53,894 nt of DNA from IMG/VR virus record IMGVR_UViG_3300050119_000052, positions 1-53,894 of that record; one strand, given 5' to 3'. How positions within the stretch are numbered: the first letter of the stretch is position 1; each line of letters begins with the position of its first letter. A program made the translations under genes and the position numbers. The notes under the pieces are model-generated. The model saw only the letters and a program-made list of their open reading frames with translations. It had not been told where the DNA came from and did no database searches. The stretch comes from a virus. Shown one piece after another: positions 1-53,894 of this stretch.

Positions 1-404
1 ACGCCTCCGAACTCCGCCAGCTCGGGTCGCGTCTCCGTAAGACGCGACCCGACGTGTACAAGGAGATCCGCAAGGCTGTCCTGGAAGAAGCGAAGGCCGT
101 CGCTAACGATGCGCGCGGTTCGGCGTCGTGGTCGTCGAAGATTCCCGGCACGATCAAGGCGTCCGCGCAGGGCCTCAACACGGCCGTCGTCAAGGCCACC
201 GCGGCGGACGCTGGGCCGTTCGAGCTCGCCGGGAAGAAGGGCACGTTCCGGCATCCGGTGTTCGGTGGGGATACGTGGGTCACGCAGGACTCTCACCCGT
301 TCCTTCACCCTGCCGCGTTGTCCCGGCTCCCGGAGACCGTCGAACATCTCGATCTCGCTGTCGTGACAGCGGTGGACCGCGCAATCAACTCGACGGGGGT
401 GTGA
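1..404 (+). CDS. HK97 gp10-like tail completion protein (5' truncated)
   Basis: The reading frame is open to the left edge (133 codons from base 3) and ends six bases before the tape measure start. The basic helical N-terminus followed by GKKGTFRHPVFGG and a HPFLHPA motif fits the HK97 gp10-like family that sits at the head-tail or tail-completion interface. GTG at 54 is an internal start possibility, but the upstream codons (ASELRQLGSRLRKTRPD) read as family-like sequence. If the window is circular, no start codon lies in frame across the junction, so the true start may be missing. The family call is by motif recognition only. Confidence 0.6.
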   Translation, partial: ASELRQLGSRLRKTRPDVYKEIRKAVLEEAKAVANDARGSASWSSKIPGTIKASAQGLNTAVVKATAADAGPFELAGKKGTFRHPVFGGDTWVTQDSHPFLHPAALSRLPETVEHLDLAVVTAVDRAINSTGV

Positions 405-409
405 CCTAA

Positions 410-3187
410 ATGGCCGGCACCTCCATCAAAATCTCAGGCAACGTCACCGAGGCCCTGGCCGCGCTCGACGCGCTCGGCATCAAGGCAGGGGAGACGGCAG
501 CCGAAACCGAGTCGAAGCTCGGCGGGGCAGCCGAAAAGACGGGCGGAATATTTCAGAAGCTCGGCAATACGCTCGGTAACTTCGGGCTGCCGTTCAGCGA
601 GTCCCTGACGAAGGTGGGCGACAAGCTCTCCGACACCGAAACCAAGGGCCAGAAGTTCGGTGCCGCGCTCTCCTCTGTCGGTAAGGCCGCTGTGCTGGGT
701 GCTGGCGCGGGGTTCGCTGTCGTCGCTGTTGAATCGGTGAAGCTGGGCGAGGCGTACCAGCAGACAACGGCCGGTATCCAGGCGTCGGCGGGGATCAGCG
801 CGTCCGCGGCCAAATCGATCGGCGACGCGTTCCTGACCACCGCGGGGCAGTCGACGTTCTCCGCGCAGGAGATGGCGTCCGCGTTCAGCCCCGTCGCTGG
901 CGTGGTGAAGAACCTCAACGGCGGGGTGTTGACCGCCGCCGCGTCGATGGACGTGATGAAAGCCGCCACGATGGGCGCGGAGGCGTCCGGTGGGAACCTG
1001 ACGACCACGACGTCGGACCTGACCGGTGTGATGCAGGCGTTCCAGATCAAGACGTCCGACTCGAGTACGACGATGAACGCACTGTTCAACGCCTCGAAGA
1101 CCACGGGTGTCAGCATCGATTCCCTGTCGTCGACGGTGGAGAAGCTGCACTCGAAGTTGGGTGTGGCCTCGCCGAGCCTCGCGGACACGTCGGCGCTGAT
1201 GGTCGACATGACCGAAGCCGGCGTCACCGGCCGGGCTGCAACGGCCGGGCTCAACACCGGAATGACGACGCTGCTCGGTGGATCCAAGGCCACGAATGCG
1301 GAACTGAGCACTCTCGGCGTGTCGGTGTACAACTCGTCGGGGCAGTTCGTGGGCATGCAGTCCGTCATCTCCCAACTGCAACCGAAACTCGCCGGCATGA
1401 CCGAGCAGCAGCAGGCCCTCGCTGAGAAGTCCTTGTTCGGTGCGGGTGCGGCCAGCGCGATGAACAAGGTCGTCTCCGGTGGTGTCGCCGCGTTCAATTC
1501 GGCGTCCGCTGCGGTGAATCAGAAGGGTGCGGCGGACAAAGCCGCGGAAGCGCAAGCGTCAACGCTCAAGGGCACGATGGAGAAGCTGAAGGCCACCGGG
1601 GAGGACCTGGGCACGAAGTTCGGCATCATCCTGATCCCGAAGATTCAGGAACTGGGTGCGGCGACAGCCGACGTCATCAACTGGTTCACGAAGCACAAGG
1701 CGATAACGGAAGCCCTCGCCGCTGTCATCGGCGGTGTCCTCGCTGTCGCTGTCGCCGCGTACGCAGTCCATCTGGTCGACGCTGCCGCCAAGTCCGTGAT
1801 CTCGTCGGCGAAAATCGTTGGTAGCTGGGTCGGTATCGGAACGTCCGCGGACGCCGCGGCTGCTGAGTCGACCGCCGCCGATGCGGAGGTCGCTGCTGGC
1901 AGCGAAGAGATGGCGACTTCCAGCATTGCCGCGTTCGGGGCCATGATCGGCGCCGCCGCTGGGTGGGTCGCGACTCAGGCCGCGCAGCTCGCCGAAGGCG
2001 TCGCCGGTATGGTCACCTGGGGGGCTGAGCACGCCGTCATGGCCGCCTCGTTCGTCGCGGAGAACCTCGCGATGATCGTGTCCGCTACTGCCGCGTTCGT
2101 CGCGGAGAACCTCGCGACTCTCGGCATCATCGCCGGCATCGCCCTCCTCATCGCCGGGATCGTGTTCCTCGCCACCCACTGGAAGCAGACGTGGAAGATC
2201 ATCCAGGACGTCGCTGGGGATGCGAAGAAATTCATAGTGAAGATATTCGACGATGTTGTCGACTTCGCCAAGAAGTGGGGGCCGCTGATCCTGACGGCGG
2301 TGGCACCGATGATCGGGATTCCGCTGCTGATCATGCAGCATTGGGGTGTCATCGAAACATTCTTCGAGAACCTCTGGTCCGACGTCACCGGCTACTTCAG
2401 CCGGGCTCTGACGTGGATATCGAACTTCTTCGAGTCGCTGCCCGGTAAGATCATGGGCTGGTTGTCGGGCGCCGGGACGTGGCTGCTGAGCCTCGGCGGC
2501 GACATCATCCATGGCCTGCTCGACGGCATCAACGCCTACTGGAAGTTGGTGCAGGACTTCTATGTGAAGATGCCGGAGGCGATCCTCGGGTACCTCGCGA
2601 ACGCCGGGACGTGGCTCACCCAAAAGGGTAAGGACGTCATCACCAGCTTCTGGAACGGCATCAAGGCGATCTGGCTGACCGTCACGAACTGGGCCGGCGG
2701 CATCCATCAGGACATCGTCGGGTACCTCAATGGCGCGGAGACGTGGCTCGTCCAGGCCGGTGAGGACATCATCAAGGGCCTCGTCAAGGGCATCACCAAC
2801 GTGGCGGGTTCGGTCGGTAACGCGATCAAGGGCGCGGTCGGGAACATCCCCGGTGCGAGTTCGGTGCTGGGTGCTATGGGTGTGCATCTTGGGGCACTGG
2901 GTGGCATTGTCACCAAGCCGACGTTCGCGTTGCTCGGTGAGGGTGGCGAGACGGAGTACGTGATCCCGCAGCATGTCCTCAGCGGCATAGGCGGCACGAA
3001 TGGTCTTCCGTCGCTGCCTGGTCTCAGCTCCGGTGGCATGGGCAACGCCCCGACACCGCCTGGAGCGTTCTCCAGTGGCGGGGGCGGCAGCAAGAGCGTC
3101 ACTTTGAACGTGAGTACCCCGCAGGCCAACCCCACTCAGCTCGCCACCGAGATGGCGTGGATTCTGCGCCCCTACCTCGGGACCTGA
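410..3187 (+). CDS. Tail tape measure protein
   Basis: This 925-residue protein is the longest in the tail operon after the adhesins, and it lies between the chaperones and the distal tail genes, the invariant tape measure position. The N-terminal 400 residues are Ala/Ser/Thr-rich helices of the phage-minor-tail (TIGR01760-like) type. Hydrophobic segments occur near residues 433-455, 505-525, 571-590 and 625-642. The C-terminal part holds three copies of a GYL..AGTWL..G.DII motif near residues 685, 730 and 775. Tape measure length sets tail length, so a long flexible siphovirus tail is expected. It begins with ATG six bases after the previous stop. Confidence 0.95.
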   Translation: MAGTSIKISGNVTEALAALDALGIKAGETAAETESKLGGAAEKTGGIFQKLGNTLGNFGLPFSESLTKVGDKLSDTETKGQKFGAALSSVGKAAVLGAGAGFAVVAVESVKLGEAYQQTTAGIQASAGISASAAKSIGDAFLTTAGQSTFSAQEMASAFSPVAGVVKNLNGGVLTAAASMDVMKAATMGAEASGGNLTTTTSDLTGVMQAFQIKTSDSSTTMNALFNASKTTGVSIDSLSSTVEKLHSKLGVASPSLADTSALMVDMTEAGVTGRAATAGLNTGMTTLLGGSKATNAELSTLGVSVYNSSGQFVGMQSVISQLQPKLAGMTEQQQALAEKSLFGAGAASAMNKVVSGGVAAFNSASAAVNQKGAADKAAEAQASTLKGTMEKLKATGEDLGTKFGIILIPKIQELGAATADVINWFTKHKAITEALAAVIGGVLAVAVAAYAVHLVDAAAKSVISSAKIVGSWVGIGTSADAAAAESTAADAEVAAGSEEMATSSIAAFGAMIGAAAGWVATQAAQLAEGVAGMVTWGAEHAVMAASFVAENLAMIVSATAAFVAENLATLGIIAGIALLIAGIVFLATHWKQTWKIIQDVAGDAKKFIVKIFDDVVDFAKKWGPLILTAVAPMIGIPLLIMQHWGVIETFFENLWSDVTGYFSRALTWISNFFESLPGKIMGWLSGAGTWLLSLGGDIIHGLLDGINAYWKLVQDFYVKMPEAILGYLANAGTWLTQKGKDVITSFWNGIKAIWLTVTNWAGGIHQDIVGYLNGAETWLVQAGEDIIKGLVKGITNVAGSVGNAIKGAVGNIPGASSVLGAMGVHLGALGGIVTKPTFALLGEGGETEYVIPQHVLSGIGGTNGLPSLPGLSSGGMGNAPTPPGAFSSGGGGSKSVTLNVSTPQANPTQLATEMAWILRPYLGT

Positions 3188-3188
3188 C

Positions 3189-4118
3189 GTGGCGTTCCCA
3201 ACGCCGGCCGTCGTCCCCCCGACTCTGTCCGCGTGGCAGTTCCAATACGCCGGGCTGACGTTCGGGCACGGGCAGCCGATCAAGATAGCGCAAGTCACCG
3301 GCATCGGTGACCTCGCCGTGATCCGCACAGGCGACCTGTCCAGGTCGAGGGACCATGGGGAACTCATCGGCCTCGACCTCTACGGTGGCCGTGACATCAG
3401 CATCGACCTCGAAGCGGAAGACGCCGGGTCCGGTGTGCAAGCGACCCTGCTCACACTGGCCGCCGCGACCGTCGTGGGTGCGACCACGGAACAGCCCCTG
3501 TGGTTCCAGGTCACCGGCTACCCGCTGCTGTGCGTCATGTGCCGGCCCCGTAAGCGGACCGCCCCGTGGGATGTGGGGTATCAGATCGGGAAGGTCGGCG
3601 TCGTGTCGACGCAGTTCCACGCCACCGACCCCCGCCTGTACGCGGCCACACTGACCGCGACTGTCGGCTTGGCGAGCCCGACCACAGGGGCGACGTTCCC
3701 GGTGACGTTCCCGATGACGTTCGGCACCGTCGCCCCGTCCGGGGTCACGGTCACCAACGCGGGCAACACCGAAACGCGCCCAGTGCTGGTCATCACCGGC
3801 CCGGTCACGAACCCGTCGGTCGCGAATTCGACCATCACGGGCGCTCCGACGTTGCAGTTCAGCAACCCGAATCAGGTCGGCTACACGGTCAATTCTGGGG
3901 ACCAGCTGGTCATCGACACTGATACGCATTCGATTCTGTATTACGTCGGGGGGGTGTCGTCGGGGTCCGCCCCGGCGTCCCGCGGGGGCTGGTTGGTGTC
4001 GGGTTCGACGTGGTGGGATCTGCCGCCGGGTGCGTCGCTGATTCAGTTCCTGTCGCAGGACTCCGCATCCGTCGCCGGAACGGTCCAAATAATTTGGGCT
4101 TCGGCGTATCAGCTATGA
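3189..4118 (+). CDS. Distal tail protein (Dit-like)
   Basis: This 309-residue protein starts at GTG one base after the tape measure stop. Gene position immediately after the tape measure, size, and a two-part all-beta sequence (N-terminal FQYAGLTFGHGQPIKI, C-terminal carbohydrate-binding-like sheet with Gly/Ser loops) fit the siphovirus Dit family that forms the ring at the tail tip. Its last codons overlap the next start as ATGA, which implies translational coupling. No catalytic motif is seen. Confidence 0.75.
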   Translation: MAFPTPAVVPPTLSAWQFQYAGLTFGHGQPIKIAQVTGIGDLAVIRTGDLSRSRDHGELIGLDLYGGRDISIDLEAEDAGSGVQATLLTLAAATVVGATTEQPLWFQVTGYPLLCVMCRPRKRTAPWDVGYQIGKVGVVSTQFHATDPRLYAATLTATVGLASPTTGATFPVTFPMTFGTVAPSGVTVTNAGNTETRPVLVITGPVTNPSVANSTITGAPTLQFSNPNQVGYTVNSGDQLVIDTDTHSILYYVGGVSSGSAPASRGGWLVSGSTWWDLPPGASLIQFLSQDSASVAGTVQIIWASAYQL

Positions 4119-5296
4119 GTATCCGCGTCAACGACGACGGCGACCCGAACACCATCACCTACCTCTTCACCGATCTCCATGGGAATCGCATCGAAGAACT
4201 ACCCATCACCGGGGTCACGTTCAGCCTCGCCTTGAACGCCTCCGGGCCGTTCGCCGGTTCGCTGAACATCGAAGACCCTCGAGTCCAAGCATTGGACTGG
4301 CAGGCGGCGACAGCACCGAACCTCGCGCAGGTGTGGGTCGACATCAACGGGACCCTCGTCTACGGGGGGATCGTCCAGGAACGCACCTACGACATGCCCT
4401 CCGGGACCGTCGCGATCAAGGGCACCGACCATTACGGGTACCTGATCCAGCGGTTGCAGGCGCAGGACTACTCCACGGTGTGGGCCACGACCCCGTTCGG
4501 GGCCGCGCAGATCGCGTACACGGTGATCACGGATGCGCTCGCTGTCGCGGACTCTCTGCCGCTGTCGGTGACGACCCCGGCGGCGACACCGTCCCAGTAC
4601 GGGATCACGTTGGCGGCGCCGATCAGTCAGCGCATGACGGTCGATTCGATCATCAATCAGGTGGCGGTGTTGGGGTGGCTGGTGGGTTTCGACTACGCCA
4701 TCGACGTCAAATACGTGGCCGGTGTCCCGACCGCGACGTTGACGCTCTCCTACCCGCGGCGGGGCCGGGTCGCTGGCACCACAGGTTTGGTCATCGACAC
4801 CCAGTCGGCGCTCGCGTTCACGTTCGACGAGTCCGGCACGGCTCAGGCCACCAGCGTCACCGAGGTCGCGACGGGGTCCGGTGGTGTCGCGACCACGGGG
4901 CAGTGGACGGCGGCCAACACGGTCGGGTATCCGCTGCTGGAGCGGGTCGGGTCGCACGCGTCGTTCTCGTCGGCGGCGATCCCACAAACCGTCCTCGACG
5001 CTTATGTGGCGAACGATTTGGCGTTGTCGGCGTATCCGGTGGTGACCCCGCAAGTGACGATGCCGATGTTCGCTGAGCCCGCGATCGGGGAGTGGATCGT
5101 CGGTGATGATGTGCGGATGCTGGTCGCGAAGACGTTGGGTGCGGGTCCGCCGCCGAATCCGCGGTTCCCGGCTGGGATGGACTTCTATTGGCGGATCACC
5201 CGCGCTGATGTGACCGTGCCAGCCGAAGGCATCCCCACGGTGGCGTTCACGTTCAACATGCCGCCGTCGTCGACGCCGCAGCGGCCACCGCAATAG
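4115..5296 (+). CDS. Minor tail protein, Tal/gp27-like hub
   Basis: This 393-residue protein begins with ATG in a 4-base overlap with the Dit-like gene. The order tape measure, Dit, this gene is the standard tail-tip order, in which the second protein is the tail-associated hub that anchors fibres. The sequence is beta-rich and ends in a Pro/Ser tail (PPSSTPQRPPQ). The reading frame extends 35 codons upstream, but the ATGA junction is the better start. It is followed directly by a minus-strand stem-loop element of the GNCACCCA family. Confidence 0.7.
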   Translation: MSIRVNDDGDPNTITYLFTDLHGNRIEELPITGVTFSLALNASGPFAGSLNIEDPRVQALDWQAATAPNLAQVWVDINGTLVYGGIVQERTYDMPSGTVAIKGTDHYGYLIQRLQAQDYSTVWATTPFGAAQIAYTVITDALAVADSLPLSVTTPAATPSQYGITLAAPISQRMTVDSIINQVAVLGWLVGFDYAIDVKYVAGVPTATLTLSYPRRGRVAGTTGLVIDTQSALAFTFDESGTAQATSVTEVATGSGGVATTGQWTAANTVGYPLLERVGSHASFSSAAIPQTVLDAYVANDLALSAYPVVTPQVTMPMFAEPAIGEWIVGDDVRMLVAKTLGAGPPPNPRFPAGMDFYWRITRADVTVPAEGIPTVAFTFNMPPSSTPQRPPQ

Positions 5297-5299
5297 GGA

Positions 5300-5367
5300 A
5301 CACTCAGCGGAGACGCCCGTCTGCATCCTGGGTGACGAAACAAATCTGGGGCATCTCCGCTGAGTGC
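5300..5367 (-). repeat. GNCACCCA stem-loop element, type C, copy 1
   Basis: Read on the minus strand this 68-base element is a 20-base arm (GCACTCAGCGGAGATGCCCC), then AGATTTGTTTC, GTCACCCA, GGATGCAGAC and a 19-base return arm. It obeys the same rule as the arrays at 22142-23985: unpaired C, A-N9-C, core, N9-C. The arms pair over about 17 of 19 positions. A TAGACT box (5375-5380 on the complementary strand) lies 7 bases upstream of the element in its own sense, as in the other two type C copies, and could be a -10 hexamer. It fills the gap between two tail genes. Confidence 0.85.
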
Positions 5368-5416
5368 CGCCCACAGTCTAACTGACTGAGCCGCGCAACC
5401 CAAAGGGGGACTTGGA

Positions 5417-6292
5417 ATGCCTGGTGTTTCGCCGCCAAACAACGAGAAATTCTTTGCGCTGCTCGGCGGCATGCAAAAGCAATTGCAAGCCATGAGCACC
5501 CAGCAGCAGCAAGCGATCACGAACGCGCTCGGGCAGGTGATCATCAACATCGGTTTGGTGCCCGGCTCGGACCCGGCCCGATATGGCATTCAATTTCTTG
5601 ATCCGAGTTCGGGTACCGAGATCGCGTTTTTAGGGGAAGGCACGTCTGCGGCGTTGTCGCTGTTGTTGGCCAACGATGGCAGTTTGACGATGAAGTCGAC
5701 TGCGGGCACGACGGTGCTGTATGCGGGTCAGGCGGCGATCCCCGACGGCAGTGGTCGCCTGCAAGAGGTCTTCGAGTTGTACCGCGACGACGGCTCGATA
5801 GCCCTGGCGCTAGGTGACTTCGGGACCGTCTACGACCACGCCCACCAACAGGCACTGCAGTGGTACGACCGCAGCGGCCGCATCGTGCTCGCCGATGACA
5901 CGACGAGCGCTCACGGCCTCGCGGCTCCACATCTGGCAACCAGCGGAACGCTTGTCAATACCAATACCTCAACGTGGCCAGCGACGACCAGCTCGGGCTT
6001 CACGACAATCGCCAACGGTGAAGTAGAACTACACAATCCGAAACTCAAATGGACGATCACGTTGATGGCGGATTCGGGGGTGACGGCCGAATTCCAGATG
6101 CTCATCAACGGCACCCAGATCGGCACCACGCAAACCGTCACAAGTGGCTTCTCGACATGGACGGCGACCAACCAGTCGCTTGGCGGCCTGCTACCCGGTG
6201 GTACCTACCTTGTGGAACTTCAAGCCAAGGTAACTGCTGGCAGCGGATCAGCTCGCGCGCAATGCCTGCAAATCACCGGCGATCAGTCCTAG
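5417..6292 (+). CDS. Minor tail protein
   Basis: This 291-residue protein is preceded by AAAGGGGGAC, a strong ribosome site nine bases before ATG. An N-terminal Gln-rich helix (residues 10-40) is followed by beta-rich sequence with GTSAALSLLLANDGSLTMKS, typical of collar or tip proteins with repeated sheets. The last 90 residues look like a separate beta-sandwich. It lies among tail-tip genes and is the first gene after a minus-strand stem-loop element. The family is not recognised precisely. Confidence 0.65.
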   Translation: MPGVSPPNNEKFFALLGGMQKQLQAMSTQQQQAITNALGQVIINIGLVPGSDPARYGIQFLDPSSGTEIAFLGEGTSAALSLLLANDGSLTMKSTAGTTVLYAGQAAIPDGSGRLQEVFELYRDDGSIALALGDFGTVYDHAHQQALQWYDRSGRIVLADDTTSAHGLAAPHLATSGTLVNTNTSTWPATTSSGFTTIANGEVELHNPKLKWTITLMADSGVTAEFQMLINGTQIGTTQTVTSGFSTWTATNQSLGGLLPGGTYLVELQAKVTAGSGSARAQCLQITGDQS

Positions 6293-6293
6293 C

Positions 6294-6707
6294 CTAAGGG
6301 CATGGATTGCTGAGCGTCGTCCCGAGCGCGTAGTCGGTCGGCGTCTCACATGGCGTGGCAACGACGTAGGTCGGTGCGGGCGGGCGGAGGACACCGTCAT
6401 TCCCCGTTGTGCCAGGCCCCTGCACGACGAGCGTCTCGCGCGGCGTCGTCTTAGCTGGCGCGGGTATCGAAGCTGCGGTCACTGCTGCCTCCGTTGGTGC
6501 TACTGCTGGCGTGTTCACGGTAACCGCAGTCGGGCTCGAAACAGCAACGCTCGCCGAACTGGACGCGACCACCGGCTGATCAGCGGGCTGAACAACGACT
6601 GGCTGCGGCGCGACGGATGCACCACCTGACACAGCGAGTCCGAGACCAACCCCGGCGCCGATGAGCGCGAGTGCGGCTATGCCGACGATCTTGGTCCGAG
6701 CGTTCAT
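6294..6707 (-). CDS. Membrane-anchored Ala/Val/Thr-rich secreted protein (moron)
   Basis: The 137-residue product starts at MNARTKIVG, whose ATG overlaps the upstream ribbon-helix-helix gene stop. Residues 7-30 form one hydrophobic segment (IVGIAALALIGAGVGLGLA), an uncleaved signal anchor or signal peptide. The rest is low-complexity Ala/Val/Pro/Thr with a C-terminal stretch containing two Cys (TPCETP and SNPCP) that could form a disulphide. It is transcribed against the surrounding tail genes with its own regulator, so it is probably expressed independently, perhaps in lysogeny. No family is recognised. Confidence 0.65.
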   Translation of the reverse strand: MNARTKIVGIAALALIGAGVGLGLAVSGGASVAPQPVVVQPADQPVVASSSASVAVSSPTAVTVNTPAVAPTEAAVTAASIPAPAKTTPRETLVVQGPGTTGNDGVLRPPAPTYVVATPCETPTDYALGTTLSNPCP

Positions 6708-6847
6708 GGCTGGTCCTCGTCTATCCATCGTTGCAGCAGGTCGCGGATGACCTCGCTGACGTTCTTTCCCACCGTGTGAGCTTTGTCCCGGACTGCTTGG
6801 TACAGGTCGTCGGGGATTCGTACTTGCCGGAGCGGTGTCGTTGCCAT
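6704..6847 (-). CDS. Small ribbon-helix-helix DNA-binding protein
   Basis: The 47-residue protein has the CopG/Arc pattern: a short basic strand (PLRQVRIPDD) then two helices (LYQAVRDKAH, NVSEVIRDLLQRWID). Start MATTPLRQV was chosen because a good promoter lies just upstream; MVAVMATTP is an alternative. It is the first gene of a two-gene reverse-strand cassette and overlaps the membrane protein start. A perfect palindrome TGTATATACA lies inside its promoter spacer, so autorepression is likely. Confidence 0.75.
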   Translation of the reverse strand: MATTPLRQVRIPDDLYQAVRDKAHTVGKNVSEVIRDLLQRWIDEDQP

Positions 6848-6854
6848 CACCGCA

Positions 6855-6883
6855 ACCATAACCCTTGTATATACACACGTCAA
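6855..6883 (-). promoter_or_regulatory. Promoter and palindromic operator of the reverse moron
   Basis: On the minus strand TTGACG and TATGGT are separated by exactly 17 bases. The spacer contains the 10-base palindrome TGTATATACA (6866-6875). The first ATG of the ribbon-helix-helix gene is a few bases past the expected +1, so the mRNA would be leaderless or nearly so. Binding of the first gene product to the palindrome is an inference. Confidence 0.7.
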
Positions 6884-6896
6884 GAGGGGAGACCGC

Positions 6897-7217
6897 GTGT
6901 CCGACTGGATGCTCGCACTGTCCGGCCCACTCGCCCAGCGGAGCCCGCTACTCGCCACCCTCGACCGTGCCGGTGTCGACGTAGATCAGGACCATGGCCC
7001 ACGCGGTTTAGACACCGATCCCACGACGGGCTGGATCACCTGCCGGCACCCCGACGTGGATGACGTTGCACCGATCGCTATGGACGCCGGGTGGGCGCTG
7101 CGGATGCACTGGCCGACCCCACGCTGCCCCGCCTGCAACGGCACTACGAGCGTGGAGTTGCCGTGTCTGCACTGCGCGGGAACTGGGCGCACCGAGAAGC
7201 AACCCAAGGGAGCCTGA
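6897..7217 (+). CDS. Small protein with DnaJ-type zinc knuckle
   Basis: The 106-residue protein starts at GTG behind AGGGGAG. Its C-terminus has two CxxC pairs of the DnaJ zinc-finger style (CPACNG and CLHCAGTGR), probably one zinc site. The N-terminal part is not recognised. It overlaps nothing on the same strand and ends two bases before the next GTG, so it belongs to the rightward tail operon although it begins beside the reverse moron promoter. Confidence 0.65.
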   Translation: MSDWMLALSGPLAQRSPLLATLDRAGVDVDQDHGPRGLDTDPTTGWITCRHPDVDDVAPIAMDAGWALRMHWPTPRCPACNGTTSVELPCLHCAGTGRTEKQPKGA

Positions 7218-7218
7218 C

Positions 7219-8283
7219 GTGGCATTAGAGGCTCCGGCGTTCGTCATTTCGGCGTCTTCCCATTCGGCTGCGCTTTTCCGCCAGGCGTCGCAGCTGTTCA
7301 TCGACGGAGCTGGTGTCGCCGAACCAAGTGGCCTCGCGGTCACCCAAAACGGTGTTGCGAACATGTCGGTCAACGTTGCCGCTGGCACGCTGTGGATGCC
7401 GGGCACGCTCGGTGCCACGACTGGGTTCGGTTCGAACGTCAACGCTCAAACCGCCTACGGGCTGCCGTCGAGCAAGACCGCGCAAGGCATGTACGCCGCC
7501 TATCAAGACGGCACAGTGAACCTCAGCATCTCCGCGGCGGACCCGACGAACCCGCGTATCGACATTGTGACGGCCGCCGTCCAAGACGCGCAATACGCGG
7601 GGTCGACGAATCTTCCGGTGTTGCAGATCATCACCGGAACCCCGAACGCGTCCCCGTCGGCGCCGTCCGCGCCCGCATCGTCGGTGGTCCTCGCGCAGGT
7701 CGCTGTCGCCGCTGGTGTGACGTCGATCGTGACCGCGAACATCACCGACGTGCGGCCCATGCTGTCGGTGCGGAGCAGTGTCACCCGCACGTCGGGTACC
7801 GCCCAGTATCCGACGCATCCCATCACTGGGCAGTACGTGGACGACGCGTATCTGAACGCGCTGCTGCGGTGGACCGGCTCCGCTTGGGTGCCTCCGTCGC
7901 CGCAGACGTATCTCCACACCGACACGATCGTCTCGGGGCCGCCGGCTGTGACGACCGGCGTCAACGGTGTCACCAGCGGCCTCGCGTTGCCGACTTTGCC
8001 GTACGCGACGCTGCTGAAGGTCTCGGCGCTCTGTTACATCCACCAAGCGACGTCGACGGATGTTTGTGAGGCGATCGTGCAGCAGAACAGCAGCACGGTG
8101 ATGGCCGCTGACATGACGGGCAGTTATGCGAGTCCGTCGATGCATAAGGTGTTCGCGGTGGCCGCGGGTGTGTCGCCCGGTACTTGGCAGCTGCTGCTGT
8201 CGAAGATCAGCGGTTCCGGGTCGTCGGCGACTGTTGTCGACAACGAGCGGACGTGGTTGCAGATCAGCGTCGAGGCGGCGTGA
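7219..8283 (+). CDS. Minor tail protein
   Basis: The 354-residue product starts at GTG right after the zinc-knuckle gene stop. The pattern ASQLFIDGAGVAEPSGLAVT, then SVNVAAGTLWMPG and a TNPRIDIVTAAVQDAQY segment, is typical of actinophage minor tail proteins of the baseplate-attachment type; the C-terminal third is a beta-rich domain. It probably links tail tip and adhesins. No enzymatic motif is visible. Confidence 0.75.
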   Translation: MALEAPAFVISASSHSAALFRQASQLFIDGAGVAEPSGLAVTQNGVANMSVNVAAGTLWMPGTLGATTGFGSNVNAQTAYGLPSSKTAQGMYAAYQDGTVNLSISAADPTNPRIDIVTAAVQDAQYAGSTNLPVLQIITGTPNASPSAPSAPASSVVLAQVAVAAGVTSIVTANITDVRPMLSVRSSVTRTSGTAQYPTHPITGQYVDDAYLNALLRWTGSAWVPPSPQTYLHTDTIVSGPPAVTTGVNGVTSGLALPTLPYATLLKVSALCYIHQATSTDVCEAIVQQNSSTVMAADMTGSYASPSMHKVFAVAAGVSPGTWQLLLSKISGSGSSATVVDNERTWLQISVEAA

Positions 8284-8284
8284 C

Positions 8285-8791
8285 GTGAGTGGCCTGCTGA
8301 ATAGCACCGGCGTCGTCGTCTTGGAGTATGTGGGTGGCGCTGTTGGTGCCGCAGTCGTCTTGTACGTGTTCCGGGGGGTGCCGAAGTTGTTCAAGCGGTG
8401 GAATCAGTTCCTCGACGGTTGGGCTGGTACACCCGCTAGCCCCGGCGTTCCGGCCCGCCCGGGGGTGATGGAGCGGTTGCAGGATTTGACCGAGAGTCAG
8501 TTCGAGGATCGCGCGAAGATCGCGCAGGTCCTCGCGACGTCGACCGCGAATACTGCCTCAGCGTTGGCTGCCAATACCGCGGAGACAGCGAAGCAGCTCG
8601 CCAAGTGGACAGCGAAGACCGCCCAGGATGTAGCTGATCATGCGGCTAAGACCGACGCGGCGATCGTGGGCCTGACTGAGAACTTGGATGTGATCAAGCG
8701 GCAGGTTTCCCAGATTCATCATGAGACGCAGCCGAACGGCGGGGATTCGATGAAGGACCAGTTGAATCGCCTCGACCCGTTGAAGCCCTGA
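8285..8791 (+). CDS. Membrane-anchored coiled-coil protein (DUF2746-like)
   Basis: The 168-residue protein has one N-terminal membrane helix (about residues 9-29, TGVVVLEYVGGAVGAAVVLY), a Pro-rich stretch, then a long Ala/Thr-rich helix and an ENLDVIKRQVSQIHHETQ coiled coil. This architecture and its place next to lysin and holin match the actinophage DUF2746-like membrane proteins. The stop overlaps the lysin ATG. It may assist lysis or act in exclusion; the function is not established from sequence. Confidence 0.65.
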   Translation: MSGLLNSTGVVVLEYVGGAVGAAVVLYVFRGVPKLFKRWNQFLDGWAGTPASPGVPARPGVMERLQDLTESQFEDRAKIAQVLATSTANTASALAANTAETAKQLAKWTAKTAQDVADHAAKTDAAIVGLTENLDVIKRQVSQIHHETQPNGGDSMKDQLNRLDPLKP

Positions 8792-9693
8792 TGGTCGCGG
8801 TCACGGTCCCGATCGAGGGGACCGCTCATGATTTTGCCTATTGGCCCGGTGCGCCCGTGCTCGACTCGGCGGATCTGTTCGAGTCCTGTTATACGGACGG
8901 CCCTCATGCGACGCCGTTGGCCGACGTCGAAGCGATTCGGGCGACCGGCAAGGGCATTCTCTGGAACCACGAACGGGGCGCCCTGGATTTGTTGGGCGGC
9001 TCGACGGCCGGCACCCTCGCAGCCCAGGAAGCCATGGCGGCGGTCATCGCCGCGGGCACACCGACCGACGGCAGTTGCGCGATCGCGTACTCGGTCGACG
9101 GCAACGTCGGCCCAGCCGACTTCCAGAAAGCCCTCCCAGCGTTCCAGGCGATCAAGCTCGCGCACGGCGGCCGGTTCCTGACCGGCTACTACGGCGACCT
9201 CGCCCTCTACAAGTACTTGAAGGCCGCGGGCTTGGTCCAGACGAAGTGCTGGCTGTCCGCTAGCGCATCGTTCCCCGGCTACGACCCGAACGACCCCGAC
9301 GTCGGCCTGATCCAAACCGTCGGCACCGACATACCGGGCACTGACCGTGACCTCGTAACGGACCTCGCGAACCTTGGAGTTTGGATGACGCAAGTAGATC
9401 TCACCCCCGCATCGATCACGCTCGTCGCCGACGCGGTATGGCATCAGATACTGGTCCCCGCCAGCGAGCCGTACGCCGGCAACGTCTACGGCGACCTGAT
9501 GGTCCGCGCGAACCAGCAACTCGACCCGCTGCTCCCCGCGATCCAAGCCATCGTCACGACGATGACCGACCAGCAGGCCGCGACCCTCGTCGCGCAGATC
9601 CTCGCCGGCCTCGCCGCCCTCCCGCCCGCTGCGACGAAGCAGGACGTCATCGACGCCATCACCGCAACCATCAAGATCGGAGCCACCTCATGA
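8791..9693 (+). CDS. Endolysin with DUF1906/glycoside-hydrolase-like domain
   Basis: The 300-residue protein carries a Rv2525c/DUF1906-like TIM-barrel hydrolase domain: AIAYSVDGNV at residues 91-100, GYYGDLALYKYLKAAG around 132-147, then KCWLSASASFPGY. The domain ends near residue 200, and a helical C-terminal part with repeated Ala/Leu segments could bind the envelope. It lies directly before the holin (4-base overlap), so it is the likely peptidoglycan or cell-wall glycan hydrolase. No classical amidase or lysozyme motif is present. Confidence 0.75.
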   Translation: MVAVTVPIEGTAHDFAYWPGAPVLDSADLFESCYTDGPHATPLADVEAIRATGKGILWNHERGALDLLGGSTAGTLAAQEAMAAVIAAGTPTDGSCAIAYSVDGNVGPADFQKALPAFQAIKLAHGGRFLTGYYGDLALYKYLKAAGLVQTKCWLSASASFPGYDPNDPDVGLIQTVGTDIPGTDRDLVTDLANLGVWMTQVDLTPASITLVADAVWHQILVPASEPYAGNVYGDLMVRANQQLDPLLPAIQAIVTTMTDQQAATLVAQILAGLAALPPAATKQDVIDAITATIKIGATS

Positions 9694-9926
9694 CGATCAG
9701 TTGGGCCACTGTCAAGACCATCGGTGAGCGTGTCGTTGGCGCGTTCGCTGTCGCGTTCCTCGCCGCGTTGCCGGCCACTCTCGCGGGATGGCACGTGAGC
9801 GTATTGGAGAAGGCCGGTTACGCGGGCCTCGCCGCCGCGCTGGCGCTCGTTCAGTCGCTGCTGTGGACCCTGTTCTCCGGTCAGCCGCAGCTAACCCCAG
9901 CGGCCCGCGTAGGCGCAGCCAGGTAG
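9690..9926 (+). CDS. Holin, two membrane segments
   Basis: The 78-residue protein has two hydrophobic helices (AFAVAFLAALPATLAGW and AGYAGLAAALALVQSLLWTLF) with a short turn and a basic tail, the layout of class II actinophage holins. It overlaps the lysin by four bases. It should form membrane lesions that release the lysin. Confidence 0.85.
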   Translation: MTISWATVKTIGERVVGAFAVAFLAALPATLAGWHVSVLEKAGYAGLAAALALVQSLLWTLFSGQPQLTPAARVGAAR

Positions 9927-9928
9927 CC

Positions 9929-10204
9929 ATGCCGTCACGGTTGCAGTCCCTCGGCGCGTACAAGCCGGACCAGTCGAACATCGGCATCTGGCTGTGGATC
10001 GGCCTCGGCGTGCTCGTCATCAGCTACGTGTCACTCGCCGACCTATGGCTACGCCGACACCAGCATGAGTACATGACCACGGAGTACCGCGAGGCGCTCC
10101 AGTCGTGGCTGTGGGGTCCGGTCGTTTGCTTCTTGACGTTCGGTTTCCTCGCCGCGCTGTTCTGGCACTTCTTCATCGCGAAGAACCCGGCAGGCAACGG
10201 ATGA
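9929..10204 (+). CDS. Second lysis-region membrane protein
   Basis: The 91-residue protein has two membrane helices (IGIWLWIGLGVLVISYVSLA and VVCFLTFGFLAALFWHFFIA) separated by a charged loop with RRHQHEY. Adjacent to the holin, it could be a second holin, antiholin or membrane partner. The family is not recognised. Confidence 0.65.
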   Translation: MPSRLQSLGAYKPDQSNIGIWLWIGLGVLVISYVSLADLWLRRHQHEYMTTEYREALQSWLWGPVVCFLTFGFLAALFWHFFIAKNPAGNG

Positions 10205-10692
10205 CTGATCCCGACGCGCATTACATGAAGCAGACGTTCCAGGAGGTCGTCGCCTACCCGCCCCACGGCCCACGCGCGTCCGATCCGTACTACCCGATTT
10301 TCGAGGCCGCGAAGCGCCACCTCGTCCACGTTCTAGGGGTGGGGTGCTGGATCGGCGGGGCCACCCTCGCGCAGATTACGGCGGGCCTACCCGCCGGGCA
10401 TCGGTGCCTCGGTGCCAAGCAGTTGGAGGCGCATCACGCGGTAGCGGAGTTCGCTGGGCTGAATGCGGTCGATTGGCAGAAGGTAGCGGCCGACTTCCCG
10501 CAGGTCGGGATTCATTCCGACGCCGACTTTCTTCGGTTCGCCGAATCAGAAGGCGGCCTATCGATTCTCTGCGACAAACATCATCGGCTCGGCAACACAG
10601 GCATTCATGCTGTGACGTACCCAGTGTGGCTGCTTGACCGCTATGCCCGAGCGGACTGGGAATTCCTGCCCGTTCAACCGCCTCACGTGTGA
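10201..10692 (+). CDS. HNH-like endonuclease of the lysis region
   Basis: The 163-residue protein has an HNH-like core in its C-terminal half: LEAHHAVAEFA around residue 80, then SILCDKHHRLG near residue 130 followed by TGIHAVTYPVW. The paired HH motifs fit a zinc or metal-dependent His-Me finger. The family occurs in actinophages close to lysis genes. It overlaps both neighbours by four bases. Activity is inferred from the motif only. Confidence 0.6.
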   Translation: MTDPDAHYMKQTFQEVVAYPPHGPRASDPYYPIFEAAKRHLVHVLGVGCWIGGATLAQITAGLPAGHRCLGAKQLEAHHAVAEFAGLNAVDWQKVAADFPQVGIHSDADFLRFAESEGGLSILCDKHHRLGNTGIHAVTYPVWLLDRYARADWEFLPVQPPHV

Positions 10693-10868
10693 CTGATCCG
10701 CGTTGCCGATTCACACCCAGGGACGAATGGGATTCGGCGTGGCTCCGGGGCATCCGCGTCATCGACGCACCCGAACTGACGAACACCGACCGCGAATGGC
10801 TGAACGAGCACTTGGAGCTCGCAGCGTCACGGGACAGGTACCGCACATCTAAAAGGGGAATCAGTTGA
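10689..10868 (+). CDS. Small charged protein between HNH-like and protease genes
   Basis: A 59-residue frame starts at GTG overlapping the previous stop and ends by overlapping the TTG of the protease gene. The sequence is charged and helical (TNTDREWLNEHLELAASRDR). Tight overlaps on both sides support translation. No family is recognised. Confidence 0.5.
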   Translation: MTDPRCRFTPRDEWDSAWLRGIRVIDAPELTNTDREWLNEHLELAASRDRYRTSKRGIS

Positions 10869-11719
10869 GTCAGCACAAGTATGGGTGGATCCCGACCCCG
10901 GAGGCTGAGAAGGCGCTTGCGCCGACGCGGCTGTTCGACGCGAGCAAGCCGCTCCCTGCGTCGGTGGATCTGCGCACGTCGGGGTTCATGCCGCCCGTCT
11001 ACGACCAGGGCCAGCTCGGTTCCTGCACCGCGAATGGTGGGGCTGGGGCGATCGCCTACGACCTCGCGAAGCAAGGCCAGCCCGGGTTCATGCCGAGTCG
11101 CTTGTTCATCTACTACAACGAGCGGGTCCTCGGCGGCGACGTCGACCAGGACGGCGGGGCGACGATCACCCAAGACGCCGCCGCGATGAACAAGTGGGGT
11201 GCCTGCCCGGAAACCCCCGACGACCCGTACGACATCGCCAAGTTCACCGTCAAGCCATCCAAGAAAGCGTATTCGGATGGGCTCCTTCGCCGGTCGGTGG
11301 ACTACCAGCAGGTCCAGCAGTCGGAACAGGCCATCAGGAGTGTCCTCGCGGATGGCATTCCGGTGCTGATCGGGTTCACCGTGTACGACACGTTCGAGTC
11401 CCAGGCCGTCGCCGAGAACGGGATCGTGCCGATGCCCCAGTCGGACGAGCAGGTCCTCGGCGGCCATTGTGTCCTGGTCGTGGGTTACGAGCAGCTCAAC
11501 GGGGAGCCGTACTGGATCGCCCGGAACTCTTGGGGTCCGGGTTGGGGCGACCAGGGCTACTTCTACTTCCCGAAGCAGTACCTACTCGACAACCAGCTCG
11601 CATCGGACTTTTGGACGATTCAGACGGTCTCGGCGCCGAACAACGGCGACCCGGCACCACACACCGACTGGCTCGACCGCATCGCCGACGACATCTGGCA
11701 CTTCGTAGAGAAGGTCTGA
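10865..11719 (+). CDS. Papain-like (C1A) cysteine protease
   Basis: The 284-residue protein starts at TTG behind AAAAGGGGAATC. All catalytic landmarks of clan CA family C1 are visible: oxyanion Gln and nucleophile in QGQLGSCTA (Cys54), GGHCVLVVGY with His201, and ARNSWGPGWGDQGYF with Asn221. There is no signal peptide and no long inhibitory propeptide. It sits between lysis genes and adhesion proteins, so it may cut peptides during entry or lysis, or process a tail protein. Phage-coded papain-like enzymes with a full triad are uncommon. Confidence 0.85.
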   Translation: MSQHKYGWIPTPEAEKALAPTRLFDASKPLPASVDLRTSGFMPPVYDQGQLGSCTANGGAGAIAYDLAKQGQPGFMPSRLFIYYNERVLGGDVDQDGGATITQDAAAMNKWGACPETPDDPYDIAKFTVKPSKKAYSDGLLRRSVDYQQVQQSEQAIRSVLADGIPVLIGFTVYDTFESQAVAENGIVPMPQSDEQVLGGHCVLVVGYEQLNGEPYWIARNSWGPGWGDQGYFYFPKQYLLDNQLASDFWTIQTVSAPNNGDPAPHTDWLDRIADDIWHFVEKV

Positions 11720-11720
11720 C

Positions 11721-13226
11721 ATGCCATTGACCAGCGCGCAACTCGCCGCGTTGCAAGCCGAAGCGAAGGCCGCGACCGTTGCCGCCACTGCCGCGATCGG
11801 CGCAGCGTCAGCAGCCGCATCCGCGGCGAGCACTCTCACGGTGACCGTCAGTGGTCTCACTGCGGATCCGACACCTGCGCCGCCTCCACCGCCGGTCACC
11901 TCGTATGCGGTGACCGGGCTCGCCGCAGTGGTCGGCCCGGGCGCAGGTCAGATCACCGTCAGTTGGACGAATCCGACCCCGGCGCCGACGAGCGTCGACA
12001 TCGGCCGTAACGGTGTCGAATCCGGTGGTGGCGCACCGAACTGGTCGGGCACCATGACGGGCGCCCCGGTGACGGTGACGTTCAACAACTTGGCGACCGC
12101 CTTCGAATACGAGTTCACGATCACCCCGGTGCAGGCGTCCGGTGCGGGCACTCCGAGCACGGTGCAGTGCGAGATCCCCGCAGTGACTCCTACCCCGACG
12201 CCGACTCCTACACCCACGCCGACTCCTACGCCGAGCGGGACGACGCTGCCGTTCAGTGTGGGCGTCTACGTCGGCGACCCGCCCACTGCGGCGGCGATGA
12301 GCGGCTACGACACGTGGCTCGGGCACCCGACCGGGTTCGTGACCATCTTTCCGGGCCACTACGACGACCCGTCGACGATGGACCCGACGGGCGAGATGGC
12401 TCCGGTGTTGGCGGCCGGCAAGATCCCGATCGTGCAGTGCGAGCTGGTCATCTTCCAGGACGCCGGGGAGACGTGGCGCAACGGCATCAACGCCGCCAGT
12501 TCAACTGGCGACACGTACGGTCAGCGAGCCACGAAATGGGCCACGAATGTTGCCGCCGCGATGAAGGCCGCGAACATGGCCGACGTTCCGGTGCCGGTTC
12601 GGCTGATGAGCGAAGCCAACAACGCCAGCGCCGATGGCAGCGATAGCGGAGCAGCGGTCAACCAGTACAGCAGTACTGACGTCGCGCTCTACATCGCGTT
12701 CTTCAAGGGCGCCTACACACTGATGAAGGCCGCCAACCCGAACCTGATCATCCTGGCCGACTGGTCCTACGACCCGACCGGCGCGAGCCTGACCGTCCTC
12801 TACCCCGGTGATGGGTTCTGCGACGGCATCGGCATGGACTACTACGACTTCCTCTACCCGTGGGGGTCCGGGTTCACGACCCAAGCCGCGCAGGTCGCGA
12901 CGAACTTCGGTGGCTACCAGGGCGGCGCTGGTTACCAGTCGTACATCACCTGGGCGCAAGGCAAGGGATTGTGGTTCTTCATCCCCGAGTTCGGTATCGG
13001 GTGGACGAGTGCACCGCCGACCGACCAGAACGCGCTCGCCTGGCAAACCATGTTCGAGGCGCTCGAGGCCAGCGCGGCAGCGGGCGGCAAGATCGGCGGC
13101 GTCAGCTTCTGGGAGACCGCTTACCCGGGCGGCAACATGGCCGGCAATTCGTCGGTGCCGTTGTCGCAGGCCGCGTATCTGGCGACGTTCGGTTCGCTGC
13201 CCTCCGCGCCCTGGCCGCGGGCGTAG
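11721..13226 (+). CDS. Tail-associated protein with FN3-like and glycoside hydrolase domains; C-terminus out of frame
   Basis: The 501-residue product has an Ala-rich helix (1-35), a fibronectin-III-like sandwich (about 55-150), a PTPTPT linker (153-172) and a (beta/alpha)8 hydrolase-like domain (174 to the end). RLMSEANN (Glu298) and FFIPEFGIG (Glu423) look like the acid/base and nucleophile of a clan GH-A/GH26-like enzyme. A conserved-looking tail, VVDFYGLLRADGSAKPALTAF, continues in the -1 frame to the stop at 13291, so the gene seems to shift frame near 13196-13215, by mutation, sequencing error or recoding. Confidence 0.75.
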   Translation: MPLTSAQLAALQAEAKAATVAATAAIGAASAAASAASTLTVTVSGLTADPTPAPPPPPVTSYAVTGLAAVVGPGAGQITVSWTNPTPAPTSVDIGRNGVESGGGAPNWSGTMTGAPVTVTFNNLATAFEYEFTITPVQASGAGTPSTVQCEIPAVTPTPTPTPTPTPTPTPSGTTLPFSVGVYVGDPPTAAAMSGYDTWLGHPTGFVTIFPGHYDDPSTMDPTGEMAPVLAAGKIPIVQCELVIFQDAGETWRNGINAASSTGDTYGQRATKWATNVAAAMKAANMADVPVPVRLMSEANNASADGSDSGAAVNQYSSTDVALYIAFFKGAYTLMKAANPNLIILADWSYDPTGASLTVLYPGDGFCDGIGMDYYDFLYPWGSGFTTQAAQVATNFGGYQGGAGYQSYITWAQGKGLWFFIPEFGIGWTSAPPTDQNALAWQTMFEALEASAAAGGKIGGVSFWETAYPGGNMAGNSSVPLSQAAYLATFGSLPSAPWPRA

Positions 13227-13323
13227 TCGACTTCTACGGGCTGCTGCGAGCCGATGGCAGCGCAAAGCCCGCGCTCACCGCTTTCGCCTAATACCCACCC
13301 ATGCCCTGAAAGGGAGTTCGGCT

Positions 13324-13647
13324 ATGCCGCTAAAAGTAACCCGCATCAGCACCAATGAGGACGGGTCGCCGCACTACCACTACGAGCAGGACCCGCCCGA
13401 CCCGTCGAAGCCAGTTGTGTTCACCGGACCCGTGAAGGGACCGATCACCCTGCTCGACGGCACCACGTACGAGGTGTCGCCGGACTTCATCGAGGTTCAG
13501 TCCCACGAACATGCGGGCGAGTTGTCGCATCACATCGGGGTGCGGCACGAAACCGACGGTCACCCGCTGCACACCGACGGTGAGCCGTTCGTGCACGAAT
13601 GCACCGACGCTTGCGGCCCCGCCAATCGCCAGAAGGTGAGCAAGTAA
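13324..13647 (+). CDS. Small His-rich protein of the adhesin operon
   Basis: The 107-residue protein starts at ATG behind GAAAGGGAG. It contains many His residues (HYHYEQDPP, HEHAGELSHH, HPLHTDGEPFVHE) and two Cys near the end (HECTDACG), consistent with metal binding. Its stop overlaps the next ATG. No family is recognised; neighbours suggest a virion or tail role. Confidence 0.55.
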   Translation: MPLKVTRISTNEDGSPHYHYEQDPPDPSKPVVFTGPVKGPITLLDGTTYEVSPDFIEVQSHEHAGELSHHIGVRHETDGHPLHTDGEPFVHECTDACGPANRQKVSK

Positions 13648-14018
13648 TGGCTCTCGCATCCTCGGCCGCGGAGAACGCGGCCCTCAACGGCATCGCGGGT
13701 GTCGGCTCGACGAACACCGTCCCCGACATGAGCCTGCACACCGCAACCCCCGGTACTACGGGGGCGTCGGAGAACGCCAACTCGGGTTCGTACGCCCGGC
13801 AGGCGGTGTCGTGGAACGTGGCGTCCGGTGGGTCGATGACGAACTCGAACACGCAGACGTTCACCACGGCGGGTTCGGTCGCGGTGTCGTACATCGGGAC
13901 CTGGTCGTCGGCGACGTATGCGGGTGGCACGTACGCCATCGGCGCGGCCCTGAACTCGTCGGTGACGGCTACGTCGATCGTGATCGCGTCTGGCGCGGCG
14001 TCGTTCTCGGCGTCGTGA
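13647..14018 (+). CDS. Small beta-structured tail protein
   Basis: The 123-residue protein begins MALASSAAENAALNGIAG, followed by SLHTATPGTTGASE, a signature of a widespread actinophage virion protein family that sits next to tail fibres. The remainder is a Thr/Ser/Gly beta fold. It overlaps the His-rich gene by one base pair of the stop. Its likely role is a fibre connector or tip component. Confidence 0.6.
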   Translation: MALASSAAENAALNGIAGVGSTNTVPDMSLHTATPGTTGASENANSGSYARQAVSWNVASGGSMTNSNTQTFTTAGSVAVSYIGTWSSATYAGGTYAIGAALNSSVTATSIVIASGAASFSAS

Positions 14019-14061
14019 CGAGCGCCCGCTGACCGTTACCGCCCGCGAGAGGCGGTGAACT

Positions 14062-16323
14062 GTGGCTGTTGCATTCGACGCGGTCGGCCCGTCAGCGGCG
14101 GGCACCGACACGTTCGTCTTTTCCGGCACGACCGGCTCACTCACGTGGTCGCACACTGTCGGCGCGGCCGGCACCAACCGCTGCTTGTTCGTCGCTGTCT
14201 CCTTCGGTAACGAGGGGGGCAGCGACGCCTCGACGGCGGTCACCGTCACCTATGCCGGTGTGTCCATGACGAGTATCGGCGTGGTCCACGCCGACAACTC
14301 CACGGTCGGTTTCGTTCAATTGTTCGGTCTCGTCGCGCCTGCGACCGGCGCGAACAACGTCGTCGTTTCCGTCACTGGCATTCCGACAGCGGCGACGGAC
14401 AACAACACGATCATCGGCGGGTCGGTCAGCTTCACTGGCGTCAACCAGACGACCGGGTGGGGCACAGGCGTCACCGCCTACGGCAACTCGGCCGCTCCCA
14501 GCGCCGCCGTCACGGGCGGCTCGACGTCGGAGATGGTCATCGACGCCGTCACCAGCGGTACCGGTGGCACCACCTCGACTCAGACGAACCGCTGGACGCT
14601 CAACGCGAACACCTATTCCGGGGCGGGTAACTCGGCTTCTTCGACAGCGGCCGGTAGCGCCTCGAGCGTCACCATGTCGTACTCGATCACCAGCGACTAC
14701 TGGGGGATCGTCGCGTGCCGCGTCGAAGCGGCCAGCGGCACGATCACGGCTACGGGTTCGATCACCTTGTCGGGTGCCGACGTCTGGGACGAGCCGGCCA
14801 GCGGCAGCCTCACACTCACGGGCGCGGCGTCCACTTCCGGGCGGGCGACCGCGTCGGGGGCACTGTCGCTCAGCGGTGCCGGCACCTGGAACGAGCCGGC
14901 CAGCGGTAGTTTGTCGCTCGCCGGTACAACGACGTGGAACGAACCCTCTAACGATTCGCTCTCCTTGTCCGGCGCCGCGTCCAGCGTCGCCCACGCGACC
15001 GCGTTAGGCAGCCTGTCCCTCACGGGTGCAGCGACCTGGTCGACCGGTTCGGCCGGATCCGTTACCTTCTCCGGCGCCGCATCGGGTGCAACGGAACCGA
15101 CCGCAGCCGGCGCGCTGACTCTCAGCGGCGCCGCCACGTGGGACGAACCCGCCAGCGGCTCACTGTCGCTATCCGCCGCATCGACCTGGTCGGAACCAGC
15201 GTCGGGGTCGCTCAGCCTGACCGGCGCCGTCAACAACGCCATCACCGCGGCCGGTGCACTGACCCTCACGGGTGCCGCCACCTGGTCCGAGCAGCCAACT
15301 GATTCGCTGTCTCTCACGGGGGCCGCGTCGGCGACTGGGAACCCCGCCGCCGCTGGCAGCCTGTCGCTGGCCGGTGCCGCTACGTGGAACGCCACCGCCG
15401 CCGGTTCCCTATCACTGTCGGGCGCGTCGACCTGGTCCGAGCAACCATCCGGCGCTATCACCCTGTCCGGTGCGGGCACCTGGACCGAACCCGCCAGCGG
15501 CGCTATCACGCTCACAGGTGCGACCACCTGGTCCGAGCAGCCATCCGGCAGTCTGACCTTCAGCGGGTCCGCATCGGGTAAGGCGGAACCGACCGCCGCC
15601 GGCAGCGTCACGCTGTCCGGGGACGTCAACAACGCCATCATCACCACCGGTTCGTTGTCCCTTACCGGCGCCGCATCGGCGAGCGGCGAACCGACCGGCA
15701 GCGGCTCAGTCACCCTCACCGGCTCATCGACGTGGGACGAACCGGCGAGCGGTGCGATCAGCCTGGCCGGTTCGGCCACGATCACCCAAACCACCACCGC
15801 GTCGGGTTCGGTCACACTGACCAGCACCGCGTCGGAGTTCGTGACCCCGTCGGCGGCTGGGTCGGTTGTTCTCTCCGGTGCCGCTCTCGCCTACACCACG
15901 ACCACCACCGCCGGGGCGATCACACTAACCGGGGTCGCAGCACCGTACGTTCCCGCAACCGCGTCCGGGTCGATAACCCTCACCGGGACGGCGACTGTCG
16001 CCTCGGCGACACTCACCAAGGTCACGGTCACCGGAGACTTCAACAACACCGCACTAAGCAACGCGATTGGCACGGTGGCGTTCACACCGTCGAGCCCCCT
16101 ACGCGCACCGGCAGCAGGGATATTCGTCGTCCCGTCCACGAAGATCATCCAACTGGCCAACGGCGCGTTCGCGGTGCAGCTGATAGCGACCGACAACCCG
16201 GGGTTGACCCCGCCTGGTTGGACGTATTACTGCGAGATCCGGGTCACCGGGTCACCCGTCAAGTACTTCACGTTCAGCCTGCCGTCCGCACCTTCACCGG
16301 TCGACCTTTCGACTCTGATCTAG
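14062..16323 (+). CDS. Adhesion protein with long tandem GSLSLSGAATW repeats
   Basis: The 753-residue product starts at GTG behind GAGAGGCGG. Residues 1-225 form a beta-sandwich-like head. Residues about 230-645 contain more than twenty degenerate repeats of 14-17 residues with the consensus SGSLSLSGAATWxEP, a pattern expected for a stacked beta-solenoid or fibre shaft. Residues 651-753 form a module (VTVTGDFNNT to STLI) that is clearly related to the first 100 residues of the next protein. There is no enzymatic motif. It is probably a tail fibre or host-binding shaft. Confidence 0.75.
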   Translation: MAVAFDAVGPSAAGTDTFVFSGTTGSLTWSHTVGAAGTNRCLFVAVSFGNEGGSDASTAVTVTYAGVSMTSIGVVHADNSTVGFVQLFGLVAPATGANNVVVSVTGIPTAATDNNTIIGGSVSFTGVNQTTGWGTGVTAYGNSAAPSAAVTGGSTSEMVIDAVTSGTGGTTSTQTNRWTLNANTYSGAGNSASSTAAGSASSVTMSYSITSDYWGIVACRVEAASGTITATGSITLSGADVWDEPASGSLTLTGAASTSGRATASGALSLSGAGTWNEPASGSLSLAGTTTWNEPSNDSLSLSGAASSVAHATALGSLSLTGAATWSTGSAGSVTFSGAASGATEPTAAGALTLSGAATWDEPASGSLSLSAASTWSEPASGSLSLTGAVNNAITAAGALTLTGAATWSEQPTDSLSLTGAASATGNPAAAGSLSLAGAATWNATAAGSLSLSGASTWSEQPSGAITLSGAGTWTEPASGAITLTGATTWSEQPSGSLTFSGSASGKAEPTAAGSVTLSGDVNNAIITTGSLSLTGAASASGEPTGSGSVTLTGSSTWDEPASGAISLAGSATITQTTTASGSVTLTSTASEFVTPSAAGSVVLSGAALAYTTTTTAGAITLTGVAAPYVPATASGSITLTGTATVASATLTKVTVTGDFNNTALSNAIGTVAFTPSSPLRAPAAGIFVVPSTKIIQLANGAFAVQLIATDNPGLTPPGWTYYCEIRVTGSPVKYFTFSLPSAPSPVDLSTLI

Positions 16324-16331
16324 GGAGCATC

Positions 16332-19300
16332 GTGACGCTTTCGATGGTGACGGTCACGGGTGACCTCGGCGACGTCTCCCTGGGCCCGGTGATGGGCACC
16401 GTGTCGTTCACTCCGCCGAGTTATCTGGTCGCCGCACCCGAGTCGCTGATCTTCCCGCCGTCACCGGTCACCGTCACCTTGTCCAACGAGGGCACCTTCA
16501 CTGTGGAACTCGTCGCCTGCGATAACGCCGACCTTCAGCCGACCGACTGGACGTACTACATCGAGGTCAAGATCCCCGGTATCCCGGTCATCTTCTTCAA
16601 CGCCTACATCCCGTCCGAGCCGTCCACGGTGGACCTGAGCGACCTGATCCCGGTGCCGGCTTCGATCGGTGTCGCATACGGGTTCGCGACCGCGGCTGCG
16701 CTCGCCACCGAGGTCGCCGCGCGGATCGCTGGCGACCTCACGCTGACCGAGGCGATCGCAGCACTGTCTGGCACATATGCCCGGGCCCTTAGCCGCACTT
16801 CAGTGAAGACCGGGAACTACTCGGCCGGCGCGGGCGATCTCGTTCCGTGGGACCTGTCCGGTGGGTCGTACATCCAGACGTTGCCCGCTGTACCAGCCGA
16901 CAAGACCGTGGTCGCTGCCAAGATCATCGTGACGCCGAACTCGACCAACACGCTCACTATCGCGTCGGCCGGCTCGGATGTGTTCAACAAAGCTGGCGGC
17001 TCGACGACGCTCACGCTGCTCGGTGCCAACCGAGGTGTCCTGCTGCAATACGACGTCCTCACCGGTATCTGGACGGTCCTTTCCGATGATCTGCCACTGA
17101 GCTTCCTCGATACTCGCTACACCCTGGCGCCCCTTTCGTTCGCGGCGCAATCAGTTCTGACCTCAGGCGCGTCGTCGGGTTCTGCACTCACGTGGACAGC
17201 CGCATCTGCGACGGTCGCCCGGGCGCTCGGCTGGGTGGTGGTAACCGACCCGCAGTTCGGGGCGAAAGGCAACGTTCAGCACTCCAGCAACGTGTCGATG
17301 ACGTCGGGCGTCAGCCCGGTCCTGACGGACAACGCGGCCACCGCGAACTGGACATCGGCGAACATCGGCCAGCCGATCGTCGTTTCGGTGACAGGCACGA
17401 CCGCCTACACGGCGACTATCGCGTCGGTGCAATCGGCCACGCAGGTCACGCTCTCGGGGACCGCCGGGTCTTCGGTCGCGAACCGCACCGCAACCTGGGG
17501 CAGCGACGACACTGCCGCGATTCAGGCGGCGATCAACTCACTGCCCAACGGCGGAAGTGTCTACTTCCCGGACCTCTGGTTCTTCGCGGCGAACCTCCGC
17601 ATCCCGACCATCTGCCTGGCGTTCCGGGGCAGCAATTCGCAGGCTTACGGGTTCGCGAGCGCGCGCGGTATCGGGCCGGCCATACAGACCACGCCTGGCG
17701 CGCCGACGAGTGGTGTCGGCGCCGTCGTGCTCGGGTCGCCTGGTTCGGGCTACACCAGCGCACCGACAGTCAGCTTCAGCGGCGGCGGCGGAACGGGCGC
17801 AGCGGCGACCGCCTACATCTCGGGCGGCGTCGTCCAAGCATTCCGAATCACAGATCCCGGGATCGGCTACACCTCCGCACCAACCGTCACTCTGACGGGC
17901 GGCGGTGGGACAGGTGCGTCTGCGACCTCGGTCGCGTTGACACCTCTTTTCTACACGTCTGGGACTCCCGGGAATCTGGTCGAGTTCGACTCCTTGATGT
18001 TGTCTGGCGGCAACGTGGGTGGCACTCAGGGGCTCGTTTTCCACAACGTCGCCAACCTGATGGTCAACAACTGCCGTCTCTACGGGTTCGACGTCGAAGC
18101 GCTCTGGCTGATGGCAGGTTCGGGCGGCACGATCTCCGACTGCAAGATCTTCGGGGTCAACCGGTCCAGCGCGATCTACATCTCGGGCTCGCTGCGTGTC
18201 GGCGGTAGCGACATGCAGCTGACCAACCTGGAGATCGGCGGCGGCTTCACCAACGACCAGGTCAATCTTTGGAACGCCGCGTTCTATGTCGATGGCGGCA
18301 GCGCGATGATGGCTGCCAATGTTGTCGGCGAAGGCGCCGATATCGGTGGTCGGATCACGGGCCAGAACAACCGCTTCGTCAACTCTCGTTGCGACATCAA
18401 CTATGGACACGGCTGGCTCCTGATCCGTGATGTCGCAAGCTTTTCACCACCTGTCGGGAACTACTTCACCAGCTGCTGGGGCCACCGCAACTCGAAGTAC
18501 GGAAGCAACCTCTTCGACAACTTCCATGTCGACGGCAACTCCTCGGTATCGAACAACCACTTCTTGTCGCCCAACTCGACCATCGGCTCGGGTGATACGT
18601 GGCAGATCCGGTACGGCTTCTACGACGGATCAAGCAACAGCACCGTCCTTGACCTTTCGTCAACGGGTGCGATCACCGCGCCATCGTTCGGCCTGTCGAG
18701 CCTGCCCAACATTCAGGTGTTCACCTCGAGCGGTACGTGGACGGCGCCGCCGGGCGCGAACACGGTTGAGGTATGGCTGATGGCAGGCGGGGGTGGTGGT
18801 GCGTCCGGTGAGAACTCCGCGAGCAGCGCAGTCGCCGCTGGCGGTGGCGGCGGTGGCGGTGGCGCGAAGTCGTATCACAAATTCATAGCGTCGGACCTGA
18901 CGTCCACCGTCCCGATTACAGTCGGAAGCGGCGGCGCCGGCGCCGCTGCGATATCAGCCACAAGCACTCCCGGCGCGGTGGGCAGCAACGGCGGCTCGTC
19001 GAGTTTCGGCTCCTATCTTCAGGCGGTTGCCGGGTCCGGTGCTAGTGCAGCTTCTTCATCTTCAGCGAACGGTGGGGGGGGCGGCGGCGGCACGTTCAAC
19101 GGTGGACAGGGCGCCGCTGGAAGTGTCACAGGCGCCGCTGGAAATAACGCAGCGGCCATCAGCACGGCCGGTGGTGGGGGCGGCGCGGGCGGCGGTGTTT
19201 CCAGCGGCAACGTCGCCGCAGTAGGAGGAACAGGGTTCTCCGACAACGACCGGCCCGGTAATGGCGGCGGCCAAGGCGGCGCTATCGCCACCAACGGCAC

Positions 19301-19511
19301 TTCGGGGATCAACCGGATCCCAGCCAATGAGGCGCTCGGCGGTACAGGCGGCGGTGGCGGTGGCGGCGCTGTGGGAGCCAACGGGGGCAACGGAGGCGCA
19401 GCTGCTCTCTATGGAGGTGGTGGCGGCGGTGGCGGTGCAGCTCAGACGGGGCATACCTCAGGTGCGGGCGGTGCTGGTGCCGGTGGCATCTGCATCGTGA
19501 TCACCACGTAA
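16332..19511 (+). CDS. Tail spike/adhesin with pectate-lyase-like beta-helix and glycine-rich tip
   Basis: The 1059-residue protein starts at GTG after GGGAGCATC. Residues 1-100 duplicate the C-terminal module of the preceding protein. A coiled coil (LATEVAARIAGDLTLTEA) lies near 117-150. From about residue 309, FGAKGN with DDTAAIQAAINSLPNGGSV begins a pectate-lyase-3-type right-handed beta-helix (to about 755) of the kind that degrades or binds surface glycans. Residues 795-1059 are glycine-rich with long polyglycine runs, resembling polyglycine-II tip domains of phage adhesins. It is the last gene before the terminators and the main candidate for host recognition. Confidence 0.85.
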   Translation: MTLSMVTVTGDLGDVSLGPVMGTVSFTPPSYLVAAPESLIFPPSPVTVTLSNEGTFTVELVACDNADLQPTDWTYYIEVKIPGIPVIFFNAYIPSEPSTVDLSDLIPVPASIGVAYGFATAAALATEVAARIAGDLTLTEAIAALSGTYARALSRTSVKTGNYSAGAGDLVPWDLSGGSYIQTLPAVPADKTVVAAKIIVTPNSTNTLTIASAGSDVFNKAGGSTTLTLLGANRGVLLQYDVLTGIWTVLSDDLPLSFLDTRYTLAPLSFAAQSVLTSGASSGSALTWTAASATVARALGWVVVTDPQFGAKGNVQHSSNVSMTSGVSPVLTDNAATANWTSANIGQPIVVSVTGTTAYTATIASVQSATQVTLSGTAGSSVANRTATWGSDDTAAIQAAINSLPNGGSVYFPDLWFFAANLRIPTICLAFRGSNSQAYGFASARGIGPAIQTTPGAPTSGVGAVVLGSPGSGYTSAPTVSFSGGGGTGAAATAYISGGVVQAFRITDPGIGYTSAPTVTLTGGGGTGASATSVALTPLFYTSGTPGNLVEFDSLMLSGGNVGGTQGLVFHNVANLMVNNCRLYGFDVEALWLMAGSGGTISDCKIFGVNRSSAIYISGSLRVGGSDMQLTNLEIGGGFTNDQVNLWNAAFYVDGGSAMMAANVVGEGADIGGRITGQNNRFVNSRCDINYGHGWLLIRDVASFSPPVGNYFTSCWGHRNSKYGSNLFDNFHVDGNSSVSNNHFLSPNSTIGSGDTWQIRYGFYDGSSNSTVLDLSSTGAITAPSFGLSSLPNIQVFTSSGTWTAPPGANTVEVWLMAGGGGGASGENSASSAVAAGGGGGGGGAKSYHKFIASDLTSTVPITVGSGGAGAAAISATSTPGAVGSNGGSSSFGSYLQAVAGSGASAASSSSANGGGGGGGTFNGGQGAAGSVTGAAGNNAAAISTAGGGGGAGGGVSSGNVAAVGGTGFSDNDRPGNGGGQGGAIATNGTSGINRIPANEALGGTGGGGGGGAVGANGGNGGAAALYGGGGGGGGAAQTGHTSGAGGAGAGGICIVITT

Positions 19512-19596
19512 GTCACCACTCCTGCATCGTCTGGACCCATCGATTGCGGCAATCCTCCGAGCAGAACTATGTAGCACCCTCGTACAGCACCGCCCT

Positions 19597-19615
19597 AACC
19601 CTCACGGGTTTCTTT
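19597..19615 (+). terminator. Short terminator after the adhesin gene
   Basis: AACCC and GGGTT form a 5-bp stem with a 4-base loop, followed by TCTTTG. It is weak on its own and is backed up by the longer hairpin just downstream. Confidence 0.5.
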
Positions 19616-19618
19616 GTT

Positions 19619-19691
19619 GTCGCTCCACCAGCTCCCTCACCTAACACCCCCCGCGTGTTGACAGAGGTTGAGCTGGCGGAGCGACTTTTTT
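19619..19691 (+). terminator. Long intrinsic terminator of the late operon
   Basis: GTCGCTCC-A-CCAGCTC pairs with GAGCTGG-C-GGAGCGAC (15 pairs around one mismatch) and is followed by six T. The 35-base loop contains a smaller stem, AACAC with GTGTT. The T-run on the plus strand means it stops rightward late transcription before the convergent lysogeny genes. The rest of the 19512-19695 gap shows nothing coding. Confidence 0.8.
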
Positions 19692-19695
19692 GCGT

Positions 19696-20322
19696 TCAGC
19701 CCGTGACGGCGATATTCCAGTCGCATTCCGAATCAATCGACAAGGAGTAAGTCCCCGCGCCGTGCTCGACGGTGCTGCTGTTGCCCTTGATCGCCATCTC
19801 GTTCACACCGGGCTTGGTGAAGTCGAGTTGGCCTTTGCTGTCGTTGATGTCGATCGCGAAGTTACCGGCCTGCCCGAAGTTGGTGCAATCGTAGTTGTAG
19901 GCGATCGTCCACTGGTCTTGCGTGACGGTGAAGTTCGCGGAGTTCTTGGTCCCGTTCCCGGCGAGGGTGAGTACCGTCTTCGCTGCGGTGTTCGGCTGCC
20001 CGCTGGCTGGTGGAGCGGCCACGTTCGAGGCGCCGGATGAACTGGCCGCGATGATGTTCGTCGAGGCGGTCTGGTTCGACTTGCCGCCGCCGCTGGCGAT
20101 CGACACGATGATGACGATCAGGATGATGAGTCCAACGCCGCCGAGGAGACTGTTACGGATGCGGTGGTGCTTCTTCTTGGGTGGCTTCCCCGGTACGTAG
20201 CCGGGCGGGGGCCCGTAGCCGGGGAGCGGCGCCCCGCCTGGCGCTTGAGTGTATTGGTAGGCCTGCGGCGGTAGTTGCCCTTGGGTTGGCTGCTGCCATT
20301 GAGGTGGGTCTTGGTACGTCAT
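19696..20322 (-). CDS. Single-pass membrane protein with Pro/Gln-rich cytoplasmic tail
   Basis: The 208-residue product starts at MTYQDPPQWQQ behind AGGGGGACC. Residues 1-65 are Pro/Gln/Tyr-rich (YQYTQAPGG, GYGPPPGYVPG), then a KPPKKKHHR basic patch, one membrane helix (SLLGGVGLIILIVIIVSIA) and an extracellular beta domain with two Cys (DCTNFG and SECDWN). The layout is that of actinobacterial surface proteins. It has its own promoter inside the end of int and lies next to the integrase, so it is a candidate lysogenic-conversion or superinfection-exclusion protein. Confidence 0.7.
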   Translation of the reverse strand: MTYQDPPQWQQPTQGQLPPQAYQYTQAPGGAPLPGYGPPPGYVPGKPPKKKHHRIRNSLLGGVGLIILIVIIVSIASGGGKSNQTASTNIIAASSSGASNVAAPPASGQPNTAAKTVLTLAGNGTKNSANFTVTQDQWTIAYNYDCTNFGQAGNFAIDINDSKGQLDFTKPGVNEMAIKGNSSTVEHGAGTYSLSIDSECDWNIAVTG

Positions 20323-20348
20323 CTGGTCCCCCTGTAGATATTGAGTGG

Positions 20349-20378
20349 ATCGTGCGCTGAATGTCAGAGCGGTGTCAA
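20349..20378 (-). promoter_or_regulatory. Promoter for the lysogeny-region membrane protein
   Basis: Reading leftward, TTGACA overlaps the int stop codon and CACGAT follows after 18 bases. The start codon lies about 27 bases further on, behind AGGGGG. The -35 box is perfect and the -10 box is weak. Confidence 0.55.
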
Positions 20379-21265
20379 GCGACGAGGTGCAGGTTACGAG
20401 GCACCGGCAGACTGCGAATCGCGGCAACCCGTTGATCGAGTCCGATCTCGGTGTACATGACAGTGCTCGCGATATTGGTGTGCCGCATCAGTCGTTGGAC
20501 CAGAGCGACATTACCGGTCGATTCGAGCAATTCCGTTCCAAAGGTATGACGAAGGGAATGGGGGGTCAGCGGTCGACCAAGGCCGGCGCGGCGCATCACC
20601 ATGCTGAGGATGTGACTGGCGCTGTTCGCGAGGATCGCTTCATCGGGATTCTGATAACTGGGGAACCAGAATCCTTCGGACGGCATCCACGCGGCGACCT
20701 CGGCGACGAGCGGATGGAGTGGCACCTCGTCGTAAGTGCCACCCTTTCCGACGACACCGATCATTTCGCCCTTGATGTCCTCGCCGCGGAACTTCGCGAT
20801 CTCCATGACCCGGAAACCCTGATAGGCGCCGAGCAGGATCATCGGCAGTGTGCGCGGGTGAACTCGGGCCGCTAGGAGCTCGTTCAGCTGACAGCGCGTG
20901 AGAGGTCGTGGTTTGCGGCGAATCGGTTTGCCTCGGTGGAGCTGGAGCATCGGATCGTCGGCGCGCAAGCCGGTCTGATTGAGCCAGTTGAACCAGCTCC
21001 GCAGGTTCGAGCGATAGTTCTGCTGGGTGCCGGGTGAAAGGGGCGCCAAGAAGCCTGTGACGTCCCGCCAGTCGGCCGTCAATGGGTCGATGCCCATGCG
21101 CCTCTCGAAGAGACCGACCGTCTCGATGCGTCCTCGGATGGTTTTGGGCGCGAGACCACCGGCCTGCATCCATGTTTCCCAAGCGTGAAGTTTGTCCCCG
21201 ATCACCGATGCATCATGGTCCGTCGACTCAGCGTAAACAAGCCTTAACTTCGAGTTGAACTTCAT
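20375..21265 (-). CDS. int: Tyrosine-family integrase
   Basis: The 296-residue protein has a SAM-like N-terminal core-binding domain (about 20-100) and a full catalytic domain: Arg152 (GFRVMEI), Lys174 (GKGG), His236 and Arg239 (TPHSLRHTFG), His262 (RHTN) and Tyr271. It starts right after the repressor stop, and attP lies inside that neighbouring gene. It inserts the genome into a host tRNA-Asn gene. The C-terminus NLHLVA resembles an ssrA-type LVA degradation tag, as described for BPs-type integrases, suggesting that protein turnover controls lysogeny. Confidence 0.95.
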   Translation of the reverse strand: MKFNSKLRLVYAESTDHDASVIGDKLHAWETWMQAGGLAPKTIRGRIETVGLFERRMGIDPLTADWRDVTGFLAPLSPGTQQNYRSNLRSWFNWLNQTGLRADDPMLQLHRGKPIRRKPRPLTRCQLNELLAARVHPRTLPMILLGAYQGFRVMEIAKFRGEDIKGEMIGVVGKGGTYDEVPLHPLVAEVAAWMPSEGFWFPSYQNPDEAILANSASHILSMVMRRAGLGRPLTPHSLRHTFGTELLESTGNVALVQRLMRHTNIASTVMYTEIGLDQRVAAIRSLPVPRNLHLVA

Positions 21266-21673
21266 CTAGGATGCCACCTCAATCGATGTCCGCTTTGTAC
21301 GCCATTCCCTCAGGTCGACCACAGAACCATTCGCTAGGTAATCGAAGGGTTGCTGGTTCGAGTCCAGCCGGGGGAGCACACCCGTCGAGTCGGGCGGCGG
21401 CGTGGTGCCATTGGGGCGTGAGGTCATGAAGCGCCAGATCGGAATCTGGAGCAGCCTGGCGAGACGGTCCAGGTCGTCTACGTCGAGCGCCTGGTCAGCC
21501 GTGCTGATGCGCCGACTCCAATAGGACTGCGAGTTGCCGAGCAGCTTCGGCAATCTGTTGATCGTGATCTTTGCTTTTGCGAGTTCCGAGCGCACTTCGG
21601 TGGCAACGCGCCCGCGGGCGCTCGACCGATCGGGCATCGGAACGACGTTGCTCATACCATCATTGTTCGTCAT
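21266..21673 (-). CDS. Immunity repressor with attP inside the gene
   Basis: The 135-residue product (start MTNNDGMSN) has a helix-turn-helix of the XRE type (AKITINRLPKLLGNSQSYWS, about residues 33-52, with support helices to 82). Residues 99-112 (VLPRLDSNQQPFDY) are simply the antisense translation of a tRNA-Asn 3' half, which is attP. Integration would cut the gene there and produce a repressor of about 100 residues. The ATG lies seven bases past TATATT, so a leaderless start is preferred over the longer frame from 21736. The viral form ends in IEVAS, a possible degradation tag. Confidence 0.85.
   Translation of the reverse strand: MTNNDGMSNVVPMPDRSSARGRVATEVRSELAKAKITINRLPKLLGNSQSYWSRRISTADQALDVDDLDRLARLLQIPIWRFMTSRPNGTTPPPDSTGVLPRLDSNQQPFDYLANGSVVDLREWRTKRTSIEVAS
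21339..21377 (+). other. attP core, 3' half of tRNA-Asn
   Basis: TAATCGAAGGGTT is followed by the T-arm GCTGGTTCGAGTCCAGC and the acceptor CGGGGGA. From memory this equals the actinobacterial tRNA-Asn(GTT) sequence from within the anticodon loop to the 3' end. No 5' half is present, so it is not a functional tRNA gene. It adjoins int and sits inside the repressor, so it is read as the crossover core that restores the host tRNA on integration. Confidence 0.85.
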
Positions 21674-21679
21674 GCGGTC

Positions 21680-21708
21680 AATATAGCCCCTCACCGGATA
21701 CTTGCCAA
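21680..21708 (-). promoter_or_regulatory. Repressor promoter (leaderless)
   Basis: TTGGCA and TATATT are 17 bases apart on the minus strand. TATATT-GACCGC-ATG places +1 at or next to the repressor start. The arrangement mirrors the divergent cro promoter. Confidence 0.75.
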
Positions 21709-21758
21709 GGAAGGTGATTGACAATCTCCTGTCCATGGGGATGTTAGTCGCTCAAGGG

Positions 21759-21787
21759 TTGACACAAGCCCATCATGCGGCTAACTT
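21759..21787 (+). promoter_or_regulatory. Early rightward promoter (leaderless)
   Basis: TTGACA and TAACTT are 17 bases apart. TAACTT-GACCAC-ATG puts +1 at the cro start codon. This is the probable lytic early promoter and target of the repressor; no operator palindrome is obvious in the 21674-21793 interval. Confidence 0.8.
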
Positions 21788-21793
21788 GACCAC

Positions 21794-22027
21794 ATGGCAA
21801 CCAACACCACCGCTGCGCGGGTAGCTGGGAAGGTCCGAGCCGCTCTCGCAGAAGCGCGGGTATCGCGCCAGTCCATCGCCGACGCGCTTGGAATCTCACT
21901 CTCGGCCATCACCCGGCGCCTCAACGCTGAGATCCCATTCGATGTGGCCGAGCTGGACAAGATCGCCGAGCGCCTCGACCTTCCGATGAATGCGCTGATC
22001 GTGACGCCAGATCAGGTGGCGTCGTGA
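21794..22027 (+). CDS. Cro-like helix-turn-helix regulator
   Basis: The 77-residue protein is a single XRE-type domain: VSRQSIADALGISLSAITRRL forms the helix-turn-helix (about residues 24-43), followed by the stabilising helices of the fold. It is divergent from the repressor with mirrored promoters, the classical Cro position. Its C-terminus QVAS matches the VAS end of the viral repressor. It is the first gene of the rightward early operon. Confidence 0.85.
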   Translation: MATNTTAARVAGKVRAALAEARVSRQSIADALGISLSAITRRLNAEIPFDVAELDKIAERLDLPMNALIVTPDQVAS

Positions 22028-22043
22028 TCCGAGTCTGGCTGAG

Positions 22044-22127
22044 TTGGTGCTGGCTTTGGTCGGGTTCTGTGTGGCGTACGTGGTGACCCGGCGGGTCCTA
22101 GCCCGTCTACGAACGGATCAGCGATGA
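22044..22127 (+). CDS. Possible tiny membrane protein before array I
   Basis: A 27-residue frame (TTG start) reads VLALVGFCVAYVVTRRVLA, one hydrophobic helix with basic flanks. Its stop overlaps the ATGACC that opens the first stem-loop array. There is no clear ribosome site. It is listed because the ATGA overlap and hydrophobic content are non-random, but it may not be a gene. Confidence 0.3.
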   Translation: MVLALVGFCVAYVVTRRVLARLRTDQR

Positions 22128-22141
22128 CCGCAACTAAGACT

Positions 22142-22259
22142 CCCCACCACGCCAAGACGGCGACGTCACCCAGAGGTCCAGCGCGTGGTGGGGCCAAAAC
22201 TTCCAGCTTCCCCGGCAGCCAACCGGAACACGACACCCAACGGCGACTCGCTGCCGGGG
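22142..22259 (+). repeat. Stem-loop array I (two GNCACCCA elements)
   Basis: Element 1 (22143-22192) has type A arms, CCCACCACGCC and GCGTGGTGGG, and holds AAGACGGCGAC, GTCACCCA, GAGGTCCAGC. Element 2 (22210-22259) has type B arms, CCCCGGCAGCC and GCTGCCGGGG, and holds AACCGGAACAC, GACACCCA, ACGGCGACTC. Each is exactly 50 bases with a 10-11 bp perfect stem and a 30-base loop. The array is preceded by ATGACC and followed by GGGGGAACAC-ATG of the next gene. The whole stretch is also open in the frame of that gene, but low complexity and the repeat rule argue against coding. Confidence 0.9.
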
Positions 22260-22282
22260 ACCACTACTCAGCGGGGGAACAC

Positions 22283-22756
22283 ATGACCGGATTCAAAGAA
22301 ATCGTAGGCGACGTGCTGGAACACAGCGCCCGCAACGACCCCAACGAACTCGCAGAAGAGATCATGGGTCGGCTCACCCTGCCGCAGATCCGTGAAGGGC
22401 TAGCGCTCGCCCTCCCGGAGTACGTCCGACACGCGTTCCATCGCATCACCTACACCCCCGACCCTGACCCGTCTCGGCGAGTCAGGCAGGCGGCGGGGGC
22501 GTGGGATCGGCACAAGCAGCTCCTCGCTGTCCGCAAGCTGGGGTTGGAGGACTGGAAGCCGTTCGGGGAGTTCACCGCTGCGGATTGCACTGCGGCGGCG
22601 GAGTTGCGGCGGTTGAAGGCGTCGGAGTCGACGGCGCGAGCGGTCAAGTTCGACGCGACGGCTGAGGCTGTTGTGGCTGCGGGTGTCGCGTGTGTCGCGG
22701 ACCTGCCTGCTGATGTGCTTCTCGGTTTGTGGGGTAGCCATGACCTCGGCGAATAA
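22283..22756 (+). CDS. Early-region protein of unknown function between arrays I and II
   Basis: The 157-residue protein starts at ATG behind GGGGGAAC, directly after array I; the frame is open 53 codons further upstream through the array, which I exclude. The sequence is helical. The segment KLGLEDWKPFGEFTAADC followed by ELRRLKASESTARAVKFDATAEA resembles a common actinophage early hypothetical family. Its end overlaps an ATGACC that opens array II. No function is recognised. Confidence 0.7.
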   Translation: MTGFKEIVGDVLEHSARNDPNELAEEIMGRLTLPQIREGLALALPEYVRHAFHRITYTPDPDPSRRVRQAAGAWDRHKQLLAVRKLGLEDWKPFGEFTAADCTAAAELRRLKASESTARAVKFDATAEAVVAAGVACVADLPADVLLGLWGSHDLGE

Positions 22757-22761
22757 GACCT

Positions 22762-23048
22762 CCCCGGCAGCCAGACCGCCTACGTCACCCACAAGGGCAC
22801 CGCTGCCGGGGACCCAAACCACCGCCACGCCACGCTGGTCGCGTCACCCACATCTGGTTCGCGTGGCGGTCCTATTCGACCCCGGCAGCCAAAGCCGCGC
22901 CGTCACCCATGTCGTGGGCGCTGCCGGGGTCCATATTCCCCCACCACGCCAGAGGTCGACCGTCACCCAACGCCCACACGCGTGGTGGGTTCACACGTCC
23001 CCGGCAGCCAGCCCGCAGCCGTCACCCAGACGAGGCACGCTGCCGGGG
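22762..23048 (+). repeat. Stem-loop array II (five GNCACCCA elements, B-A-B-A-B)
   Basis: Elements are 22762-22811 (B), 22821-22870 (A), 22880-22929 (B), 22940-22989 (A) and 22999-23048 (B), each exactly 50 bases, spaced by 9, 9, 10 and 9 variable bases. Variable N9 pairs are GACCGCCTA/CAAGGGCAC, CGCTGGTCG/CATCTGGTT, AAGCCGCGC/TGTCGTGGG, GAGGTCGAC/ACGCCCACA and GCCCGCAGC/GACGAGGCA. All five cores are GTCACCCA. The A stem at 22821 has compensatory changes (ACCGCCACGC with GCGTGGCGGT), which supports base pairing. The interval is otherwise empty and ends 22 bases before the IS110-like gene. Confidence 0.95.
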
Positions 23049-23070
23049 ACCTCACTCATCGGGGGACCAC

Positions 23071-23805
23071 ATGACTGACCTCTACGACCCACTCCTCGGC
23101 AACCTCGCCGCCACAGTCGACGACCTCGAGATGGTTCGGAAAGCCGCCGAGAACCGTCTACGGCAGTTGACTAGGACCGGCGTCGACAAAGACGGCACCT
23201 CACGCGGCTTCGGACTACCCGAAGACCACCTATCCGTCCAAGCGGCCACAGTCATCGTCGACGGACTCAAGCGAGTCGAACACCAAGCGATCCTGCTGTT
23301 ACAGCGCCAACTCCGCACCCACCCACTACACCCGTGGATCAAGGCCCAAAACGGGCTGGGTGAGAAAACCGTCGCCCGACTGCTCGCCGCGATCCAGGAC
23401 CCGTACTGGAACGACCGACACGACCGCCCCCGCACCGTTGGTGAGCTGTTCAAGTTCTGCGGTGTCGCCGGCCCCGGTCAGCGTAAGCGGAAGGGTGAAC
23501 GGGTCACGTGGTCGCCTGAGGCGCGGATGCGATTGCACGTGATCATCGAGCCGATCGTGAAGAATCGGCGGTCGCCCTATCGGGCGGTTTACGACCAGGC
23601 GCGGGTCAAGTACGCGGAGAAGACGCACACGGAGGTGTGTGTGCGGTGCGGCCCGGCGGGTAAGCCTGCGCTGGTTGGGTCGCCGTGGCCGCCGGCTCAT
23701 CAGCATGCGGCCGCGATGCGCCTGGTGAAGCGTGCAGTTCTGCGCGGGCTGTGGGAAGAATCCCGCCGGTTGCATGGTGCCGACGAACTGAAGGTCGCAG
23801 CATGA
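23071..23805 (+). CDS. Stand-alone IS110 Transposase_20-like protein
   Basis: The 244-residue protein starts at ATG behind GGGGGACC, right after array II. Residues 89-110 form a helix-hairpin-helix (QNGLGEKTVARLLAAIQD), followed by RTVGELFKFCGVA, RKGERVTWSPEARMRL and KNRRSPYRAVYDQARVKYA, the order of the C-terminal Transposase_20 domain of IS110 transposases. The N-terminal 88 residues are helical and lack the DEDD RuvC-like domain, and the SG motif holding the catalytic serine is not seen. A CVRC-x15-HQH set could bind zinc. It ends KVAA. There are no IS ends. It may bind the neighbouring stem-loops; that role is inferred. Confidence 0.75.
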   Translation: MTDLYDPLLGNLAATVDDLEMVRKAAENRLRQLTRTGVDKDGTSRGFGLPEDHLSVQAATVIVDGLKRVEHQAILLLQRQLRTHPLHPWIKAQNGLGEKTVARLLAAIQDPYWNDRHDRPRTVGELFKFCGVAGPGQRKRKGERVTWSPEARMRLHVIIEPIVKNRRSPYRAVYDQARVKYAEKTHTEVCVRCGPAGKPALVGSPWPPAHQHAAAMRLVKRAVLRGLWEESRRLHGADELKVAA

Positions 23806-23816
23806 CCACTCAAACT

Positions 23817-23985
23817 CCCGCCACGCCAGCCATCTGCCGACACCCAGCTCTCTCGCGCGTGGCGGGGCTCAACTACCCCGGCAGCCATGGGCCTGGCGTC
23901 ACCCAAGCGATGACCGCTGCCGGGGTCCTAAACGAATCGTCGCGCCAAGTCCCAGCCGTCACCCATCAGAGGGCCGCCCGTCGGA
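23817..23985 (+). repeat. Stem-loop array III (three GNCACCCA elements, last degenerate)
   Basis: Element 8 (23817-23827 arm to 23866, type A with CCCGCCACGCC/GCGTGGCGGG) holds AGCCATCTGCC, GACACCCA, GCTCTCTCGC. Element 9 (23876-23925, type B) holds ATGGGCCTGGC, GTCACCCA, AGCGATGACC. Element 10 (23936-23985) keeps the loop rule (AAGTCCCAGCC, GTCACCCA, TCAGAGGGCC), but its arms pair at only 6 of 10 positions. The array opens with ATGACC overlapping the IS110-like stop and ends just before the next start. A 69-codon frame spans it with ATGA overlaps at both ends. Confidence 0.85.
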
Positions 23986-24007
23986 GGCTTCCCGTCGGTG
24001 GTGGGTC

Positions 24008-24631
24008 ATGACCAGCACCGAAGAGGCCAGCGGCGATCTGCGACCGTGCCCGCGCTGCAATGGACGGGGGACCGTTCACAGCAAAGAGGTTGTCCACGGC
24101 ACGCTCTACGCGGCCACTCGTCTCCGCTGCCGATGCGATCTCTGCTCTGCTGCTCGCCGGGATTACGACTCAGCTCGATTGGGTCACCGGATCCGGTCTC
24201 GCGCAGAGCAGAAGCAGGCGCGACTCGAGTCGGCCGGAGAGTTCATCACCCTTCACCAGTCAGGCCTGACGATCGCGGAGATAGCGGCCAAGGTGAACCG
24301 GTCGATCAACTTCGTTGCTGGCGCGTTGCATGAAGCGGGATATCAGCCGCGGCGGGGTATTACCGCGACTTTCCTCGAGCACGGAACCCGCGCGTACAAG
24401 GTCCGCACAGGCTGCCGCTGCGATCTGTGCCGCGCTGCCGTCACCCGCGAGAAGAAGGAAGCGCGCCAGCGGCGCCACGAAGCCATGCTCGCTGGCCAAG
24501 TGAACCCGCCGCACGGATCGACCAGCACCTACAGCAACTACACCTGCCGCTGCGATCTGTGCCGCGCTGCGTGGTCGGTCCGTATGCGCGAACAACGCCA
24601 GCGCCGGAAGCCACCGAGAGGCCGGTCATGA
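24008..24631 (+). CDS. Zinc-binding protein with three CRCDLC motifs and a central helix-turn-helix
   Basis: The 207-residue protein follows array III. It has CPRCNGRG near residue 14 and three copies of the pattern HGT..Y...CRCDLCRAA (about residues 30-50, 125-145 and 175-195), each with three Cys suited to zinc. Between copies one and two, LTIAEIAAKVNRSINFVAGAL is a helix-turn-helix. The repeated Cys module is familiar from actinophage early proteins of unknown role. Nucleic-acid binding is likely, and its position makes it a second candidate partner of the stem-loop arrays. Confidence 0.7.
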   Translation: MTSTEEASGDLRPCPRCNGRGTVHSKEVVHGTLYAATRLRCRCDLCSAARRDYDSARLGHRIRSRAEQKQARLESAGEFITLHQSGLTIAEIAAKVNRSINFVAGALHEAGYQPRRGITATFLEHGTRAYKVRTGCRCDLCRAAVTREKKEARQRRHEAMLAGQVNPPHGSTSTYSNYTCRCDLCRAAWSVRMREQRQRRKPPRGRS

Positions 24632-24675
24632 CAACTACGAGCATCGAACTCATCGCCTGCCCGCAGCCCAAGTAA
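24628..24675 (+). CDS. Possible 15-residue peptide
   Basis: ATG overlaps the upstream stop and the frame encodes MTTTSIELIACPQPK before TAA. It is followed by a GC-rich hairpin. It could be a leader peptide or a remnant; evidence is limited to the overlap. Confidence 0.25.
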   Translation: MTTTSIELIACPQPK

Positions 24676-24681
24676 GTAATC

Positions 24682-24711
24682 GGCCGCCGTGGGGGCGATC
24701 CCTCGGCGGCC
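24682..24711 (+). terminator. GC-rich hairpin, possible terminator or attenuator
   Basis: GGCCGCCG and CGGCGGCC form a perfect 8-bp stem around a 14-base loop. There is no T-run, so it could be a pause or attenuation site rather than a strong terminator. It separates the array block from the next genes. Confidence 0.45.
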
Positions 24712-24748
24712 TGCCAGTCCCAAGCCCTCTGAAAGGAATGGACCAGCA

Positions 24749-24940
24749 ATGACCAGCATAGAACAGCCACAGCAGGAAACCCCCCATAGCAGCGAGGGGG
24801 CGTCGCTCGGTGTCGTGGCCCGGGCGACGACCCCTCGTCCAACCCCTGGCAGCCGGTTGCCGTCGTTTCTTGATGAGGGTTGGACGAAGCCCCCGGGCCG
24901 GCGAGGCCCTGGTTGGTTGCGGCGCAGGTGGGCCCGATGA
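24749..24940 (+). CDS. Small Pro/Arg-rich protein (uncertain)
   Basis: A 63-residue frame starts at ATG with GAAAGGAATGG upstream and ends in ATGA overlap with the next gene. The product is low-complexity with a basic end (GPGWLRRRWAR). Nested inverted repeats inside it (24817-24899) leave open that the region acts as RNA or DNA structure instead. Confidence 0.45.
   Translation: MTSIEQPQQETPHSSEGASLGVVARATTPRPTPGSRLPSFLDEGWTKPPGRRGPGWLRRRWAR
24817..24899 (+). repeat. Nested inverted repeats inside the small ORF
   Basis: An outer stem GGCCCGGG/CCCGGGCC encloses an inner 11-bp perfect stem TCGTCCAACCC/GGGTTGGACGA with a 31-base loop. The loop lacks the GNCACCCA core, so it is not a member of the array family although stem and loop sizes are similar. 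Confidence 0.6.
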
Positions 24941-25419
24941 ACGACCTCGAAGAGATGCTGAGCGATTTCGCCGATTTGGCGAAGAAGGTCTCCAGCTCGG
25001 ATTACCAATGGGGCATGAATAAGCTGCTCGCGTTTAAGCGGTTGGTGCTGAGCCAATTGCCGTTCGGCGAGGGTGACCGGGTAGCGATCGCGGACAGCTG
25101 GCGCGGGCCAGAGCGGGGTGGTTGGTGGCCTCATCGCGAATGGATGCGACCTGGCCAGACGGGGACGGTTCGGGAGATCGATATCTACCCAGATTCTTTG
25201 CGCCTGCGCGCGGTCACCAAGTTCGATACCGAATGGGAACTCTCCGACTGGCCAGCTGACAACGGGCGTCGGTTCAACAGGTTGTTCGACTATGACGGCG
25301 TCACACCCAGGGATCGCCGGCACGTCTTCCACTTCCAAGTCGAACATCTACGGGCTGCAACCGCCGCTGACAAGCCGTTCGGGTGCCCTGTCGATGCTTC
25401 TTGGGCGGTGTCGTCATGA
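24937..25419 (+). CDS. Early protein of unknown function
   Basis: The 160-residue protein starts at an ATGA overlap. Residues 1-45 are helical (LEEMLSDFADLAKKV); the rest is beta-rich and Trp-rich with FGEGDRVAIADSW and GQTGTVREIDIY, suggestive of an SH3-like or KOW-like small barrel. No family is recognised. Confidence 0.65.
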   Translation: MNDLEEMLSDFADLAKKVSSSDYQWGMNKLLAFKRLVLSQLPFGEGDRVAIADSWRGPERGGWWPHREWMRPGQTGTVREIDIYPDSLRLRAVTKFDTEWELSDWPADNGRRFNRLFDYDGVTPRDRRHVFHFQVEHLRAATAADKPFGCPVDASWAVSS

Positions 25420-25535
25420 CCTATCGCAGGCCCCCGTTGCGTCATGGTCATTGCTCTCACCAGTGGGTGCCGTCGGTGAGTCGGTTCTTCGAGTGGTGCC
25501 TGCGGTGCGCGGCGGAACGACCGGCACAACCATGA
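25416..25535 (+). CDS. 39-residue Cys/His protein
   Basis: The frame reads MTYRRPPLRHGHCSHQW then FFEWCLRCAAERPAQP, with ATGA overlaps at both ends. One C/H pair plus CxxC makes a compact zinc finger likely. The function is unknown. Confidence 0.5.
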   Translation: MTYRRPPLRHGHCSHQWVPSVSRFFEWCLRCAAERPAQP

Positions 25536-25729
25536 GCACCGAAGAGAAGAGCGTCAGCGGCGATTCGTGGATTCTGCGGACGTACAGCTGCCCTGACGAT
25601 CACGCGCCGGCCGTTTACGCCTTCAAGGATCGGGCTGCGGCTGAGGCTTTCGTGCGGACCGATCGGCGTAGTAACCCGACGGACCTGTACGAGCTGACGA
25701 GTCCATATAACGAGGCGTACGACCTATGA
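25532..25729 (+). CDS. 65-residue early protein
   Basis: It starts MSTEEKSVSGDSW at ATGA overlap. The N-terminus resembles that of the zinc protein at 24008 (STEEASGDL), suggesting swapped 5' ends. It contains FKDRAAAEAFVRTDRR, a short alpha/beta pattern. The function is unknown. Confidence 0.55.
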   Translation: MSTEEKSVSGDSWILRTYSCPDDHAPAVYAFKDRAAAEAFVRTDRRSNPTDLYELTSPYNEAYDL

Positions 25730-25911
25730 CGACCGGTCAGTTGTTGTTCCTCGTCCTCGTCGGTGAAGCCGTGGCAGTTTCCCTGCTGGTCCTGGGCGGC
25801 CAGCGTGTCGTCGACTGGTGGCGTTCCCGGGCTTACGTGAAGGCGTTCGACGTGCCGGATTGTGAATGTTCCGCGTGCGTGGTCTGGCGCTGGGAAGAGG
25901 CGCAGCGATGA
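25726..25911 (+). CDS. 61-residue membrane protein
   Basis: One N-terminal membrane helix (LLFLVLVGEAVAVSLLVLGG) is followed by a basic patch and a CECSAC motif near the C-terminus. It overlaps both neighbours by four bases. The role is unknown. Confidence 0.55.
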   Translation: MTTGQLLFLVLVGEAVAVSLLVLGGQRVVDWWRSRAYVKAFDVPDCECSACVVWRWEEAQR

Positions 25912-26102
25912 GCGGCTATTACGTGATGACGTGGGTCGGCGTCGGCCTGTTCGTGACCGTCGGTTTCGTCCTCGGCGCGATCATCGGCCTGATCCACGAC
26001 TACGACGACGACGGGGCCACGTTCGGGGATGTTCCTGTTGAGGCGCCGGACAGTGAGCGGCTGCTGCCGTTGATCATCGCCCGGGAGAAGGTGACGGTCT
26101 GA
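25908..26102 (+). CDS. 64-residue membrane protein
   Basis: A single membrane helix (WVGVGLFVTVGFVLGAIIGLI) is followed by an acidic tail (HDYDDDGATFGD). It was chosen from the second ATG, which overlaps the previous stop. The role is unknown. Confidence 0.55.
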   Translation: MSGYYVMTWVGVGLFVTVGFVLGAIIGLIHDYDDDGATFGDVPVEAPDSERLLPLIIAREKVTV

Positions 26103-26608
26103 TGTACAACCCGAACTTGATGCCGAAGGGGCCGACCGCGGTCGCGGAAGCCCACCTGGCAATGGACTGGTCGCGGGAAAGAATCGCCGACGAGATGGAC
26201 CTGTCGGTGCTGTTCGTCGAGTTGGTGGTGATCCACCGGGACGCTATTCACTACGGCGACCATGAGCTGGTCGCGACGTCTGCTACTGCGATTGCGGCGG
26301 AGCTGCGGAGGCTACGACGGCGTCCGCGACGTGCGCCCCGCCGCGCCGATGCCGATTTGGCGGATCCGCTCCCGGTTGTATCCGCTGGCGCGGGCGACGT
26401 CGGCCTGGGGGACGCCCTTCTCGAGAGCCTCGATGATGCCGGCGACGAGGGCGGCTCGGCTTGCTTCGGTGCGTTTGAAGTCGGTCCAGTAGGTGTCGGC
26501 AAGCGCTTTGAGGTCGTCCACGGTGGGGACGATAGCACGGGGCAATGCCCCATGGCTAGGCCACGCCCCTTGACATGCCCCCGGGCAGGGCATACGGTGA
26601 TGGCATGA
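26102..26608 (+). CDS. Early protein with helix-turn-helix-like N-terminus, 3' part doubtful
   Basis: The 168-residue frame begins MYNPNLMPKGPTAVAEA and contains DWSRERIADEMDLSVLFVELV, a helix-turn-helix-like segment (residues 23-43). From about residue 75 on, the sequence is low-complexity and lies antisense to the convincing regulator at 26312-26521. The final stop overlaps the next ATG. The 5' part is probably genuine; the gene may be truncated or the 3' end non-functional. Confidence 0.45.
   Translation: MYNPNLMPKGPTAVAEAHLAMDWSRERIADEMDLSVLFVELVVIHRDAIHYGDHELVATSATAIAAELRRLRRRPRRAPRRADADLADPLPVVSAGAGDVGLGDALLESLDDAGDEGGSACFGAFEVGPVGVGKRFEVVHGGDDSTGQCPMARPRPLTCPRAGHTVMA
26312..26521 (-). 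CDS. Small reverse-strand helix-turn-helix regulator
   Basis: The 69-residue product (GTG start, MDDLKALADTYW) has a clear helix-turn-helix GVPQADVARASGYNRERIRQI (about residues 37-57), a motif common in actinobacterial regulators. It is the only leftward gene in the early region and faces a divergent rightward promoter with GGGGCA palindromes. It probably represses that promoter and itself. Confidence 0.65.
   Translation of the reverse strand: MDDLKALADTYWTDFKRTEASRAALVAGIIEALEKGVPQADVARASGYNRERIRQIGIGAAGRTSRTPS
26539..26598 (+). promoter_or_regulatory. Internal early promoter with GGGGCA operators
   Basis: TTGACA (26570) and TACGGT (26593) are 17 bases apart, with ATG seven bases past the -10 box, so the transcript would be leaderless. 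The spacer contains ATGCCC...GGGCAT. Upstream, at the expected reverse promoter, lies the 13-base palindrome GGGGCAATGCCCC. Paired operators suggest control by the regulator at 26312. Confidence 0.7.
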
Positions 26609-26820
26609 CAACGACAGGCACTACCCACAAGATGGGTCGCGACATCGAGGTCGGCGACGTCGTCGACTACACCCCGGCTGGCTTCCAGATCGCCAGCTTC
26701 ACCGAGTACGACTCGCCGCTGATCCCGACCACCGGACCCGGCCGCATCGCTCACGCCCTGAACGGCAGCGCGATGGCGATCTACGACAACCACCCGATGC
26801 GCGTTCGGACGGCATCATGA
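26605..26820 (+). CDS. 71-residue protein at an internal promoter
   Basis: The first gene behind the 26570 promoter encodes an all-beta-looking protein (MGRDIEVGDVVDYTPAGF, then PGRIAHALNGSAMAIYD) reminiscent of small SH3-like folds. Leaderless expression is expected. The function is unknown. Confidence 0.6.
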   Translation: MTTTGTTHKMGRDIEVGDVVDYTPAGFQIASFTEYDSPLIPTTGPGRIAHALNGSAMAIYDNHPMRVRTAS

Positions 26821-26981
26821 CCGCCCAGATCTGTACCTGCAACGCCCGCGATTGTGGTCCGGGTGCTGGTCACGAGTCCTACTGCGGCCGAACCGAGGAA
26901 GACGACCAGATCGATGGTCTCGATGAACGTGCCCAGCAGGACGCAGAGAACATGTATGAGCAAAGGTGGGCCGAGCGATGA
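26817..26981 (+). CDS. 54-residue Cys-containing protein
   Basis: It starts MTAQICTCNARDCGPG at ATGA overlap and ends overlapping the next gene. Cys residues in CTC, DC and YC could bind a metal. The rest is acidic helix (DEEDDQ-like). Confidence 0.5.
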   Translation: MTAQICTCNARDCGPGAGHESYCGRTEEDDQIDGLDERAQQDAENMYEQRWAER

Positions 26982-27604
26982 GCTTCGATCTAGAGCACGC
27001 CGCGATTCTCCGACGAGAGGGCATGAATGGAGCGGCTGATGCTGTAGAGCGGTTGGTGGCTGAGCGGGACTCATTACGGGGCGAGCTGGAATACGCATCA
27101 GCTCGCCTCGCGACTCTTGAGCACCGGATAGCCCGTGCCCGCGACATCGTTCAGCACGCCAACGGCAATTGGCTAGACGACGAGGAGCTTCCGATTCGGC
27201 CGGCGCAGATCCTTGACGAACTTGAGGACGTACCGCCGCCGGATTACGGCATCGTCGATAGCGGCGAAGGCGGGCTGCCCGACCTGCGCCGACCGCGACT
27301 CCTGGACGCGTGCCCGATGAGCGTCCACGCGTACCACGAACAACTGCCGGGCTACCACCCCGACCAGATCTGGCACGACGGCTGCGCCGAGTGCGAGGCG
27401 CGCGGCAGCGTCGTCTACCGCGGCATCGGCCAGCTCGATCATCGCAACTGGGCCCGGGCGTGGCAGCGGGCGATCGACTGGAACTCGAAGCCCGACGACT
27501 TGCACATCAGTCACGCCGAGATGGCGCTCCTCGAAACGCTGTGGGCTGTCTACATCAAGCAGGACGCCGCCGTTCGACTCATCGTGATGGGGATCGAATC
27601 ATGA
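26978..27604 (+). CDS. Early protein with coiled-coil N-terminus
   Basis: The 208-residue product has a coiled coil at residues 1-60 (AERDSLRGELEYASARLATL), then an acidic linker, and HPDQIWHDGCAECEARG as a possible zinc site near residue 135. Overlaps at both ends place it in the operon. The family is unknown. Confidence 0.6.
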   Translation: MSFDLEHAAILRREGMNGAADAVERLVAERDSLRGELEYASARLATLEHRIARARDIVQHANGNWLDDEELPIRPAQILDELEDVPPPDYGIVDSGEGGLPDLRRPRLLDACPMSVHAYHEQLPGYHPDQIWHDGCAECEARGSVVYRGIGQLDHRNWARAWQRAIDWNSKPDDLHISHAEMALLETLWAVYIKQDAAVRLIVMGIES

Positions 27605-27843
27605 CCGCCGAAGAAGTACTCGCGAAGCACCTCAACCGAGCCCTGGACCTGGTCCTCGGCGAGTGCCGGTGGTGCGGGTACGCCGAAGACAACTGCATCT
27701 GCAATGGGCTGTGCTTCTACCGGGCCCATTTCCAGGCGCTTCCTTGCCTTGAAGTGAAGGACGACCCGGCCGATGACGGATGCCAGCGCCATTTGCCGGT
27801 GATTGTTCGGGAACGTCTTGAAGACGAGGCGGCCGACCGATGA
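27601..27843 (+). CDS. 80-residue Cys-rich early protein
   Basis: ECRWCGYAEDNCICNGLC supplies five Cys near residues 24-42, with a further Cys and His downstream, so a small zinc-binding domain is likely. It immediately precedes the annealing protein gene with an ATGA overlap. Confidence 0.55.
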   Translation: MTAEEVLAKHLNRALDLVLGECRWCGYAEDNCICNGLCFYRAHFQALPCLEVKDDPADDGCQRHLPVIVRERLEDEAADR

Positions 27844-28556
27844 GCGCCGAGAAGCCGACCGGTCTCGCCGCCCTGCGGGTGCCGTTCTCGGATAACCAGA
27901 TCGGGAAGCTACCGAAGCCGGTCAAGAGCAAGGACGAAGACAAAGGAAAGTGCGAGCGGGGGTCACGGTATTCAGCGGATGGGTATTTCTGCGGCGGGTG
28001 GCACGCCCGTTCCATCCACCTCGATTACGTGGGTCACGCCGCGCTGACTGACCGGTTCCTGGACGTGGACCCGCAGTGGTCGTGGGAGCCGCTGTCGGTC
28101 GGCCCGAATGGTCTGCCGGTGTTCGACCAGAACGGCGGGATGTGGATCCGGCTCACGATCCTCGGTGTGACCCGGCTGGGGTACGGGGACGCTCAGGGTA
28201 AGTCGGGTGGCAACGCCGTCAAGGAAGCCATCGGTGACGCCCTACGTAACGCTGGGATGCGTTTCGGTGCTGCCCTTGATTTGTGGCACAAGGGCGATCT
28301 TCGGTCGGACGTGGAAGCCGAATCGGAACCGGCGCCACGTCAATCTCGCACCCAGGCGCCCGAGGCTGACGCGTCGAACGACCCGGCTGTCGTTCGGGCC
28401 CGGATCGCCGCTGTCGCCAAAACCAAAGAGGTGTCGATCCAGGTCGTTGGGGATAACTTCGCTACATGGTCGCAGGGCACGAAGATCACCGAAGCTGACG
28501 GGCCGACCCTGCTCAAGTATTTGGATCACATCAACGAGCACGGGATCGCAGCATGA
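27840..28556 (+). CDS. Rad52/Erf-like single-strand annealing protein
   Basis: The 238-residue protein has the actinophage annealing-protein pattern: YVGHAALTDRFLDVDPQWSW (about 62-82), GGMWIRLTILGVTRLGYGD (98-117) and KEAIGDALRNAGMRFGAALD (127-146). The C-terminal 80 residues are a linker plus small helical domain. With the exonuclease two genes downstream it forms a RecET-like recombination pair used in replication or end repair. Confidence 0.8.
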   Translation: MSAEKPTGLAALRVPFSDNQIGKLPKPVKSKDEDKGKCERGSRYSADGYFCGGWHARSIHLDYVGHAALTDRFLDVDPQWSWEPLSVGPNGLPVFDQNGGMWIRLTILGVTRLGYGDAQGKSGGNAVKEAIGDALRNAGMRFGAALDLWHKGDLRSDVEAESEPAPRQSRTQAPEADASNDPAVVRARIAAVAKTKEVSIQVVGDNFATWSQGTKITEADGPTLLKYLDHINEHGIAA

Positions 28557-28882
28557 GAATCGCGGCGAACATCCTGGCCCAGCGTGCCGAAGACCTGCTT
28601 GTCATAGTCGATGACTCGACCGGCGAAGAAGTCTCAATGGATGCCGAGACAGCGGATCGGTTGGTTGTTGCGATCGGCTACCTGTTTCACGACATCACCC
28701 CAGTCGTCCCTAGCGTCGGTCTATCTAGGGATGTGAAAAACCCCTCCGAGCGGGTGGGCGTCGGCTCGCCGACAGTCGATGCGCCTGTCTCCCCGCTCGG
28801 AGGGGTTCAACCCGATGACGACTGGCGCACGTTCTACGCCGAGGACGACTGGTCGCCCGGCAGTTACGACGTGCCGCGATGA
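28553..28882 (+). CDS. Early protein with structured RNA/DNA segment inside
   Basis: The 109-residue product is not recognised. Residues 62-85 are encoded by a perfect 16-bp inverted repeat (28739-28807), which suggests that this part of the gene is constrained by nucleic-acid structure. It lies between annealing protein and exonuclease with four-base overlaps. Confidence 0.55.
   Translation: MRIAANILAQRAEDLLVIVDDSTGEEVSMDAETADRLVVAIGYLFHDITPVVPSVGLSRDVKNPSERVGVGSPTVDAPVSPLGGVQPDDDWRTFYAEDDWSPGSYDVPR
28739..28807 (+). repeat. Long perfect hairpin inside a gene
   Basis: AACCCCTCCGAGCGGG pairs perfectly with CCCGCTCGGAGGGGTT over 16 bp. The 37-base loop holds a second stem GTCGGC-TC-GCCGAC. 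It is preceded by five A. No GNCACCCA core fits the family spacing, so this is a separate structure. Confidence 0.8.
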
Positions 28883-29769
28883 CCGCCCTGTCGCCGCTTC
28901 GCCGTGGCCGAATAACGGGGTCACGTATCCCGAAGCTGTTCAACGTCTCACCGTACGGCGACAGGGACTCACTGATGCGCGAGCTAGTCCGTGAGCATTT
29001 CGAGTACCCGGAGGAATTCACCGGCAACATCGCTACCCGGTGGGGTTTGGAGCACGAACCCGAAGCGGTAGCCGACTACCGGATTGAGCACCCCGACATC
29101 TTCGTCGACAAGACCGGCGAGCAGCAGGAAACCGTGATCCACCCGCAGTGCGACTTCCTGGCGATCACCCCCGATGGCATCCTCGATGACCACGGGTACC
29201 TCGAAGTGAAGTGTCCCTACAGCGGCACCTACACCCACATCAGCCAACGGCCCGACTACCAGCTCCAAGTCAATCTTGGGCTGGAAGTCACCGGCCGGGA
29301 CTGGGCGCACTTCTACGTCTGGCGCCCAGACGGGGCAGCGCTATCCACTGTCGAGTACGACCCGTGGTGGCTAGAAACAAAGCTCCCCGAGATCGAGAAG
29401 TTCCTGGCCGAATTCAACACGATCGTCGCCGACCCCGAGTTGACGGCGCCGTTCCTAGCCGATCCGGTGATCGAGCGGTCAGACGACGACTGGTTCCTCG
29501 CTGCTACCGACTACCTCGAAGCGTGCATGGCTGTAGAGGCCGCTCAGACGGTCAAGGACGCAGCGAAAGACAAGCTGGTGGCATTGAGGGCAGCGAGCCC
29601 GGATCTGCCGGCTAAGGGCGCCGGAGTGACACTGATCCAAAATCGGCCGAGAAAATCCGTGGCCTACAAAGAAGCTCTTACTGCTCTGGCGCCATCGGCG
29701 GATCTCACTCCGTTCACTAAGGAGCAGGACGAGGTTTCCTGGTCGGTTCGTAGGACGGCGGCCGTATGA
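28879..29769 (+). CDS. YqaJ/RecE-like exonuclease
   Basis: The 296-residue protein shows the lambda-exonuclease-type PD-(D/E)xK core: RWGLEHEPEAVADY (about residues 54-67), CDFLAITPDGILDD (about 91-104) and GYLEVKCPYSG (about 106-116). It is expected to resect double-stranded DNA 5' to 3' for the annealing protein. The C-terminal helical region after residue 200 has no recognised motif. Confidence 0.85.
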   Translation: MTALSPLRRGRITGSRIPKLFNVSPYGDRDSLMRELVREHFEYPEEFTGNIATRWGLEHEPEAVADYRIEHPDIFVDKTGEQQETVIHPQCDFLAITPDGILDDHGYLEVKCPYSGTYTHISQRPDYQLQVNLGLEVTGRDWAHFYVWRPDGAALSTVEYDPWWLETKLPEIEKFLAEFNTIVADPELTAPFLADPVIERSDDDWFLAATDYLEACMAVEAAQTVKDAAKDKLVALRAASPDLPAKGAGVTLIQNRPRKSVAYKEALTALAPSADLTPFTKEQDEVSWSVRRTAAV

Positions 29770-30116
29770 CCGGACCTTCTGGCGCCGCGCAGCTCCTAGG
29801 GCAACGCCTGAGCGAATTGCACAAGGTCATCGAGCAGATGCACGAAGCGGAGCAGGACGCGCTCACAGCACGCCACACAGCCGACCTCGAGGAGTCCAAG
29901 GAGTTCCTGAAGGGCGACGGCTCGATCGAGGCGCGGAAGCACAACGCGAAGGTGATCACGGAGCGCCTGGACTTCGAGGCCTTGGTCGCTGAGGCGAACG
30001 TCCGGCATCTCGGGCGGCTCTACAAAGAGGCTCAGCTACGGGTCGAGGCCGGCCGCACGTATTCCGCTGACATGCGCGCCGAACTGGCAGCTCTCGGCCG
30101 GGACGGCACCACATGA
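29766..30116 (+). CDS. Helical early protein
   Basis: The 116-residue product is almost entirely charged helix (LHKVIEQMHEAEQDALTARH, then FEALVAEANVRHLGRLYKEA), probably a coiled coil. It sits between the exonuclease and VRR-NUC genes and may assist recombination. No family is recognised. Confidence 0.6.
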   Translation: MTGPSGAAQLLGQRLSELHKVIEQMHEAEQDALTARHTADLEESKEFLKGDGSIEARKHNAKVITERLDFEALVAEANVRHLGRLYKEAQLRVEAGRTYSADMRAELAALGRDGTT

Positions 30117-30436
30117 TCACCGCCGCGCTGCCGCTGACGCTCTCGGAGAGCGACTTCAAAGCGACGGTCCTCGACTACGCCATGCTCCGCAAATGGAGGG
30201 TCAGTCACTTCCGACCGTCGATCAACCGACGCGGGTATTGGTCGACGCCGCTCGAAGGTCATCCCGGCTGTCCCGATCTCATTCTCGCCCGTAACGGTGA
30301 TGTGCTGCTCGCTGAGCTGAAAAGCCAGGGCGGTCGACCGACCAGGGAGCAGCGGGTGTGGCTCGAAGCTGCTGGGCCGTGTGGGCGTTTGTGGAAGCCG
30401 TCGGATTGGCCGCAAATCCTCGAGGAGCTGCTATGA
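30113..30436 (+). CDS. VRR-NUC nuclease
   Basis: The 107-residue protein is a minimal VRR-NUC domain: GHPGCPDLILARNGDVLLAE carries the Asp and Glu of the PD-(D/E)xK site, followed by LKSQGGRPTREQRVWLEAA. Such stand-alone nucleases resolve branched DNA in phage replication. It has an ATGA overlap on both sides. Confidence 0.8.
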   Translation: MITAALPLTLSESDFKATVLDYAMLRKWRVSHFRPSINRRGYWSTPLEGHPGCPDLILARNGDVLLAELKSQGGRPTREQRVWLEAAGPCGRLWKPSDWPQILEELL

Positions 30437-31002
30437 GCGAGCCGGTGTACGTCCCTGTCCGTGATTTGCCGATGCGTGTCGATGTCCCTGATGGGGTTGT
30501 CAGTACCCAAGACGCACCGGGGTATGAAGTGGTGCCAGCGGATTTCGTGGCTGAAGCCAGAGCGCTCGCAGCAGCAGCCACACCCGGACCGTGGCGTTGG
30601 ACCCAGCGCGGAATCGACGGCGGCGAAAACTTCTGGACCGACGTCATCGTGCCCGGCCGCGTTGAGTGCATGGCTTACTGCTATGGCGGGAGCAGCACAT
30701 TCGAGATGGACAACGAGCAGGATGACGCCGAGTTCATTGCTGCTGCTCGTTCTTTGGTTCCGGCTCTGTGTGATCAGGTTGACCGAGCCCGAAACGTGGC
30801 CGTCCAACTTGAACAGCAGATCGCGGCAGTACTTGCAATCCACGTCCCCGTCGTTACTGGCGCGGGCCTTGGTGACGTTCTGCTCTACAGCTGCGACGTT
30901 TGCCTTAGCGACAGCGGTGAAGAACCTGACTGGGGTCACGATCCGCACGACATGGTGCCGTGGCCTTGTGCTACTGCTCGGGCTCTCGGAGTGCAGGAAT
31001 GA
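30433..31002 (+). CDS. Ead/Ea22-like early protein
   Basis: The 189-residue protein includes LAAAATPGPWRW near residue 48 and DDAEFIAAARSLVPALCDQV near 96-115, the signature of a widespread phage early family of unknown role. The C-terminus has CDVCLSD and PWPC, possibly zinc-binding. Confidence 0.6.
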   Translation: MSEPVYVPVRDLPMRVDVPDGVVSTQDAPGYEVVPADFVAEARALAAAATPGPWRWTQRGIDGGENFWTDVIVPGRVECMAYCYGGSSTFEMDNEQDDAEFIAAARSLVPALCDQVDRARNVAVQLEQQIAAVLAIHVPVVTGAGLGDVLLYSCDVCLSDSGEEPDWGHDPHDMVPWPCATARALGVQE

Positions 31003-31343
31003 GCTGGGCGGTCGGTTACGACACGACCTGGGACCGTGACATCGGCTACGGCGTCCCGGCGGTGTGCGACGAGCCTGGCTGTACTGCTGCGATCGACCGC
31101 GGGTTGGGGTATGTCTGTGGTGGTGAACCGTACGGCGGTGAGAGCGGCTGCGGCCTGTACTTCTGCATGAAGCACGGCGGTGGCGTCGACAACTGCGGCC
31201 ACGTGTTCAAAGACGATCCGACCTACGAACCATCTGCCGACACAGCCGAGTGGCTCAACTGGAAACTGACCGACGAGTCATGGGCTCAATGGCGTGCCGA
31301 GAATCCTGAGCTTGTCGCTGCCGCGCGTTTTGGGTTGGGGTGA
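30999..31343 (+). CDS. Cys/His-rich early protein
   Basis: The 114-residue product has CDEPGC, a YVCGG motif, CGLYFCMKHGGG and NCGH, enough ligands for one or two zinc ions. The C-terminal region ends with a Trp-rich helix. No family is recognised. Confidence 0.6.
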   Translation: MSWAVGYDTTWDRDIGYGVPAVCDEPGCTAAIDRGLGYVCGGEPYGGESGCGLYFCMKHGGGVDNCGHVFKDDPTYEPSADTAEWLNWKLTDESWAQWRAENPELVAAARFGLG

Positions 31344-31351
31344 CTACCTGA

Positions 31352-31555
31352 ATGAGCACCGAGAGCCGGGAAGGAACCGCGCCGATGAGTAACTACGACA
31401 GGGCTATGTCGCTAGTTGAGAAACGGCTCGCCGCATACGACCGAGTTTGGGAGTTGGCGCTCAGCGAACCTGAGGGTAAGCACCGACCGAACGGCGCATA
31501 TATAGCTGGCTGGGACGCAGCGATGGCAGCCGTCATTGAGGCCTTGCGCGGATGA
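31352..31555 (+). CDS. 67-residue early protein
   Basis: It starts MSTESREGTAP nine bases after the previous stop and ends in GWDAAMAAVIEALRG, a helical tail seen in phage early proteins. The first codons match those of the following gene (ATGAGCACCGAG). The function is unknown. Confidence 0.55.
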   Translation: MSTESREGTAPMSNYDRAMSLVEKRLAAYDRVWELALSEPEGKHRPNGAYIAGWDAAMAAVIEALRG

Positions 31556-32025
31556 GCACCGAGAAGGAACAAGCTCAGCCGCGATACGTGGATCTGCTCG
31601 CGTGGATGGATGCGCAGGAGAAGGAACGTGCAGGGTGGCCGTGGTGGCGTCGCACTGGTCATGAGGTTTGGCGGCAGATCCGGTATGAAGCTAAGCATTG
31701 GCCGAGTCGTGCCGTGCGAGGCCTCAAGCACGCGTGGCAGCGGCTCGCCCGCGGTTGGGACAACCAGAGCGCATGGAATCTGAACTACGCTCTGCCGTCC
31801 ATGCTTGGGGCTCAACTCATCTACCTCGGCCGCATAGCGCACGGCTACCCGCCGGACTACTTCGGCGGATTCGATTCTTGGACAGCCGACCTGACCGTCC
31901 ACGGTGAAGCGCTGATCCGCTACGGGAAGGACAGCCTCGAGGACTTCGACGATTCGCAACTGTACGAATCAGCGCAACGCGCGTTGCGCTGGGTGGCCGC
32001 GAATCTAGGTTCGATATGGGATTGA
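31552..32025 (+). CDS. Trp-rich early protein
   Basis: The 157-residue protein starts MSTEKEQAQPRYVDLLAWMD. It is basic and Trp-rich in the first half (GWPWWRRTGHEVWRQIRYEA) and helical afterwards. No membrane segment or enzyme motif is visible. Confidence 0.55.
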   Translation: MSTEKEQAQPRYVDLLAWMDAQEKERAGWPWWRRTGHEVWRQIRYEAKHWPSRAVRGLKHAWQRLARGWDNQSAWNLNYALPSMLGAQLIYLGRIAHGYPPDYFGGFDSWTADLTVHGEALIRYGKDSLEDFDDSQLYESAQRALRWVAANLGSIWD

Positions 32026-32071
32026 GCCGCGAATCCGCCGAGTCTCCTGTTGATGCGTCTTTGGGTGGTTT

Positions 32072-32422
32072 GTGATGCGGGGTGTGTCACCGAAGCGCCG
32101 CGGGGACGCGTACAAGCGCACCAAAGCTGAGAAGGCTCTCGGCCGGGTGAACGGGTTCGGTGTCTGCGCTAGATGCCAGCGGTACACGTATGTGAATGGG
32201 CATGAGCGGCTCAGTAGGTCTCAGGGTGGGGACCCGACCCGGCCGGATTGTCTGCTGTGCGTGATCTGCAACGGCTGGTGCGAAGACAAGCCGCAGTTGG
32301 CTGCGTGGTCGGGTTGGAAGATCAGCCGCAAGGAATCCTGCTTCGACTTCCTGACCGCTGATCAGGCGATGCGCACGGACGGCTCGTTCCACACGTTCGC
32401 TGTGCTGGAAGCGGCGTCATGA
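32072..32422 (+). CDS. HNH endonuclease
   Basis: The 116-residue protein (GTG or the adjacent ATG as start) contains CARCQR, GHERLSRSQGGDPTRPDCLL and CVICNGWCED, a Cys4 zinc-supported HNH motif. Small free-standing HNH enzymes are often mobile or act in packaging and recombination. It lies within the early operon. Confidence 0.75.
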   Translation: MMRGVSPKRRGDAYKRTKAEKALGRVNGFGVCARCQRYTYVNGHERLSRSQGGDPTRPDCLLCVICNGWCEDKPQLAAWSGWKISRKESCFDFLTADQAMRTDGSFHTFAVLEAAS

Positions 32423-32643
32423 CGAACGTGGCGCTGGGTGAAGAGATCAGTTGGCTTCGTGGCTGGGGTTGGAACGCCGCTCGGATCGCCAAGAAACTCG
32501 AATGCCCGATCGAGCTCGTCCTCAACCACCTACGCGACTACACGCCGGACGAGAAGGATCTGCTTTCCGCTGGCCGAGCTGCACGCCATGAAGCCAGGCT
32601 CGTCTACTCGAGGACGGTGCGCCAGTGGAGGGCCGATGGTTAA
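32419..32643 (+). CDS. Small helix-turn-helix protein
   Basis: The 74-residue product includes LRGWGWNAARIAKKLECPIE, a helix-turn-helix-like segment related in style to the protein at 26102. It has overlaps at both ends. The function is probably DNA binding. Confidence 0.55.
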   Translation: MTNVALGEEISWLRGWGWNAARIAKKLECPIELVLNHLRDYTPDEKDLLSAGRAARHEARLVYSRTVRQWRADG

Positions 32644-32920
32644 TCACCCACCGGACTGGTGTGCGAAGCGATGCGGCTACCCACTGGATCCTGTCCTTGT
32701 CGCTGAGGGTTGGTCGATGCACCCGAGCTGCGAGTTCCCCGAATCTCAGGTCCGTTTTGGCCCAGAATCCGACGGGTTTTCTGGTAAAATTGGGGCACAA
32801 ACTGAAGACGGGCCGGACACCGCGCTAACGGTGCAACCCGGCCCTGAGCCGCTCGGTAAGGAGCAGCCTGTGCCGCACACTATGCCACGTACCGCCGACG
32901 ATCTAGTCGGTGTCGCCTAA
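32636..32920 (+). CDS. 94-residue early protein with structured 3' half
   Basis: The N-terminal part has CAKRCGYPLD and HPSCEFP, a possible zinc site. The 3' half of the frame overlaps an extended -10 box and a two-stem hairpin (32782-32844) in front of the replication gene, so the C-terminal 45 residues may be fortuitous. The stop overlaps the next ATG. Confidence 0.5.
   Translation: MVNHPPDWCAKRCGYPLDPVLVAEGWSMHPSCEFPESQVRFGPESDGFSGKIGAQTEDGPDTALTVQPGPEPLGKEQPVPHTMPRTADDLVGVA
32782..32844 (+). promoter_or_regulatory. Extended -10 promoter and double hairpin before the replication gene
   Basis: TGG-TAAAAT (32782-32790) is an extended -10 element without a clear -35 box. Twenty bases on, GGGCCGG/CCGGCCC encloses CACCG/CGGTG, a compact two-stem structure, followed by AAGGAG and a GTG (32870). 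The structure could control expression of the replication-type gene. Confidence 0.5.
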
Positions 32921-33684
32921 TGGCTCGTAGCTACGGAACCATTCTCTGCGCAATCTGGGCCGACCCGGAATTCTGCGCCTTGTCGTCGGACGCCCAGCGG
33001 ACCTACCTGATGCTTGTCACGCAGCCCGACATCACTGCGTGCGGGTCGTTGCCGCTGACGTTTCGCCGCTGGTCGATGACGCTGCCGCAAGGTGAGCGTG
33101 ATCGGCTCGCGCCCGCTCTCGTAGAGTTGGAGACGGCACGGTTCGTACTCGTCGACCGCGACACCGAAGAACTGCTGGTCCGGTCGTTCGCCAAGCACGA
33201 CGGCGGCTATAAGCACGCGAAGCGAGTGCTTGCGGTCATCGGCTACGCGGAGGCAATCCGTTCCCAGTCGCTTCGCTCGGTGGTGGTTGTTGAGCTGGCA
33301 AAACTAGGCGTATCGATTCCCGCCCGAGTGGCACTCAATACGGAACCGATTCCCAATGACGACGTAATCGAGTCCGGCAGGGTTGTGGTTACGGAAGTAC
33401 CTCAGCTACCACAACCCACAACCCACAACAGGGAGCCGGCCCCAATCCGCTCCCGATGCAATCAGAAACACCCCGCCGACCAGCCCTGCGGGCTGTGCCG
33501 CCAAGACCGCCTCGACGACGAAGCAGCAGCAGCACTAACCGATGTCCAGAAACGCGCCGCTCTAGCCCGAAACGAACCCGCGATGGCCGAGCTGAACGCC
33601 GACTTGGCCAAGCCGCTCGACAAGAGCGCTTTCGTCGCCGCCCGTGAAATCTTCCAAGCCAAGATCGAATCGAGAACCGCATGA
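32920..33684 (+). CDS. Replication-initiation-type DNA-binding protein
   Basis: The 254-residue protein begins MARSYGTILCAIWADPEF with DAQRTYLMLVTQPDITACG and LTFRRWSMTL, the winged-helix N-terminus of actinophage replication/DnaD-like proteins. A second part has CNQKHPADQPCGLCRQD, a likely zinc knuckle near residue 180, and a helical end. It is the best candidate for the origin-binding or helicase-loading protein; no separate helicase or polymerase gene was found in this window. Confidence 0.65.
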   Translation: MARSYGTILCAIWADPEFCALSSDAQRTYLMLVTQPDITACGSLPLTFRRWSMTLPQGERDRLAPALVELETARFVLVDRDTEELLVRSFAKHDGGYKHAKRVLAVIGYAEAIRSQSLRSVVVVELAKLGVSIPARVALNTEPIPNDDVIESGRVVVTEVPQLPQPTTHNREPAPIRSRCNQKHPADQPCGLCRQDRLDDEAAAALTDVQKRAALARNEPAMAELNADLAKPLDKSAFVAAREIFQAKIESRTA

Positions 33685-33743
33685 CCTGCTGGCTGTGGGT
33701 TCGGGTACCCGACAACCCCTACTTTCTAGGAGCCGTCTCATGA
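33681..33743 (+). CDS. 20-residue peptide gene
   Basis: ATG and stop overlap both neighbours as ATGA, and the frame reads MTCWLWVRVPDNPYFLGAVS. It contains the AGGAG site of the next gene. Its role may be translational coupling. Confidence 0.35.
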   Translation: MTCWLWVRVPDNPYFLGAVS

Positions 33744-34000
33744 GCATCAAGATCGATTTCACGGCCGACGCGGCCTACGTCTTTCTGCCGGAACATGAAG
33801 GCGCGCACTCGGCGCGCACGATACCGCTCAGCTATTCCGTCCTAGTCGATTACGACGCGATGATGCGACCGATCGGGGTCGAGATTATCGGCTTGCAGAC
33901 TGAGATCCCAATCGGCGCTCTGGTACGTCTTGGCATCACTGACCAGACGATCCGTGAGCTGCTGTCGCTCTCAAGCGCATCCTTGGAGGTTAGTCAGTGA
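33740..34000 (+). CDS. DUF2283-like protein
   Basis: The 86-residue protein follows TAGGAG and matches the DUF2283 pattern: KIDFTADAAYVFLPE, then VLVDYDAMMRPIGVEIIGL. These small beta proteins are found in phages and bacteria without an assigned role. The stop overlaps the next GTG. Confidence 0.75.
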   Translation: MSIKIDFTADAAYVFLPEHEGAHSARTIPLSYSVLVDYDAMMRPIGVEIIGLQTEIPIGALVRLGITDQTIRELLSLSSASLEVSQ

Positions 34001-34317
34001 GCCAAGAACAGCATCAAGGGATAGAAGACGCCCAGCCGGATCTACGGGCTGAGCCACTGAGCCGTTCGGTCGATCAGGTGATGATGGACTACGGCCATGG
34101 CCGTTCGGACTTCGATCCGTACGGCGAGATGGCTGTCCTGATCGCCGAGGTTGTGCGTGTTCGGGCTGAGCGGGATTCGCTGCTCGCAGCACTCACCGCA
34201 ATACGCGCCGAGATCGAACGTGACCTCAAAGAGCGCGGCCAGACATGGACGACAGCCGGCAATCCGCTCGTAGTCCGGTTGGCGGCTCTTCTGGGGAGCG
34301 AGGCTGGCCGTGGCTAG
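33997..34317 (+). CDS. Helical early protein
   Basis: The 106-residue product starts at GTG overlap. The middle region (MAVLIAEVVRVRAERDSLLA) is a coiled coil. Its end shares the junction GTGGCTAGTCAACCCGAAAC with several later genes. The function is unknown. Confidence 0.55.
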   Translation: MSQEQHQGIEDAQPDLRAEPLSRSVDQVMMDYGHGRSDFDPYGEMAVLIAEVVRVRAERDSLLAALTAIRAEIERDLKERGQTWTTAGNPLVVRLAALLGSEAGRG

Positions 34318-34519
34318 TCAACCCGAAACCCCAAAGCGCGCCGAAGAGAATAAGAATGCTCAGCCGGATTTCTCGGATGTCACCCGTTGCGGCTCGGTAC
34401 TAGCAGGTCAGCAGTGTGTCCGGGAGGCCTGCCACTCAGAAAATTGCAGGTATTTAGCGCCTGTTGAATGCTGCGCCAGCGGCTCATGTGAGGTCTGCAA
34501 GCCATGGAGATATCAATGA
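34310..34519 (+). CDS. Cys-rich protein with MASQPET N-terminus
   Basis: The 69-residue product begins with a repeated gene-start block (GTGGCTAGTCAACCCGAAAC) and contains eight Cys (for example CVREACHSENC and CCASGSCEVC), indicating one or two zinc sites. Its stop overlaps the methyltransferase ATG. Confidence 0.55.
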   Translation: MASQPETPKRAEENKNAQPDFSDVTRCGSVLAGQQCVREACHSENCRYLAPVECCASGSCEVCKPWRYQ

Positions 34520-35187
34520 CTGCGCCCTATTACAGCGATGAGTGGGTAACCCTCTGGCATGGCGACTGCTTTGAGATTCCATCCGTATGGACTGGCCGCG
34601 AAGTGCTCGTAACCGATCCGCCGTATGGCGTGGCCTATGAGTCCAACATGAACCGGGACAGCCGCAACATCAAACAAGGACGACCAGTTACTGCCGACCG
34701 CGACACGTCGGCGCGAGATCGACTACTGGAACTGTGGGGTGATCGTCCAGCAGTGGTGTTCGGTCGCTGGGATGTACCCCGTCCGTCATCAGTACGAGCC
34801 CGATTGATCTGGGACAAAGGCAACTCACCCGGAATGGGTGATCTCTCGATGCCTTGGGGCCGTTCCGAGGAGGAGATCTACGTTCTCGGAGCCGGGTTCG
34901 CGGGCAAGCGGAGCGGCAACGTGATCCGCGTCCAGATGCTCATGTCTGGTGATGCGACTCGACCTGATCACCCTACGCCCAAGCCCGTGGGGCTTATGGA
35001 ACGGCTAATCGAGAAGTGTCCGCCTGGATGGATCGCCGATCCGTTCGCTGGCTCAGGCTCGACGCTGGTGGCCGCTAAGGCCATGGGCAGGCAGGCCATC
35101 GGCGTTGAGATTGAGGAGCGGTACTGCGAGATCGCCGCGAAGCGTCTCGCCCAAGATGCATTCGACTTTGGAGGTGTGCCCGCGTGA
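34516..35187 (+). CDS. DNA N6-adenine/N4-cytosine methyltransferase
   Basis: The 223-residue protein has TDPPYG (residues 33-38) as the catalytic motif and DPFAGSGST (175-183) as the AdoMet-binding motif, in beta-class order, plus HPTPKPVGLM (152-161). ATG 34516 was chosen because it overlaps the previous stop and has GGAG upstream; ATG 34504 is an alternative. No restriction enzyme gene is adjacent, so it is an orphan enzyme that may protect phage DNA or mark it. Confidence 0.9.
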   Translation: MTAPYYSDEWVTLWHGDCFEIPSVWTGREVLVTDPPYGVAYESNMNRDSRNIKQGRPVTADRDTSARDRLLELWGDRPAVVFGRWDVPRPSSVRARLIWDKGNSPGMGDLSMPWGRSEEEIYVLGAGFAGKRSGNVIRVQMLMSGDATRPDHPTPKPVGLMERLIEKCPPGWIADPFAGSGSTLVAAKAMGRQAIGVEIEERYCEIAAKRLAQDAFDFGGVPA

Positions 35188-35273
35188 AAGACGAAGCAAT
35201 GCACGACGATACGGACTTGCGGGCGAGTGACGCTTGGCAGCATGAGCAGATCCGAGGTGGTTTGGGTGGCTAG
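35184..35273 (+). CDS. 29-residue acidic peptide
   Basis: GTG overlaps the methyltransferase stop. The frame reads VKDEAMHDDTDLRASDAWQ and ends GGLGG, with its stop inside the repeated block that starts the next gene. Confidence 0.35.
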   Translation: MKDEAMHDDTDLRASDAWQHEQIRGGLGG

Positions 35274-35655
35274 TCAACCCGAAACCGCAGGTGACGTTTT
35301 CGATCCGATGCAAAACGCCGGTCATCCGTCGTGGTTCGACATGCCCGAGATCGGCGAAGACGGCATCGCGCATCACGTCGAATACACGCCTGGCGTTGGT
35401 CATCAATGCTTGCCTGATTGCCCAGCGACTGACGGCCATGCGTTTGGGGGTGGTTTGGGCCCGCGAATCGTCGTGACGGTCACTTTGGATGGCCAGCCGA
35501 TCTTCATCGGATCACCCCGTGCCGACAGTAATGACCTATTCCGCCTCGACGACAAGGCAGGCGAGCCCTCATGGCTGACCTGCTGCATCCCTGATCTCAG
35601 TGTTCGGCTGTCGGTGCCTTCTGTCCGTGAACACCCCGAAGGAGCGCAGCAATGA
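35266..35655 (+). CDS. Early protein with MASQPET N-terminus
   Basis: The 129-residue product starts at GTG within the repeated start block. A central part has CLPDCPATDGHAFGGG and then a beta region IVVTVTLDGQPIFIG. Two Cys occur late (TCCIPDL). No family is recognised. Confidence 0.55.
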   Translation: MASQPETAGDVFDPMQNAGHPSWFDMPEIGEDGIAHHVEYTPGVGHQCLPDCPATDGHAFGGGLGPRIVVTVTLDGQPIFIGSPRADSNDLFRLDDKAGEPSWLTCCIPDLSVRLSVPSVREHPEGAQQ

Positions 35656-35825
35656 GCGCGGTGAGTGGCACCCCGGTGGCTAGTCAACCCGAAACCCCAA
35701 AGCCGGACGGTAAGCGCATCGAAGAGGACGTCCGCGATCTGCGGTTCTCGGACGAGGCGCGTAAGTACATGCCGGAGCTGACCGACAGGCAGGCTGCATT
35801 CGTGGATTGGTTGGTGCACCGATGA
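35652..35825 (+). CDS. 57-residue protein carrying the repeated block internally
   Basis: ATG overlaps the previous stop, and residues 9-16 (VASQPETP) come from the repeated start block, whose GTG could be the true start. The remainder is helical (RIEEDVRDLRFSDEARKYMP). The stop overlaps the next ATG. Confidence 0.45.
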   Translation: MSAVSGTPVASQPETPKPDGKRIEEDVRDLRFSDEARKYMPELTDRQAAFVDWLVHR

Positions 35826-36277
35826 GCAATCCGGAGATCAAAGCGTCGGTGCGGCGTCTGACAGCGGCGTTGATCGCCGTGTCGGACAGGCTCGATAAGC
35901 CTTATACAGATCGCCCCGAACTATCGCCATGGACGCGATACGTGCAACCCCGGCTAGCTGAGGTGCGTTATTACGTAGGACTTGACTCGGAGGTACCTGA
36001 TGAGGGCGATCCCGGATCCGCCGCTGCACAACCTGCTGATCTGTTGCGGACCTGGACCGTGCCACCCGAACTGCGCAAGGGAGATCTGGCGCCAGACGTA
36101 CTTCCCCACACCAGAGAAACCGCGTCCAAAGCCGAAGCAGCGTTAGCCGAAATCCGTGAACTAGTTCACGATGTCCATGGTCATGGCGCTGACAGCCTGG
36201 AAGGCGAGATCGACCGGCTGCGAGCCATCATCAGTCGTATCGCCGCGGCCACGTTTGGGGGTGGTTTGGGTGGCTAG
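35822..36277 (+). CDS. Helical early protein
   Basis: The 151-residue protein is mostly helical (VRRLTAALIAVSDRLDKPYT; AEAALAEIRELVHDVHGHGA). It ends in ATFGGGLGG, encoded by the repeated GGTGGTTTGGG stretch before the next gene start. The function is unknown. Confidence 0.55.
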   Translation: MSNPEIKASVRRLTAALIAVSDRLDKPYTDRPELSPWTRYVQPRLAEVRYYVGLDSEVPDEGDPGSAAAQPADLLRTWTVPPELRKGDLAPDVLPHTRETASKAEAALAEIRELVHDVHGHGADSLEGEIDRLRAIISRIAAATFGGGLGG

Positions 36278-36464
36278 TCAACCCACCGACCATCAGGAAG
36301 AGAGTGCGACGCTTCGGGTAGCTCTAGCCCGAATCCGCGAGCTACATCGACTCGCTGCCCCGATCGATAACAGATTCGGTCCACCGGACTGGTGTAACGA
36401 GTGCGGCGGTGACGTGGTTTGGCCGTGTCCTACTGCTGAGATTGTGGAGGCTGTTGATGTCTGA
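36270..36464 (+). CDS. 64-residue protein with MASQPTD N-terminus
   Basis: It starts in the repeated block. Helix then PPDWCNECGGDVVWPC, a CxxC-x7-C zinc-like motif also seen in other early phage proteins. It overlaps both neighbours. Confidence 0.5.
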   Translation: MASQPTDHQEESATLRVALARIRELHRLAAPIDNRFGPPDWCNECGGDVVWPCPTAEIVEAVDV

Positions 36465-36636
36465 CTTTGCGCCCGTAGCCGAACCCGATTATCTAGAGCG
36501 CGCTATTTACGCGGTGGAGAAGCTGCGCGCTGAGTGGGAAATGGACACGGAGTCTGAGTCTGGCGCGAACTACCCGTTAGCGATTGCAACGGCTCAGTTC
36601 CTTGACGAGGTCTATTCATGGAGGGCGAATCGGTGA
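36457..36636 (+). CDS. 59-residue acidic early protein
   Basis: It is an acidic helical protein (YLERAIYAVEKLRAEWEMD). It has an overlap of eight bases with the previous gene and of four with the next (GTGA). Confidence 0.5.
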   Translation: MSDFAPVAEPDYLERAIYAVEKLRAEWEMDTESESGANYPLAIATAQFLDEVYSWRANR

Positions 36637-37010
36637 CCGGTCAACCCACCGACCCGCAAGAGCTGCCAACGTGCCCGAACTGCAACATCACGTTCAACAC
36701 GAACGAGTGCCCACGGTGCGGCTGGATGAACTACCTCTGGGCGGTCGAAGCCGGGTTCGAGACCTCGACGTTCATCCCGCACACGGGCGGTGAGACGTAC
36801 CGGATTCTCTGGTACCCGGACGGCCGGGTCGCTTTCGAGCACAAATGCAAGGTCATCGACGGGCAGCGGGTCATCTGCGCGCCACGGCTGCAAATCGGCC
36901 AGGGCCACGAAGTGATCACCCGCGATCCGCTGCACATCGAAGCGTCCATCCTGTGCCCGGACTGCGGGACTCACGGCTGGATCCGAAACGGAAGATGGGT
37001 CGAGGCATGA
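36633..37010 (+). CDS. Zinc-ribbon protein
   Basis: The 125-residue product starts MTGQPTDPQELPTCPNCN. CPNC and CPRC (residues 13-32) form one zinc ribbon, and CPDCG near the end suggests a second. The beta-rich middle (TYRILWYPDGRVAFEH) is not recognised. It shares its first codons with the following gene. Confidence 0.6.
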   Translation: MTGQPTDPQELPTCPNCNITFNTNECPRCGWMNYLWAVEAGFETSTFIPHTGGETYRILWYPDGRVAFEHKCKVIDGQRVICAPRLQIGQGHEVITRDPLHIEASILCPDCGTHGWIRNGRWVEA

Positions 37011-37360
37011 CCGGTCAACCCACCGACCCGCGAGCCTCAGATCTGCTGCTTGACAGTGCGAGTGGTCACCGGCTGATCCAGCGCCCATTCGATGGCTTTG
37101 GTGAGCCAGGCGTTGCGGGAGAGCCCGGTCGTCGACAACCAGGCAGCGGGAGAGCAATAACCAACAAGCCGACGTATGAGCAGCTGCTCATGGTCTGCGA
37201 TGCCCTGGCGCCGATGCTGCTGGAGGAATATCCGAGCCCGTCGCTGTCGAACATCGCGCTGACGTGGGGTGACGTTTACAGCTACGACGTCGAAGTGGTC
37301 GCCGCCCTTGATGCTTATCAGACCTATCGGTACCAGGCAGCCGAGGAGGCCGAACAATGA
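37007..37360 (+). CDS. Early protein with MTGQPTDP N-terminus
   Basis: The 117-residue product starts at ATGA overlap with the same eight residues as the previous gene. The C-terminal half (YEQLLMVCDALAPMLLEEYP) is helical and acidic. The function is unknown. Confidence 0.55.
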   Translation: MTGQPTDPRASDLLLDSASGHRLIQRPFDGFGEPGVAGEPGRRQPGSGRAITNKPTYEQLLMVCDALAPMLLEEYPSPSLSNIALTWGDVYSYDVEVVAALDAYQTYRYQAAEEAEQ

Positions 37361-37527
37361 GCGCCACAACATATCTCAATGACCCTCGTACATGCCCGCA
37401 TCCTAGCGGTGGGGACGATTACAGGTTCTCGGCGGTGTGGCCTTACCGGCCTGTCTATCTCGGTGTTCGTTGCTGTCGCTGTGGAACTTTGTGGCGCCAT
37501 GGTCGGCCGGTCGTCGACAGCGATTGA
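37357..37527 (+). CDS. 56-residue zinc-like protein
   Basis: The frame starts MSATTYLNDPRTCPHPSGG and includes VRCCRCGTLWRHG; CPH and CCRC with His make a small zinc site. It has overlaps at both ends. Confidence 0.55.
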   Translation: MSATTYLNDPRTCPHPSGGDDYRFSAVWPYRPVYLGVRCCRCGTLWRHGRPVVDSD

Positions 37528-37727
37528 GATACACGGTGCACGTCTCGGCTATCGACGCCGACGATCAGATGAGTATGCGCAGCTGGTTCGCGACCAAGGA
37601 AACAGCCGAACAGATCACCGAATGGCTGGGAGCTGAGGGCATGATCTCGTCGCTCGGCACGCGTGAGCTAGCCGCATCGGCCGCCGAAGGACTACTGATC
37701 TACGACCCGAGGGAGCCGAATGATTGA
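37524..37727 (+). CDS. 67-residue alpha/beta protein
   Basis: TTG start overlaps the previous stop. Sequence RYTVHVSAIDADDQMSMRSW with FATKETAEQITEWLGAEG suggests a small alpha/beta fold. The function is unknown. Confidence 0.5.
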   Translation: MRYTVHVSAIDADDQMSMRSWFATKETAEQITEWLGAEGMISSLGTRELAASAAEGLLIYDPREPND

Positions 37728-38433
37728 CCAGGTAGTCGGCCAGCGCTGCTTCATGGCTCACGACAAGCCAGCACCAGCGGTCGTCGGTTCGTTGTGTGAC
37801 CACCACTACGCCGCTGTCCGGGAGCAGTTGCAGGACTGCATGGAGATGTACGCGATCCTGCCGGAGTTCCTGCTCCCAGGGTCGACACCACCGGACGACG
37901 GCAGCAAGCACACGAAGAAGGGCACGATCCCGGCACCGATCCGGCTGGACGTCCTCGCTTTGTACGACCCTAGGAACGCAACCGACCTCGAGTGGTCGTA
38001 CGAGTCGAACTGGGACCCAGCGAAAGGCAAGCTGACTGGGAACGGCTCGGATATTCCTACCTTCGATGCGTGGTTGGACGGGTGGGCGCAGTACATCCGC
38101 GAAGGCCGCCACATGGGCGACGAGAACGCCGACCGGTCCGTCACCGGCAACACATGGCTCATCCGGAACCATCTGGGGTGGCTCGCTGGTGACGATTGGC
38201 TGCCACAGTTCGTCCGCGAGCTCCGCCACGCCCACCGTGCGCTCGAGGTCGGCATCGGCAAATCCCCGAAACGCCCCTTGGGCAAGTGCTACCTAGAATT
38301 CAACGATAAGGAATGCGAAGGCTCGATCTGGTTGTCCGACGATGCGAAGGGTGCTAGATGCGGTCGATGCAAAATGACGTGGACAGGGATCGAGTTGATT
38401 CGGTTGAGGTTGGCGTTGGAGATGACAGCATGA
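37720..38433 (+). CDS. Actinophage early protein with zinc motif
   Basis: The 237-residue protein has GSLCDHHYAAVREQL near residue 23, a mid-region YDPRNATDLEWSYESNW, HRALEVG, and a C-terminal zinc-ribbon-like set (GKCYLEFNDKECEG and ARCGRCKMTW). This layout is common in actinophage early regions without assigned function; it may bind DNA. Confidence 0.6.
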   Translation: MIDQVVGQRCFMAHDKPAPAVVGSLCDHHYAAVREQLQDCMEMYAILPEFLLPGSTPPDDGSKHTKKGTIPAPIRLDVLALYDPRNATDLEWSYESNWDPAKGKLTGNGSDIPTFDAWLDGWAQYIREGRHMGDENADRSVTGNTWLIRNHLGWLAGDDWLPQFVRELRHAHRALEVGIGKSPKRPLGKCYLEFNDKECEGSIWLSDDAKGARCGRCKMTWTGIELIRLRLALEMTA

Positions 38434-38678
38434 GCCGGATTGAAGGAGCTGGCAGCGTGGTTTACGACCCTGATGAGCCGTTATGGGTGACACCTGACCT
38501 CGCCGCGAACGTCGCCGAGGTCAATATCAACACCATCCGTCAGTGGAAAGCTCGGGGACTCGTCCGGTCCAACGATCGCGGCTGCTACAGCCTCAGGGAT
38601 GTCTGGAACTGGCTGGAGCAGCGCAATCAATCCCAGGTCAGGAAATTGACGGACCCGGATGAGACGATGACAACGTGA
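38430..38678 (+). CDS. MerR/excisionase-type helix-turn-helix protein
   Basis: The 82-residue protein contains TPDLAANVAEVNINTIRQWK and RGLVRSNDRGCYSLRDVWNW, the winged helix-turn-helix of AlpA/Xis/MerR proteins. It could be the excisionase, although it is far from int, or an early regulator. It is near the end of the early operon. Confidence 0.65.
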   Translation: MSRIEGAGSVVYDPDEPLWVTPDLAANVAEVNINTIRQWKARGLVRSNDRGCYSLRDVWNWLEQRNQSQVRKLTDPDETMTT

Positions 38679-38734
38679 CGGAAGCCACCTGGGACGCCAT
38701 CGAACGCAGCTGCTACAGAACTGAGTACTACTAG
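38675..38734 (+). CDS. 19-residue peptide
   Basis: GTG overlaps the previous stop and the frame reads MTEATWDAIERSCYRTEYY. It is the last possible gene of the early operon. From 38735 to 38820 I see a TTGACA (38771) without a good -10 box and a 7-bp hairpin CCAGGAC/GTCCTGG. Confidence 0.3.
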   Translation: MTEATWDAIERSCYRTEYY

Positions 38735-38820
38735 CCTTTCGACACGCCGTAGCTGACCTACTTGCGTGGATTGACAATCCGTGTCACGCTGTCGGCACCA
38801 GGACCATGTCCTGGAATCAT

Positions 38821-38863
38821 CCCCGCCGTCCGCTTAGCTGCGTATCGGCGGGGTTTTGCTTTG
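38821..38863 (+). terminator. Intrinsic terminator of the early operon
   Basis: CCCCGCCG and CGGCGGGG form a perfect 8-bp stem with a 17-base loop, followed by TTTTGCTTT. It closes the early operon. Confidence 0.85.
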
Positions 38864-38875
38864 TCTGGAGACCCC

Positions 38876-39058
38876 GTGTTTGCACTAATAGCGTTCGTCA
38901 TCTTCGTGATCGCGGCCGTACGTGATTGGTTCGCGACCGCGCCGACCCACCAGCTGGGTCTGCTGTTCATCGGCCTGGCGTTGCTGTCGTTGCATCTTGT
39001 GTGGGGGATTGTGCTGCCTCACTTCACCCGGGCACCCGCTGCACCCCCGGCCGCGTAG
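38876..39058 (+). CDS. 60-residue two-helix membrane protein
   Basis: The GTG start lies just past the terminator. Two hydrophobic segments (FALIAFVIFVIAAV and LLFIGLALLSLHLVWGIVL) flank a short loop; the end is Pro/Ala-rich. A holin-like or exclusion protein is possible. Confidence 0.55.
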   Translation: MFALIAFVIFVIAAVRDWFATAPTHQLGLLFIGLALLSLHLVWGIVLPHFTRAPAAPPAA

Positions 39059-39060
39059 AC

Positions 39061-39129
39061 GTGTCGCTTCTCTGGATCCTGGTGCTCGTCCTGGTCGTGG
39101 TCGCGATCATCTGGGTCGTCAGGCACTAG
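39061..39129 (+). CDS. 22-residue membrane peptide
   Basis: The frame MSLLWILVLVLVVVAIIWVV plus RH is one membrane helix with almost no flanks. It follows the previous gene by two bases, and its stop overlaps the next GTG. Confidence 0.45.
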   Translation: MSLLWILVLVLVVVAIIWVVRH

Positions 39130-39569
39130 TGGAGCTGCATCCGACTCACGGCTTCACGAAGCGCGGCCACGCAGTCCACGGCAAGACGATGGACCACATG
39201 CCGACCGACACCGCCTACCAGCGGTTCTGCCAGACCATCGCGGTACGGGTAACACGCAACGTCGGCACGATGACATGCGCGTTCGTGTTCGCGCTCATCG
39301 CGTTCGTTGGCTTACCGGCGGCGTTGGGTTTGACGCTGGTGCCATCGCGGGCCGGCAACGTGGTGCTGTGGGTCAGCTCCGAGTTCATCCAGTTGGTGCT
39401 GTTGTCGATCATCATGGTCGGTCAGGATGTGGCGGCGAAGGCTAGCGACGCCCGGACGGCCTTGTCGTTCGAGCATTTGGAGTTCGTGAAGAACCAGGTC
39501 GACGAGACCACTGATGGCGGACTGAAGAAGATCCTCGACGCGATCGAGGCGCTAAAGCCTGCTACCTGA
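39129..39569 (+). CDS. Two-helix membrane protein, DUF1003-like
   Basis: The 146-residue product has a soluble N-terminus, two membrane helices (about 45-70 and 85-105) and a cytoplasmic helix (FEHLEFVKNQVDETTDGGLK). The helix pair with SEFIQLVLLSIIMVGQDVAA resembles DUF1003 proteins. The function is unknown; a membrane role in exclusion is plausible. Confidence 0.6.
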   Translation: MELHPTHGFTKRGHAVHGKTMDHMPTDTAYQRFCQTIAVRVTRNVGTMTCAFVFALIAFVGLPAALGLTLVPSRAGNVVLWVSSEFIQLVLLSIIMVGQDVAAKASDARTALSFEHLEFVKNQVDETTDGGLKKILDAIEALKPAT

Positions 39570-39604
39570 TCGTCGTTGATTTCCCCGCGATCGGAGGCCG
39601 GTGA

Positions 39605-39931
39605 ATGGTCGGTTATGACCTGTGGGACACGGGCCCGAAACTCAACGAACTACTCGCCAACACGCACCTGATCCTCACCAACCAGAATCTGATCCTCGTC
39701 CAACTACACGAAACGAGAGAACAAATGACTTCAGCACAAGGCGACATCGACGCGGACGTTGCGGCTCTCACAGCGTCGGAGGCTGGTATCGCGAGCGCGG
39801 TAACTGCTCTGGTCGCGGAGATCGCGAACCTTCAGTCGCAGGGTGTCGACACGACCAAGCTGGATGCGATCGCGGCTCAGTTCACTGCTGACACGACCGC
39901 TGACCAGGCGGACGTACCACCAGCCTCATAG
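39605..39931 (+). CDS. Coiled-coil protein
   Basis: The 108-residue protein has a long helical region with heptads (DIDADVAALTASEAGIASAV, then LVAEIANLQSQGVDTTKL) and no other motif. It converges with the reverse-strand pair at 39926, overlapping its stop by a few bases. Confidence 0.5.
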   Translation: MVGYDLWDTGPKLNELLANTHLILTNQNLILVQLHETREQMTSAQGDIDADVAALTASEAGIASAVTALVAEIANLQSQGVDTTKLDAIAAQFTADTTADQADVPPAS

Positions 39932-40123
39932 CTTCTCCGTCTTAGTAGTGGTGCGGGTGTGCTGCAATCCGCGAGCTAACAGTTCGCGGTAGGTGTCGGC
40001 TTTGGATTGGCCTTTGTCGGCCGCGAGAGCGTCTACGGCGGCTTTGCCTGATCGGCTGATGTAGAAGCTGACCATGACCCGATCCTTACTCGGACGCGGC
40101 AACGTGGCCTCGCGGGTTGTCAT
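39926..40123 (-). CDS. Ribbon-helix-helix protein
   Basis: The 65-residue protein has DRVMVSFYISRSGKAAVDAL followed by QSKADTYRELLARGLQ, the strand-helix-helix of CopG/ParD-type regulators. ATG at 40123 was chosen over an upstream in-frame ATG. It is co-directional with the zinc-finger gene upstream; no toxin partner is recognised. Confidence 0.65.
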   Translation of the reverse strand: MTTREATLPRPSKDRVMVSFYISRSGKAAVDALAADKGQSKADTYRELLARGLQHTRTTTKTEKL

Positions 40124-40607
40124 CGTCTCGCCAGCGCTTATGTTCGGGGCGTACGAGGATGGCGCCGGTTCTATCACGGGGCGCGATGCGCTTAGGCTTC
40201 GGCGGTTCCTCGCCGAAGATCTGTGCTAAGAACTTCTCTTCCGGGCTGGGCTCGCCGTCGCTTGATGCACACGCGATGTGACCGCGTGACTGGACGTGCT
40301 TGGCCCACCATTCATCGAGTGCTTGTTCGGTATTGGCTGATTTTTGGCCGTGACGCTTGGGGCAGACCTTGCACCGGGTGAGCCAGTGATCGACGCCGAG
40401 CTGTTTGGTGTAGCGGACGAAGGCAAGACCAGGCAGACCAGGCAGACCAGGCCAAGGCCAACGGGATGACGGGACGACCCCGGATGACAGCAACCCGTAA
40501 CCGCTTCCACACCGCCAAACCCAAACCAGACCACAGCCGGAAGTACGGCCCCGAACACCAGAGACTCCGCGCCCACTACAACAAACAGGTGCAGGCAGGG
40601 CAGGCAT
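40086..40607 (-). CDS. Zinc-finger protein, start uncertain
   Basis: The convincing part is C-terminal: WLTRCKVCPKRHGQ then ALDEWWAKHVQSRGHIACAS, a C2H2-like finger, and a basic end. In this frame no ATG, GTG or TTG occurs between 40371 and about 40600, so the true start is unclear and the 5' part lies antisense to the HNH gene. A triplicated 9-base unit (AGGCAGACC, near 40431-40450) may have shifted the frame. Confidence 0.45.
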   Translation of the reverse strand: MPALPAPVCCSGRGVSGVRGRTSGCGLVWVWRCGSGYGLLSSGVVPSSRWPWPGLPGLPGLAFVRYTKQLGVDHWLTRCKVCPKRHGQKSANTEQALDEWWAKHVQSRGHIACASSDGEPSPEEKFLAQIFGEEPPKPKRIAPRDRTGAILVRPEHKRWRDDDNPRGHVAASE

Positions 40608-40828
40608 ACTGCCAGCAAGGACTCAAGGGATCATCCGGCCGCTGCCACTACCGCACCCGCTGGATACCACCAGGCACACCCTGGCAGCTAGGCCACGACG
40701 ACACAGGCACCCACTACATCGGCCCCTGCCACCCACGCTGCAACCAACGCGACGGGGCACGCAGGGGCGGCCAAGCCGCCGCCACCACACAACGACCACG
40801 TACTACCTGGCACTCACAAACGTGGTAG
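40466..40828 (+). CDS. HNH endonuclease next to terminase
   Basis: The 120-residue product is very basic. YCQQG, GRCHYRTRWIP, WQLGHDDTGTHYIGP and CHPRCNQRDGARRG carry the Cys ligands and the HNH/N residues. HNH proteins beside terminase genes take part in DNA packaging of HK97-type phages. A rightward late promoter was not recognised. Confidence 0.8.
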   Translation: MTGRPRMTATRNRFHTAKPKPDHSRKYGPEHQRLRAHYNKQVQAGQAYCQQGLKGSSGRCHYRTRWIPPGTPWQLGHDDTGTHYIGPCHPRCNQRDGARRGGQAAATTQRPRTTWHSQTW

Positions 40829-40958
40829 CCGAGCCGCCTACACACAGGCCGGTGGGGGCAGGTAAAACTACAAAACGGACATAACTACGACCCGCATGTT
40901 TTCCCTTTTTTCGCGGGGTGTTCTGGAGCGAGTGCGCGCACGGGAAGGGGCGGTCGGG

Positions 40959-41363
40959 ATGGGTCGACAGTGCCGTAACCCGAAGTGCAACCGTCCGTTG
41001 ACTGGTCGTAAGACGATGTGGTGTGACAGTGGGTGTCGGAACGCGGCGAGTCGCGCGGCGAGTCGTGGTGCGACGGTGATCAGCCTCCCGAAGGTGGAGG
41101 ACCAGGGCCCTCTGAGCACGTATTCGGCGTTCAAGGCGGCTCTCGACGCTGCGGGGCGCCTGGACACGCCTTTAGGGCAGCTCGCGCTGTCTCATGCGGC
41201 GCTGTTGAACGCCTCGGTTGCTGTGATGGGCCGTGCGGCGTTGGCCAAGGAGCTTCGTGAGACGTTTGTTGAGGCGATGAAGGATGCCGACCACAACACT
41301 TCCGCTCTCGACGAGATCAATGAGTCCGCTGCTGCTGCGCTCGAGCTCATTCGTGGAGCCTGA
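40959..41363 (+). CDS. Possible small terminase subunit
   Basis: The 134-residue protein starts at ATG in MGRQCRNPKC behind GGAAGGGGCGG; an ATG at 40896 would add 21 residues. CRNPKC and MWCDSGC form a zinc site, and the remainder is helical (LGQLALSHAALLNASVAVMG). Its place directly before the large terminase with overlap suggests a small-subunit role, although no terminase small-subunit motif is certain. Confidence 0.55.
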   Translation: MGRQCRNPKCNRPLTGRKTMWCDSGCRNAASRAASRGATVISLPKVEDQGPLSTYSAFKAALDAAGRLDTPLGQLALSHAALLNASVAVMGRAALAKELRETFVEAMKDADHNTSALDEINESAAAALELIRGA

Positions 41364-42909
41364 TCTTGTCGCGCCGAGGTATCTGACTGTCCCGGAGTAT
41401 GAGGGCACGTTGGGTCCGCATGTGGCGGCGGTGTCGACGTTGGCGGGGTTCGCGCCTGATCCGGAGCAGCGGATTCTGTTGGATGGTGCGTTCGGGTTGG
41501 ATAGGTCGGGGAAGCCGGCTGCGTTCGCGGTGGTGGTGATCGCGCCGCGGCAGAACTTGAAGACGGGGTTCCTTAAGCAGTATTCGCTGGGTCAATTGTT
41601 CGTCGTGTCGCAGCATTTGTCTCGGCGGGACGCTCAGGACTGGCTGATGGTGTGGTCCTCACATGAGTTCACGACGGCCGAGGCTGCGCTGCGTGACTTG
41701 GAGTCGCTGATCGAGGGGTCCCCGGATCTGGCGCGGATGGTGAAGCGGACGAGCCGCGGGTTCCTCGCGAAACATGGCGCTGTTCCGGTCATCGAGTTGA
41801 AGAACGGCGCCCGGTGTGTGTTCAAGACCCGCACCAAGGGCGGCGGGCGGGGGTTGTCGGGTAACAAGACGATCCTCGACGAGGCGTTCGCGGTGCAGGC
41901 GGGGCAGGCGGGGGCGTTGCTGCCGATCATGTTGGCTCGACCGGGCGCGCAGGTGTTGTGGGCGTCGTCGGCGTGTCGACCCGAGTCGGCTGTGTTGTGG
42001 GATCAGGTGGTCCGTGGTCGCGCCGGGGCCCGGCGGATGTTGTATGCGGAGTGGTGCGCGCCGCCCCCAGCGGAGGCGTGCCGGTTGGGTGAGCGGTGCA
42101 CGCACGGCCGGGAGGTTCGCGGCTGCGGCTGCGACGACCTGGACCTGATCCGGGGTGTTCATTCGGCGATCACCCGCGGCCGTATCGACATTCAGACCGT
42201 TGTCGATCTGCGGTCGCTGCCGCCGGAGGAGTATTGCCGGGAGATCATGGGCTGGCACAACGACGTCGTCGGTTCGACGATGATCATGTCGCTGGCGAAG
42301 TGGTCGCTGCTGGCCGATGAGAAGTCTGGCCTCACATCGGTGTCCGCGTTCGGTGTCGCAGTGTCACATGACCGCAAGTGGGCGAGTATCGGCGCGGCGG
42401 GGCCGGCTAAGTCGGCGATCGGCCGCACCCACCTGGAACTGGTCGACCGGAGACCCGGCGTCGACTGGGTGGTGGAGCGGTGCAAGGAGTTGGCGAAGAC
42501 GCACAGGCGGGTGCCGTTCGTCGTCGACGACCACGGCCCGGCGGCGTCGCTGATCAAAGCGTTGAAGCAGGCGCGGGTGCCGCTGATGACAACCAGTACA
42601 GGTGAGTACGCGGACGCGACGGAACAGTTCCTCGACGGTGTGGTGGGTGAGTTGTTCACCCACGGCCCGGACGAGGTGATTCAGGACGCGGTCGACGCGG
42701 TGCAGCCGCGGCCGATGGGTGACCGGTTCGTTCTCGGCCGCAAAGCGTCGGGGGACATCACAGCGCTGGAAGGTCCCATGCTCGCGGCGTGGGGCGCATC
42801 GAACTACAAGCGGCCCACCTATGTGGTCGACCTCAACCAGTTTGGAGCCGTAGATGACGTGGTTGAGGCGGGTGACGAGGCAGCGGGTCCTGATCCACTC
42901 GGCCGCTGA
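41353..42909 (+). CDS. terL: Terminase large subunit
   Basis: The 518-residue product (GTG start; ATG 41284 would add 23 residues) has VVVIAPRQNLKTG as the ATPase P-loop variant, TILDEAFAV as Walker B, VLWASSA as coupling motif, and a C-terminal nuclease domain with FVVDDHGPAASLI. It is the packaging motor and headful or cos nuclease. It overlaps the next small gene. Confidence 0.95.
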   Translation: MEPDLVAPRYLTVPEYEGTLGPHVAAVSTLAGFAPDPEQRILLDGAFGLDRSGKPAAFAVVVIAPRQNLKTGFLKQYSLGQLFVVSQHLSRRDAQDWLMVWSSHEFTTAEAALRDLESLIEGSPDLARMVKRTSRGFLAKHGAVPVIELKNGARCVFKTRTKGGGRGLSGNKTILDEAFAVQAGQAGALLPIMLARPGAQVLWASSACRPESAVLWDQVVRGRAGARRMLYAEWCAPPPAEACRLGERCTHGREVRGCGCDDLDLIRGVHSAITRGRIDIQTVVDLRSLPPEEYCREIMGWHNDVVGSTMIMSLAKWSLLADEKSGLTSVSAFGVAVSHDRKWASIGAAGPAKSAIGRTHLELVDRRPGVDWVVERCKELAKTHRRVPFVVDDHGPAASLIKALKQARVPLMTTSTGEYADATEQFLDGVVGELFTHGPDEVIQDAVDAVQPRPMGDRFVLGRKASGDITALEGPMLAAWGASNYKRPTYVVDLNQFGAVDDVVEAGDEAAGPDPLGR

Positions 42910-43063
42910 CCAGACGTTCGAGGGCTTGTTGTGGGAGCAGGACAAGGAAGGCGTGACCCTTCGGGACGCGGCCCTGATCAGTGAGAAAGGCGCACAGACG
43001 CGGCTGGCGGGGGAGGTGTGGATTCCCCGCGGCAACGTGCTGTTCGCGCAGCACGACGGATAA
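42854..43063 (+). CDS. Small protein between terminase and portal
   Basis: The 69-residue protein (MTWLRRVTRQRVLIHSAADQ, then FEGLLWEQDKEGVTLRDA) resembles a small beta-barrel protein common at this position in actinophages. It overlaps the terminase 3' end by 56 bases. The function is unknown. Confidence 0.65.
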   Translation: MTWLRRVTRQRVLIHSAADQTFEGLLWEQDKEGVTLRDAALISEKGAQTRLAGEVWIPRGNVLFAQHDG

Positions 43064-43072
43064 GAGGCGGCC

Positions 43073-44314
43073 ATGCAGGTTCTGACCAGGGATCGGCGCT
43101 TCGAAGAGGTCCGTTCGGGCACCTGGAATCCGGCTCAGCAGTGGGGTTCGACTGTGCCGCCCACCAACGGGCAGGCGGGTGGCGTCGCGGCCTCGGGGAC
43201 GACGGTGTCGGAGAAGCACGCGATGCAGCTCGCGGCGGCGTGGGGGTCGGTGTCGATCATCTGCGACGCGTTGGCGACGCTACAGATCCGGCAGTACAAG
43301 CTGGTGTCGAGTAGCGACGTCCCGGTGCAGATGGACCCGTCGCAGGTCATCGCGGAGCCGTGGCCCGAGATCAATCAGCTGGATTTCATCACCCAGGGCA
43401 CCTATTCGCTTTTGCAGCGGGGGAATCTGTTCGGCAACATCACCGCACGGGACCCGAACACCCTTTACCCGACGCAGGTGCAGCTCGTCCACCCTGATCA
43501 TGCGCGGGTTCGCCGCGCCGGCCAGGGGCAGATCGAGGTGTCCTACTTCAACAAGGTCGCGAACCCCGACAATGTGACCCGGGCGATGGCGCTGTCCGTC
43601 CCTGAGGGACTGGTCGGGTTGAACCCGATCGAGTACATGCGTAACTCGTTCGGGCTGGGTTTGGCGCAGGACGGCATGAGTGGTTCGTTCTTCGCGAACT
43701 CGGCTAGGCCCGATGGTGTCCTCCAAGTCGAGGGTGATCTGGACCCGGACGAAACGAAGGCGATGCTCGCCGCGTGGAACTCCTCCCATCAGGGCATCGA
43801 GGCCGCGTACGGCGTCGGTGTGTTGACGAGCGGCGCCAAGTGGCAACCGATCACGATGAACCTCGCGGACGCCCAGTTCTTGCAGCAGATGCAGTATTCG
43901 GCGTCGGTGATTTCCGGGATGATTTACCGGGTTCCGCCGCACATGCTCGGCATCGTCGACAAGTCCACGTCGTGGGGTGCCGGCATCGAGCAGCAGGAAC
44001 AAGGGTTCATCACCAACACCATCGGGATCTGGCTGGCCCGCTGGGAAGACTTGATGACGTCGTGGCTGCCACCAAGGCAGTTCGTGATGTTCGACCTGAG
44101 CAAGCGGCTCCGTGGTGACACGTTGCAGCGCTGGTCGATGTATCAGATGGCGCGGGTTATCGGTGCGATGAACAACCTTCAGATCATCAAGGCTGAGGGT
44201 TTGGAGATTCCGACGGACCCGGCGGTGTTGGCGACGTTGGCGGATTATGCGGCGCCGTTGAATTCGGCGCCGATGAAGCCGACGAATTCCGCAGTCGACG
44301 GAGACAAAGCGTAA
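43073..44314 (+). CDS. Portal protein (HK97 type)
   Basis: The 413-residue protein has the portal pattern: AMQLAAAWGSVSIICDALAT, a DFITQGTYSLLQRGNLFG segment, the crown-proximal IYRVPPHMLG near residue 284 and GIEQQEQGFITNTI. Position between terminase and protease is canonical. It forms the dodecameric DNA channel. Confidence 0.95.
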   Translation: MQVLTRDRRFEEVRSGTWNPAQQWGSTVPPTNGQAGGVAASGTTVSEKHAMQLAAAWGSVSIICDALATLQIRQYKLVSSSDVPVQMDPSQVIAEPWPEINQLDFITQGTYSLLQRGNLFGNITARDPNTLYPTQVQLVHPDHARVRRAGQGQIEVSYFNKVANPDNVTRAMALSVPEGLVGLNPIEYMRNSFGLGLAQDGMSGSFFANSARPDGVLQVEGDLDPDETKAMLAAWNSSHQGIEAAYGVGVLTSGAKWQPITMNLADAQFLQQMQYSASVISGMIYRVPPHMLGIVDKSTSWGAGIEQQEQGFITNTIGIWLARWEDLMTSWLPPRQFVMFDLSKRLRGDTLQRWSMYQMARVIGAMNNLQIIKAEGLEIPTDPAVLATLADYAAPLNSAPMKPTNSAVDGDKA

Positions 44315-44321
44315 TAGCAAA

Positions 44322-44389
44322 GCACCCAGCGGAGAAGCCCGAAAGGGAAATGGGTGACGTTTTGGAGATGGGGCTTCCCCGCTGAGTGC
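44322..44389 (-). repeat. GNCACCCA stem-loop element, type C, copy 2
   Basis: Minus-strand order is GCACTCAGCGGGGAAGCCCC, ATCTCCAAAAC, GTCACCCA, TTTCCCTTTC and the return arm. The arms pair at 17 of 19 positions. A TAGACT box lies 7 bases upstream in its sense. The two N9 blocks (TCTCCAAAA, TTTCCCTTT) are AT-richer than those in the arrays. It occupies the whole portal-protease gap. Confidence 0.85.
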
Positions 44390-44419
44390 AGCCACAAGTC
44401 TACCTGAAAGGAGGTCGCC

Positions 44420-45394
44420 GTGACAGACGACGCAAGCGACGCAGCCGAGGAGAAGGCTCTGCCGAAGTCGGTCGAGTGGCGCAAGACGCGCGCCATGGAA
44501 CTGCGAGGCGCCGAGCGTCGCACCCATCTGGAGCATGTCGAGTTCCGCGACAACCCAGACGGGTCCCTGCATCTGTCCGGTTACGCATCGGTTACGAATA
44601 CTCCATACGATATGGGATGGTATTCCGAGTCGATCTCCCGCGGCGCGTTCGCGAAAACCCTCGCCGAAAACCCCGACGTGCAACTCCTCGTGAACCACGC
44701 CGGGCTGCCGTTGGCGCGCACCAAGTCGGGCACTTTGCAACTGTCTGAGGACAACACGGGGCTGCGGGTAGACGCTGATCTCGACCCGGAAGACCCCGAC
44801 GTGCAGTCGCTGTCGCGGAAGATGAAGCGCGGCGATATCGACCAGATGAGCTTCGCGTTCCGTGCGACCAGGCAGTCCTGGGACGAGGACTACACCGACC
44901 GGCAGATCACCGAATGCGATATTCACCGCGGCGATGTCAGCGTTGTGAATCAGGGTGCGAACCCGAGCACGTCCGTGTCGGTGCGCACTGAAGACGCACT
45001 GGTGGCGTTGCGGCACATCGGGCACCTCGGATTCCTCGAGGCGATGCTCGACATTCGGCGCTTCTCCGGCACTCCGCTGGAGCAGCGGGCCGGGATGACG
45101 CTGTCCGCGGCCACCACCGAGGTACTGACCCAGGTGCTGGCCCTCATTGCGACGGCGGACGAAGCAGTCGACGAGGCTCAGCCGCTCCTGGCCGATCTGA
45201 TGGGCGTCCCCAACCCCGACGAGCCCGAAGAGGACGCGAGCGATGCGACCGTCGATGACACCAGCGACGAAGGTGACGACGGCGACCAGGGCGGCGACGA
45301 GGGCGAACAGGACTCGGCCCGCAGCGTGTCGCTGGCGTTGGAAGCCCGCCGCCGCCTAGAAGCGCTCCGCTACCCGAAGAAGGACGCAGCATGA
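44420..45394 (+). CDS. Prohead protease
   Basis: The 324-residue protein starts at GTG behind AAAGGAGGT, an ideal ribosome site. SGYASVTNTPYDMG, VQLLVNHAG (His) and GDIDQMSFAF (Ser) are the HK97 U35 protease landmarks in residues 50-155. A long acidic C-terminus (DEPEEDASDATVDD and further) could be a scaffold segment. It processes the capsid precursors. Confidence 0.9.
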   Translation: MTDDASDAAEEKALPKSVEWRKTRAMELRGAERRTHLEHVEFRDNPDGSLHLSGYASVTNTPYDMGWYSESISRGAFAKTLAENPDVQLLVNHAGLPLARTKSGTLQLSEDNTGLRVDADLDPEDPDVQSLSRKMKRGDIDQMSFAFRATRQSWDEDYTDRQITECDIHRGDVSVVNQGANPSTSVSVRTEDALVALRHIGHLGFLEAMLDIRRFSGTPLEQRAGMTLSAATTEVLTQVLALIATADEAVDEAQPLLADLMGVPNPDEPEEDASDATVDDTSDEGDDGDQGGDEGEQDSARSVSLALEARRRLEALRYPKKDAA

Positions 45395-46539
45395 CCAGCG
45401 TCGAAGTCGTGTCCGAGCCGCTCACCTACGAGCGGCACGGCCCCCACTCGTACTTCCAGGACATGTATCGGGCGCAGGAAGATCCTCGCGCCTTTGACCG
45501 CTTGTCCCGGCACAGCGCGGAGATGCGGGTCGTTGGTGAGAAGCGGGAGGCACGTGCCCGTCAGGCGCTCGACGCTGGTGACCTGGAGTACCGGGTCAGC
45601 CCCGACACAACTCAGGGCACGGGCGGGTACCTCACCGTGCCACTCTGGCTCGATCAGTTGTTCGCGACGGCGCCGCGCCCGGGCCGGATCTTGGCAGCTC
45701 TGATCGAGGCTGCGTTCGACCTGCCTGACGGTGTGTCGTCGATCAACGTCCCGATTCTGACCGCTGGCACGGCCGTGCAGCCTGTGCTCGACGACTCCGC
45801 GGCGCCGAGCGCTGATGTCACCGACGCGGCGGGTTCCTCGACCGTCGTCACCCTCACTGGCCAGTCTGATTGGCCGATCCAGGCACTGGAGCAGTCCCCG
45901 GCCGGTGCCGCCCTGGATTGGGTGATCTTCACCGACATGGCTGCCGCCTACGACGCCCAACTCGAAACGCAACTCCTCACCGGACTGGGTGCCGCTGCGA
46001 AGCAACTAGTTGGTGTCCTCAACGTCGCGGGCACGGTCGGCGTCACCTACACCAACGCGTCGCCGACCGGCGCGTTGCTGTACCCCTATCTCGGCCAAGC
46101 GACGGCTCGGGTCGGTAACAACCGCAATCTGCCGCCGGAGGCGTTTCTGATGCGGACGGCTCGGTGGGCGTGGCTCGCTACGTCTGAGGACACGCAGGGC
46201 CTCCCCTTTTTCTTGCCCACGTTTTTTCTCGGCGACGACGAGGACACCCCGGATGCGCTCGGTGGTGTCGTCGGGATCCCCGTGTTCTGTGATGACGCGT
46301 TGCCCGCGAATCTCGGTGCGGGCGGCAATCAGGATGTCATTGTCGCGTTGCGACCGTCGGACATGGTCATTTTCGAAGGCACCCCGCAGACCACCGTGAT
46401 GCGTGAGGTGCTGTCCGGGTCGCTCGGTGTCCGCTTCCAGATGCACAACAGAGTTGCTGCGATCACGAATCGCTACCCGTCCGGTATCTCGCCCATTACC
46501 GGGACGGGCCTCGTCGTGCAGTCAGGCTTCAGCTCCTGA
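45391..46539 (+). CDS. HK97-fold capsid protein 1
   Basis: The 382-residue product has RVSPDTTQGTGGYLTVPLWL as the N-arm to E-loop region and REVLSGSLGVRFQMHNRVAA near the end, the Phage_capsid family pattern. It lacks a long scaffolding N-terminus, having only about 55 residues before the likely cleavage region. It is clearly paralogous to the next gene, so it may be a minor or vertex capsomer form. Confidence 0.85.
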   Translation: MTSVEVVSEPLTYERHGPHSYFQDMYRAQEDPRAFDRLSRHSAEMRVVGEKREARARQALDAGDLEYRVSPDTTQGTGGYLTVPLWLDQLFATAPRPGRILAALIEAAFDLPDGVSSINVPILTAGTAVQPVLDDSAAPSADVTDAAGSSTVVTLTGQSDWPIQALEQSPAGAALDWVIFTDMAAAYDAQLETQLLTGLGAAAKQLVGVLNVAGTVGVTYTNASPTGALLYPYLGQATARVGNNRNLPPEAFLMRTARWAWLATSEDTQGLPFFLPTFFLGDDEDTPDALGGVVGIPVFCDDALPANLGAGGNQDVIVALRPSDMVIFEGTPQTTVMREVLSGSLGVRFQMHNRVAAITNRYPSGISPITGTGLVVQSGFSS

Positions 46540-46548
46540 CGCAATGGA

Positions 46549-46616
46549 GCACCCAGCGGAGAAGCCCGCACACCGACTGGGTGCCGCTCATGACCTGGGG
46601 TCTCTCCGCTGAGTGC
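46549..46616 (-). repeat. GNCACCCA stem-loop element, type C, copy 3
   Basis: Minus-strand order is GCACTCAGCGGAGAGACCCC, AGGTCATGAGC, GGCACCCA, GTCGGTGTGC and the return arm. The core differs by one base (GG instead of GT). A TAGACT box lies 8 bases upstream in its sense. It sits between the two capsid genes. The 46617-46782 stretch adds a CCGGGC/GCCCGG hairpin and the ribosome site of the second capsid gene. Confidence 0.85.
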
Positions 46617-46782
46617 CGTCCCCGAGTCTAACCACTAGTCGTTTCACCCCACGCCGGGCCTGTGCCCGGTGCGCGCCGCTGCACCCACGGGTCGCAGCAC
46701 CCGCACCGGACGTGGCGCACCACCTGGGAAATCCAGCAAACCCCCAGAGCGCACGAATGCGCCCGACGCTAGGAGAACAGCA

Positions 46783-48441
46783 ATGGCAGACAAGAAGGAG
46801 CCGACGCTCCTCGAACTTTTGAACGAGCGCCGCCAGAAGGCGTTCGAAGCATGGAGCGGTGAGATCGGCAGGCGGGAGACCGCTGATACCGATTTCGAGG
46901 CTCGCCGCAACGCTACCGACGAGGCTGTGCACCCGACCGACGACGAGGTGACGGCGCACCGTGACGCGCAGGCCGCGTTCCGGGTCCGCTCGGACGAGGC
47001 TGAGGTGGAGTTGCGCGAGTTCGACAAGCGCATCGACGAACAGGGTGAGATCGAGACCCGCCGCGCCGCCGCCGCCGCAGCCAGCAAGGGCAACGCCGAG
47101 GTCGAGTCGGAGCCGCTGACCTATCGCCGCGACAACGCCCACGTACGGTCCTACTACGCCGACCTCGCCGTGGCGATGGTCGACGGGGTGACCTTGTCAC
47201 GCAACAACAAGACCGAGGCCCTGACCCGCCTGAACCGGCACGCCGCCGAGATGGACGTCGAGATCCCGAAGCGGATCAAGGCGGCCGAGGCCCGCGCCGT
47301 CGCCCGGTTCGCGGAGGCCGAGTCCCGGTCCGTGTCGCGCCGCAACGGCGTCACCATGGAAGATGTTCGCCCGCTCGCCTACGACCCGTTCCAGCGGTCA
47401 CGGCGTGGCGCTGAACTGGAGGAGCGGGTCACCCCGAACCGGCAGGACGGCTACGGCGGGTACCTGATCCCACCGTTGTGGCTGCCCGAGGACTTCATCC
47501 CCGGCCTGCGTGCTCAGGGTGTCGCCCGGGACCTGTGCCGGCAAATGGACTTGCCCGCCGGCACCGACAGCATCAATATCCCGAAGTTGGCGAACCTGAC
47601 CGCGGTTGGGTATCAGCAGGCGGACAACTCCGGTGTCGTGACGCAGGACTGGACGGACACGTTCGTTCAGGCCAATGTGAAGACCGCCGCGGGGCAGTCC
47701 GACGTCGCGTTGCAGCTGTTGGAGCAGTCCCCGAACGGCATCACCGACGAGGTGATCACCACTGACCTGCTGGCCGCGTACAACCAGTTCGTTGATCAGC
47801 AGGTGATCTCCGGTGACGGTGTGTCGACGGGGCAGCTCAACGGCGGCCACATCCTCGGGATCTACCCGTCGAGCAACTGGGCGAACACGAACGGCGTGAC
47901 CTACACCGACAGCTCCCCGGCTGGTGTGCACTTCGGTGCTGGCGCGATGGGCCCGTTGGCGTCGAAGATCGCCCGGACTCGTTTCGACGTCGAGGACTTC
48001 GCGATCGTGATGCACGGTCGCCGCTGGTTCTGGTACTCCACGGCGAATGACGTCAACGGTCGCCCGCTCGGTGAGACCCTCGGAGCTGGTCGGTTCCAGG
48101 CGGCGGTCGCTGAAGAGGAACTGGCCGCCTACGGCCGGGTCGGCACCTTGCCGTACCTCGCTGACGCGCCCGTGTACATCGACAACAACATCCCGATCAC
48201 CGACACCGCTGGTGGCGGCTCGGCACAGGACATCGCGATCGGTGCCCTGTGGTCGGACCTGTGGCTGTTCATGGGCGACCTGCGGACGAACGTGTTCCGT
48301 GAGGTTCTCTCCGGCAGCCTCGGTGTCAGGTTCCAGGTCTACAACTACTTCGCGTTCCTCGCGCGGTACGGCCAGTCGATCGCTGTCGCGACCGGCTCCG
48401 GTTTCGCTCAGCCGTCCACCGGCTACGGCGACTACTTCTAA
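46783..48441 (+). CDS. HK97-fold major capsid protein 2 with scaffold domain
   Basis: The 552-residue product starts at ATG behind TAGGAGAAC. Residues 1-115 are a charged coiled-coil delta/scaffold domain (LLELLNERRQKAFEAWSGEI), residues 115-215 repeat the spacer seen in capsid 1 (RLNRHAAEM), and the HK97 fold follows from TPNRQDGYGGYLIPPLWLPE to FREVLSGSLGVRFQVYNYFA. It is the likely major capsid subunit, matured by the upstream protease. Confidence 0.9.
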   Translation: MADKKEPTLLELLNERRQKAFEAWSGEIGRRETADTDFEARRNATDEAVHPTDDEVTAHRDAQAAFRVRSDEAEVELREFDKRIDEQGEIETRRAAAAAASKGNAEVESEPLTYRRDNAHVRSYYADLAVAMVDGVTLSRNNKTEALTRLNRHAAEMDVEIPKRIKAAEARAVARFAEAESRSVSRRNGVTMEDVRPLAYDPFQRSRRGAELEERVTPNRQDGYGGYLIPPLWLPEDFIPGLRAQGVARDLCRQMDLPAGTDSINIPKLANLTAVGYQQADNSGVVTQDWTDTFVQANVKTAAGQSDVALQLLEQSPNGITDEVITTDLLAAYNQFVDQQVISGDGVSTGQLNGGHILGIYPSSNWANTNGVTYTDSSPAGVHFGAGAMGPLASKIARTRFDVEDFAIVMHGRRWFWYSTANDVNGRPLGETLGAGRFQAAVAEEELAAYGRVGTLPYLADAPVYIDNNIPITDTAGGGSAQDIAIGALWSDLWLFMGDLRTNVFREVLSGSLGVRFQVYNYFAFLARYGQSIAVATGSGFAQPSTGYGDYF

Positions 48442-48470
48442 ACCGCCCTCAACCAGATAGGAAAACGATT

Positions 48471-49088
48471 ATGCCTGGCGATCTTGTTGGCGGTTCATAC
48501 CCGCTCACGTTCGACCTCAAGAAGCTCCTGGGCGCGGTCAACGCGACCCAGGGCAACATCGCGGGTCGCAGCAACCTGCAATGGCCCATCGGGTCTTTGC
48601 AGGACGCTGCGGCTTCGCTGGTAACTGCGGACATCACCCTCGTCGCGGTCCCCGTGGAGTACGGCGACGAGTACAACTACGTGGACGTGCTGGTTGGTGC
48701 GACCCCTGCGTCGACACCCACCCACTCGTACGCGGCCCTGTACTCCGGCGTCCTCACCACGGCGAAGCTGGTCGGCACCCAGTCGACGGACAGCACCACG
48801 ACCGCTATCGGGGCATCGACGACGCTGACCTACACCCTCGGCGCCGGCTACATCGCGAACCCGGTCGATTCCCCGTACGGGTACCTGTACGTCGCGTTGG
48901 CGCAGACCGGCACCACCGTGTCGTCGCTGATCTCGGGGACGTTCCCGACCGCGGCGCAGAAGGCGTGGTACACGAACATGCCGAAGCTCGCGGCGACGAT
49001 CTCCGCAGCGGGCGGGACCGCACCAGCAACGATCACACTCGCGTCGACGACAGCTATCGCGTCGCCTCCGGTGGTCGTTCTCCGCTAG
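48471..49088 (+). CDS. Capsid decoration or head-fibre protein
   Basis: The 205-residue protein is Ser/Thr/Ala-rich and beta-structured (GASTTLTYTLGAGYIANP; SGVLTTAKLVGTQSTDSTTT). Its position directly after the capsid gene and lack of catalytic residues suggest a capsid decoration protein. It is also a possible substrate of the glycosyltransferase downstream. Confidence 0.6.
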   Translation: MPGDLVGGSYPLTFDLKKLLGAVNATQGNIAGRSNLQWPIGSLQDAAASLVTADITLVAVPVEYGDEYNYVDVLVGATPASTPTHSYAALYSGVLTTAKLVGTQSTDSTTTAIGASTTLTYTLGAGYIANPVDSPYGYLYVALAQTGTTVSSLISGTFPTAAQKAWYTNMPKLAATISAAGGTAPATITLASTTAIASPPVVVLR

Positions 49089-49252
49089 TGGCCATACCGG
49101 GGCAGGAGACGCCTGAGCAGAACATGCCGAAGCCGTCGCCTGCCCCGGTCCCACGGAAAGAACACGCCGTGCCGCCCGAGAAGGAGACACGTGAGGATCG
49201 TCATCCCCCATGCGGGCCGTCGGCACACCCAAGTGGACGCAGCAGCTCCTGA
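49088..49252 (+). CDS. 54-residue Pro-rich protein
   Basis: GTG overlaps the decoration-gene stop. The product is Pro/Glu-rich (QETPEQNMPKPSPAPVPRKE) and overlaps the glycosyltransferase start by 62 bases. It may be a linker or not a protein gene. Confidence 0.4.
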   Translation: MAIPGQETPEQNMPKPSPAPVPRKEHAVPPEKETREDRHPPCGPSAHPSGRSSS

Positions 49253-49760
49253 CGGTGCCGAATGGCATGACGTCGGCGGCGACGACCTCGCCTACTGGCG
49301 GCTGATGTGCGACCTATGGGAGCAATGCCGCGATGACGGTGACGACCTTTGGATCATCGAGCACGACGTCATCTGTCGGCCCGACGTTCTCTCCGCTTTC
49401 GACGACTGCCCCGCGCCCTGGTGCGCCAACGGCTACTCCAATATCTGCCACCGCGAGTGCCTCGACGCTTGGGCGAACCTCCTCGGCTGCACCCGCTTCC
49501 GCAACGAACTGATCCGCGCCGTTCCCGACGCCGTATCGGCCATCACCCGACCCGAGCATCTGGACTGGCACAACCTCTGCGACGGCATCGGCGGCAACCA
49601 TCCGATGATGCCCGGTTACACCCCGAATGAGAACTGGGGTCTACGTGCCGCTGGATTCACACACCACTGGCACTGGCCGGCAGTTGACCACCTAGACCGC
49701 AATGTCGATCCCGATTTCTGGTACGGGCCTGGTGGCCGGTACGCGAAGGAGCCAGCATGA
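49191..49760 (+). CDS. Glycosyltransferase-like protein
   Basis: The 189-residue product starts at GTG (MRIVIPHAGRRHTQVD) behind GAAGGAGAC. DLWIIEHDVICRPDVLSAFD carries an acidic EHD motif in a GT-A-like position, followed by WCANGYS and a C-terminal HHWHWPAVDH. Such small glycosyltransferases between capsid and connector genes of actinophages modify virion proteins with sugar. The donor is unknown. Confidence 0.65.
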   Translation: MRIVIPHAGRRHTQVDAAAPDGAEWHDVGGDDLAYWRLMCDLWEQCRDDGDDLWIIEHDVICRPDVLSAFDDCPAPWCANGYSNICHRECLDAWANLLGCTRFRNELIRAVPDAVSAITRPEHLDWHNLCDGIGGNHPMMPGYTPNENWGLRAAGFTHHWHWPAVDHLDRNVDPDFWYGPGGRYAKEPA

Positions 49761-50038
49761 GCACTCTGTCCGACATGCACGCCAAGGCGACCGCGATGCT
49801 GGAGATGATCGGTGAGGACTTGGACGCGTTCGGTGGTGATGTTGAGGGGCATCTGCGGGTTGTGATCGCCCATCTGGAGCATGTCATCGGTGATGCCAAG
49901 CCCACCCCAGTCGAGCCCGTGGCCGAGCATGAGCTCGTCGCAGAAGTGCAATGGCGCGACCCGGCTGGCAGGACGGTTACCGCCGATGAGCCTGCTGCGG
50001 CTCCCGCCGCCGTGAAGCGCACCAGCGGCAAGAGCTGA
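49757..50038 (+). CDS. 93-residue head-region protein
   Basis: The N-terminal half is helical (SDMHAKATAMLEMIGEDLDA), and the C-terminal half is Ala/Pro/Lys-rich. It overlaps the glycosyltransferase stop. The role is unknown; similar small proteins lie between capsid and connector genes. Confidence 0.55.
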   Translation: MSTLSDMHAKATAMLEMIGEDLDAFGGDVEGHLRVVIAHLEHVIGDAKPTPVEPVAEHELVAEVQWRDPAGRTVTADEPAAAPAAVKRTSGKS

Positions 50039-50042
50039 CCCC

Positions 50043-50402
50043 ATGTCGGGGACTATCACCGTCACCGGCATGTCCGCTGGTCTCACGTCCGGATACAAGG
50101 TCATCGGCCCGATCACGATCACCGGAAGCAACCCGGTCGGGGAGATCATCGACGCGACCCTCGCGTCGGGTGACAACACGTTCACGGTGCCCACGGGGGC
50201 GACTGCGGTCCTTCTTGCGCTCGGCTCGGCGTCGGCAGTGACGGTGAAGGTCCGCACCAACCTCAACGCGGGCGATGCTGGACTGCCGGTTGCCCCGTTC
50301 GGCGGGGTCGGGTTCATGGTGTTCAACCTCGTCGCTGACGTGACCAGCGTGATCCTCAACGCGTCCGGGTCGCTACCCAACGCCGAGCTGTCCTTCATCT
50401 AA
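50043..50402 (+). CDS. Small beta-barrel virion protein
   Basis: The 119-residue product is all beta (TITVTGMSAGLTSGYKVIGP; VLLALGSASAVTVKVRTN), fitting a capsid decoration or Ig-like virion protein. It starts four bases after the preceding stop. Confidence 0.6.
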   Translation: MSGTITVTGMSAGLTSGYKVIGPITITGSNPVGEIIDATLASGDNTFTVPTGATAVLLALGSASAVTVKVRTNLNAGDAGLPVAPFGGVGFMVFNLVADVTSVILNASGSLPNAELSFI

Positions 50403-50413
50403 GGGGGTGCGTT

Positions 50414-51373
50414 GTGCCGGCTGTCGCTGACCTCACCATCCGCCAAGGCGACACCACTCCCGCATTCACTGCGTGGGTCACCGACCAGAACGGGAACGGG
50501 CTGGACCTGACCGGTGCGACGTGCACGTTCGTGATGCGCGAGATGTATTCCTCGGCTCCGGTCGTGAATGCGGCGATGACCCTCAAGCCCCCTTTCTTGG
50601 GGCTGGTCACCTACAACTGGGCGAGCACCGACACCGCGGCAGCGGGCCTGTACATGGCGGAAATCCACGTCACCCTGCCGGGCGGTGGGACGTTCACATA
50701 CCCGAACGACGGCTACCTGACGGTCGCGGTCGAGGAGAACCTCCTCACCTCGAACCGCACCCTTGTGTCCCTCGGCGACGCGAAGGACGTCCTCCTCGTC
50801 CCGGCGTCGGATCACAGTCATGACGCGAAGATTCTTCAGTTCATCCGCGCCGTCCAGGTCGTCGTTGAGTCGCGGGTCGGCGCGGTGGTGCCGCGGGTGT
50901 TCGACGAGTGGTACGACGGCGGCCATCCGGCGGTCAGGCTGCGGTATCGGCCGTCGACCGCGTTGGGGACTACGCCGCTGCTGATCCTGCTCGCATGCAG
51001 CGAGTACATCGGGCCGATCGAGTGGCCGCTGGCGGTGATCAGCTCACCGGACCAGGGGCAGATGTATTCGTGCATGTTGGATGTTCCGACGGGCACTGTG
51101 GTGCGCCGTACCGCTGGGGGCGCGGTGCAGGCGTTCGCGGGTGGCCCGCAGGCCGTGCACGTGGTTTATCAGGCGGGGCAGTCGCAGACGCCCGCGAACG
51201 TGTACGAGGGCACCTTGGAGTTGCTGCGTGAGCATTACCAGCAGACGCAGCAGGTCGGCGCCCCGGGCCCGGGCGGTAATCAGGTGGATGAGCACGAAGC
51301 CATCGGGGAGCTCGTCTCGGCGAAGGTCATGCAGTGGATCAGCCCGATGCGACGTCACCCGTCTGTCGCATGA
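50414..51373 (+). CDS. Head-tail adaptor with N-terminal Ig/BppU-like domain
   Basis: The 319-residue protein joins two parts. Residues 1-115 (IRQGDTTPAFTAWVTDQNGN, TCTFVMRE) are a beta-sandwich of the type found in baseplate and fibre proteins. From LVSLGDAKDVLLVPASDHSH (about 117) to the end it is a helical connector of the gp6/gp15 adaptor type. A tail-type domain on a connector is unusual. It overlaps the next ATG by four bases. Confidence 0.65.
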   Translation: MPAVADLTIRQGDTTPAFTAWVTDQNGNGLDLTGATCTFVMREMYSSAPVVNAAMTLKPPFLGLVTYNWASTDTAAAGLYMAEIHVTLPGGGTFTYPNDGYLTVAVEENLLTSNRTLVSLGDAKDVLLVPASDHSHDAKILQFIRAVQVVVESRVGAVVPRVFDEWYDGGHPAVRLRYRPSTALGTTPLLILLACSEYIGPIEWPLAVISSPDQGQMYSCMLDVPTGTVVRRTAGGAVQAFAGGPQAVHVVYQAGQSQTPANVYEGTLELLREHYQQTQQVGAPGPGGNQVDEHEAIGELVSAKVMQWISPMRRHPSVA

Positions 51374-51882
51374 GTATCACGTCCACCATCCCCGGTGCGG
51401 CCCAGACGCTCCTCGGCTACATGCAGGCCGTCGCCGGGGCCAACCCGGACCTGGATGTGCAGGTCTACACCGGTTGGCCCGTCACCAGCGCCTGGTCACC
51501 GAACTTCATGATGCTCGGCGACTACAAGGAAGGGCTGGTCGTCAGCCCGGATTCGTACAGGTGGGCGGCGGTCCCGGGCGCTGCGAAGCTCCGTTTCGAG
51601 GAGTACGCGCTGATGGGCTGCATCCGGGCGTGGTCGGGCAGCCCGGATGGTACCGCGCCGTTCGACCGCCTCGGTGAGGCGTACACGCTCCTCAATGGCT
51701 TGCACGATCAGATCGTCTCCGACATTGGGGGCGACTCCTACGTGGTCGATTCTTTGACGTCGTCCGGGTCGTGGGGTGACCTCGGCGTGACGATGGATGC
51801 CTTCGGTCAGATCGATGGTAAGGGCTGGGGTGTTGTCCTCGGCTTCGAGCTGCACGTGATAAACGCCCAGCTCATCGGCTGA
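51370..51882 (+). CDS. Tail terminator / head-tail joining protein
   Basis: The 170-residue protein lies between adaptor and tail tube, with TIPGAAQTLLGYMQAV and a central YALMGCIRAWSG, consistent with the HK97 gp10/lambda gpU-like terminator group. The assignment rests mainly on position and size. Confidence 0.55.
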   Translation: MSITSTIPGAAQTLLGYMQAVAGANPDLDVQVYTGWPVTSAWSPNFMMLGDYKEGLVVSPDSYRWAAVPGAAKLRFEEYALMGCIRAWSGSPDGTAPFDRLGEAYTLLNGLHDQIVSDIGGDSYVVDSLTSSGSWGDLGVTMDAFGQIDGKGWGVVLGFELHVINAQLIG

Positions 51883-51890
51883 GGAAAGGC

Positions 51891-51918
51891 CGAAGGCCCC
51901 ACTGTAGCGGGGCCTTCG
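51891..51918 (+). terminator. Hairpin terminator before the tail tube operon
   Basis: CGAAGGCCCC and GGGGCCTTCG form a perfect 10-bp stem with an 8-base loop. The following ACTTGCC is not T-rich, so termination may be partial. It separates head from tail transcription. Confidence 0.65.
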
Positions 51919-52005
51919 ACTTGCCGCCCTGTGCGCAGGGTTGCTGCGTTGAGTACGGCCACGCGGCTCACAGCCCGAACCGCCAGGCAATTGCCTACCT
52001 ATCGT

Positions 52006-52049
52006 AGCGCCCCTTCCACCGTTTCCGACACCCCGTGAAAGGGGCTGCT
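52006..52049 (+). promoter_or_regulatory. Hairpin covering the ribosome site of the 52054 gene
   Basis: AGCGCCCCTTCCAC pairs with GTGAAAGGGGCTGCT (12 pairs, one mismatch, one bulge) around a 15-base loop. The AAGGGG ribosome site lies in the 3' arm, five to ten bases before GTG. This could restrict translation. Upstream, 51926-52005 holds only a GGCAATTGCC palindrome. Confidence 0.5.
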
Positions 52050-52053
52050 TGTC

Positions 52054-52287
52054 GTGCCCACAATCCGCAACCGCACCAGCCAGCTGCTGCATCTGCACCG
52101 CGTCGGCCGGGAGATCGAACCCGAGCAGTCGATCGATGTGTCCGACGACGAAGCGCAAATGCTCGCCGGCCACCCACTGCTTACGGGTGTCCCGCCGTAC
52201 CCGCAACCCGAGCCGCCGGTCATCACAGCGGTCGCCGCGAAGCCCAGCAAACCCATCACCACGCAGGAAGACGGTGACTCGCAGTGA
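52054..52287 (+). CDS. Small protein before the tail tube gene
   Basis: The 77-residue protein (GTG start) has IRNRTSQLLHLHRVGREIEP and VSDDEAQMLAGHPLL, a pattern of small virion-associated beta proteins, with a Pro-rich end. The stop overlaps the tail tube GTG. The function is unknown. Confidence 0.55.
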   Translation: MPTIRNRTSQLLHLHRVGREIEPEQSIDVSDDEAQMLAGHPLLTGVPPYPQPEPPVITAVAAKPSKPITTQEDGDSQ

Positions 52288-53318
52288 GTTCCCCAGGTTC
52301 AGGTCTCGGCTCATCGTTCGGCACAGGCGTCGAAACCGCTGGGTCGTACGGCACGTTGGCCACGATCGGTAAGTGGCTGGCCGTCGACTCATGCGAGATC
52401 AAACAGGCCCCCGTCTACTACAAGGGCGAGGGTTTGCACGGCGGCACGCTGGTCCGTGAGGACGCGGAAGTTGTCCGCACGAACCTCGATTCCGCCGGGT
52501 CGATCAAGGCCCCGTTCTATTACAACGGGCTCGGCCGGCTCATCGGGTCGCTGATGGGCTCACTGGCGGTCGCACCCTCAGCGGACACGTCACCCGCGTA
52601 CACGGCCACGCACGCGTTCGCGAACTCATGGCATCAGTCGCTGTCCATTCAGCAGTGCATCCCGGACGTGGCGCAGGCGGCCCACTACTGGAACCACCTC
52701 GGCGTGAAAGTCACCGACGCCCAGTTCGAATGCTCCACTGGTAATCCGCTGCTGGCGACGTTCAACGTCGACTGCCAGGACACGTTCGAAGCGTCGTCCG
52801 GCACGTCAGCGACAGAGCCGGGCGGGTCGCCGTTCTTCGCGTTCCACCAGATGGCGGTGAAGGTCGGCGCCTTCGGTTCCGAGGTGAAGGTCGACGGTGT
52901 TTCGAAGTGGACCGGGGCGATCAAGCGGGCTCAGGCGAACAAGCGTTTCAACGCCGGCAACGTCACGACCAACCCCAACGACTCGTACGCCATCAAGGAT
53001 GAGCCGGTCGACAACGGGTTCGCTGACATCACCGGCACCCTCGACACCGAATATTTGAACGACACCCTGTTCGAGAACTACTACCAGACGGACACGCCGT
53101 TCTCGCTGATCGTGGCGTTCACGTCCGCGACGCTGGCGGCTGTCGCATTCCCGTATTCGGTGACGTTCGCGTTCCCCCGCTGCCGGTTCCTCACGGGGGA
53201 GAACCCGACCATCGCCGGCCCGGACATCGTGAAGCCCGTCATGGCTTACGAAGTGATGCTCGACGGCACCCACCCGGCCGCGACCATCACCGTCGTCAAC
53301 ACCGACGTGACGCTCTGA
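52284..53318 (+). CDS. Major tail tube protein
   Basis: The 344-residue protein starts GSGLGSSFGTG with ETAGSYGTLATIGKWLAVDS, typical of actinophage phage-tail-tube proteins, and an ITGTLDTEYLNDTLFENYYQ segment near residue 245. Its place before the frameshifting chaperones is canonical. It forms the hexameric rings of the tail tube. Confidence 0.9.
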   Translation: MSSPGSGLGSSFGTGVETAGSYGTLATIGKWLAVDSCEIKQAPVYYKGEGLHGGTLVREDAEVVRTNLDSAGSIKAPFYYNGLGRLIGSLMGSLAVAPSADTSPAYTATHAFANSWHQSLSIQQCIPDVAQAAHYWNHLGVKVTDAQFECSTGNPLLATFNVDCQDTFEASSGTSATEPGGSPFFAFHQMAVKVGAFGSEVKVDGVSKWTGAIKRAQANKRFNAGNVTTNPNDSYAIKDEPVDNGFADITGTLDTEYLNDTLFENYYQTDTPFSLIVAFTSATLAAVAFPYSVTFAFPRCRFLTGENPTIAGPDIVKPVMAYEVMLDGTHPAATITVVNTDVTL

Positions 53319-53650
53319 TGGCTGACCTGATAAAGCTCGACTGGGACGGCAAGCATTACGAGCTGGAGTTGCAGTCCATCACGGGCCGCGAATTCAAGTC
53401 CATCAAAACGCACCTCGGAATGAAGTCCGGCCCCTTCATCCAGTCGTTCATGTCATTGGACAACCAGGACGCGGACGCTGTCGTGGCGCTCCTCTGGTTG
53501 TGCAAGAAGCGGGCTGGTGAACAGGTCGACTTCGAGCAGCTCTCCGACTTGCCGGTGTTCTCCATCATGGAGGGCATCAGCACCCCCGACCTGGATGTCG
53601 AGGACGTGGTGGACCCAAAAGGCGAGGCGAGTACGCCGACCGTTGGCTAG
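53318..53650 (+). CDS. Tail assembly chaperone (G-type)
   Basis: The 110-residue protein starts at ATG in overlap with the tail tube stop. YELELQSITGREFKSIKTHL and SLDNQDADAVVALLWLCKKR are typical of tail assembly chaperones. It carries the slippery heptamer near its end and is the unshifted product of the G/GT pair. Confidence 0.85.
   Translation: MADLIKLDWDGKHYELELQSITGREFKSIKTHLGMKSGPFIQSFMSLDNQDADAVVALLWLCKKRAGEQVDFEQLSDLPVFSIMEGISTPDLDVEDVVDPKGEASTPTVG
53614..53620 (+). promoter_or_regulatory. Programmed -1 frameshift site CCCAAAA
   Basis: C-CCA-AAA is in the zero frame of the chaperone gene and obeys the XXXYYYZ rule. A -1 slip gives CCC-AAA-AGG and opens a frame to 53883. Position and phase are exactly those of the conserved tail chaperone frameshift. 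Confidence 0.9.
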
Positions 53651-53883
53651 CGACGCAGCGGCAACGGTTCGACACGCGGGCCGCTGACGAGCCGTGGGAC
53701 ATCGCCAACAAGTACATGGGCTGGTTCGCGATCGAATGCCATTACACCCCGGATCAGGTTTTCGACATGCCGTGGCCGCAGCTGGTCGCGTTGAGTCTCC
53801 TCGCCGATGACATGGCTGACGCCCGCAACCGCCAGAACACCAATCAGGCGATGAGCAGCCGACCACCACGCCGCATGACCTAA
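53614..53883 (+). CDS. Tail assembly chaperone GT extension (frameshift product)
   Basis: The -1 frame adds about 89 residues to the G protein, beginning KRRGEYADRWLATQRQ and containing DIANKYMGWFAIECHY and MPWPQLVALSLLADDMADAR, ending before TAA at 53883. There is no start codon of its own near the slip. The long product bridges tape measure and tube subunits during assembly. Confidence 0.85.
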   Translation, partial: PKRRGEYADRWLATQRQRFDTRAADEPWDIANKYMGWFAIECHYTPDQVFDMPWPQLVALSLLADDMADARNRQNTNQAMSSRPPRRMT

Positions 53884-53894
53884 AAGGGGGGTTC

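What the first reader, a model, noticed from the sequence alone, without database searches (positions are those of the whole stretch)
5300..5367. Third stem type of the same family on the minus strand beside tail genes
This intergenic hairpin, reverse-complemented, obeys the full rule (AGATTTGTTTC, GTCACCCA, GGATGCAGAC) with a longer 19-20-base stem. It lies 17 kb from the arrays. The shared loop grammar with an unrelated stem sequence shows that the loop, not the stem, is the conserved functional part.
Basis: seen in the sequence. Interest (0 to 1): 0.85.

Follow-up and report, generated by a model that had tools for sequence, protein, structure and literature searches.

The report
Stand-alone guide-RNA hairpins in an actinophage
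The hairpin is one guide-RNA unit of a phage-borne TIGR-Tas system, a recently described kind of RNA-guided DNA-binding system; unusually, this unit and two sisters sit alone among the late genes on the opposite strand, apparently with their own promoters.

Summary
The hairpin is real (fold z -5.8) and follows the loop rule exactly. It is one of 13 such loops in the window (10 plus, 3 minus strand; reversed-pattern control 2). Gene 23071-23805, between the arrays, encodes a nuclease-free TasA: sequence and model match TasH and TasR. The loop parses as box C (CCA), 9-nt spacer A, loop repeat CGTCACCCA, 9-nt spacer B, box D (CG): the stem-loop TIGR array of Faure et al. 2025 (PMC12045711). The kind is known.

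Not in the text I read: (1) three solitary opposite-strand units between late genes, each with TAGACT 7-8 nt before the stem, the only TAGACT sites in the window; (2) a relative with a whole tasA operon, opposite strand, at one of the same junctions; (3) a conserved partner protein (phrog_4604) upstream of tasA in 68 of 71 loci; (4) spacers hypervariable between near-identical mycobacteriophages.

Transcription is inferred, and I found no natural target.

The parts
5300..5367 (-). solitary tigRNA unit 1 (the finding): stem about 19 bp, box C CCA 5349-5347, spacer A 5346-5338, loop repeat 5337-5329, spacer B 5328-5320, box D 5319-5318
5375..5380 (-). TAGACT, proposed -10 box of unit 1; 7 nt before the stem
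   Evidence: inferred promoter, no -35 seen
44322..44389 (-). solitary tigRNA unit 2, between portal and protease genes (spacer A 44368-44360, loop repeat 44359-44351, spacer B 44350-44342)
44397..44402 (-). TAGACT, proposed -10 box of unit 2
46548..46617 (-). solitary tigRNA unit 3, between two capsid-type genes (spacer A 46595-46587, loop repeat CGGCACCCA 46586-46578, spacer B 46577-46569)
46625..46630 (-). TAGACT, proposed -10 box of unit 3
22143..22260 (+). array block 1: B-type unit (about 22143-22192) and A-type unit (about 22209-22260, loop repeat CGACACCCA)
22761..23049 (+). array block 2: five units, A-B-A-B-A stems, 59-60 nt period
23817..23976 (+). array block 3: B-type (about 23817-23866), A-type (about 23875-23926) and a strict loop at 23945-23976 without a clear stem
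23071..23805 (+). tasA: solo Nop-domain Tas protein, 244 aa, no nuclease domain
   Evidence: (phrog_4285)
22283..22756 (+). partner gene (phrog_4604, unknown function), upstream of tasA in 68 of 71 tasA loci

Best explanation
The hairpin is a single tigRNA gene of a stem-loop TIGR-TasA system. RNA polymerase starts on the minus strand at or just before the stem, from the TAGACT box (inferred). The short RNA folds into a hairpin whose loop carries two 9-nt guides, each anchored by box C (CCA) and box D (CG). A TasA dimer encoded 17 kb away binds it, one protomer per box C/D pair, and is led to an 18-bp DNA site, spacer A pairing with one strand and spacer B with the other (by analogy with TasR and TasH). 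With no nuclease, TasA most likely blocks or bends that DNA rather than cutting it. The three solitary units behave like guide-RNA morons: small self-contained cassettes between late genes, opposite in strand, so that they can be expressed apart from the phage's own arrays, for instance from the prophage. Shown: architecture, TasA identity, conservation pattern, placement. Inferred: transcription, RNP assembly in trans, target type, function.
For: TasA: phmmer to 9mty (TIGR-TasR) 8.5e-9 and to TasH 1.7e-8; the AF2 model (pLDDT 86) matches TasH 21kl Z 19.1 over 214 residues and TasR 9mty Z 18.8 over 187, bridge-RNA recombinases next at 13.0-13.4. Array adjacency: 64 of 71 tasA loci have at least one detected unit on the same strand within 1.5 kb (342 units). 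Strict loops picked without regard to a stem have one in 151 of 164 cases. Spacers sit at chance identity while stem and loop repeat are conserved, inside the window and, by eye, between 13 closely related mycobacteriophage loci. Solitary units: strict loops far from tasA on the other strand have a stem in 3 of 3 cases in the window and 0 of 6 in the other 59 loci then held. TAGACT is found 3 times in the window (6.4 expected), always 7-8 nt before these stems; M. smegmatis SigA prefers TANNNT as -10 (PMC6448022, passages read). Flanks beyond the box-hairpin cassette are not conserved.
Against: No RNA data. No -35 box and no terminator were found around unit 1. AGACT also occurs in 20 of 259 ordinary array linkers, though never as TAGACT, so the box may be a linker or processing motif. 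No natural target stood out: within the window; 262 and 323 spacer pairs against 1.1 and 2.6 Mb of phage and prophage DNA (at most one mismatch: expected geometry 5 and 7, swapped geometry 0 and 4, shuffled partners in the expected geometry 11 and 6); exact 18-mers in the phage collection for 6 units. The host of this phage is unknown.
Confidence: 0.62

Rival explanations
1. The solitary units are true tigRNA units but relics: leftovers of a former TIGR locus or of unit spread, no longer transcribed.
For: A relative phage (L073 = L067) carries a complete tasA operon on the opposite strand at the same portal/protease junction, so unit 2 could be what is left of one. The three share one stem type that is absent from the arrays.
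Against: Boxes, loop repeat, 9-nt spacing and stems (scores 17-23) are intact in 3 of 3; the TAGACT box is kept in 3 of 3 at 7-8 nt although the letters between box and stem differ. Relics should have decayed unevenly.
Confidence: 0.22
2. TAGACT is not a promoter but a linker or processing motif; the solitary units are made from longer antisense transcripts of the late region.
For: AGACT in 20 of 259 and AACT in 48 of 259 array linkers, well above background 0.27% and 2.5%.
Against: TAGACT in 0 of 259 linkers; in the array linkers the motif tends to abut the stem, here it lies 7-8 nt away, the distance of a -10 box from a start site; no evident minus-strand gene in the late region would supply a long transcript (my reading of the ORF list).
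Confidence: 0.2
3. Ordinary late-operon hairpins: terminators or attenuators read on the plus strand.
For: Placement right after stop codons of late genes.
Against: No T-run after the stem at unit 1; the 30-nt loop with exact grammar is far too long and too constrained for a terminator; the grammar is otherwise found next to tasA.
Confidence: 0.04
4. A DNA-level site (recombination hairpin, REP-like or attC-like mobile element, or a TasA binding site) rather than an RNA gene.
For: Both orientations occur; near-identical stems at three places suggest copying of a DNA cassette.
Against: Units of a stem-loop relative are made into processed RNAs (PMC12045711, section read); no flanking duplications are apparent in the alignment.
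Confidence: 0.06

Closest known systems
TIGR-Tas, stem-loop arrays with TasA (Faure et al. 2025, PMC12045711)
   Same: Solo Nop-domain Tas protein, palindromic units, two 8-12-nt spacers between box C and box D, loop repeat of constant length, sub-arrays around the gene.
   Different: Box D reads CG rather than UG; three units stand alone, 17-23 kb away, on the other strand, with a -10-like box; a partner protein family lies upstream of tasA. None of these is in the sections I read; figures and supplements were not seen.
TIGR-Tas dual-repeat arrays (TasR, TasH)
   Same: Edge and loop repeats with 9-nt spacers; one relative here, L085 (Gemmatimonadaceae MAG), has a 42-nt period with palindromic edge repeat CGCCCGCGCGGGCCA and loop repeat CGCCACCCA, a bridge between the two forms.
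   Different: Here longer stems and variable linkers separate the units; no nuclease.
IS110/IS621 recombinase and bridge RNA
   Same: The same RNA-binding fold (Z 13.3) and paired guide segments in RNA loops.
   Different: No DEDD domain, arrays of guides instead of one two-loop bridge RNA (the latter as described in PMC12045711).
Phage morons (recalled term)
   Same: Small extra units between late genes with their own promoter.
   Different: These would be guide-RNA genes rather than protein genes.

Membership tests
TIGR-Tas | Tas protein with a Nop domain | tested here: met
   best matches TasH and TasR by sequence and structure; Salicola phage CGphi29, the paper's TasH phage, also found by tblastn.
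TIGR-Tas | Array of units with two 8-12-nt variable spacers between box C and box D, next to the tas gene | tested here: met
   13 units, two 9-nt spacers at chance identity, CCA/CG boxes; array block 2 ends about 20 bases before tasA.
TIGR-Tas (stem-loop type) | Palindromic sequences in place of edge repeats, loop repeat of constant length | tested here: met
   12 of 13 units have a stem; the strict loop at 23945 has no clear stem.
TIGR-Tas (TasA) | No nuclease domain | tested here: met
   the 244-aa model aligns from residue 3-5 to TasH residue 65-67 onward, that is after the N-terminal domain; Pfam none.
TIGR-Tas | Units transcribed and processed into tigRNA bound by Tas | not testable with these tools
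   No RNA data.
TIGR-Tas | Spacers A and B pair with opposite strands of one DNA target | tested here: inconclusive
   Targets searched as A + reverse complement of B: no excess over controls, no exact match in phages for 6 units.
IS110 transposon | N-terminal DEDD catalytic domain | tested here: not met
   The 244-aa protein aligns only to residues 122-127 onward of the bridge-RNA recombinases.
CRISPR array | Identical 25-36-nt repeats with single spacers of like size | tested here: not met
   Units of 50-70 nt with split 9-nt spacers; no PADLOC match for the three window proteins tested, 22283, 23071 and 24008.
Rfam families, box C/D snoRNA included | Match to a covariance model at gathering score | tested here: not met
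   0 matches in the window.

The most novel reading that the evidence does not exclude
Phages carry single-guide 'guide-RNA morons': solitary promoter-driven tigRNA genes inserted between late genes on the opposite strand, expressed from the prophage, that reprogram a TasA plus phrog_4604 complex in trans against other DNA, with spacers that turn over far faster than the surrounding genome.
Probability: 0.4. Interest if true: 0.78.

Novelty: new variant of a known kind. Interest (0 to 1): 0.62.

Why it matters
The authors of TIGR-Tas state that natural targets, array growth and the role of nuclease-free TasA are unknown, partly because most loci are metagenomic. Here the system is placed in cultured, well-typed phages: 76 Mycobacterium phage records, most isolated on M. 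smegmatis mc2 155, with spacers that differ between phages whose stems and flanking genes are nearly identical. That makes function testable in the laboratory. The conserved partner protein gives a second component to assay, and the solitary cassettes, if transcribed, would show that guides can move singly and act in trans.

Tried and rejected
Self-targets: the best match of 13 spacer pairs in the window averages 3.6 mismatches, against 3.7 for shuffled partners. Targets in related loci, at most one mismatch: 262 pairs against 1.1 Mb gave 5 in the expected geometry, 0 in the swapped one, 6 and 3 in the two direct orders; 323 pairs against 2.6 Mb (redundant) gave 7 expected, 4 swapped, and with shuffled partners 11 and 6 expected, 3 and 4 swapped. 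Nothing above chance. One of the 7 (spacers of L064) lies in the tasA gene of L049/L050; not above chance. Exact 18-mers in the phage collection: none for the 3 solitary units and none for 3 mycobacteriophage units, while the built-in positive control was found in 70 records. Exact target of unit 1 in viral contigs: 6 hits, all in contigs of 38-47% GC, read as chance; unit 3: 0. Unit 2 and gapped targets were not scanned there.

Other dead ends: A-type stem pattern in viral contigs, 0; tasA relatives from a single sequence, 0 of 5 candidates; megablast of the window's first 25 kb to phages, none; Rfam, none; no fold match for the partner (best E 3.1). Rejected: terminator, CRISPR array, IS110 element (see the membership test).

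Limits of counts: the 71 tasA loci are 53 from IMG/VR, 11 from genomes, 6 named phages chosen by me out of 84 full-length hits, and the window. Some are the same phage twice (L034/L077, L061/L083, L019/L020 and several mycobacteriophages), so counts are of records, not of independent events. The unit detector found none in 7 of 71 loci, at least two of which (L031, L036) do carry arrays by eye. The six named phages were scanned for solitary units over most of their length (the last 13 kb of Peregrin left out): none far from tasA except one weak 8-pair match about 2 kb away in Rich.

Full report
WHAT IS THERE. On the minus strand of 5300-5367, between two tail-region genes, lies a hairpin with arms 5301-5318 and 5349-5366 and a 30-nt loop. 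It folds well below shuffles. The loop reads C-A-GATTTGTTT-CGTCACCCA-GGATGCAGA-C. A strict search for CCA-N9-CG-NNACCCA-N9-CG with at most one mismatch gives 13 places in the window, 10 plus and 3 minus, against 2 for the same pattern read backwards. The ten plus-strand copies form three blocks around the gene 23071-23805; the three minus-strand copies lie at 5300, 44322 and 46548. Twelve of the 13 have a stem. Three stem types occur: A (CCCCGGCAGCC) and B (CCACCACGCC) alternate in the arrays with a period of 59-60 nt in block 2, and C (CACTCAGCGGAGA-GCCCC) is found only in the three solitary copies.

WHAT THE GENE IS. Gene 23071-23805 hits phrog_4285 'transposase'. By sequence its only PDB relatives up to E 1 are 9mty and TasH. 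The AlphaFold model, built on 18 sequences, has pLDDT 86; Foldseek and VIA-align rank TasH and TasR complexes with tigRNA first (Z 16.9-19.1), then bridge-RNA recombinases IS621 and ISCro4 (13.0-13.4), then unrelated helical rows and Nop5, Nop56 and Prp31 (below 8). The alignment starts after the nuclease part of TasH. It is therefore a TasA, a solo Nop-domain protein.

WHAT THE HAIRPINS ARE. I read the abstract, the introduction and first results, and the sections on structure, stem-loop arrays, discussion and array methods of Faure et al. 2025 (PMC12045711). [quoted passage not shown] in TasR arrays box C is CCA and box D is UG. The window matches point by point, with box D reading CG.

COMPARATIVE EVIDENCE. 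Relatives of this TasA occur in 86 phage records (84 with at least 80% coverage; 76 Mycobacterium, 5 Gordonia, one each Rhodococcus, Arthrobacter and Microcystis, and 2 Salicola), in 53 IMG/VR loci and in 11 genome contigs. Six named phages that I picked all have hairpins of this grammar beside the gene. In 71 loci together (redundancy told in Tried and rejected), 64 have at least one detected unit on tasA's strand within 1.5 kb, 342 units in all. A test that does not use the stem: strict loops near tasA on its strand in the 59 loci other than the window then held number 164, of which 151 have a stem score of at least 8; random CCA-N27-CG places have one in 13 of 1783. In an alignment of 13 mycobacteriophage loci the coding flanks and stems are nearly identical while the spacer stretches differ wholesale, with some identical units shared between phages and one spacer A joined to three different spacers B. 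In the window, spacers A and B have 25% and 23% mean identity (chance 27%), loop repeat 95%, stems 88-95% within a stem type. Some stem changes are paired, for instance T-A to A-T in type A and A-T to G-C in type B (by eye).

THE THREE SOLITARY UNITS. Far from tasA and on the other strand, strict loops have stems in 3 of 3 cases in the window and 0 of 6 in the other 59 loci. With the looser detector over 71 loci and 0.93 Mb of far sequence, opposite-strand candidates with a stem score of 12 or more are these three and one in L028, 1.5 kb from its tasA. Aligning the three with flanks shows conservation mainly from TAGACT through the hairpin and a few bases beyond. TAGACT occurs three times in the whole window, both strands (6.4 expected), always 7-8 nt before GCACTC of these stems. 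TANNNT is the preferred -10 of the housekeeping sigma factor in M. smegmatis, its ANNNT core lying 6-13 nt upstream of start sites (PMC6448022, three passages read). No -35 and no terminator were found by consensus scan at unit 1. Against the promoter reading: array linkers are rich in AGACT (20 of 259) and AACT (48 of 259), though TAGACT is never found there.

PLACEMENT. Read on the plus strand, each solitary unit follows within a few bases the stop codon of a late gene: tail gene (ends 5296), portal (ends 44314), capsid-type protein (ends 46539). Eight relatives of the portal were found (61-66% identity). In five (L069-L072, L076) another ATG follows the portal stop within about ten bases, in L074 within about twenty; L075 has a gap of about 100 bases without a unit; none of these seven has a detected unit. 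The eighth, L073, carries a whole tasA operon with its array on the opposite strand between portal and protease. The same junction thus holds an opposite-strand TIGR element in two phages.

A PARTNER PROTEIN. The gene before array block 2, 22283-22756, belongs to phrog_4604. A profile from six such proteins finds a homologue on tasA's upstream side, same strand, in 68 of 71 loci (the three misses are L057, L085, L086). The six seeds come from six of these loci, so the figure outside the seeds is 62 of 65, some of these near-copies of a seed. Among 397 genomes of the order of a tasA-bearing mycobacterium it is found in one, that genome itself. In phages, a mycobacteriophage homologue finds 76 records, 75 of Mycobacterium, close to the 76 Mycobacterium tasA records (not matched record by record). 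It is helical (pLDDT 85) with no PDB match. Faure et al. say that TasA lacks clear associations with other proteins, apart from an occasional ParB-like gene. I found no mention of such a partner in PMC12045711 as far as read; the other papers listed for TIGR-Tas, tigRNA and related terms were seen as search listings only, and supplements were not seen.

TARGETS. From the reported 8-nt 3' overhang and the C-5 rule I derived the target as spacer A followed by the reverse complement of spacer B. No excess was found anywhere. The solitary units' spacers are 44% GC, the array's 67%, which may mean a different class of target; the sample is three units.

VERDICT. The family is known, so this is not a new kind of system. 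The solitary opposite-strand cassettes and the partner protein are, as far as my reading goes, new features that make the biology of TasA testable in cultured phages. How the solitary unit works remains inferred.

Noticed in passing
window 22283-22756; 68 of 71 tasA loci: Conserved partner protein (phrog_4604) upstream of tasA, same strand; helical, no known fold.
   Followed up: partly
L085 1-1911: Gemmatimonadaceae MAG contig with a regular 42-nt TIGR array (palindromic edge repeat CGCCCGCGCGGGCCA, loop repeat CGCCACCCA), looking intermediate between dual-repeat and stem-loop arrays; L054 has a similar 42-nt block.
   Followed up: no
L030-L043, L012, L014, upstream of tasA: The second mycobacteriophage unit has a small inner hairpin in its loop repeat (CACGGCAACTCGCCGCCA), unlike the other units.
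   Followed up: no
L009 2791-3774 (Rich gp50): The annotated Rich tasA gene runs through tigRNA hairpins at its 5' end, so its start is probably called too far upstream.
   Followed up: no
window 28739-28807: Perfect 16-bp inverted repeat (AACCCCTCCGAGCGGG) with a 37-nt loop, not of the TIGR grammar.
   Followed up: no
window 35252, 36256, 36619: Three copies of a 43-nt repeat sharing a GGTNNCNGGTCAACCC-like core; may be a regulatory site (D12).
   Followed up: no
window 14724-15785: Dense tandem repeats (families D1, D2, D6, D7) inside a large tail-region ORF.
   Followed up: no
L088-L131: Only 9 of 44 mycobacteriophage loci with a 94-99% identical helicase gave detected units (at least two more, L097 and L131, belong to phages whose arrays the detector misses), so the TIGR locus seems to come and go between near relatives.
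   Followed up: partly

What the first reader, a model, noticed from the sequence alone, without database searches (positions are those of the whole stretch)
22142..23985. Family of ten fixed-length stem-loops with two variable 9-base blocks each
Seen directly: ten elements, each 50 bases, follow arm(11)-A-N9-C-GNCACCCA-N9-C-arm(10). The A, the C before the core, the core itself (GTCACCCA eight times, GACACCCA twice) and the C after the second N9 are invariant. The two N9 blocks differ in every copy and are not complementary to each other. Fixed frame plus hypervariable blocks is what one expects of guides or of paired recognition sites. I know of no described phage element with this layout.
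Basis: seen in the sequence. Interest (0 to 1): 0.95.

Follow-up and report, generated by a model that had tools for sequence, protein, structure and literature searches.

The report
Phage guide-RNA array (TIGR-TasA system)
The ten repeated hairpins are a phage-borne bank of two-part guide RNAs for a nuclease-less RNA-guided DNA-binding protein (TasA) of the TIGR-Tas type described in 2025; the same system, with rapidly changing guides, sits in dozens of laboratory-grown mycobacteriophages, so its unknown purpose can now be tested.

Summary
Each unit reads arm-CCA-N9-CG-NCAC-CCA-N9-CG-arm: two 9-nt spacers, each preceded by box C (CCA) and followed by box D (CG). That is the unit of a TIGR stem-loop array (Faure et al. 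2025, PMC12045711). The gene inside the array (23071-23805) is TasA: profile hits to solved TasR (E 1e-27) and TasH, and a predicted fold that matches TasR, TasH, then IS621. Nine units have complete stems; the tenth keeps its boxes but not its stem. Three further solitary units lie on the minus strand between structural genes. In 67 related loci the same box grammar clusters at tasA with strongly covarying arms. In 26 mycobacteriophages with near-identical tasA the arms are almost invariant while spacers turn over. Three features are absent from the main text of the 2025 paper: a conserved partner gene (63 of 67 loci), guide units nested in frame inside tasA, and dispersed solitary units. No natural target was found; RNA expression and DNA binding are inferred. 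Verdict: new member of a known kind, valuable because it occurs in tractable phages.

The parts
22142..22193 (+). tigRNA unit 1; spacers AGACGGCGA / GAGGTCCAG
22209..22260 (+). tigRNA unit 2; ACCGGAACA / ACGGCGACT
22283..22756 (+). Conserved partner gene (157 aa, PHROG 4604, function unknown) between array parts 1 and 2
22761..22812 (+). tigRNA unit 3; GACCGCCTA / CAAGGGCAC
22821..22870 (+). tigRNA unit 4; CGCTGGTCG / CATCTGGTT
22878..22931 (+). tigRNA unit 5; AAGCCGCGC / TGTCGTGGG
22940..22989 (+). tigRNA unit 6; GAGGTCGAC / ACGCCCACA
22997..23050 (+). tigRNA unit 7; GCCCGCAGC / GACGAGGCA
23071..23805 (+). tasA: 244-aa solo Nop-domain (IS110 C-terminal-like) effector without a nuclease domain
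23816..23867 (+). tigRNA unit 8; GCCATCTGC / GCTCTCTCG
23875..23926 (+). tigRNA unit 9; TGGGCCTGG / AGCGATGAC
23944..23977 (+). Decayed unit 10: boxes and spacers (AGTCCCAGC / TCAGAGGGC) intact, arms not complementary
5293..5374 (-). Solitary tigRNA-like unit; GATTTGTTT / GGATGCAGA; gap between ORFs 4010-5296 and 5417-6292
44322..44389 (-). Solitary tigRNA-like unit; TCTCCAAAA / TTTCCCTTT; gap after the portal gene (43073-44314)
46548..46617 (-). Solitary tigRNA-like unit; GGTCATGAG / GTCGGTGTG; gap before the major head protein ORF (46669-48441)

Best explanation
The locus is a TIGR-Tas system of the solo-Nop (TasA) type with a stem-loop array. A plus-strand transcript carries the hairpin units in three sub-arrays around the partner gene and tasA. 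It is cut between hairpins into short RNAs, each with two 9-nt guide spacers held between CCA (box C) and CG (box D); one box pair sits at the stem base, the other at the small inner loop. A TasA dimer binds one tigRNA. Spacer A pairs with one DNA strand and spacer B with the other, giving an 18-20 bp target: spacer A, 0-2 bp, reverse complement of B. With no nuclease domain, TasA would bind and bend the target rather than cut it. The most likely use is silencing or displacing competing phages or other mobile elements, which fits the fast spacer turnover. Shown here: box grammar, stems and covariation, TasA identity, linkage, spacer turnover. Inferred from the published system: transcription, processing, binding rules, biological role. 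The confidence given is for the identity and guide mechanism; the anti-competitor role alone is about 0.5.
For: TasA: PHROG 4285 E 6e-88; PDB hits TasR 9mty E 1.7e-8 and TasH 2.3e-8 from the single sequence, 1.2e-27 and 3e-14 with a profile; model pLDDT 89, Foldseek top hits TasR 5e-8, TasH, then IS621. Grammar in 329 units: box D CG in 312, box C CCA in 323. Without requiring a stem, the box motif occurs 261 times in 215 kb around tasA against 14 in 752 kb elsewhere; 213 of the 261 have at least 8 of 9 arm pairs, antisense matches mostly about 2. Covariation 0.861 against 0.194. Among 26 mycobacteriophages, arm diversity is 0.00-0.11, interior 0.39-0.42, tasA 0.022. Published stem-loop TIGR arrays have this layout and are processed to single-hairpin RNAs (PMC12045711).
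Against: No natural target was found: 308 spacer pairs against 2 Mb of related phage DNA gave no excess over mispaired controls; 8 mycobacteriophage guides and 8 window guides had no complete 18-bp match in an actinophage of 50,697 phage records, adjacent spacers only; hits in three IMG/VR scans were few enough to be chance. No self-target in the window at 1 mismatch or fewer. No expression data.
Confidence: 0.93

Rival explanations
1. The hairpins are small mobile palindromes (MITE or REP-like) moved by an IS110-like transposase, as the database name 'transposase' suggests; the 9-nt blocks are unconstrained filler.
For: The protein is named transposase in PHROGs and several GenBank records; copies are dispersed in the window and in two large phages and some sit inside genes in frame.
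Against: Arms differ from unit to unit while boxes stay fixed; in 26 close relatives the units keep their places and only spacers change; the 244-aa protein aligns to TasR/TasH over its length and has no room for the IS110 DEDD domain.
Confidence: 0.03
2. The units are DNA or RNA sites bound by a regulator or partition protein; the spacers are only length-constrained.
For: Fixed spacing and two-fold arms; the partner gene is of unknown function.
Against: Arms covary instead of sharing a sequence; spacers are replaced as blocks although adjacent DNA barely varies; TasA homologues are RNA-guided (PMC12045711).
Confidence: 0.03
3. It is a TIGR-TasA system, but used for self-regulation or for guiding phage integration rather than against competitors (an alternative role, not an alternative identity).
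For: The array follows the repressor/cro-like region and integrase; the 2025 paper suggests TasA-induced bending could aid integrases; spacers are mildly enriched for gene-start-like ATGAC and TGATG on the sense strand.
Against: No near-perfect self-targets in the window, and one match with 2 mismatches for 34 guides in the BPBiebs31 genome (mispaired mean 0.3). Fast spacer turnover does not suit fixed self-sites.
Confidence: 0.25

Closest known systems
TIGR-TasA systems with stem-loop arrays (Faure et al. 2025, PMC12045711)
   Same: Solo Nop-domain protein next to hairpin units with two 9-nt spacers between box C and box D, palindromic variable arms, several sub-arrays.
   Different: Box D is CG (UG in the TasR structure). 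A partner gene is conserved, units can be nested in tasA, and solitary units are dispersed; none of these is in the paper's main text (its supplement could not be read).
Dual-repeat TIGR arrays (TasR, TasH)
   Same: Two 9-nt spacers, loop repeat of fixed length (CG-N4-CCA), Nop-domain effector.
   Different: No edge repeats; each unit has its own stem; no nuclease domain.
IS110/IS621 transposases with bridge RNA
   Same: Related protein fold (Foldseek 5e-4) and split-guide hairpin loops.
   Different: No DEDD domain; one guide loop per RNA; many RNAs per locus.
Box C/D snoRNPs (Nop5, Prp31 relatives)
   Same: Nop-type RNA-binding domain and paired C/D boxes around spacers.
   Different: Only marginal fold hits (E about 1-2); no L7Ae or fibrillarin partner was looked for.
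CRISPR arrays
   Same: Tandem units with variable spacers.
   Different: Split 9 + 9 nt spacers inside hairpins, no shared repeat, Nop-domain rather than Cas effector.

Membership tests
TIGR-Tas, stem-loop array type | Adjacent Nop-domain Tas protein | tested here: met
   best matches TasR and TasH by sequence, profile and fold
[quoted passage not shown]
   CCA before and CG after each 9-nt spacer
TIGR-Tas, stem-loop array type | Variable but palindromic arms in place of edge repeats | tested here: met
TIGR-Tas, stem-loop array type | Tandem units up- and/or downstream of tas | tested here: met
   three sub-arrays around 22283-23805, spacing about 59-67 nt inside each
TIGR-Tas, stem-loop array type | Spacers hypervariable, frame conserved | tested here: met
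TIGR-Tas, stem-loop array type | Array transcribed and processed into single-unit RNAs bound by Tas | not testable with these tools
   No RNA data
TIGR-Tas, stem-loop array type | Spacers A and B pair with opposite strands of one DNA target | tested here: inconclusive
   no target found
IS110 transposon | N-terminal DEDD (RuvC-like) catalytic domain | tested here: not met
IS110 transposon | Single bridge RNA with target and donor loops | tested here: not met
   one spacer pair per hairpin, ten hairpins
CRISPR-Cas | Identical direct repeats separated by 25-40 nt spacers, with cas effector or adaptation genes | tested here: not met
Known RNA family (Rfam 15) | Covariance-model match at the array | tested here: not met
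   no match at 22142-23985 up to E = 1

The most novel reading that the evidence does not exclude
Actinophage TIGR-TasA is a distinct sub-type: a two-protein system (TasA plus a conserved partner that might load, process or exchange guides) with guide units also encoded inside the tasA reading frame and as solitary, separately transcribed genes across the phage genome, and with a dedicated process that swaps single 9-nt spacers. That would be a spacer-diversifying RNA-guided silencing system unlike CRISPR adaptation.
Probability: 0.25. Interest if true: 0.88.

Novelty: new member of a known kind. Interest (0 to 1): 0.62.

Why it matters
What TIGR systems do in nature, what they target and how spacers change are open questions in the 2025 paper, which worked mostly from metagenomes. 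Here the system is tied to dozens of sequenced phages of Mycobacterium smegmatis (76 Mycobacterium records carry tasA), annotated only as 'transposase' or hypothetical. Near-identical relatives differ almost only in their spacers, a natural experiment on guide turnover. The conserved partner gene gives a concrete candidate for a second protein component.

Tried and rejected
Targets: 308 spacer pairs against about 2 Mb of loaded phage DNA in four orientations with gaps 0-2, no excess over mispaired controls; 16 guides by BLAST against 50,697 phage records with adjacent spacers only, complete 18-mers absent from actinophages; three IMG/VR exact scans with gaps 0-2 gave 6, 3 and 4 contigs, and the six are one homologous family, a gene start; solitary-unit guides, no match. 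Codon-phase analysis of related spacer variants hinted at wobble positions with a 2-nt gap but was too weak to use. The hits of the first exact-pattern scan in IMG/VR were mostly chance; only about ten loci held possible true units. Partner gene: no Pfam family (one weak HEPN hit in one member), no PDB fold match, only uncharacterised phage homologues. A host-genome search failed because no genome handle was available as centre. Integron attC, REP/MITE and CRISPR readings were considered and dropped for the reasons given.

Full report
Observation. The element is present as described. The pattern CA-N9-CGWCACCCA-N9-C matches ten times between 22153 and 23975 on the plus strand, against 0.02 expected in dinucleotide shuffles of the whole window. 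Nine units have 10-12 bp complementary arms and fold well below shuffles as RNA; the tenth keeps boxes and spacers but has lost its arms. The arms come in two kinds that alternate within each sub-array (CCCCGGCAGC and CC[AG]CCACGC). The units lie in three groups: before the gene at 22283-22756, between it and the gene at 23071-23805, and after the latter.

Anatomy. Re-read with the boundaries moved by one or two bases, each unit is arm..CCA-N9-CG-N4-CCA-N9-CG..arm. Each 9-nt block is preceded by CCA and followed by CG, once at the stem base and once around a 4-nt inner loop. The first C of each CCA can pair with the G of the facing CG. This two-fold symmetry is what a symmetric protein dimer binding two half-sites would require.

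Protein. The gene at 23071-23805 encodes 244 aa. PHROG 4285 ('transposase') matches at E 6e-88. In the PDB only TasR (9mty) and TasH match by sequence (E about 2e-8); with a 19-member profile the values are 1e-27 and 3e-14. An AlphaFold2 model (pLDDT 89) matches TasR and TasH at E 5e-8 to 2e-5, then the IS621 bridge-RNA recombinase. It is a solo Nop-domain protein, TasA in the nomenclature of the 2025 paper, without a nuclease domain.

Family. Among 67 loci carrying tasA (the window, phage records, 55 IMG/VR contigs and three contigs from bacterial genome assemblies or MAGs) about 326 units lie within 3 kb of tasA and few elsewhere. A test that ignores stems gives 261 box motifs in 215 kb near tasA against 14 in 752 kb elsewhere, and 213 of the 261 have at least 8 of 9 complementary arm positions, while antisense matches mostly have 1-4. 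In an ungapped 52-unit alignment, nine of ten stem pairs change on both sides; covariation is 0.861 against 0.194 in shuffles and at most 0.173 when slid. Those 52 units were picked with a stem criterion, so one search is the unbiased test. Some loci are near-duplicates, so counts are not fully independent.

Spacer turnover. In 26 Fromanvirus-type mycobacteriophages (tasA mean pairwise difference 0.022) the same hairpins sit at the same places. Arm diversity is 0.00-0.11 per site, interior diversity 0.39-0.42; one hairpin has 15 and another 14 distinct sequences among 26 phages. The same spacer A occurs with different spacers B, so half-guides are exchanged separately.

Comparison. Faure et al. 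(PMC12045711) describe TIGR arrays: two spacers of 9 nt (8-12 in stem-loop arrays) flanked by box C (CCA) and box D (UG), spacers pairing with opposite DNA strands, and a stem-loop variant with palindromic arms, shown for a TasA locus to be expressed and processed into single hairpins. Every feature testable by sequence is met. The paper cites a mycobacteriophage review when listing phage hosts, so its authors probably knew of such loci; the supplement could not be read.

Beyond the published main text. (1) A gene of PHROG 4604 lies just upstream of tasA in 63 of 67 loci; all 21 members scanned hit that family and no convincing other, and its predicted fold has no PDB match. (2) In 18 loci units lie inside tasA itself; 19 of 20 adjacent spacings there are multiples of three, against 60 of 150 upstream of tasA, so these guide units are also translated. 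(3) The window has three solitary minus-strand units in gaps between structural genes. They share long arms (GCACTCAGCGG..) and an upstream TTAGACT/GTAGACT motif that may be a promoter. Two large related phages (behind L162 and L169) have units spread over the genome. (4) Spacers A and B have the same positional base preferences: A/T at position 1, G/C at positions 3 and 6.

Function. No natural target was found. Adjacent-spacer matching was tested widely only for 16 guides; gaps of 1-2 bp were tested in 2 Mb of phage DNA and, for three guides, in IMG/VR. The role is therefore inferred: RNA-guided, non-cleaving DNA binding, most likely against competing mobile elements because guides change fast and no self-target stands out. 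Self-regulation remains open. The array lies downstream of the repressor/cro-like region, which suggests expression from the early transcript.

Noticed in passing
window 5293-5374, 44322-44389, 46548-46617 (minus strand): Three solitary hairpins with the full guide grammar, shared long arms and a shared upstream TTAGACT/GTAGACT motif, in gaps between structural genes; their spacers are in part unusually A+T-rich. No targets found.
   Followed up: partly
window 22283-22756 and 63 of 67 related loci: Conserved partner gene (PHROG 4604) directly upstream of tasA; unknown function, predicted fold without a PDB match.
   Followed up: partly
L044/L161, L127, L135, L145, L148, L155, L156, L173 and others, about +356 to +596 from the start of the tasA match: Guide hairpins nested in frame within the tasA coding sequence, spaced by multiples of three.
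   Followed up: partly
genomes behind L162 (G020) and L169 (G026): Guide-like hairpins dispersed over 120-kb phage genomes, singly or in small clusters, on both strands.
   Followed up: partly
L121, L123, L125 and other Fromanvirus-type loci: The second hairpin has an extended loop repeat with its own small hairpin (CGGC-AACTC-GCCG).
   Followed up: no
window 24008-24631: Cys-rich protein with a repeated CRCDLCRAA motif and HTH/HNH-like PHROG matches, right after the array.
   Followed up: no
window 21266-22027: Divergent repressor-like and cro-like genes with a TTGACA-N17-TAACTT sequence between them (21759), possibly the promoter that transcribes the array.
   Followed up: no
L109: Tandem hairpins with the same boxes in a contig whose effector gene was not identified.
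   Followed up: no

What the first reader, a model, noticed from the sequence alone, without database searches (positions are those of the whole stretch)
22762..23048. Strict B-A-B-A-B alternation and 59-60-base period
Neighbouring elements never share the same stem sequence in any array (A-B; B-A-B-A-B; A-B-degenerate), and spacers are 9-10 bases, again about N9. Alternation would prevent arms of adjacent elements pairing with each other and would stabilise the array against deletion. Compensatory changes in the A stem (CACCACGC/GCGTGGTG versus CGCCACGC/GCGTGGCG) support pairing.
Basis: seen in the sequence. Interest (0 to 1): 0.75.

Follow-up and report, generated by a model that had tools for sequence, protein, structure and literature searches.

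The report
Phage hairpin guide-RNA array beside TasA
The alternating hairpins are very probably a small bank of guide RNAs for a recently discovered phage RNA-guided DNA-binding protein (TasA), and cultured phages that carry the same system make its unknown natural targets open to testing.

Summary
The alternation is real. Each hairpin has one fixed plan: palindromic stem, CCA, 9 variable bases, CGTCACCCA, 9 variable bases, CG, stem. Between arrays 2 and 3 lies a 244-aa gene (23071-23805). Its only PDB sequence relatives are TasR and TasH, and its AlphaFold model matches them best. This is a TIGR-Tas locus of the published stem-loop/TasA kind, so the hairpins are predicted dual-guide RNAs. Relatives in many actinophages are often annotated 'transposase'.

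Tests of the finding: in 42 non-redundant loci 0 of 113 neighbouring hairpins share a stem, against 35 of 530 other same-locus pairs (permutation p 0.0005; 0.015 without the window). Stems pair and covary in 169 hairpins picked by loop motif alone. Alternation does not stop next-but-one stems from cross-pairing in a fold of the whole array.

Beyond the finding: (1) among A1-like mycobacteriophages spacers differ 36-72% while tasA differs 2.6% and stems 0-7%; (2) the last bases of the two spacers are complementary in 102 of 208 pairs (about 55 expected); (3) spacer pairs show matched codon phase, suggesting coding targets, though a stricter 67-pair subset did not; (4) three opposite-strand orphan units. 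No target was established; expression and function are untested.

The parts
22142..22193 (+). array 1, unit A: stem, spacers AGACGGCGA / GAGGTCCAG
22209..22260 (+). array 1, unit B: spacers ACCGGAACA / ACGGCGACT
22761..22812 (+). array 2, unit B: spacers GACCGCCTA / CAAGGGCAC
   Evidence: RNA fold z -4.2
22821..22870 (+). array 2, unit A: spacers CGCTGGTCG / CATCTGGTT
   Evidence: RNA fold z -2.4
22878..22931 (+). array 2, unit B: spacers AAGCCGCGC / TGTCGTGGG
   Evidence: RNA fold z -4.6
22940..22989 (+). array 2, unit A: spacers GAGGTCGAC / ACGCCCACA
   Evidence: RNA fold z -2.6
22997..23050 (+). array 2, unit B: spacers GCCCGCAGC / GACGAGGCA
   Evidence: RNA fold z -5.0
23071..23805 (+). 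tasA: solo Nop-domain protein, 244 aa (P0015)
   Evidence: PDB sequence matches only to TasR and TasH; AlphaFold model pLDDT 89.9 best matched by TasH and TasR; phrog_4285 'transposase'
23816..23867 (+). array 3, unit A: spacers GCCATCTGC / GCTCTCTCG
23875..23926 (+). array 3, unit B: spacers TGGGCCTGG / AGCGATGAC
23945..23976 (+). array 3, third unit: intact core (AGTCCCAGC / TCAGAGGGC) with a degenerate stem
   Evidence: stem score 3
5297..5372 (-). orphan unit C1: spacers GATTTGTTT / GGATGCAGA, just after a minor tail gene
44319..44394 (-). orphan unit C2: spacers TCTCCAAAA / TTTCCCTTT, between portal and head protease genes
46546..46621 (-). orphan unit C3: spacers GGTCATGAG / GTCGGTGTG, between two major-head-protein-like genes

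Best explanation
The hairpins are a stem-loop TIGR array belonging to the TasA protein encoded at 23071-23805 in a tailed actinophage. Each hairpin would be transcribed and trimmed to one small RNA that carries two 9-nt guides, each set between CCA (box C) and CG (box D). A TasA dimer would hold it, and the two guides would pair with opposite strands of one short DNA site. TasA has no nuclease domain, so the RNP would bind and bend or block DNA rather than cut it. Different stems on neighbours let each unit fold alone and mark unit positions, while the spacers turn over fast. Shown here: anatomy, pairing, protein family and fold, spacer hypervariability in relatives, neighbour non-identity. 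Inferred from published TasR/TasH/TasA work: transcription, processing, DNA binding. Inferred with little evidence: that targets are coding DNA of competing elements.
For: Unit motif 13 in the window, 0 in 200 shuffles. PDB sequence hits only to TasR 9mty and TasH 21kl: single sequence E 8.5e-9 and 1.7e-8, profile E 3.1e-34 and 1.2e-17. Structure: Foldseek ranks 1-11 are TasH/TasR; VIA Z 18.7 and 18.6, IS621-type about 13, Nop5 7.6. Paper sections read: two 8-12-nt spacers between box C and box D, palindromes in place of edge repeats, nuclease-less TasA, box C = CCA, box D = UG. Homologous loci carry the same units on the tasA strand: 214 forward and 2 reverse in 41 non-redundant loci without the window. 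Spacers differ 36-72% among A1-like phages with tasA 2.6% different. The last bases of spacers A and B covary.
Against: No RNA or binding data. Box D reads CG here, UG in TasR. No target was established: none in the own genome above chance, none in 1.6 Mb of relatives clearly above chance at gaps -2 to 8 with 0-1 mismatch, and 0 of 297 mycobacterial genomes for each of three pairs. Pfam gave no hit. Six of 60 loci examined had no unit by my caller.
Confidence: 0.88

Rival explanations
1. The hairpins are DNA or RNA regulatory repeats (protein-binding sites, terminators or attenuators) with no guide role; the neighbouring gene is incidental.
For: Stable stems; the orphan C units sit between late genes, where attenuators or processing sites would be expected.
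Against: Exact 9+9 spacing, box-like motifs, linkage to tasA homologs in 54 of 60 loci examined, spacers far more variable than stems, covariation of the two spacers' last bases. No Rfam family matched.
Confidence: 0.06
2. An IS110-type transposon with a bridge RNA, or its remnant, as the annotation 'transposase' suggests.
For: phrog_4285 'transposase'; IS621 recombinase matches the model at VIA Z about 13.
Against: The 244-aa protein aligns only with the C-terminal part of IS621 (chain residues 127-314) and has no room for the DEDD domain; it is closer to TasH and TasR; multi-unit arrays are not bridge RNAs.
Confidence: 0.03
3. Alternation is only a by-product of duplication of a two-unit A-B block and is not selected.
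For: A-B blocks recur at about 119-nt steps (D1); Morrissey repeats a two-stem order in two subarrays; the window supplies 16 of the 35 same-stem pairs.
Against: 0 of 107 neighbours share a stem even without the window, permutation p 0.015; duplication of single units would be expected to give same-stem neighbours, and none was seen.
Confidence: 0.45

Closest known systems
TIGR-Tas stem-loop array with TasA (Faure et al. 2025, PMC12045711; Peromyscus gut contig)
   Same: Solo Nop protein, subarrays around the gene, palindromic stems, two short spacers between box C and box D
   Different: Here the loop repeat is nearly fixed (CGNNNCCCA; 9 nt in 198 of 223 units), two stems alternate, the last spacer bases covary, and three orphan units lie elsewhere. 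The supplement was not readable, so table S1 may already list relatives.
TIGR-TasR / TasH (PDB 9mty, 21kl)
   Same: Nop fold, box C CCA, dual short guides
   Different: They carry RuvC or HNH nucleases and dual-repeat arrays; box D is UG in TasR; no obvious spacer A/B covariation was reported for TasR
IS110/IS621 recombinase with bridge RNA
   Same: RNA-binding Nop-like C-terminal part, two-guide loop
   Different: Transposase with DEDD domain and a single bridge RNA per element
Box C/D snoRNP (Nop5)
   Same: Nop fold and box C/D-like guide layout
   Different: Guides RNA methylation with L7Ae and fibrillarin; weak structural match (Z 7.6)

Membership tests
TIGR-Tas, TasA with stem-loop array | Tas-family Nop-domain protein | tested here: met
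TIGR-Tas, TasA with stem-loop array | no nuclease domain (TasA) | tested here: met
   the model aligns over residues 5-238 of 244 with the Nop part of TasH; no room for another domain
[quoted passage not shown]
   units at 22.1-23.05 kb and 23.8-23.98 kb flank the gene
TIGR-Tas, TasA with stem-loop array | two 8-12-nt spacers between box C and box D | tested here: met
   9+9 nt, CCA and CG; in 42 loci CCA before spacer A in 219 of 223, CG after spacer B in 205 of 223
TIGR-Tas, TasA with stem-loop array | palindromic sequence in place of the edge repeat | tested here: met
   154 of 166 motif-only matches have stems; covariation
TIGR-Tas, TasA with stem-loop array | array transcribed and processed to tigRNAs bound by Tas | not testable with these tools
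   needs RNA pull-down
TIGR-Tas, TasA with stem-loop array | RNA-guided DNA binding | not testable with these tools
   needs binding assay
TIGR dual-repeat array | one conserved edge repeat alternating with one loop repeat | tested here: not met
   loop repeat conserved, but the edge position holds variable palindromes
IS110 transposon | N-terminal DEDD recombinase domain | tested here: not met
   protein aligns only to residues 127-314 of the IS621 chain
Box C/D snoRNP | L7Ae kink-turn and fibrillarin partner | not tested
   -

The most novel reading that the evidence does not exclude
In this actinophage branch of TIGR-TasA the two guides of each hairpin are read as one roughly 17-bp site in protein-coding DNA: guide A on one strand and guide B on the other, with both 3' ends meeting at the same central base pair. 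The arrays are fast-changing weapons or regulators aimed at genes of competing phages. Neighbouring hairpins must carry different stems so that each folds alone.
Probability: 0.3. Interest if true: 0.85.

Novelty: new member of a known kind. Interest (0 to 1): 0.62.

Why it matters
TIGR-Tas was described in 2025 mostly from metagenomes, and its authors wrote that genuine targets are hard to identify. Here the stem-loop/TasA form appears with intact arrays in cultured phages of Mycobacterium smegmatis and Gordonia, often annotated as a transposase. Near-identical phages differ mainly in the spacers, so targets, spacer turnover and function can be tested in laboratory strains. The covariation of the last spacer bases gives a first sequence-based clue to how the two guides meet on DNA.

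Tried and rejected
Targets. (a) Own genome, 13 window units: best 2-4 mismatches at gaps 0-3, like mispaired spacers. (b) 220 pairs in 1.07 Mb: four distinct one-mismatch hits at a 2-bp gap, one inside another phage's tasA (L044:4712); not repeated in 0.55 Mb of new sequence, 0 against 0.53 expected, so taken as chance. (c) Exact scans of IMG/VR with gaps 0-2: three A1-phage pairs gave 2, 6 and 0 stretches; three window pairs gave 14, 1 and 0. The 14 are about five unrelated coding contexts at a 2-bp gap plus one at gap 0, no single target gene. (d) Mycobacterial chromosomes: 0 of 297 for each of three pairs; 0 of 2 for a prophage's own pair. (e) 17-mers assuming a 1-bp overlap against 50,697 phage records: four tried. 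Two gave none, one gave 16 of 17 in a Streptomyces phage, one gave 16 of 17 only in the tape-measure gene of two M. smegmatis phages, Arcanine and Rajelicia, which also carry tasA. About two random 16-mer hits are expected in such a library (my estimate), so this is a lead only. The held G004 genome has the homologous site with 2 mismatches to the 17-mer; the other held genomes showed no homologous region by blastn.

Codon-phase test. 220 pairs z +4.9 for A and rc(B) in frame at gap 2 mod 3. It vanished in a strict subset of 67 of 233 (z -0.1; same-strand control z +1.8) but returned in 208 of 233 with the shared base left out (z +4.55; pairs with complementary last bases n=102 z 1.7, the rest n=106 z 4.2). 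I treat it as suggestive. The strict filter probably keeps atypical spacers; this was not tested. The class cannot tell a 1-bp overlap from a 2-bp gap.

Rows dropped: loci sharing 30% or more of spacer pairs with an earlier one (54 with units to 42), and near-duplicate pairs (233 to 208). My caller allows only 9-nt spacers, which may miss divergent arrays. C-unit search in phages found nothing.

Full report
Observation. The window is an IMG/VR virus record of 53,894 bases, an actinophage by its late genes (terminase, portal, protease, head, tape measure) and nearest relatives. At 22761-23050 five hairpins follow each other as B-A-B-A-B with steps of 59, 59, 60 and 59; A-B precedes at 22142-22260 and A-B plus a unit with a degenerate stem follows at 23816-23976. 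All share the plan stem-CCA-N9-CGTCACCCA-N9-CG-stem (one core base varies in some). The core pattern occurs 13 times in the window and in none of 200 Markov-1 shuffles. Each of the five hairpins folds better than dinucleotide shuffles, z -2.4 to -5.0.

Protein. The gene at 23071-23805 encodes 244 aa. Pfam gave no hit and PHROGs gave phrog_4285 'transposase', E 8e-88. phmmer against all PDB chains gave two hits only, TasR 9mty (E 8.5e-9) and TasH 21kl (E 1.7e-8); a 32-sequence profile gave the same two at 3.1e-34 and 1.2e-17. AlphaFold2 with that alignment gave pLDDT 89.9, pTM 0.82. Foldseek ranks 1-11 are TasH/TasR chains, then IS621; VIA-align gave TasH Z 18.7 over 213 residues, TasR 18.6 over 187, IS621-type about 13, Nop5 7.6.

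Known system. Faure et al. 2025 (PMC12045711; sections 4-10, 24, 49 and passages read) describe TIGR-Tas, including stem-loop arrays in which palindromes replace edge repeats, two 8-12-nt spacers sit between box C and box D, and TasA lacks a nuclease. In TasR box C is CCA and box D is UG. The window fits, with CG as box D. Their phage statement cites a mycobacteriophage review. Their supplement could not be read, so I do not claim that these phages are absent from it. My searches (listings only) showed no other paper on actinophage stem-loop arrays in the held library.

Relatives. 84 phage records encode a homolog: 76 Mycobacterium, 5 Gordonia, 1 each Rhodococcus, Arthrobacter, Microcystis (60 listed). 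IMG/VR gave 45 loci and bacterial genomes 4. Of 60 loci examined with my caller (10 phage loci, 45 viral contigs, 4 bacterial, the window), 54 had units and 42 were non-redundant. In the 41 without the window there were 214 units on the tasA strand and 2 on the other. Of 166 core-motif matches found without asking for a stem, 154 have one; the reverse strand gave 5 matches, 3 of them the window's orphans. In 169 motif-only units stem pairs 1-9 are Watson-Crick in 81-94%, shuffle means 30-53%, with many pair types.

Alternation. 0 of 113 neighbouring pairs share a stem, against 35 of 530 other same-locus pairs; within-locus permutation p 0.0005. Without the window it is 0 of 107 against 19 of 500, p 0.015. 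Within one run the same stem recurs at distance 2 in 6 of 57, distance 3 in 2 of 30 and distance 4 in 1 of 15. Most loci have many different stems; the window re-uses two. Growth by two-unit blocks would explain A-B-A-B, and the absence of same-stem neighbours suggests selection, not proved. In the MFE fold of the whole array the first and last B cross-pair, so alternation protects nearest neighbours at most.

Spacer evolution. In 13 distinct arrays of A1-like mycobacteriophages tasA differs by 2.6%. In three unit positions that my patterns could read (12, 11 and 6 of 13 arrays) stem arms differ 0-7%, spacer A 36-65%, spacer B 56-72%, and one spacer A occurs with three different spacers B. That is what a fixed scaffold with changing guides would show.

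Geometry. In 208 non-redundant spacer pairs (of 233) the last base of A and the last base of B are complementary in 102; permutation mean 54.9 (maximum 81 in 20,000), within-locus mean 62.6 (maximum 82 in 5,000); all other 80 cells of the complement matrix have z of 2.8 or less in size. Either both guides read the same central base pair, or the two bases pair in the RNA. Both fit a site in which the 3' ends of the guides meet, which I also derive from the published 8-nt 3' overhang. Faure et al. saw no obvious A/B covariation for TasR. A codon-phase test suggests that A and rc(B) come from one reading frame (z +4.55, 0 of 1000 shuffles; positive control z +8.2), but a strict subset of 67 pairs did not show it.

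Targets. None established; see Tried and rejected. The best lead is one A1-phage unit (locus L031) whose 17-mer matches at 16 of 17 the tape-measure gene of Arcanine and Rajelicia, two tasA-bearing M. smegmatis phages. With about two random 16-mer hits expected per query (my estimate) it is only a lead.

Verdict. A stem-loop TIGR array with TasA. Alternation is confirmed and generalises as 'neighbours never share a stem'. Function is inferred from the family, not shown.

Noticed in passing
window 5297-5372, 44319-44394, 46546-46621 (minus strand): Three lone units with a third, long stem and the same CGNCACCCA core, antisense between late structural genes. In the other fetched genome pieces the only unit clearly away from tasA was one on the plus strand (L106:11988). 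They could be orphan guides or regulators.
   Followed up: partly
window 34310-34337, 35266-35293, 35676-35703, 36256-36298: Direct repeat GTGGCTAGTCAACCC...; two copies identical over 28 nt. Possibly operator or repressor sites.
   Followed up: no
window 24008-24631: Gene after array 3 with repeated CRCDLCRAA-like cysteine motifs and weak matches to HNH, HTH and Lar-type families.
   Followed up: no
window 14724-15730: Long degenerate tandem repeat inside the ORF 14062-16323, probably a repetitive structural protein.
   Followed up: no
window 45391-46539 and 46669-48441: Two consecutive genes both match major head protein phrog_2263, with an orphan unit between them.
   Followed up: no
window 22124-22756, 22671-23078; L009 2653; L012 5791; L016 5569: Open frames run through the arrays, and several annotated phage genes include array units as N-terminal extensions, probably mis-set gene starts.
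   Followed up: partly
L058 3798 against L044 4712: A spacer pair of one phage matches, with one mismatch and a 2-bp gap, the conserved MKAVLKDLW stretch of another phage's tasA; chance is not excluded.
   Followed up: partly

What the first reader, a model, noticed from the sequence alone, without database searches (positions are those of the whole stretch)
44322..44389. Type C element in the portal-protease gap
Same minus-strand stem as at 5300 and 46549 with new N9 blocks TCTCCAAAA and TTTCCCTTT. The flanking 17 bases including TAGACT are conserved among the three copies while N9 blocks are not, suggesting each is an individually expressed unit with its own -10-like box.
Basis: partly seen in the sequence, partly recalled or inferred. 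Interest (0 to 1): 0.75.

Follow-up and report, generated by a model that had tools for sequence, protein, structure and literature searches.

The report
Scattered guide-RNA genes in a phage
The hairpin is most likely a stand-alone gene for a tiny two-part guide RNA that works with a phage protein of the recently described TIGR-Tas family, and it matters because such guides were described only in clusters next to their protein gene, not scattered through a viral genome.

Summary
The element at 44322-44389 (minus strand) is real and far beyond chance. Its anatomy is stem / CCA / 9-nt spacer A / CGTCACCCA / 9-nt spacer B / CG / stem. This is the box C / box D, dual-spacer layout of a TIGR stem-loop guide RNA unit (Faure et al. 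2025). Nine more units with the same core but two other stems lie at 22142-23926, on both sides of a 244-aa gene (23071-23805). That gene is a TasA: NCBIfam TIGR_Tas 195 bits (cut-off 100), and its predicted fold matches TasH and TasR over the Nop domain, with no nuclease domain. The three 'type C' elements (5301-5366, 44322-44389, 46548-46617) are therefore solitary tigRNA units, about 18-23 kb from tasA (treating the record as linear), in gaps of the late operon and antisense to it. TAGACT occurs three times in the window, each time just upstream of one of them, which fits a private -10 box. In a relative, a whole TasA-plus-array module sits in the same portal-protease gap. Solitary units recur in other TasA phages, some starting 0-3 nt after a tRNA or tmRNA. 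No transcript data were available, and every search for targets was negative. Verdict: new variant (dispersed, solo-gene units) of a known kind (TIGR-TasA).

The parts
44322..44389 (-). type C solitary tigRNA unit, portal-protease gap (the finding)
   Evidence: covariance model 31.9 bits; it is one of the 85 training sequences
44372..44389 (-). 5' stem arm (GCACTCAGCGGGGAAGCC)
   Evidence: fold -38.2 kcal/mol, z -4.7, 0 of 200 shuffles as low
44369..44371 (-). box C (CCA) of the edge
   Evidence: CCA invariant by the detector's rule; box names from PMC12045711
44360..44368 (-). spacer A, TCTCCAAAA
44351..44359 (-). loop repeat CGTCACCCA (box D 'CG' + linker + box C 'CCA')
44342..44350 (-). spacer B, TTTCCCTTT
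44340..44341 (-). box D (CG) of the edge
44322..44339 (-). 3' stem arm (GGCTTCTCCGCTGGGTGC)
44397..44402 (-). TAGACT, putative -10 box; 7 nt from its end to the stem
   Evidence: only 3 occurrences in the window; transcription start inferred
5301..5366 (-). type C solitary unit 1, spacers GATTTGTTT / GGATGCAGA, after a minor tail gene
5375..5380 (-). TAGACT upstream of unit 1
46548..46617 (-). type C solitary unit 3, spacers GGTCATGAG / GTCGGTGTG, between two capsid-like genes
46625..46630 (-). TAGACT upstream of unit 3
22142..22260 (+). two array units (22142-22193, 22209-22260) between the Cro-like gene and the next gene
22761..23050 (+). five array units directly upstream of tasA, two stem types alternating
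23816..23926 (+). two array units directly downstream of tasA (23816-23867, 23875-23926)
23944..23977 (+). probable degenerate unit: both boxes and spacers, poor stem
   Evidence: 18.2 bits, positions 9-42 of the model
23071..23805 (+). tasA: solo Nop-domain TIGR-associated protein, 244 aa (start codon inferred)
   Evidence: NCBIfam NF052498 195.4 bits vs cut-off 100; PDB TasR 9mty and TasH 21kl
43073..44314 (+). portal gene, left neighbour
   Evidence: PHROGs phrog_12, E 1.3e-60
44420..45394 (+). head maturation protease gene, right neighbour
   Evidence: PHROGs phrog_7053, E 5.7e-49

Best explanation
The element is a single stem-loop guide RNA gene (tigRNA unit) of a TIGR-TasA system encoded by this temperate phage. 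It is transcribed on the minus strand, probably from the TAGACT box so that the RNA starts at or near the foot of the stem. The hairpin presents two 9-nt spacers, each between a box C (CCA) and a box D (CG), to a dimer of the phage's TasA. The loaded RNP would pair spacer A with one strand and spacer B with the other strand of one roughly 18-bp DNA site, and bind it without cutting, since TasA has no nuclease domain. Shown here: the anatomy, the TasA gene, the shared core with the array next to tasA, the three-fold TAGACT, and similar solitary units in other TasA phages. Inferred: transcription, processing, RNP formation, DNA binding. The target and the benefit to the phage are unknown. My best guess is a block on transcription or replication of a rival element or of a host locus, with the solitary units giving guides whose timing is separate from the early array.
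For: Same CCA-N9-CG-N4-CCA-N9-CG core in 12 units of the window. The TasA gene lies amid the plus-strand array: NCBIfam NF052498 1.2e-57, PDB profile hit to TasR 3.4e-27 and TasH 6e-16, AlphaFold model pLDDT 89.7 matching TasH and TasR with Z 17-19 and IS621-type recombinases at 13. Faure et al. describe stem-loop arrays with two 8-12 nt spacers between box C and box D next to TasA (sections read). In 58 TasA loci the detector found 293 units (4 in reversed sequence), 287 within 2.5 kb of tasA and 286 of these on its strand (L095 is the same contig as L021, and L039/L062 hold the same units). Without asking for a stem, the box pattern near tasA on its strand has at least 7 of 8 flanking pairs in 213 of 242 cases, elsewhere in 6 of 36, and on the opposite strand near tasA in 1 of 7. 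In 11 related mycobacteriophages tasA is on average 97.6% identical, and two of three homologous units keep 95-100% identical stems (the third 77-81%), while differing spacers are only 18-41% alike, as expected of guides. Solitary units recur: L056, L075, L082 and 25 model hits across the record of L086. A complete TasA module with 4 units lies on the minus strand in the same portal-protease gap of relative L021.
Against: No RNA data. No recognisable -35. The type C units score lower with the covariance model (29-32 bits) than the array units (38-52 bits), and their stem and core were found nowhere else (0 of 8 portal relatives), so they could be relics. No target was found. In 1.49 Mb of phage DNA, 283 units gave 0 exact, 9 one-mismatch and 127 two-mismatch matches to the expected A+rc(B) site, the same as 12 partner shuffles (0, 5.5, 129). 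Exact matches in viral contigs (5, 9 and 0 loci) all lie in contigs of 30-47% GC, against 64% in the window, and look like chance. blastn of 6 sites in phages found nothing (no positive control). 3 of 10 Parafrankia prophage units searched in that host genome gave no match at 2 or fewer mismatches.
Confidence: 0.85

Rival explanations
1. Relic: the type C units are leftovers of a former TIGR module, or units copied out of an array and no longer expressed, kept in the gap as neutral passengers.
For: A whole TasA module occupies this same gap in relative L021 and an HNH-looking gene sits there in L023, so the gap takes insertions; type C units have lower model scores and no orthologues were found.
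Against: Three copies keep near-perfect 17-19 bp stems, intact boxes and 9-nt spacers while spacers and most flanks differ; TAGACT is kept in all three. A decaying element would be expected to lose its stem, as the unit at 23944 seems to have done.
Confidence: 0.15
2. A terminator or RNA-processing hairpin of the late operon, read on the plus strand, with no guide role.
For: Strong hairpin in an intergenic gap just after a stop codon; folds on the plus strand too (-38.0 kcal/mol, z -4.3).
Against: No run of T after either arm and no terminator-like site in the scan. It does not explain the conserved CCA/CG core shared with array units or the fixed 9-nt blocks.
Confidence: 0.06
3. A DNA-level hairpin or paired protein-binding site (MITE-like or recombination site) rather than an RNA.
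For: Inverted repeats of 18 bp, three dispersed copies.
Against: The internal core is strand-specific: near tasA units lie on the tasA strand in 286 of 287 cases. Homologous units swap spacers and keep stems. Units abut tRNA and tmRNA 3' ends on the same strand.
Confidence: 0.04

Closest known systems
TIGR-TasA stem-loop arrays (Faure et al. 2025, PMC12045711; Peromyscus gut locus)
   Same: Hairpin units with two short spacers between box C and box D; solo-Nop TasA; box C = CCA; variable palindromic stems
   Different: Box D reads CG in most units here instead of UG; three units are solitary, 18-23 kb from tasA and antisense to the late operon, each with its own TAGACT; described arrays lie up- or downstream of the tas gene
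TIGR dual-repeat arrays with TasR / TasH
   Same: Two 9-nt spacers, loop repeat of 9 nt ending in CCA, Nop fold
   Different: No repeated edge sequence; long stems instead; no nuclease domain in the protein
IS110 (IS621) bridge RNA and recombinase
   Same: Nop-like RNA-binding fold (Z 13); split guide
   Different: No DEDD catalytic domain; many one-hairpin units rather than one two-loop RNA
Box C/D snoRNA genes, including plant dicistronic tRNA-snoRNA genes (seen only as references 66-67 of PMC12045711)
   Same: Box C/D, dual guides, scattered solo genes; tRNA-linked units in relatives
   Different: Guides of 9 nt; no fibrillarin or L7 in the design; DNA rather than RNA targets in the studied TIGR systems

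Membership tests
TIGR-Tas (stem-loop array type, TasA) | A Tas protein with a Nop domain in the same genome | tested here: met
   NCBIfam NF052498 195.4 bits vs 100; TasR/TasH by sequence and fold
TIGR-Tas (stem-loop array type, TasA) | TasA subtype: no HNH or RuvC domain | tested here: met
   244 aa; the match starts at residue 65-67 of TasH and 110 of TasR, after their nuclease parts; no Pfam hit at E 1 for the window protein
TIGR-Tas (stem-loop array type, TasA) | Guide unit: palindromic stem enclosing two 8-12 nt spacers, each between box C and box D | tested here: met
   box D is CG rather than UG, a variation the paper allows ('could diverge')
TIGR-Tas (stem-loop array type, TasA) | Units clustered as an array beside the tas gene | tested here: not met
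   Not met by the three type C units (18-23 kb away); met by the nine units at 22142-23926 of the same genome. This feature describes the known loci; the type C units qualify by anatomy and partner protein, so I file them as a variant, not as a typical member
TIGR-Tas (stem-loop array type, TasA) | Unit is transcribed, processed and bound by Tas | not testable with these tools
   needs RNA-seq or pull-down
TIGR-Tas (stem-loop array type, TasA) | Spacers specify a DNA site, A on one strand and B on the other | tested here: inconclusive
   No target found above controls
IS110 bridge-RNA transposon | Transposase with DEDD catalytic domain | tested here: not met
   Only the Nop-like part is present; for the window protein no IS110 model in NCBIfam or Pfam at E 1 or better
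Intrinsic terminator | GC-rich hairpin followed by a T run | tested here: not met
   and the sequence
Known Rfam family | Covariance-model match at the gathering score | tested here: not met
   two sub-threshold chance-level matches (E up to 1) in the whole window; one overlaps part of unit 3, none overlaps the unit at 44322-44389

The most novel reading that the evidence does not exclude
TIGR guide RNAs are not only array elements. Actinophages scatter them as stand-alone genes with the organisation of snoRNA genes: some with a private -10 box in antisense to the late operon (this window), some released as the 3' trailer of tRNAs or tmRNA, some embedded in frame inside tasA itself. The solitary units would form an independently timed guide set, and tRNA-end processing would explain how tigRNAs are cut by a conserved host RNase.
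Probability: 0.55. Interest if true: 0.82.

Novelty: new variant of a known kind. Interest (0 to 1): 0.7.

Why it matters
TIGR-Tas biology is open: the natural targets, the way spacers are acquired and the processing enzyme were all unknown in the 2025 paper. Dispersed, separately expressed units show that a guide need not sit in an array, which changes how such systems must be searched for. Units joined to tRNAs point at tRNA-end RNases as candidate processing enzymes. The finding also places the system in cultured phages of Mycobacterium smegmatis (relatives of the TasA are annotated 'transposase' or hypothetical), where tasA is 97.6% identical on average but spacers differ completely, so targets and spacer turnover can be tested in a laboratory strain.

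Tried and rejected
Rfam: only chance-level matches. Terminator and sigma-70 scans: none. Near DNA relatives of 43000-53894 among phages: none. TasA as a single protein in viral contigs: none; with alignment A2, 53 viral and 5 genome loci.

Targets. The site geometry A followed by reverse complement of B, gap 0-2, follows from the 8-nt 3' overhangs and the cut position in the paper (the two sections word the cut position differently, and only 'cut 5' to the base pairing with spacer base 5' gives 8-nt 3' overhangs). Window and first relatives, 43 units (I dropped three detector hits there as likely chance: L010 16730, L012 28427, L015 19760). All 283 distinct units with other geometries and shuffled partners (likely-chance hits not dropped). 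Viral contigs for the three type C sites (GC check). blastn for two type C sites and four mycobacteriophage sites. Three of ten Parafrankia prophage units in that host genome. All negative or at control level. These do not exclude targets outside the searched sets, with more mismatches, or another geometry.

Covariation. Alignment A3 (85 of the 93 units chosen; eight left out by hand for brevity) gives 99.5% paired cells, but the units had been selected for a stem, so I rely on the test, which did not ask for one. In the covariance model I set two inner single pairs one column off (10-40 and 22-27 instead of 10-41 and 23-28); the nine outer pairs are right.

Promoter. TANNNT 3-15 nt upstream of solitary units not linked to tRNAs: 8 of 22 (3 of 3 in the window, 5 of 19 elsewhere) against 3.2% of random positions. 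Supportive but weak, since intergenic DNA is richer in A+T.

Literature. Searches. PMC12045711: sections 4-10, 24 and 49 read, plus find. PMC12385481: abstract start in the listing and one find. No mention of solitary or tRNA-linked tigRNA units was found there; supplements were not seen.

Full report
OBSERVATION. On the minus strand, 44389 to 44322 reads stem (18 nt), CCA, TCTCCAAAA, CGTCACCCA, TTTCCCTTT, CG, stem (18 nt). Copies with the same stem family and other 9-nt blocks lie at 5301-5366 and 46548-46617, also on the minus strand. The single strand folds to -38.2 kcal/mol, z -4.7. In 60 dinucleotide-preserving shuffles of the window no such unit with a stem score of 12 or more appeared, against three observed. 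The neighbours are a portal and a head maturation protease gene.

SAME CORE ELSEWHERE IN THE WINDOW. A search for the inner core found nine plus-strand elements at 22142-23926 with the same CCA-N9-CG-N4-CCA-N9-CG layout but two other stems, alternating in the main run, plus one with a poor stem at 23944. They lie directly up- and downstream of an ORF whose likely start is 23071 (stop 23805), beside the repressor, Cro-like and integrase genes.

THE PROTEIN. The 244-aa product matches NCBIfam NF052498 'TIGR-Tas system RNA-guided endonuclease' with 195.4 bits (cut-off 100), as do all 9 members of alignment A1. A profile of A1 finds the solved TasR (9mty, 3.4e-27) and TasH (21kl, 6.1e-16) and nothing else at E 0.1. 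An AlphaFold model (pLDDT 89.7) matches TasH and TasR at Z 17-19 and IS621-type recombinases at Z 13. The nuclease parts of TasH and TasR are not covered, so it is a TasA. PHROGs calls the family 'transposase'. tblastn finds it in 86 phage records, 76 of them of Mycobacterium phages, mostly annotated as transposase or hypothetical protein among the 60 listed.

WHAT THE ELEMENT IS. Faure et al. (PMC12045711; [quoted passage not shown] The element has this layout with CG as box D. A detector for the layout found 293 units in 58 TasA loci (4 in the reversed sequences), 287 within 2.5 kb of tasA, 286 of these on its strand (one contig and one prophage occur twice). A test that did not ask for a stem gave at least 7 of 8 flanking pairs in 213 of 242 box patterns near tasA on its strand, in 1 of 7 on the opposite strand, and in 6 of 36 elsewhere. 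A covariance model built from 85 units recovers all twelve window units (eleven of them in the training set); the type C units score 29-32 bits, the array units 38-52.

SPACERS BEHAVE LIKE GUIDES. In 11 mycobacteriophage loci tasA is on average 97.6% identical. The stem arms of homologous units are 95-100% identical in two sets and 77-81% in the third, but spacers that differ are only 18-41% alike. Within the window no two units share a spacer pair.

WHY THE TYPE C UNITS ARE SPECIAL. They stand alone, 18 to 23 kb from tasA (linear distance), antisense to the late operon, each filling most of a gap of 105-129 bases. TAGACT occurs three times in the window, each time upstream of one of them on the minus strand, 8-9 nt before the conserved CACTCAG. 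That spacing would put the start of transcription at the foot of the stem (inference). A relative (L021, portal 61% identical) has a complete minus-strand TasA gene (34% identical) and four units in the same portal-protease gap. Another relative (L023) has there a gene that by eye looks like an HNH endonuclease (not tested). The gap is thus a place where selfish or accessory modules land.

SOLITARY UNITS ELSEWHERE. Six units lie more than 2.5 kb from tasA (one of them, L053, probably chance). The record of L086 has 25 model hits at E 0.1 or better spread over 118,920 bases. Twelve distinct units in three phages (L056, L082, and L097, which is part of the L086 record) begin 0-3 nt after the 3' end of a tRNA or tmRNA on the same strand. 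In the same count five units lie just upstream of a tRNA 5' end on the same strand, and none on the opposite strand (two of the twelve have short stems). L082 has one more by covariance model, 1 nt after tRNA-Met. Solitary units not linked to tRNAs have TANNNT 3-15 nt upstream in 8 of 22 cases against 3.2% at random positions.

MECHANISM, BY STATUS. Shown by sequence: unit anatomy, TasA, shared core, TAGACT, recurrence of solitary units. From published work on TIGR (the paper above): dual spacers pair with opposite strands of one site; stem-loop units are processed to single RNAs; TasA lacks a nuclease. Inferred: minus-strand transcription from TAGACT, loading into TasA, DNA binding without cutting, and a role in blocking a rival or host locus. 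Targets were not found by any of the searches tried.

NOVELTY. The system is a known kind. What I did not find described in PMC12045711 (passages for 'tRNA', 'dispersed', 'solitary', 'scattered') or in the searches is the scattering of single units away from tasA, their link to tRNA and tmRNA genes, and their presence in frame inside tasA (24 of 59 loci counted, 23 with an open frame, three of the 24 being duplicates). The paper itself contrasts tigRNAs 'clustered in highly regular arrays' with sparsely distributed snoRNAs. Supplementary files of the paper were not available.

Noticed in passing
L056 4998, 6073, 8392, 8523; L082 12189 (and 10859 by model); L097 (G030:4500-14500), seven units: tigRNA units start 0-3 nt after tRNA or tmRNA 3' ends on the same strand (12 distinct units in 3 phages), suggesting release by tRNA-end processing.
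   Followed up: partly
L013 33250-33366; L039, L065, L077, L087, L094 and others (24 of 59 tasA loci, three of them duplicates): One to three tigRNA units embedded in frame inside the tasA coding region at one site, mostly between 'ELWAYCGYHV' and 'RGQRANWS', a loop of low confidence in the window model; frame open in 23 of 24. The guide array would also be translated.
   Followed up: partly
L058-L071 upstream of tasA: In 11 closely related mycobacteriophage loci (tasA mean 97.6% identical) stems are largely kept and spacers fully replaced: spacer turnover without any known adaptation gene.
   Followed up: partly
record of L086 (G030, 118,920 bases): 25 covariance-model hits scattered over the whole phage genome on both strands, some among a dense cluster of 37 tRNA/tmRNA genes in 10 kb.
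   Followed up: partly
L021 8931-10039, L023 about 11240-11980: The portal-protease gap is an insertion place: TasA plus array in one relative, an HNH-looking gene in another.
   Followed up: partly
45391-46539 and 46669-48441: Two tandem genes that both match the major head protein family phrog_2263; same order in L021. The third type C unit lies between them.
   Followed up: no
34310-34337, 35266-35293, 35676-35703, 36270: Repeated stretch GTGGCTAGTCAACCCGAAACC..., at 34310 exactly at the start of an ORF; two copies identical over 28 nt.
   Followed up: no
283 distinct units: The first base of both spacers is A or T in 69% (A) and 61% (B) of 9-nt spacers although the phages are rich in G+C.
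   Followed up: no
L058-L071, between the first and second listed unit: A further variable block flanked by GGACCGG/CCGGTCC arms whose loop repeat seems to hold a small hairpin; read by eye from the alignment.
   Followed up: no
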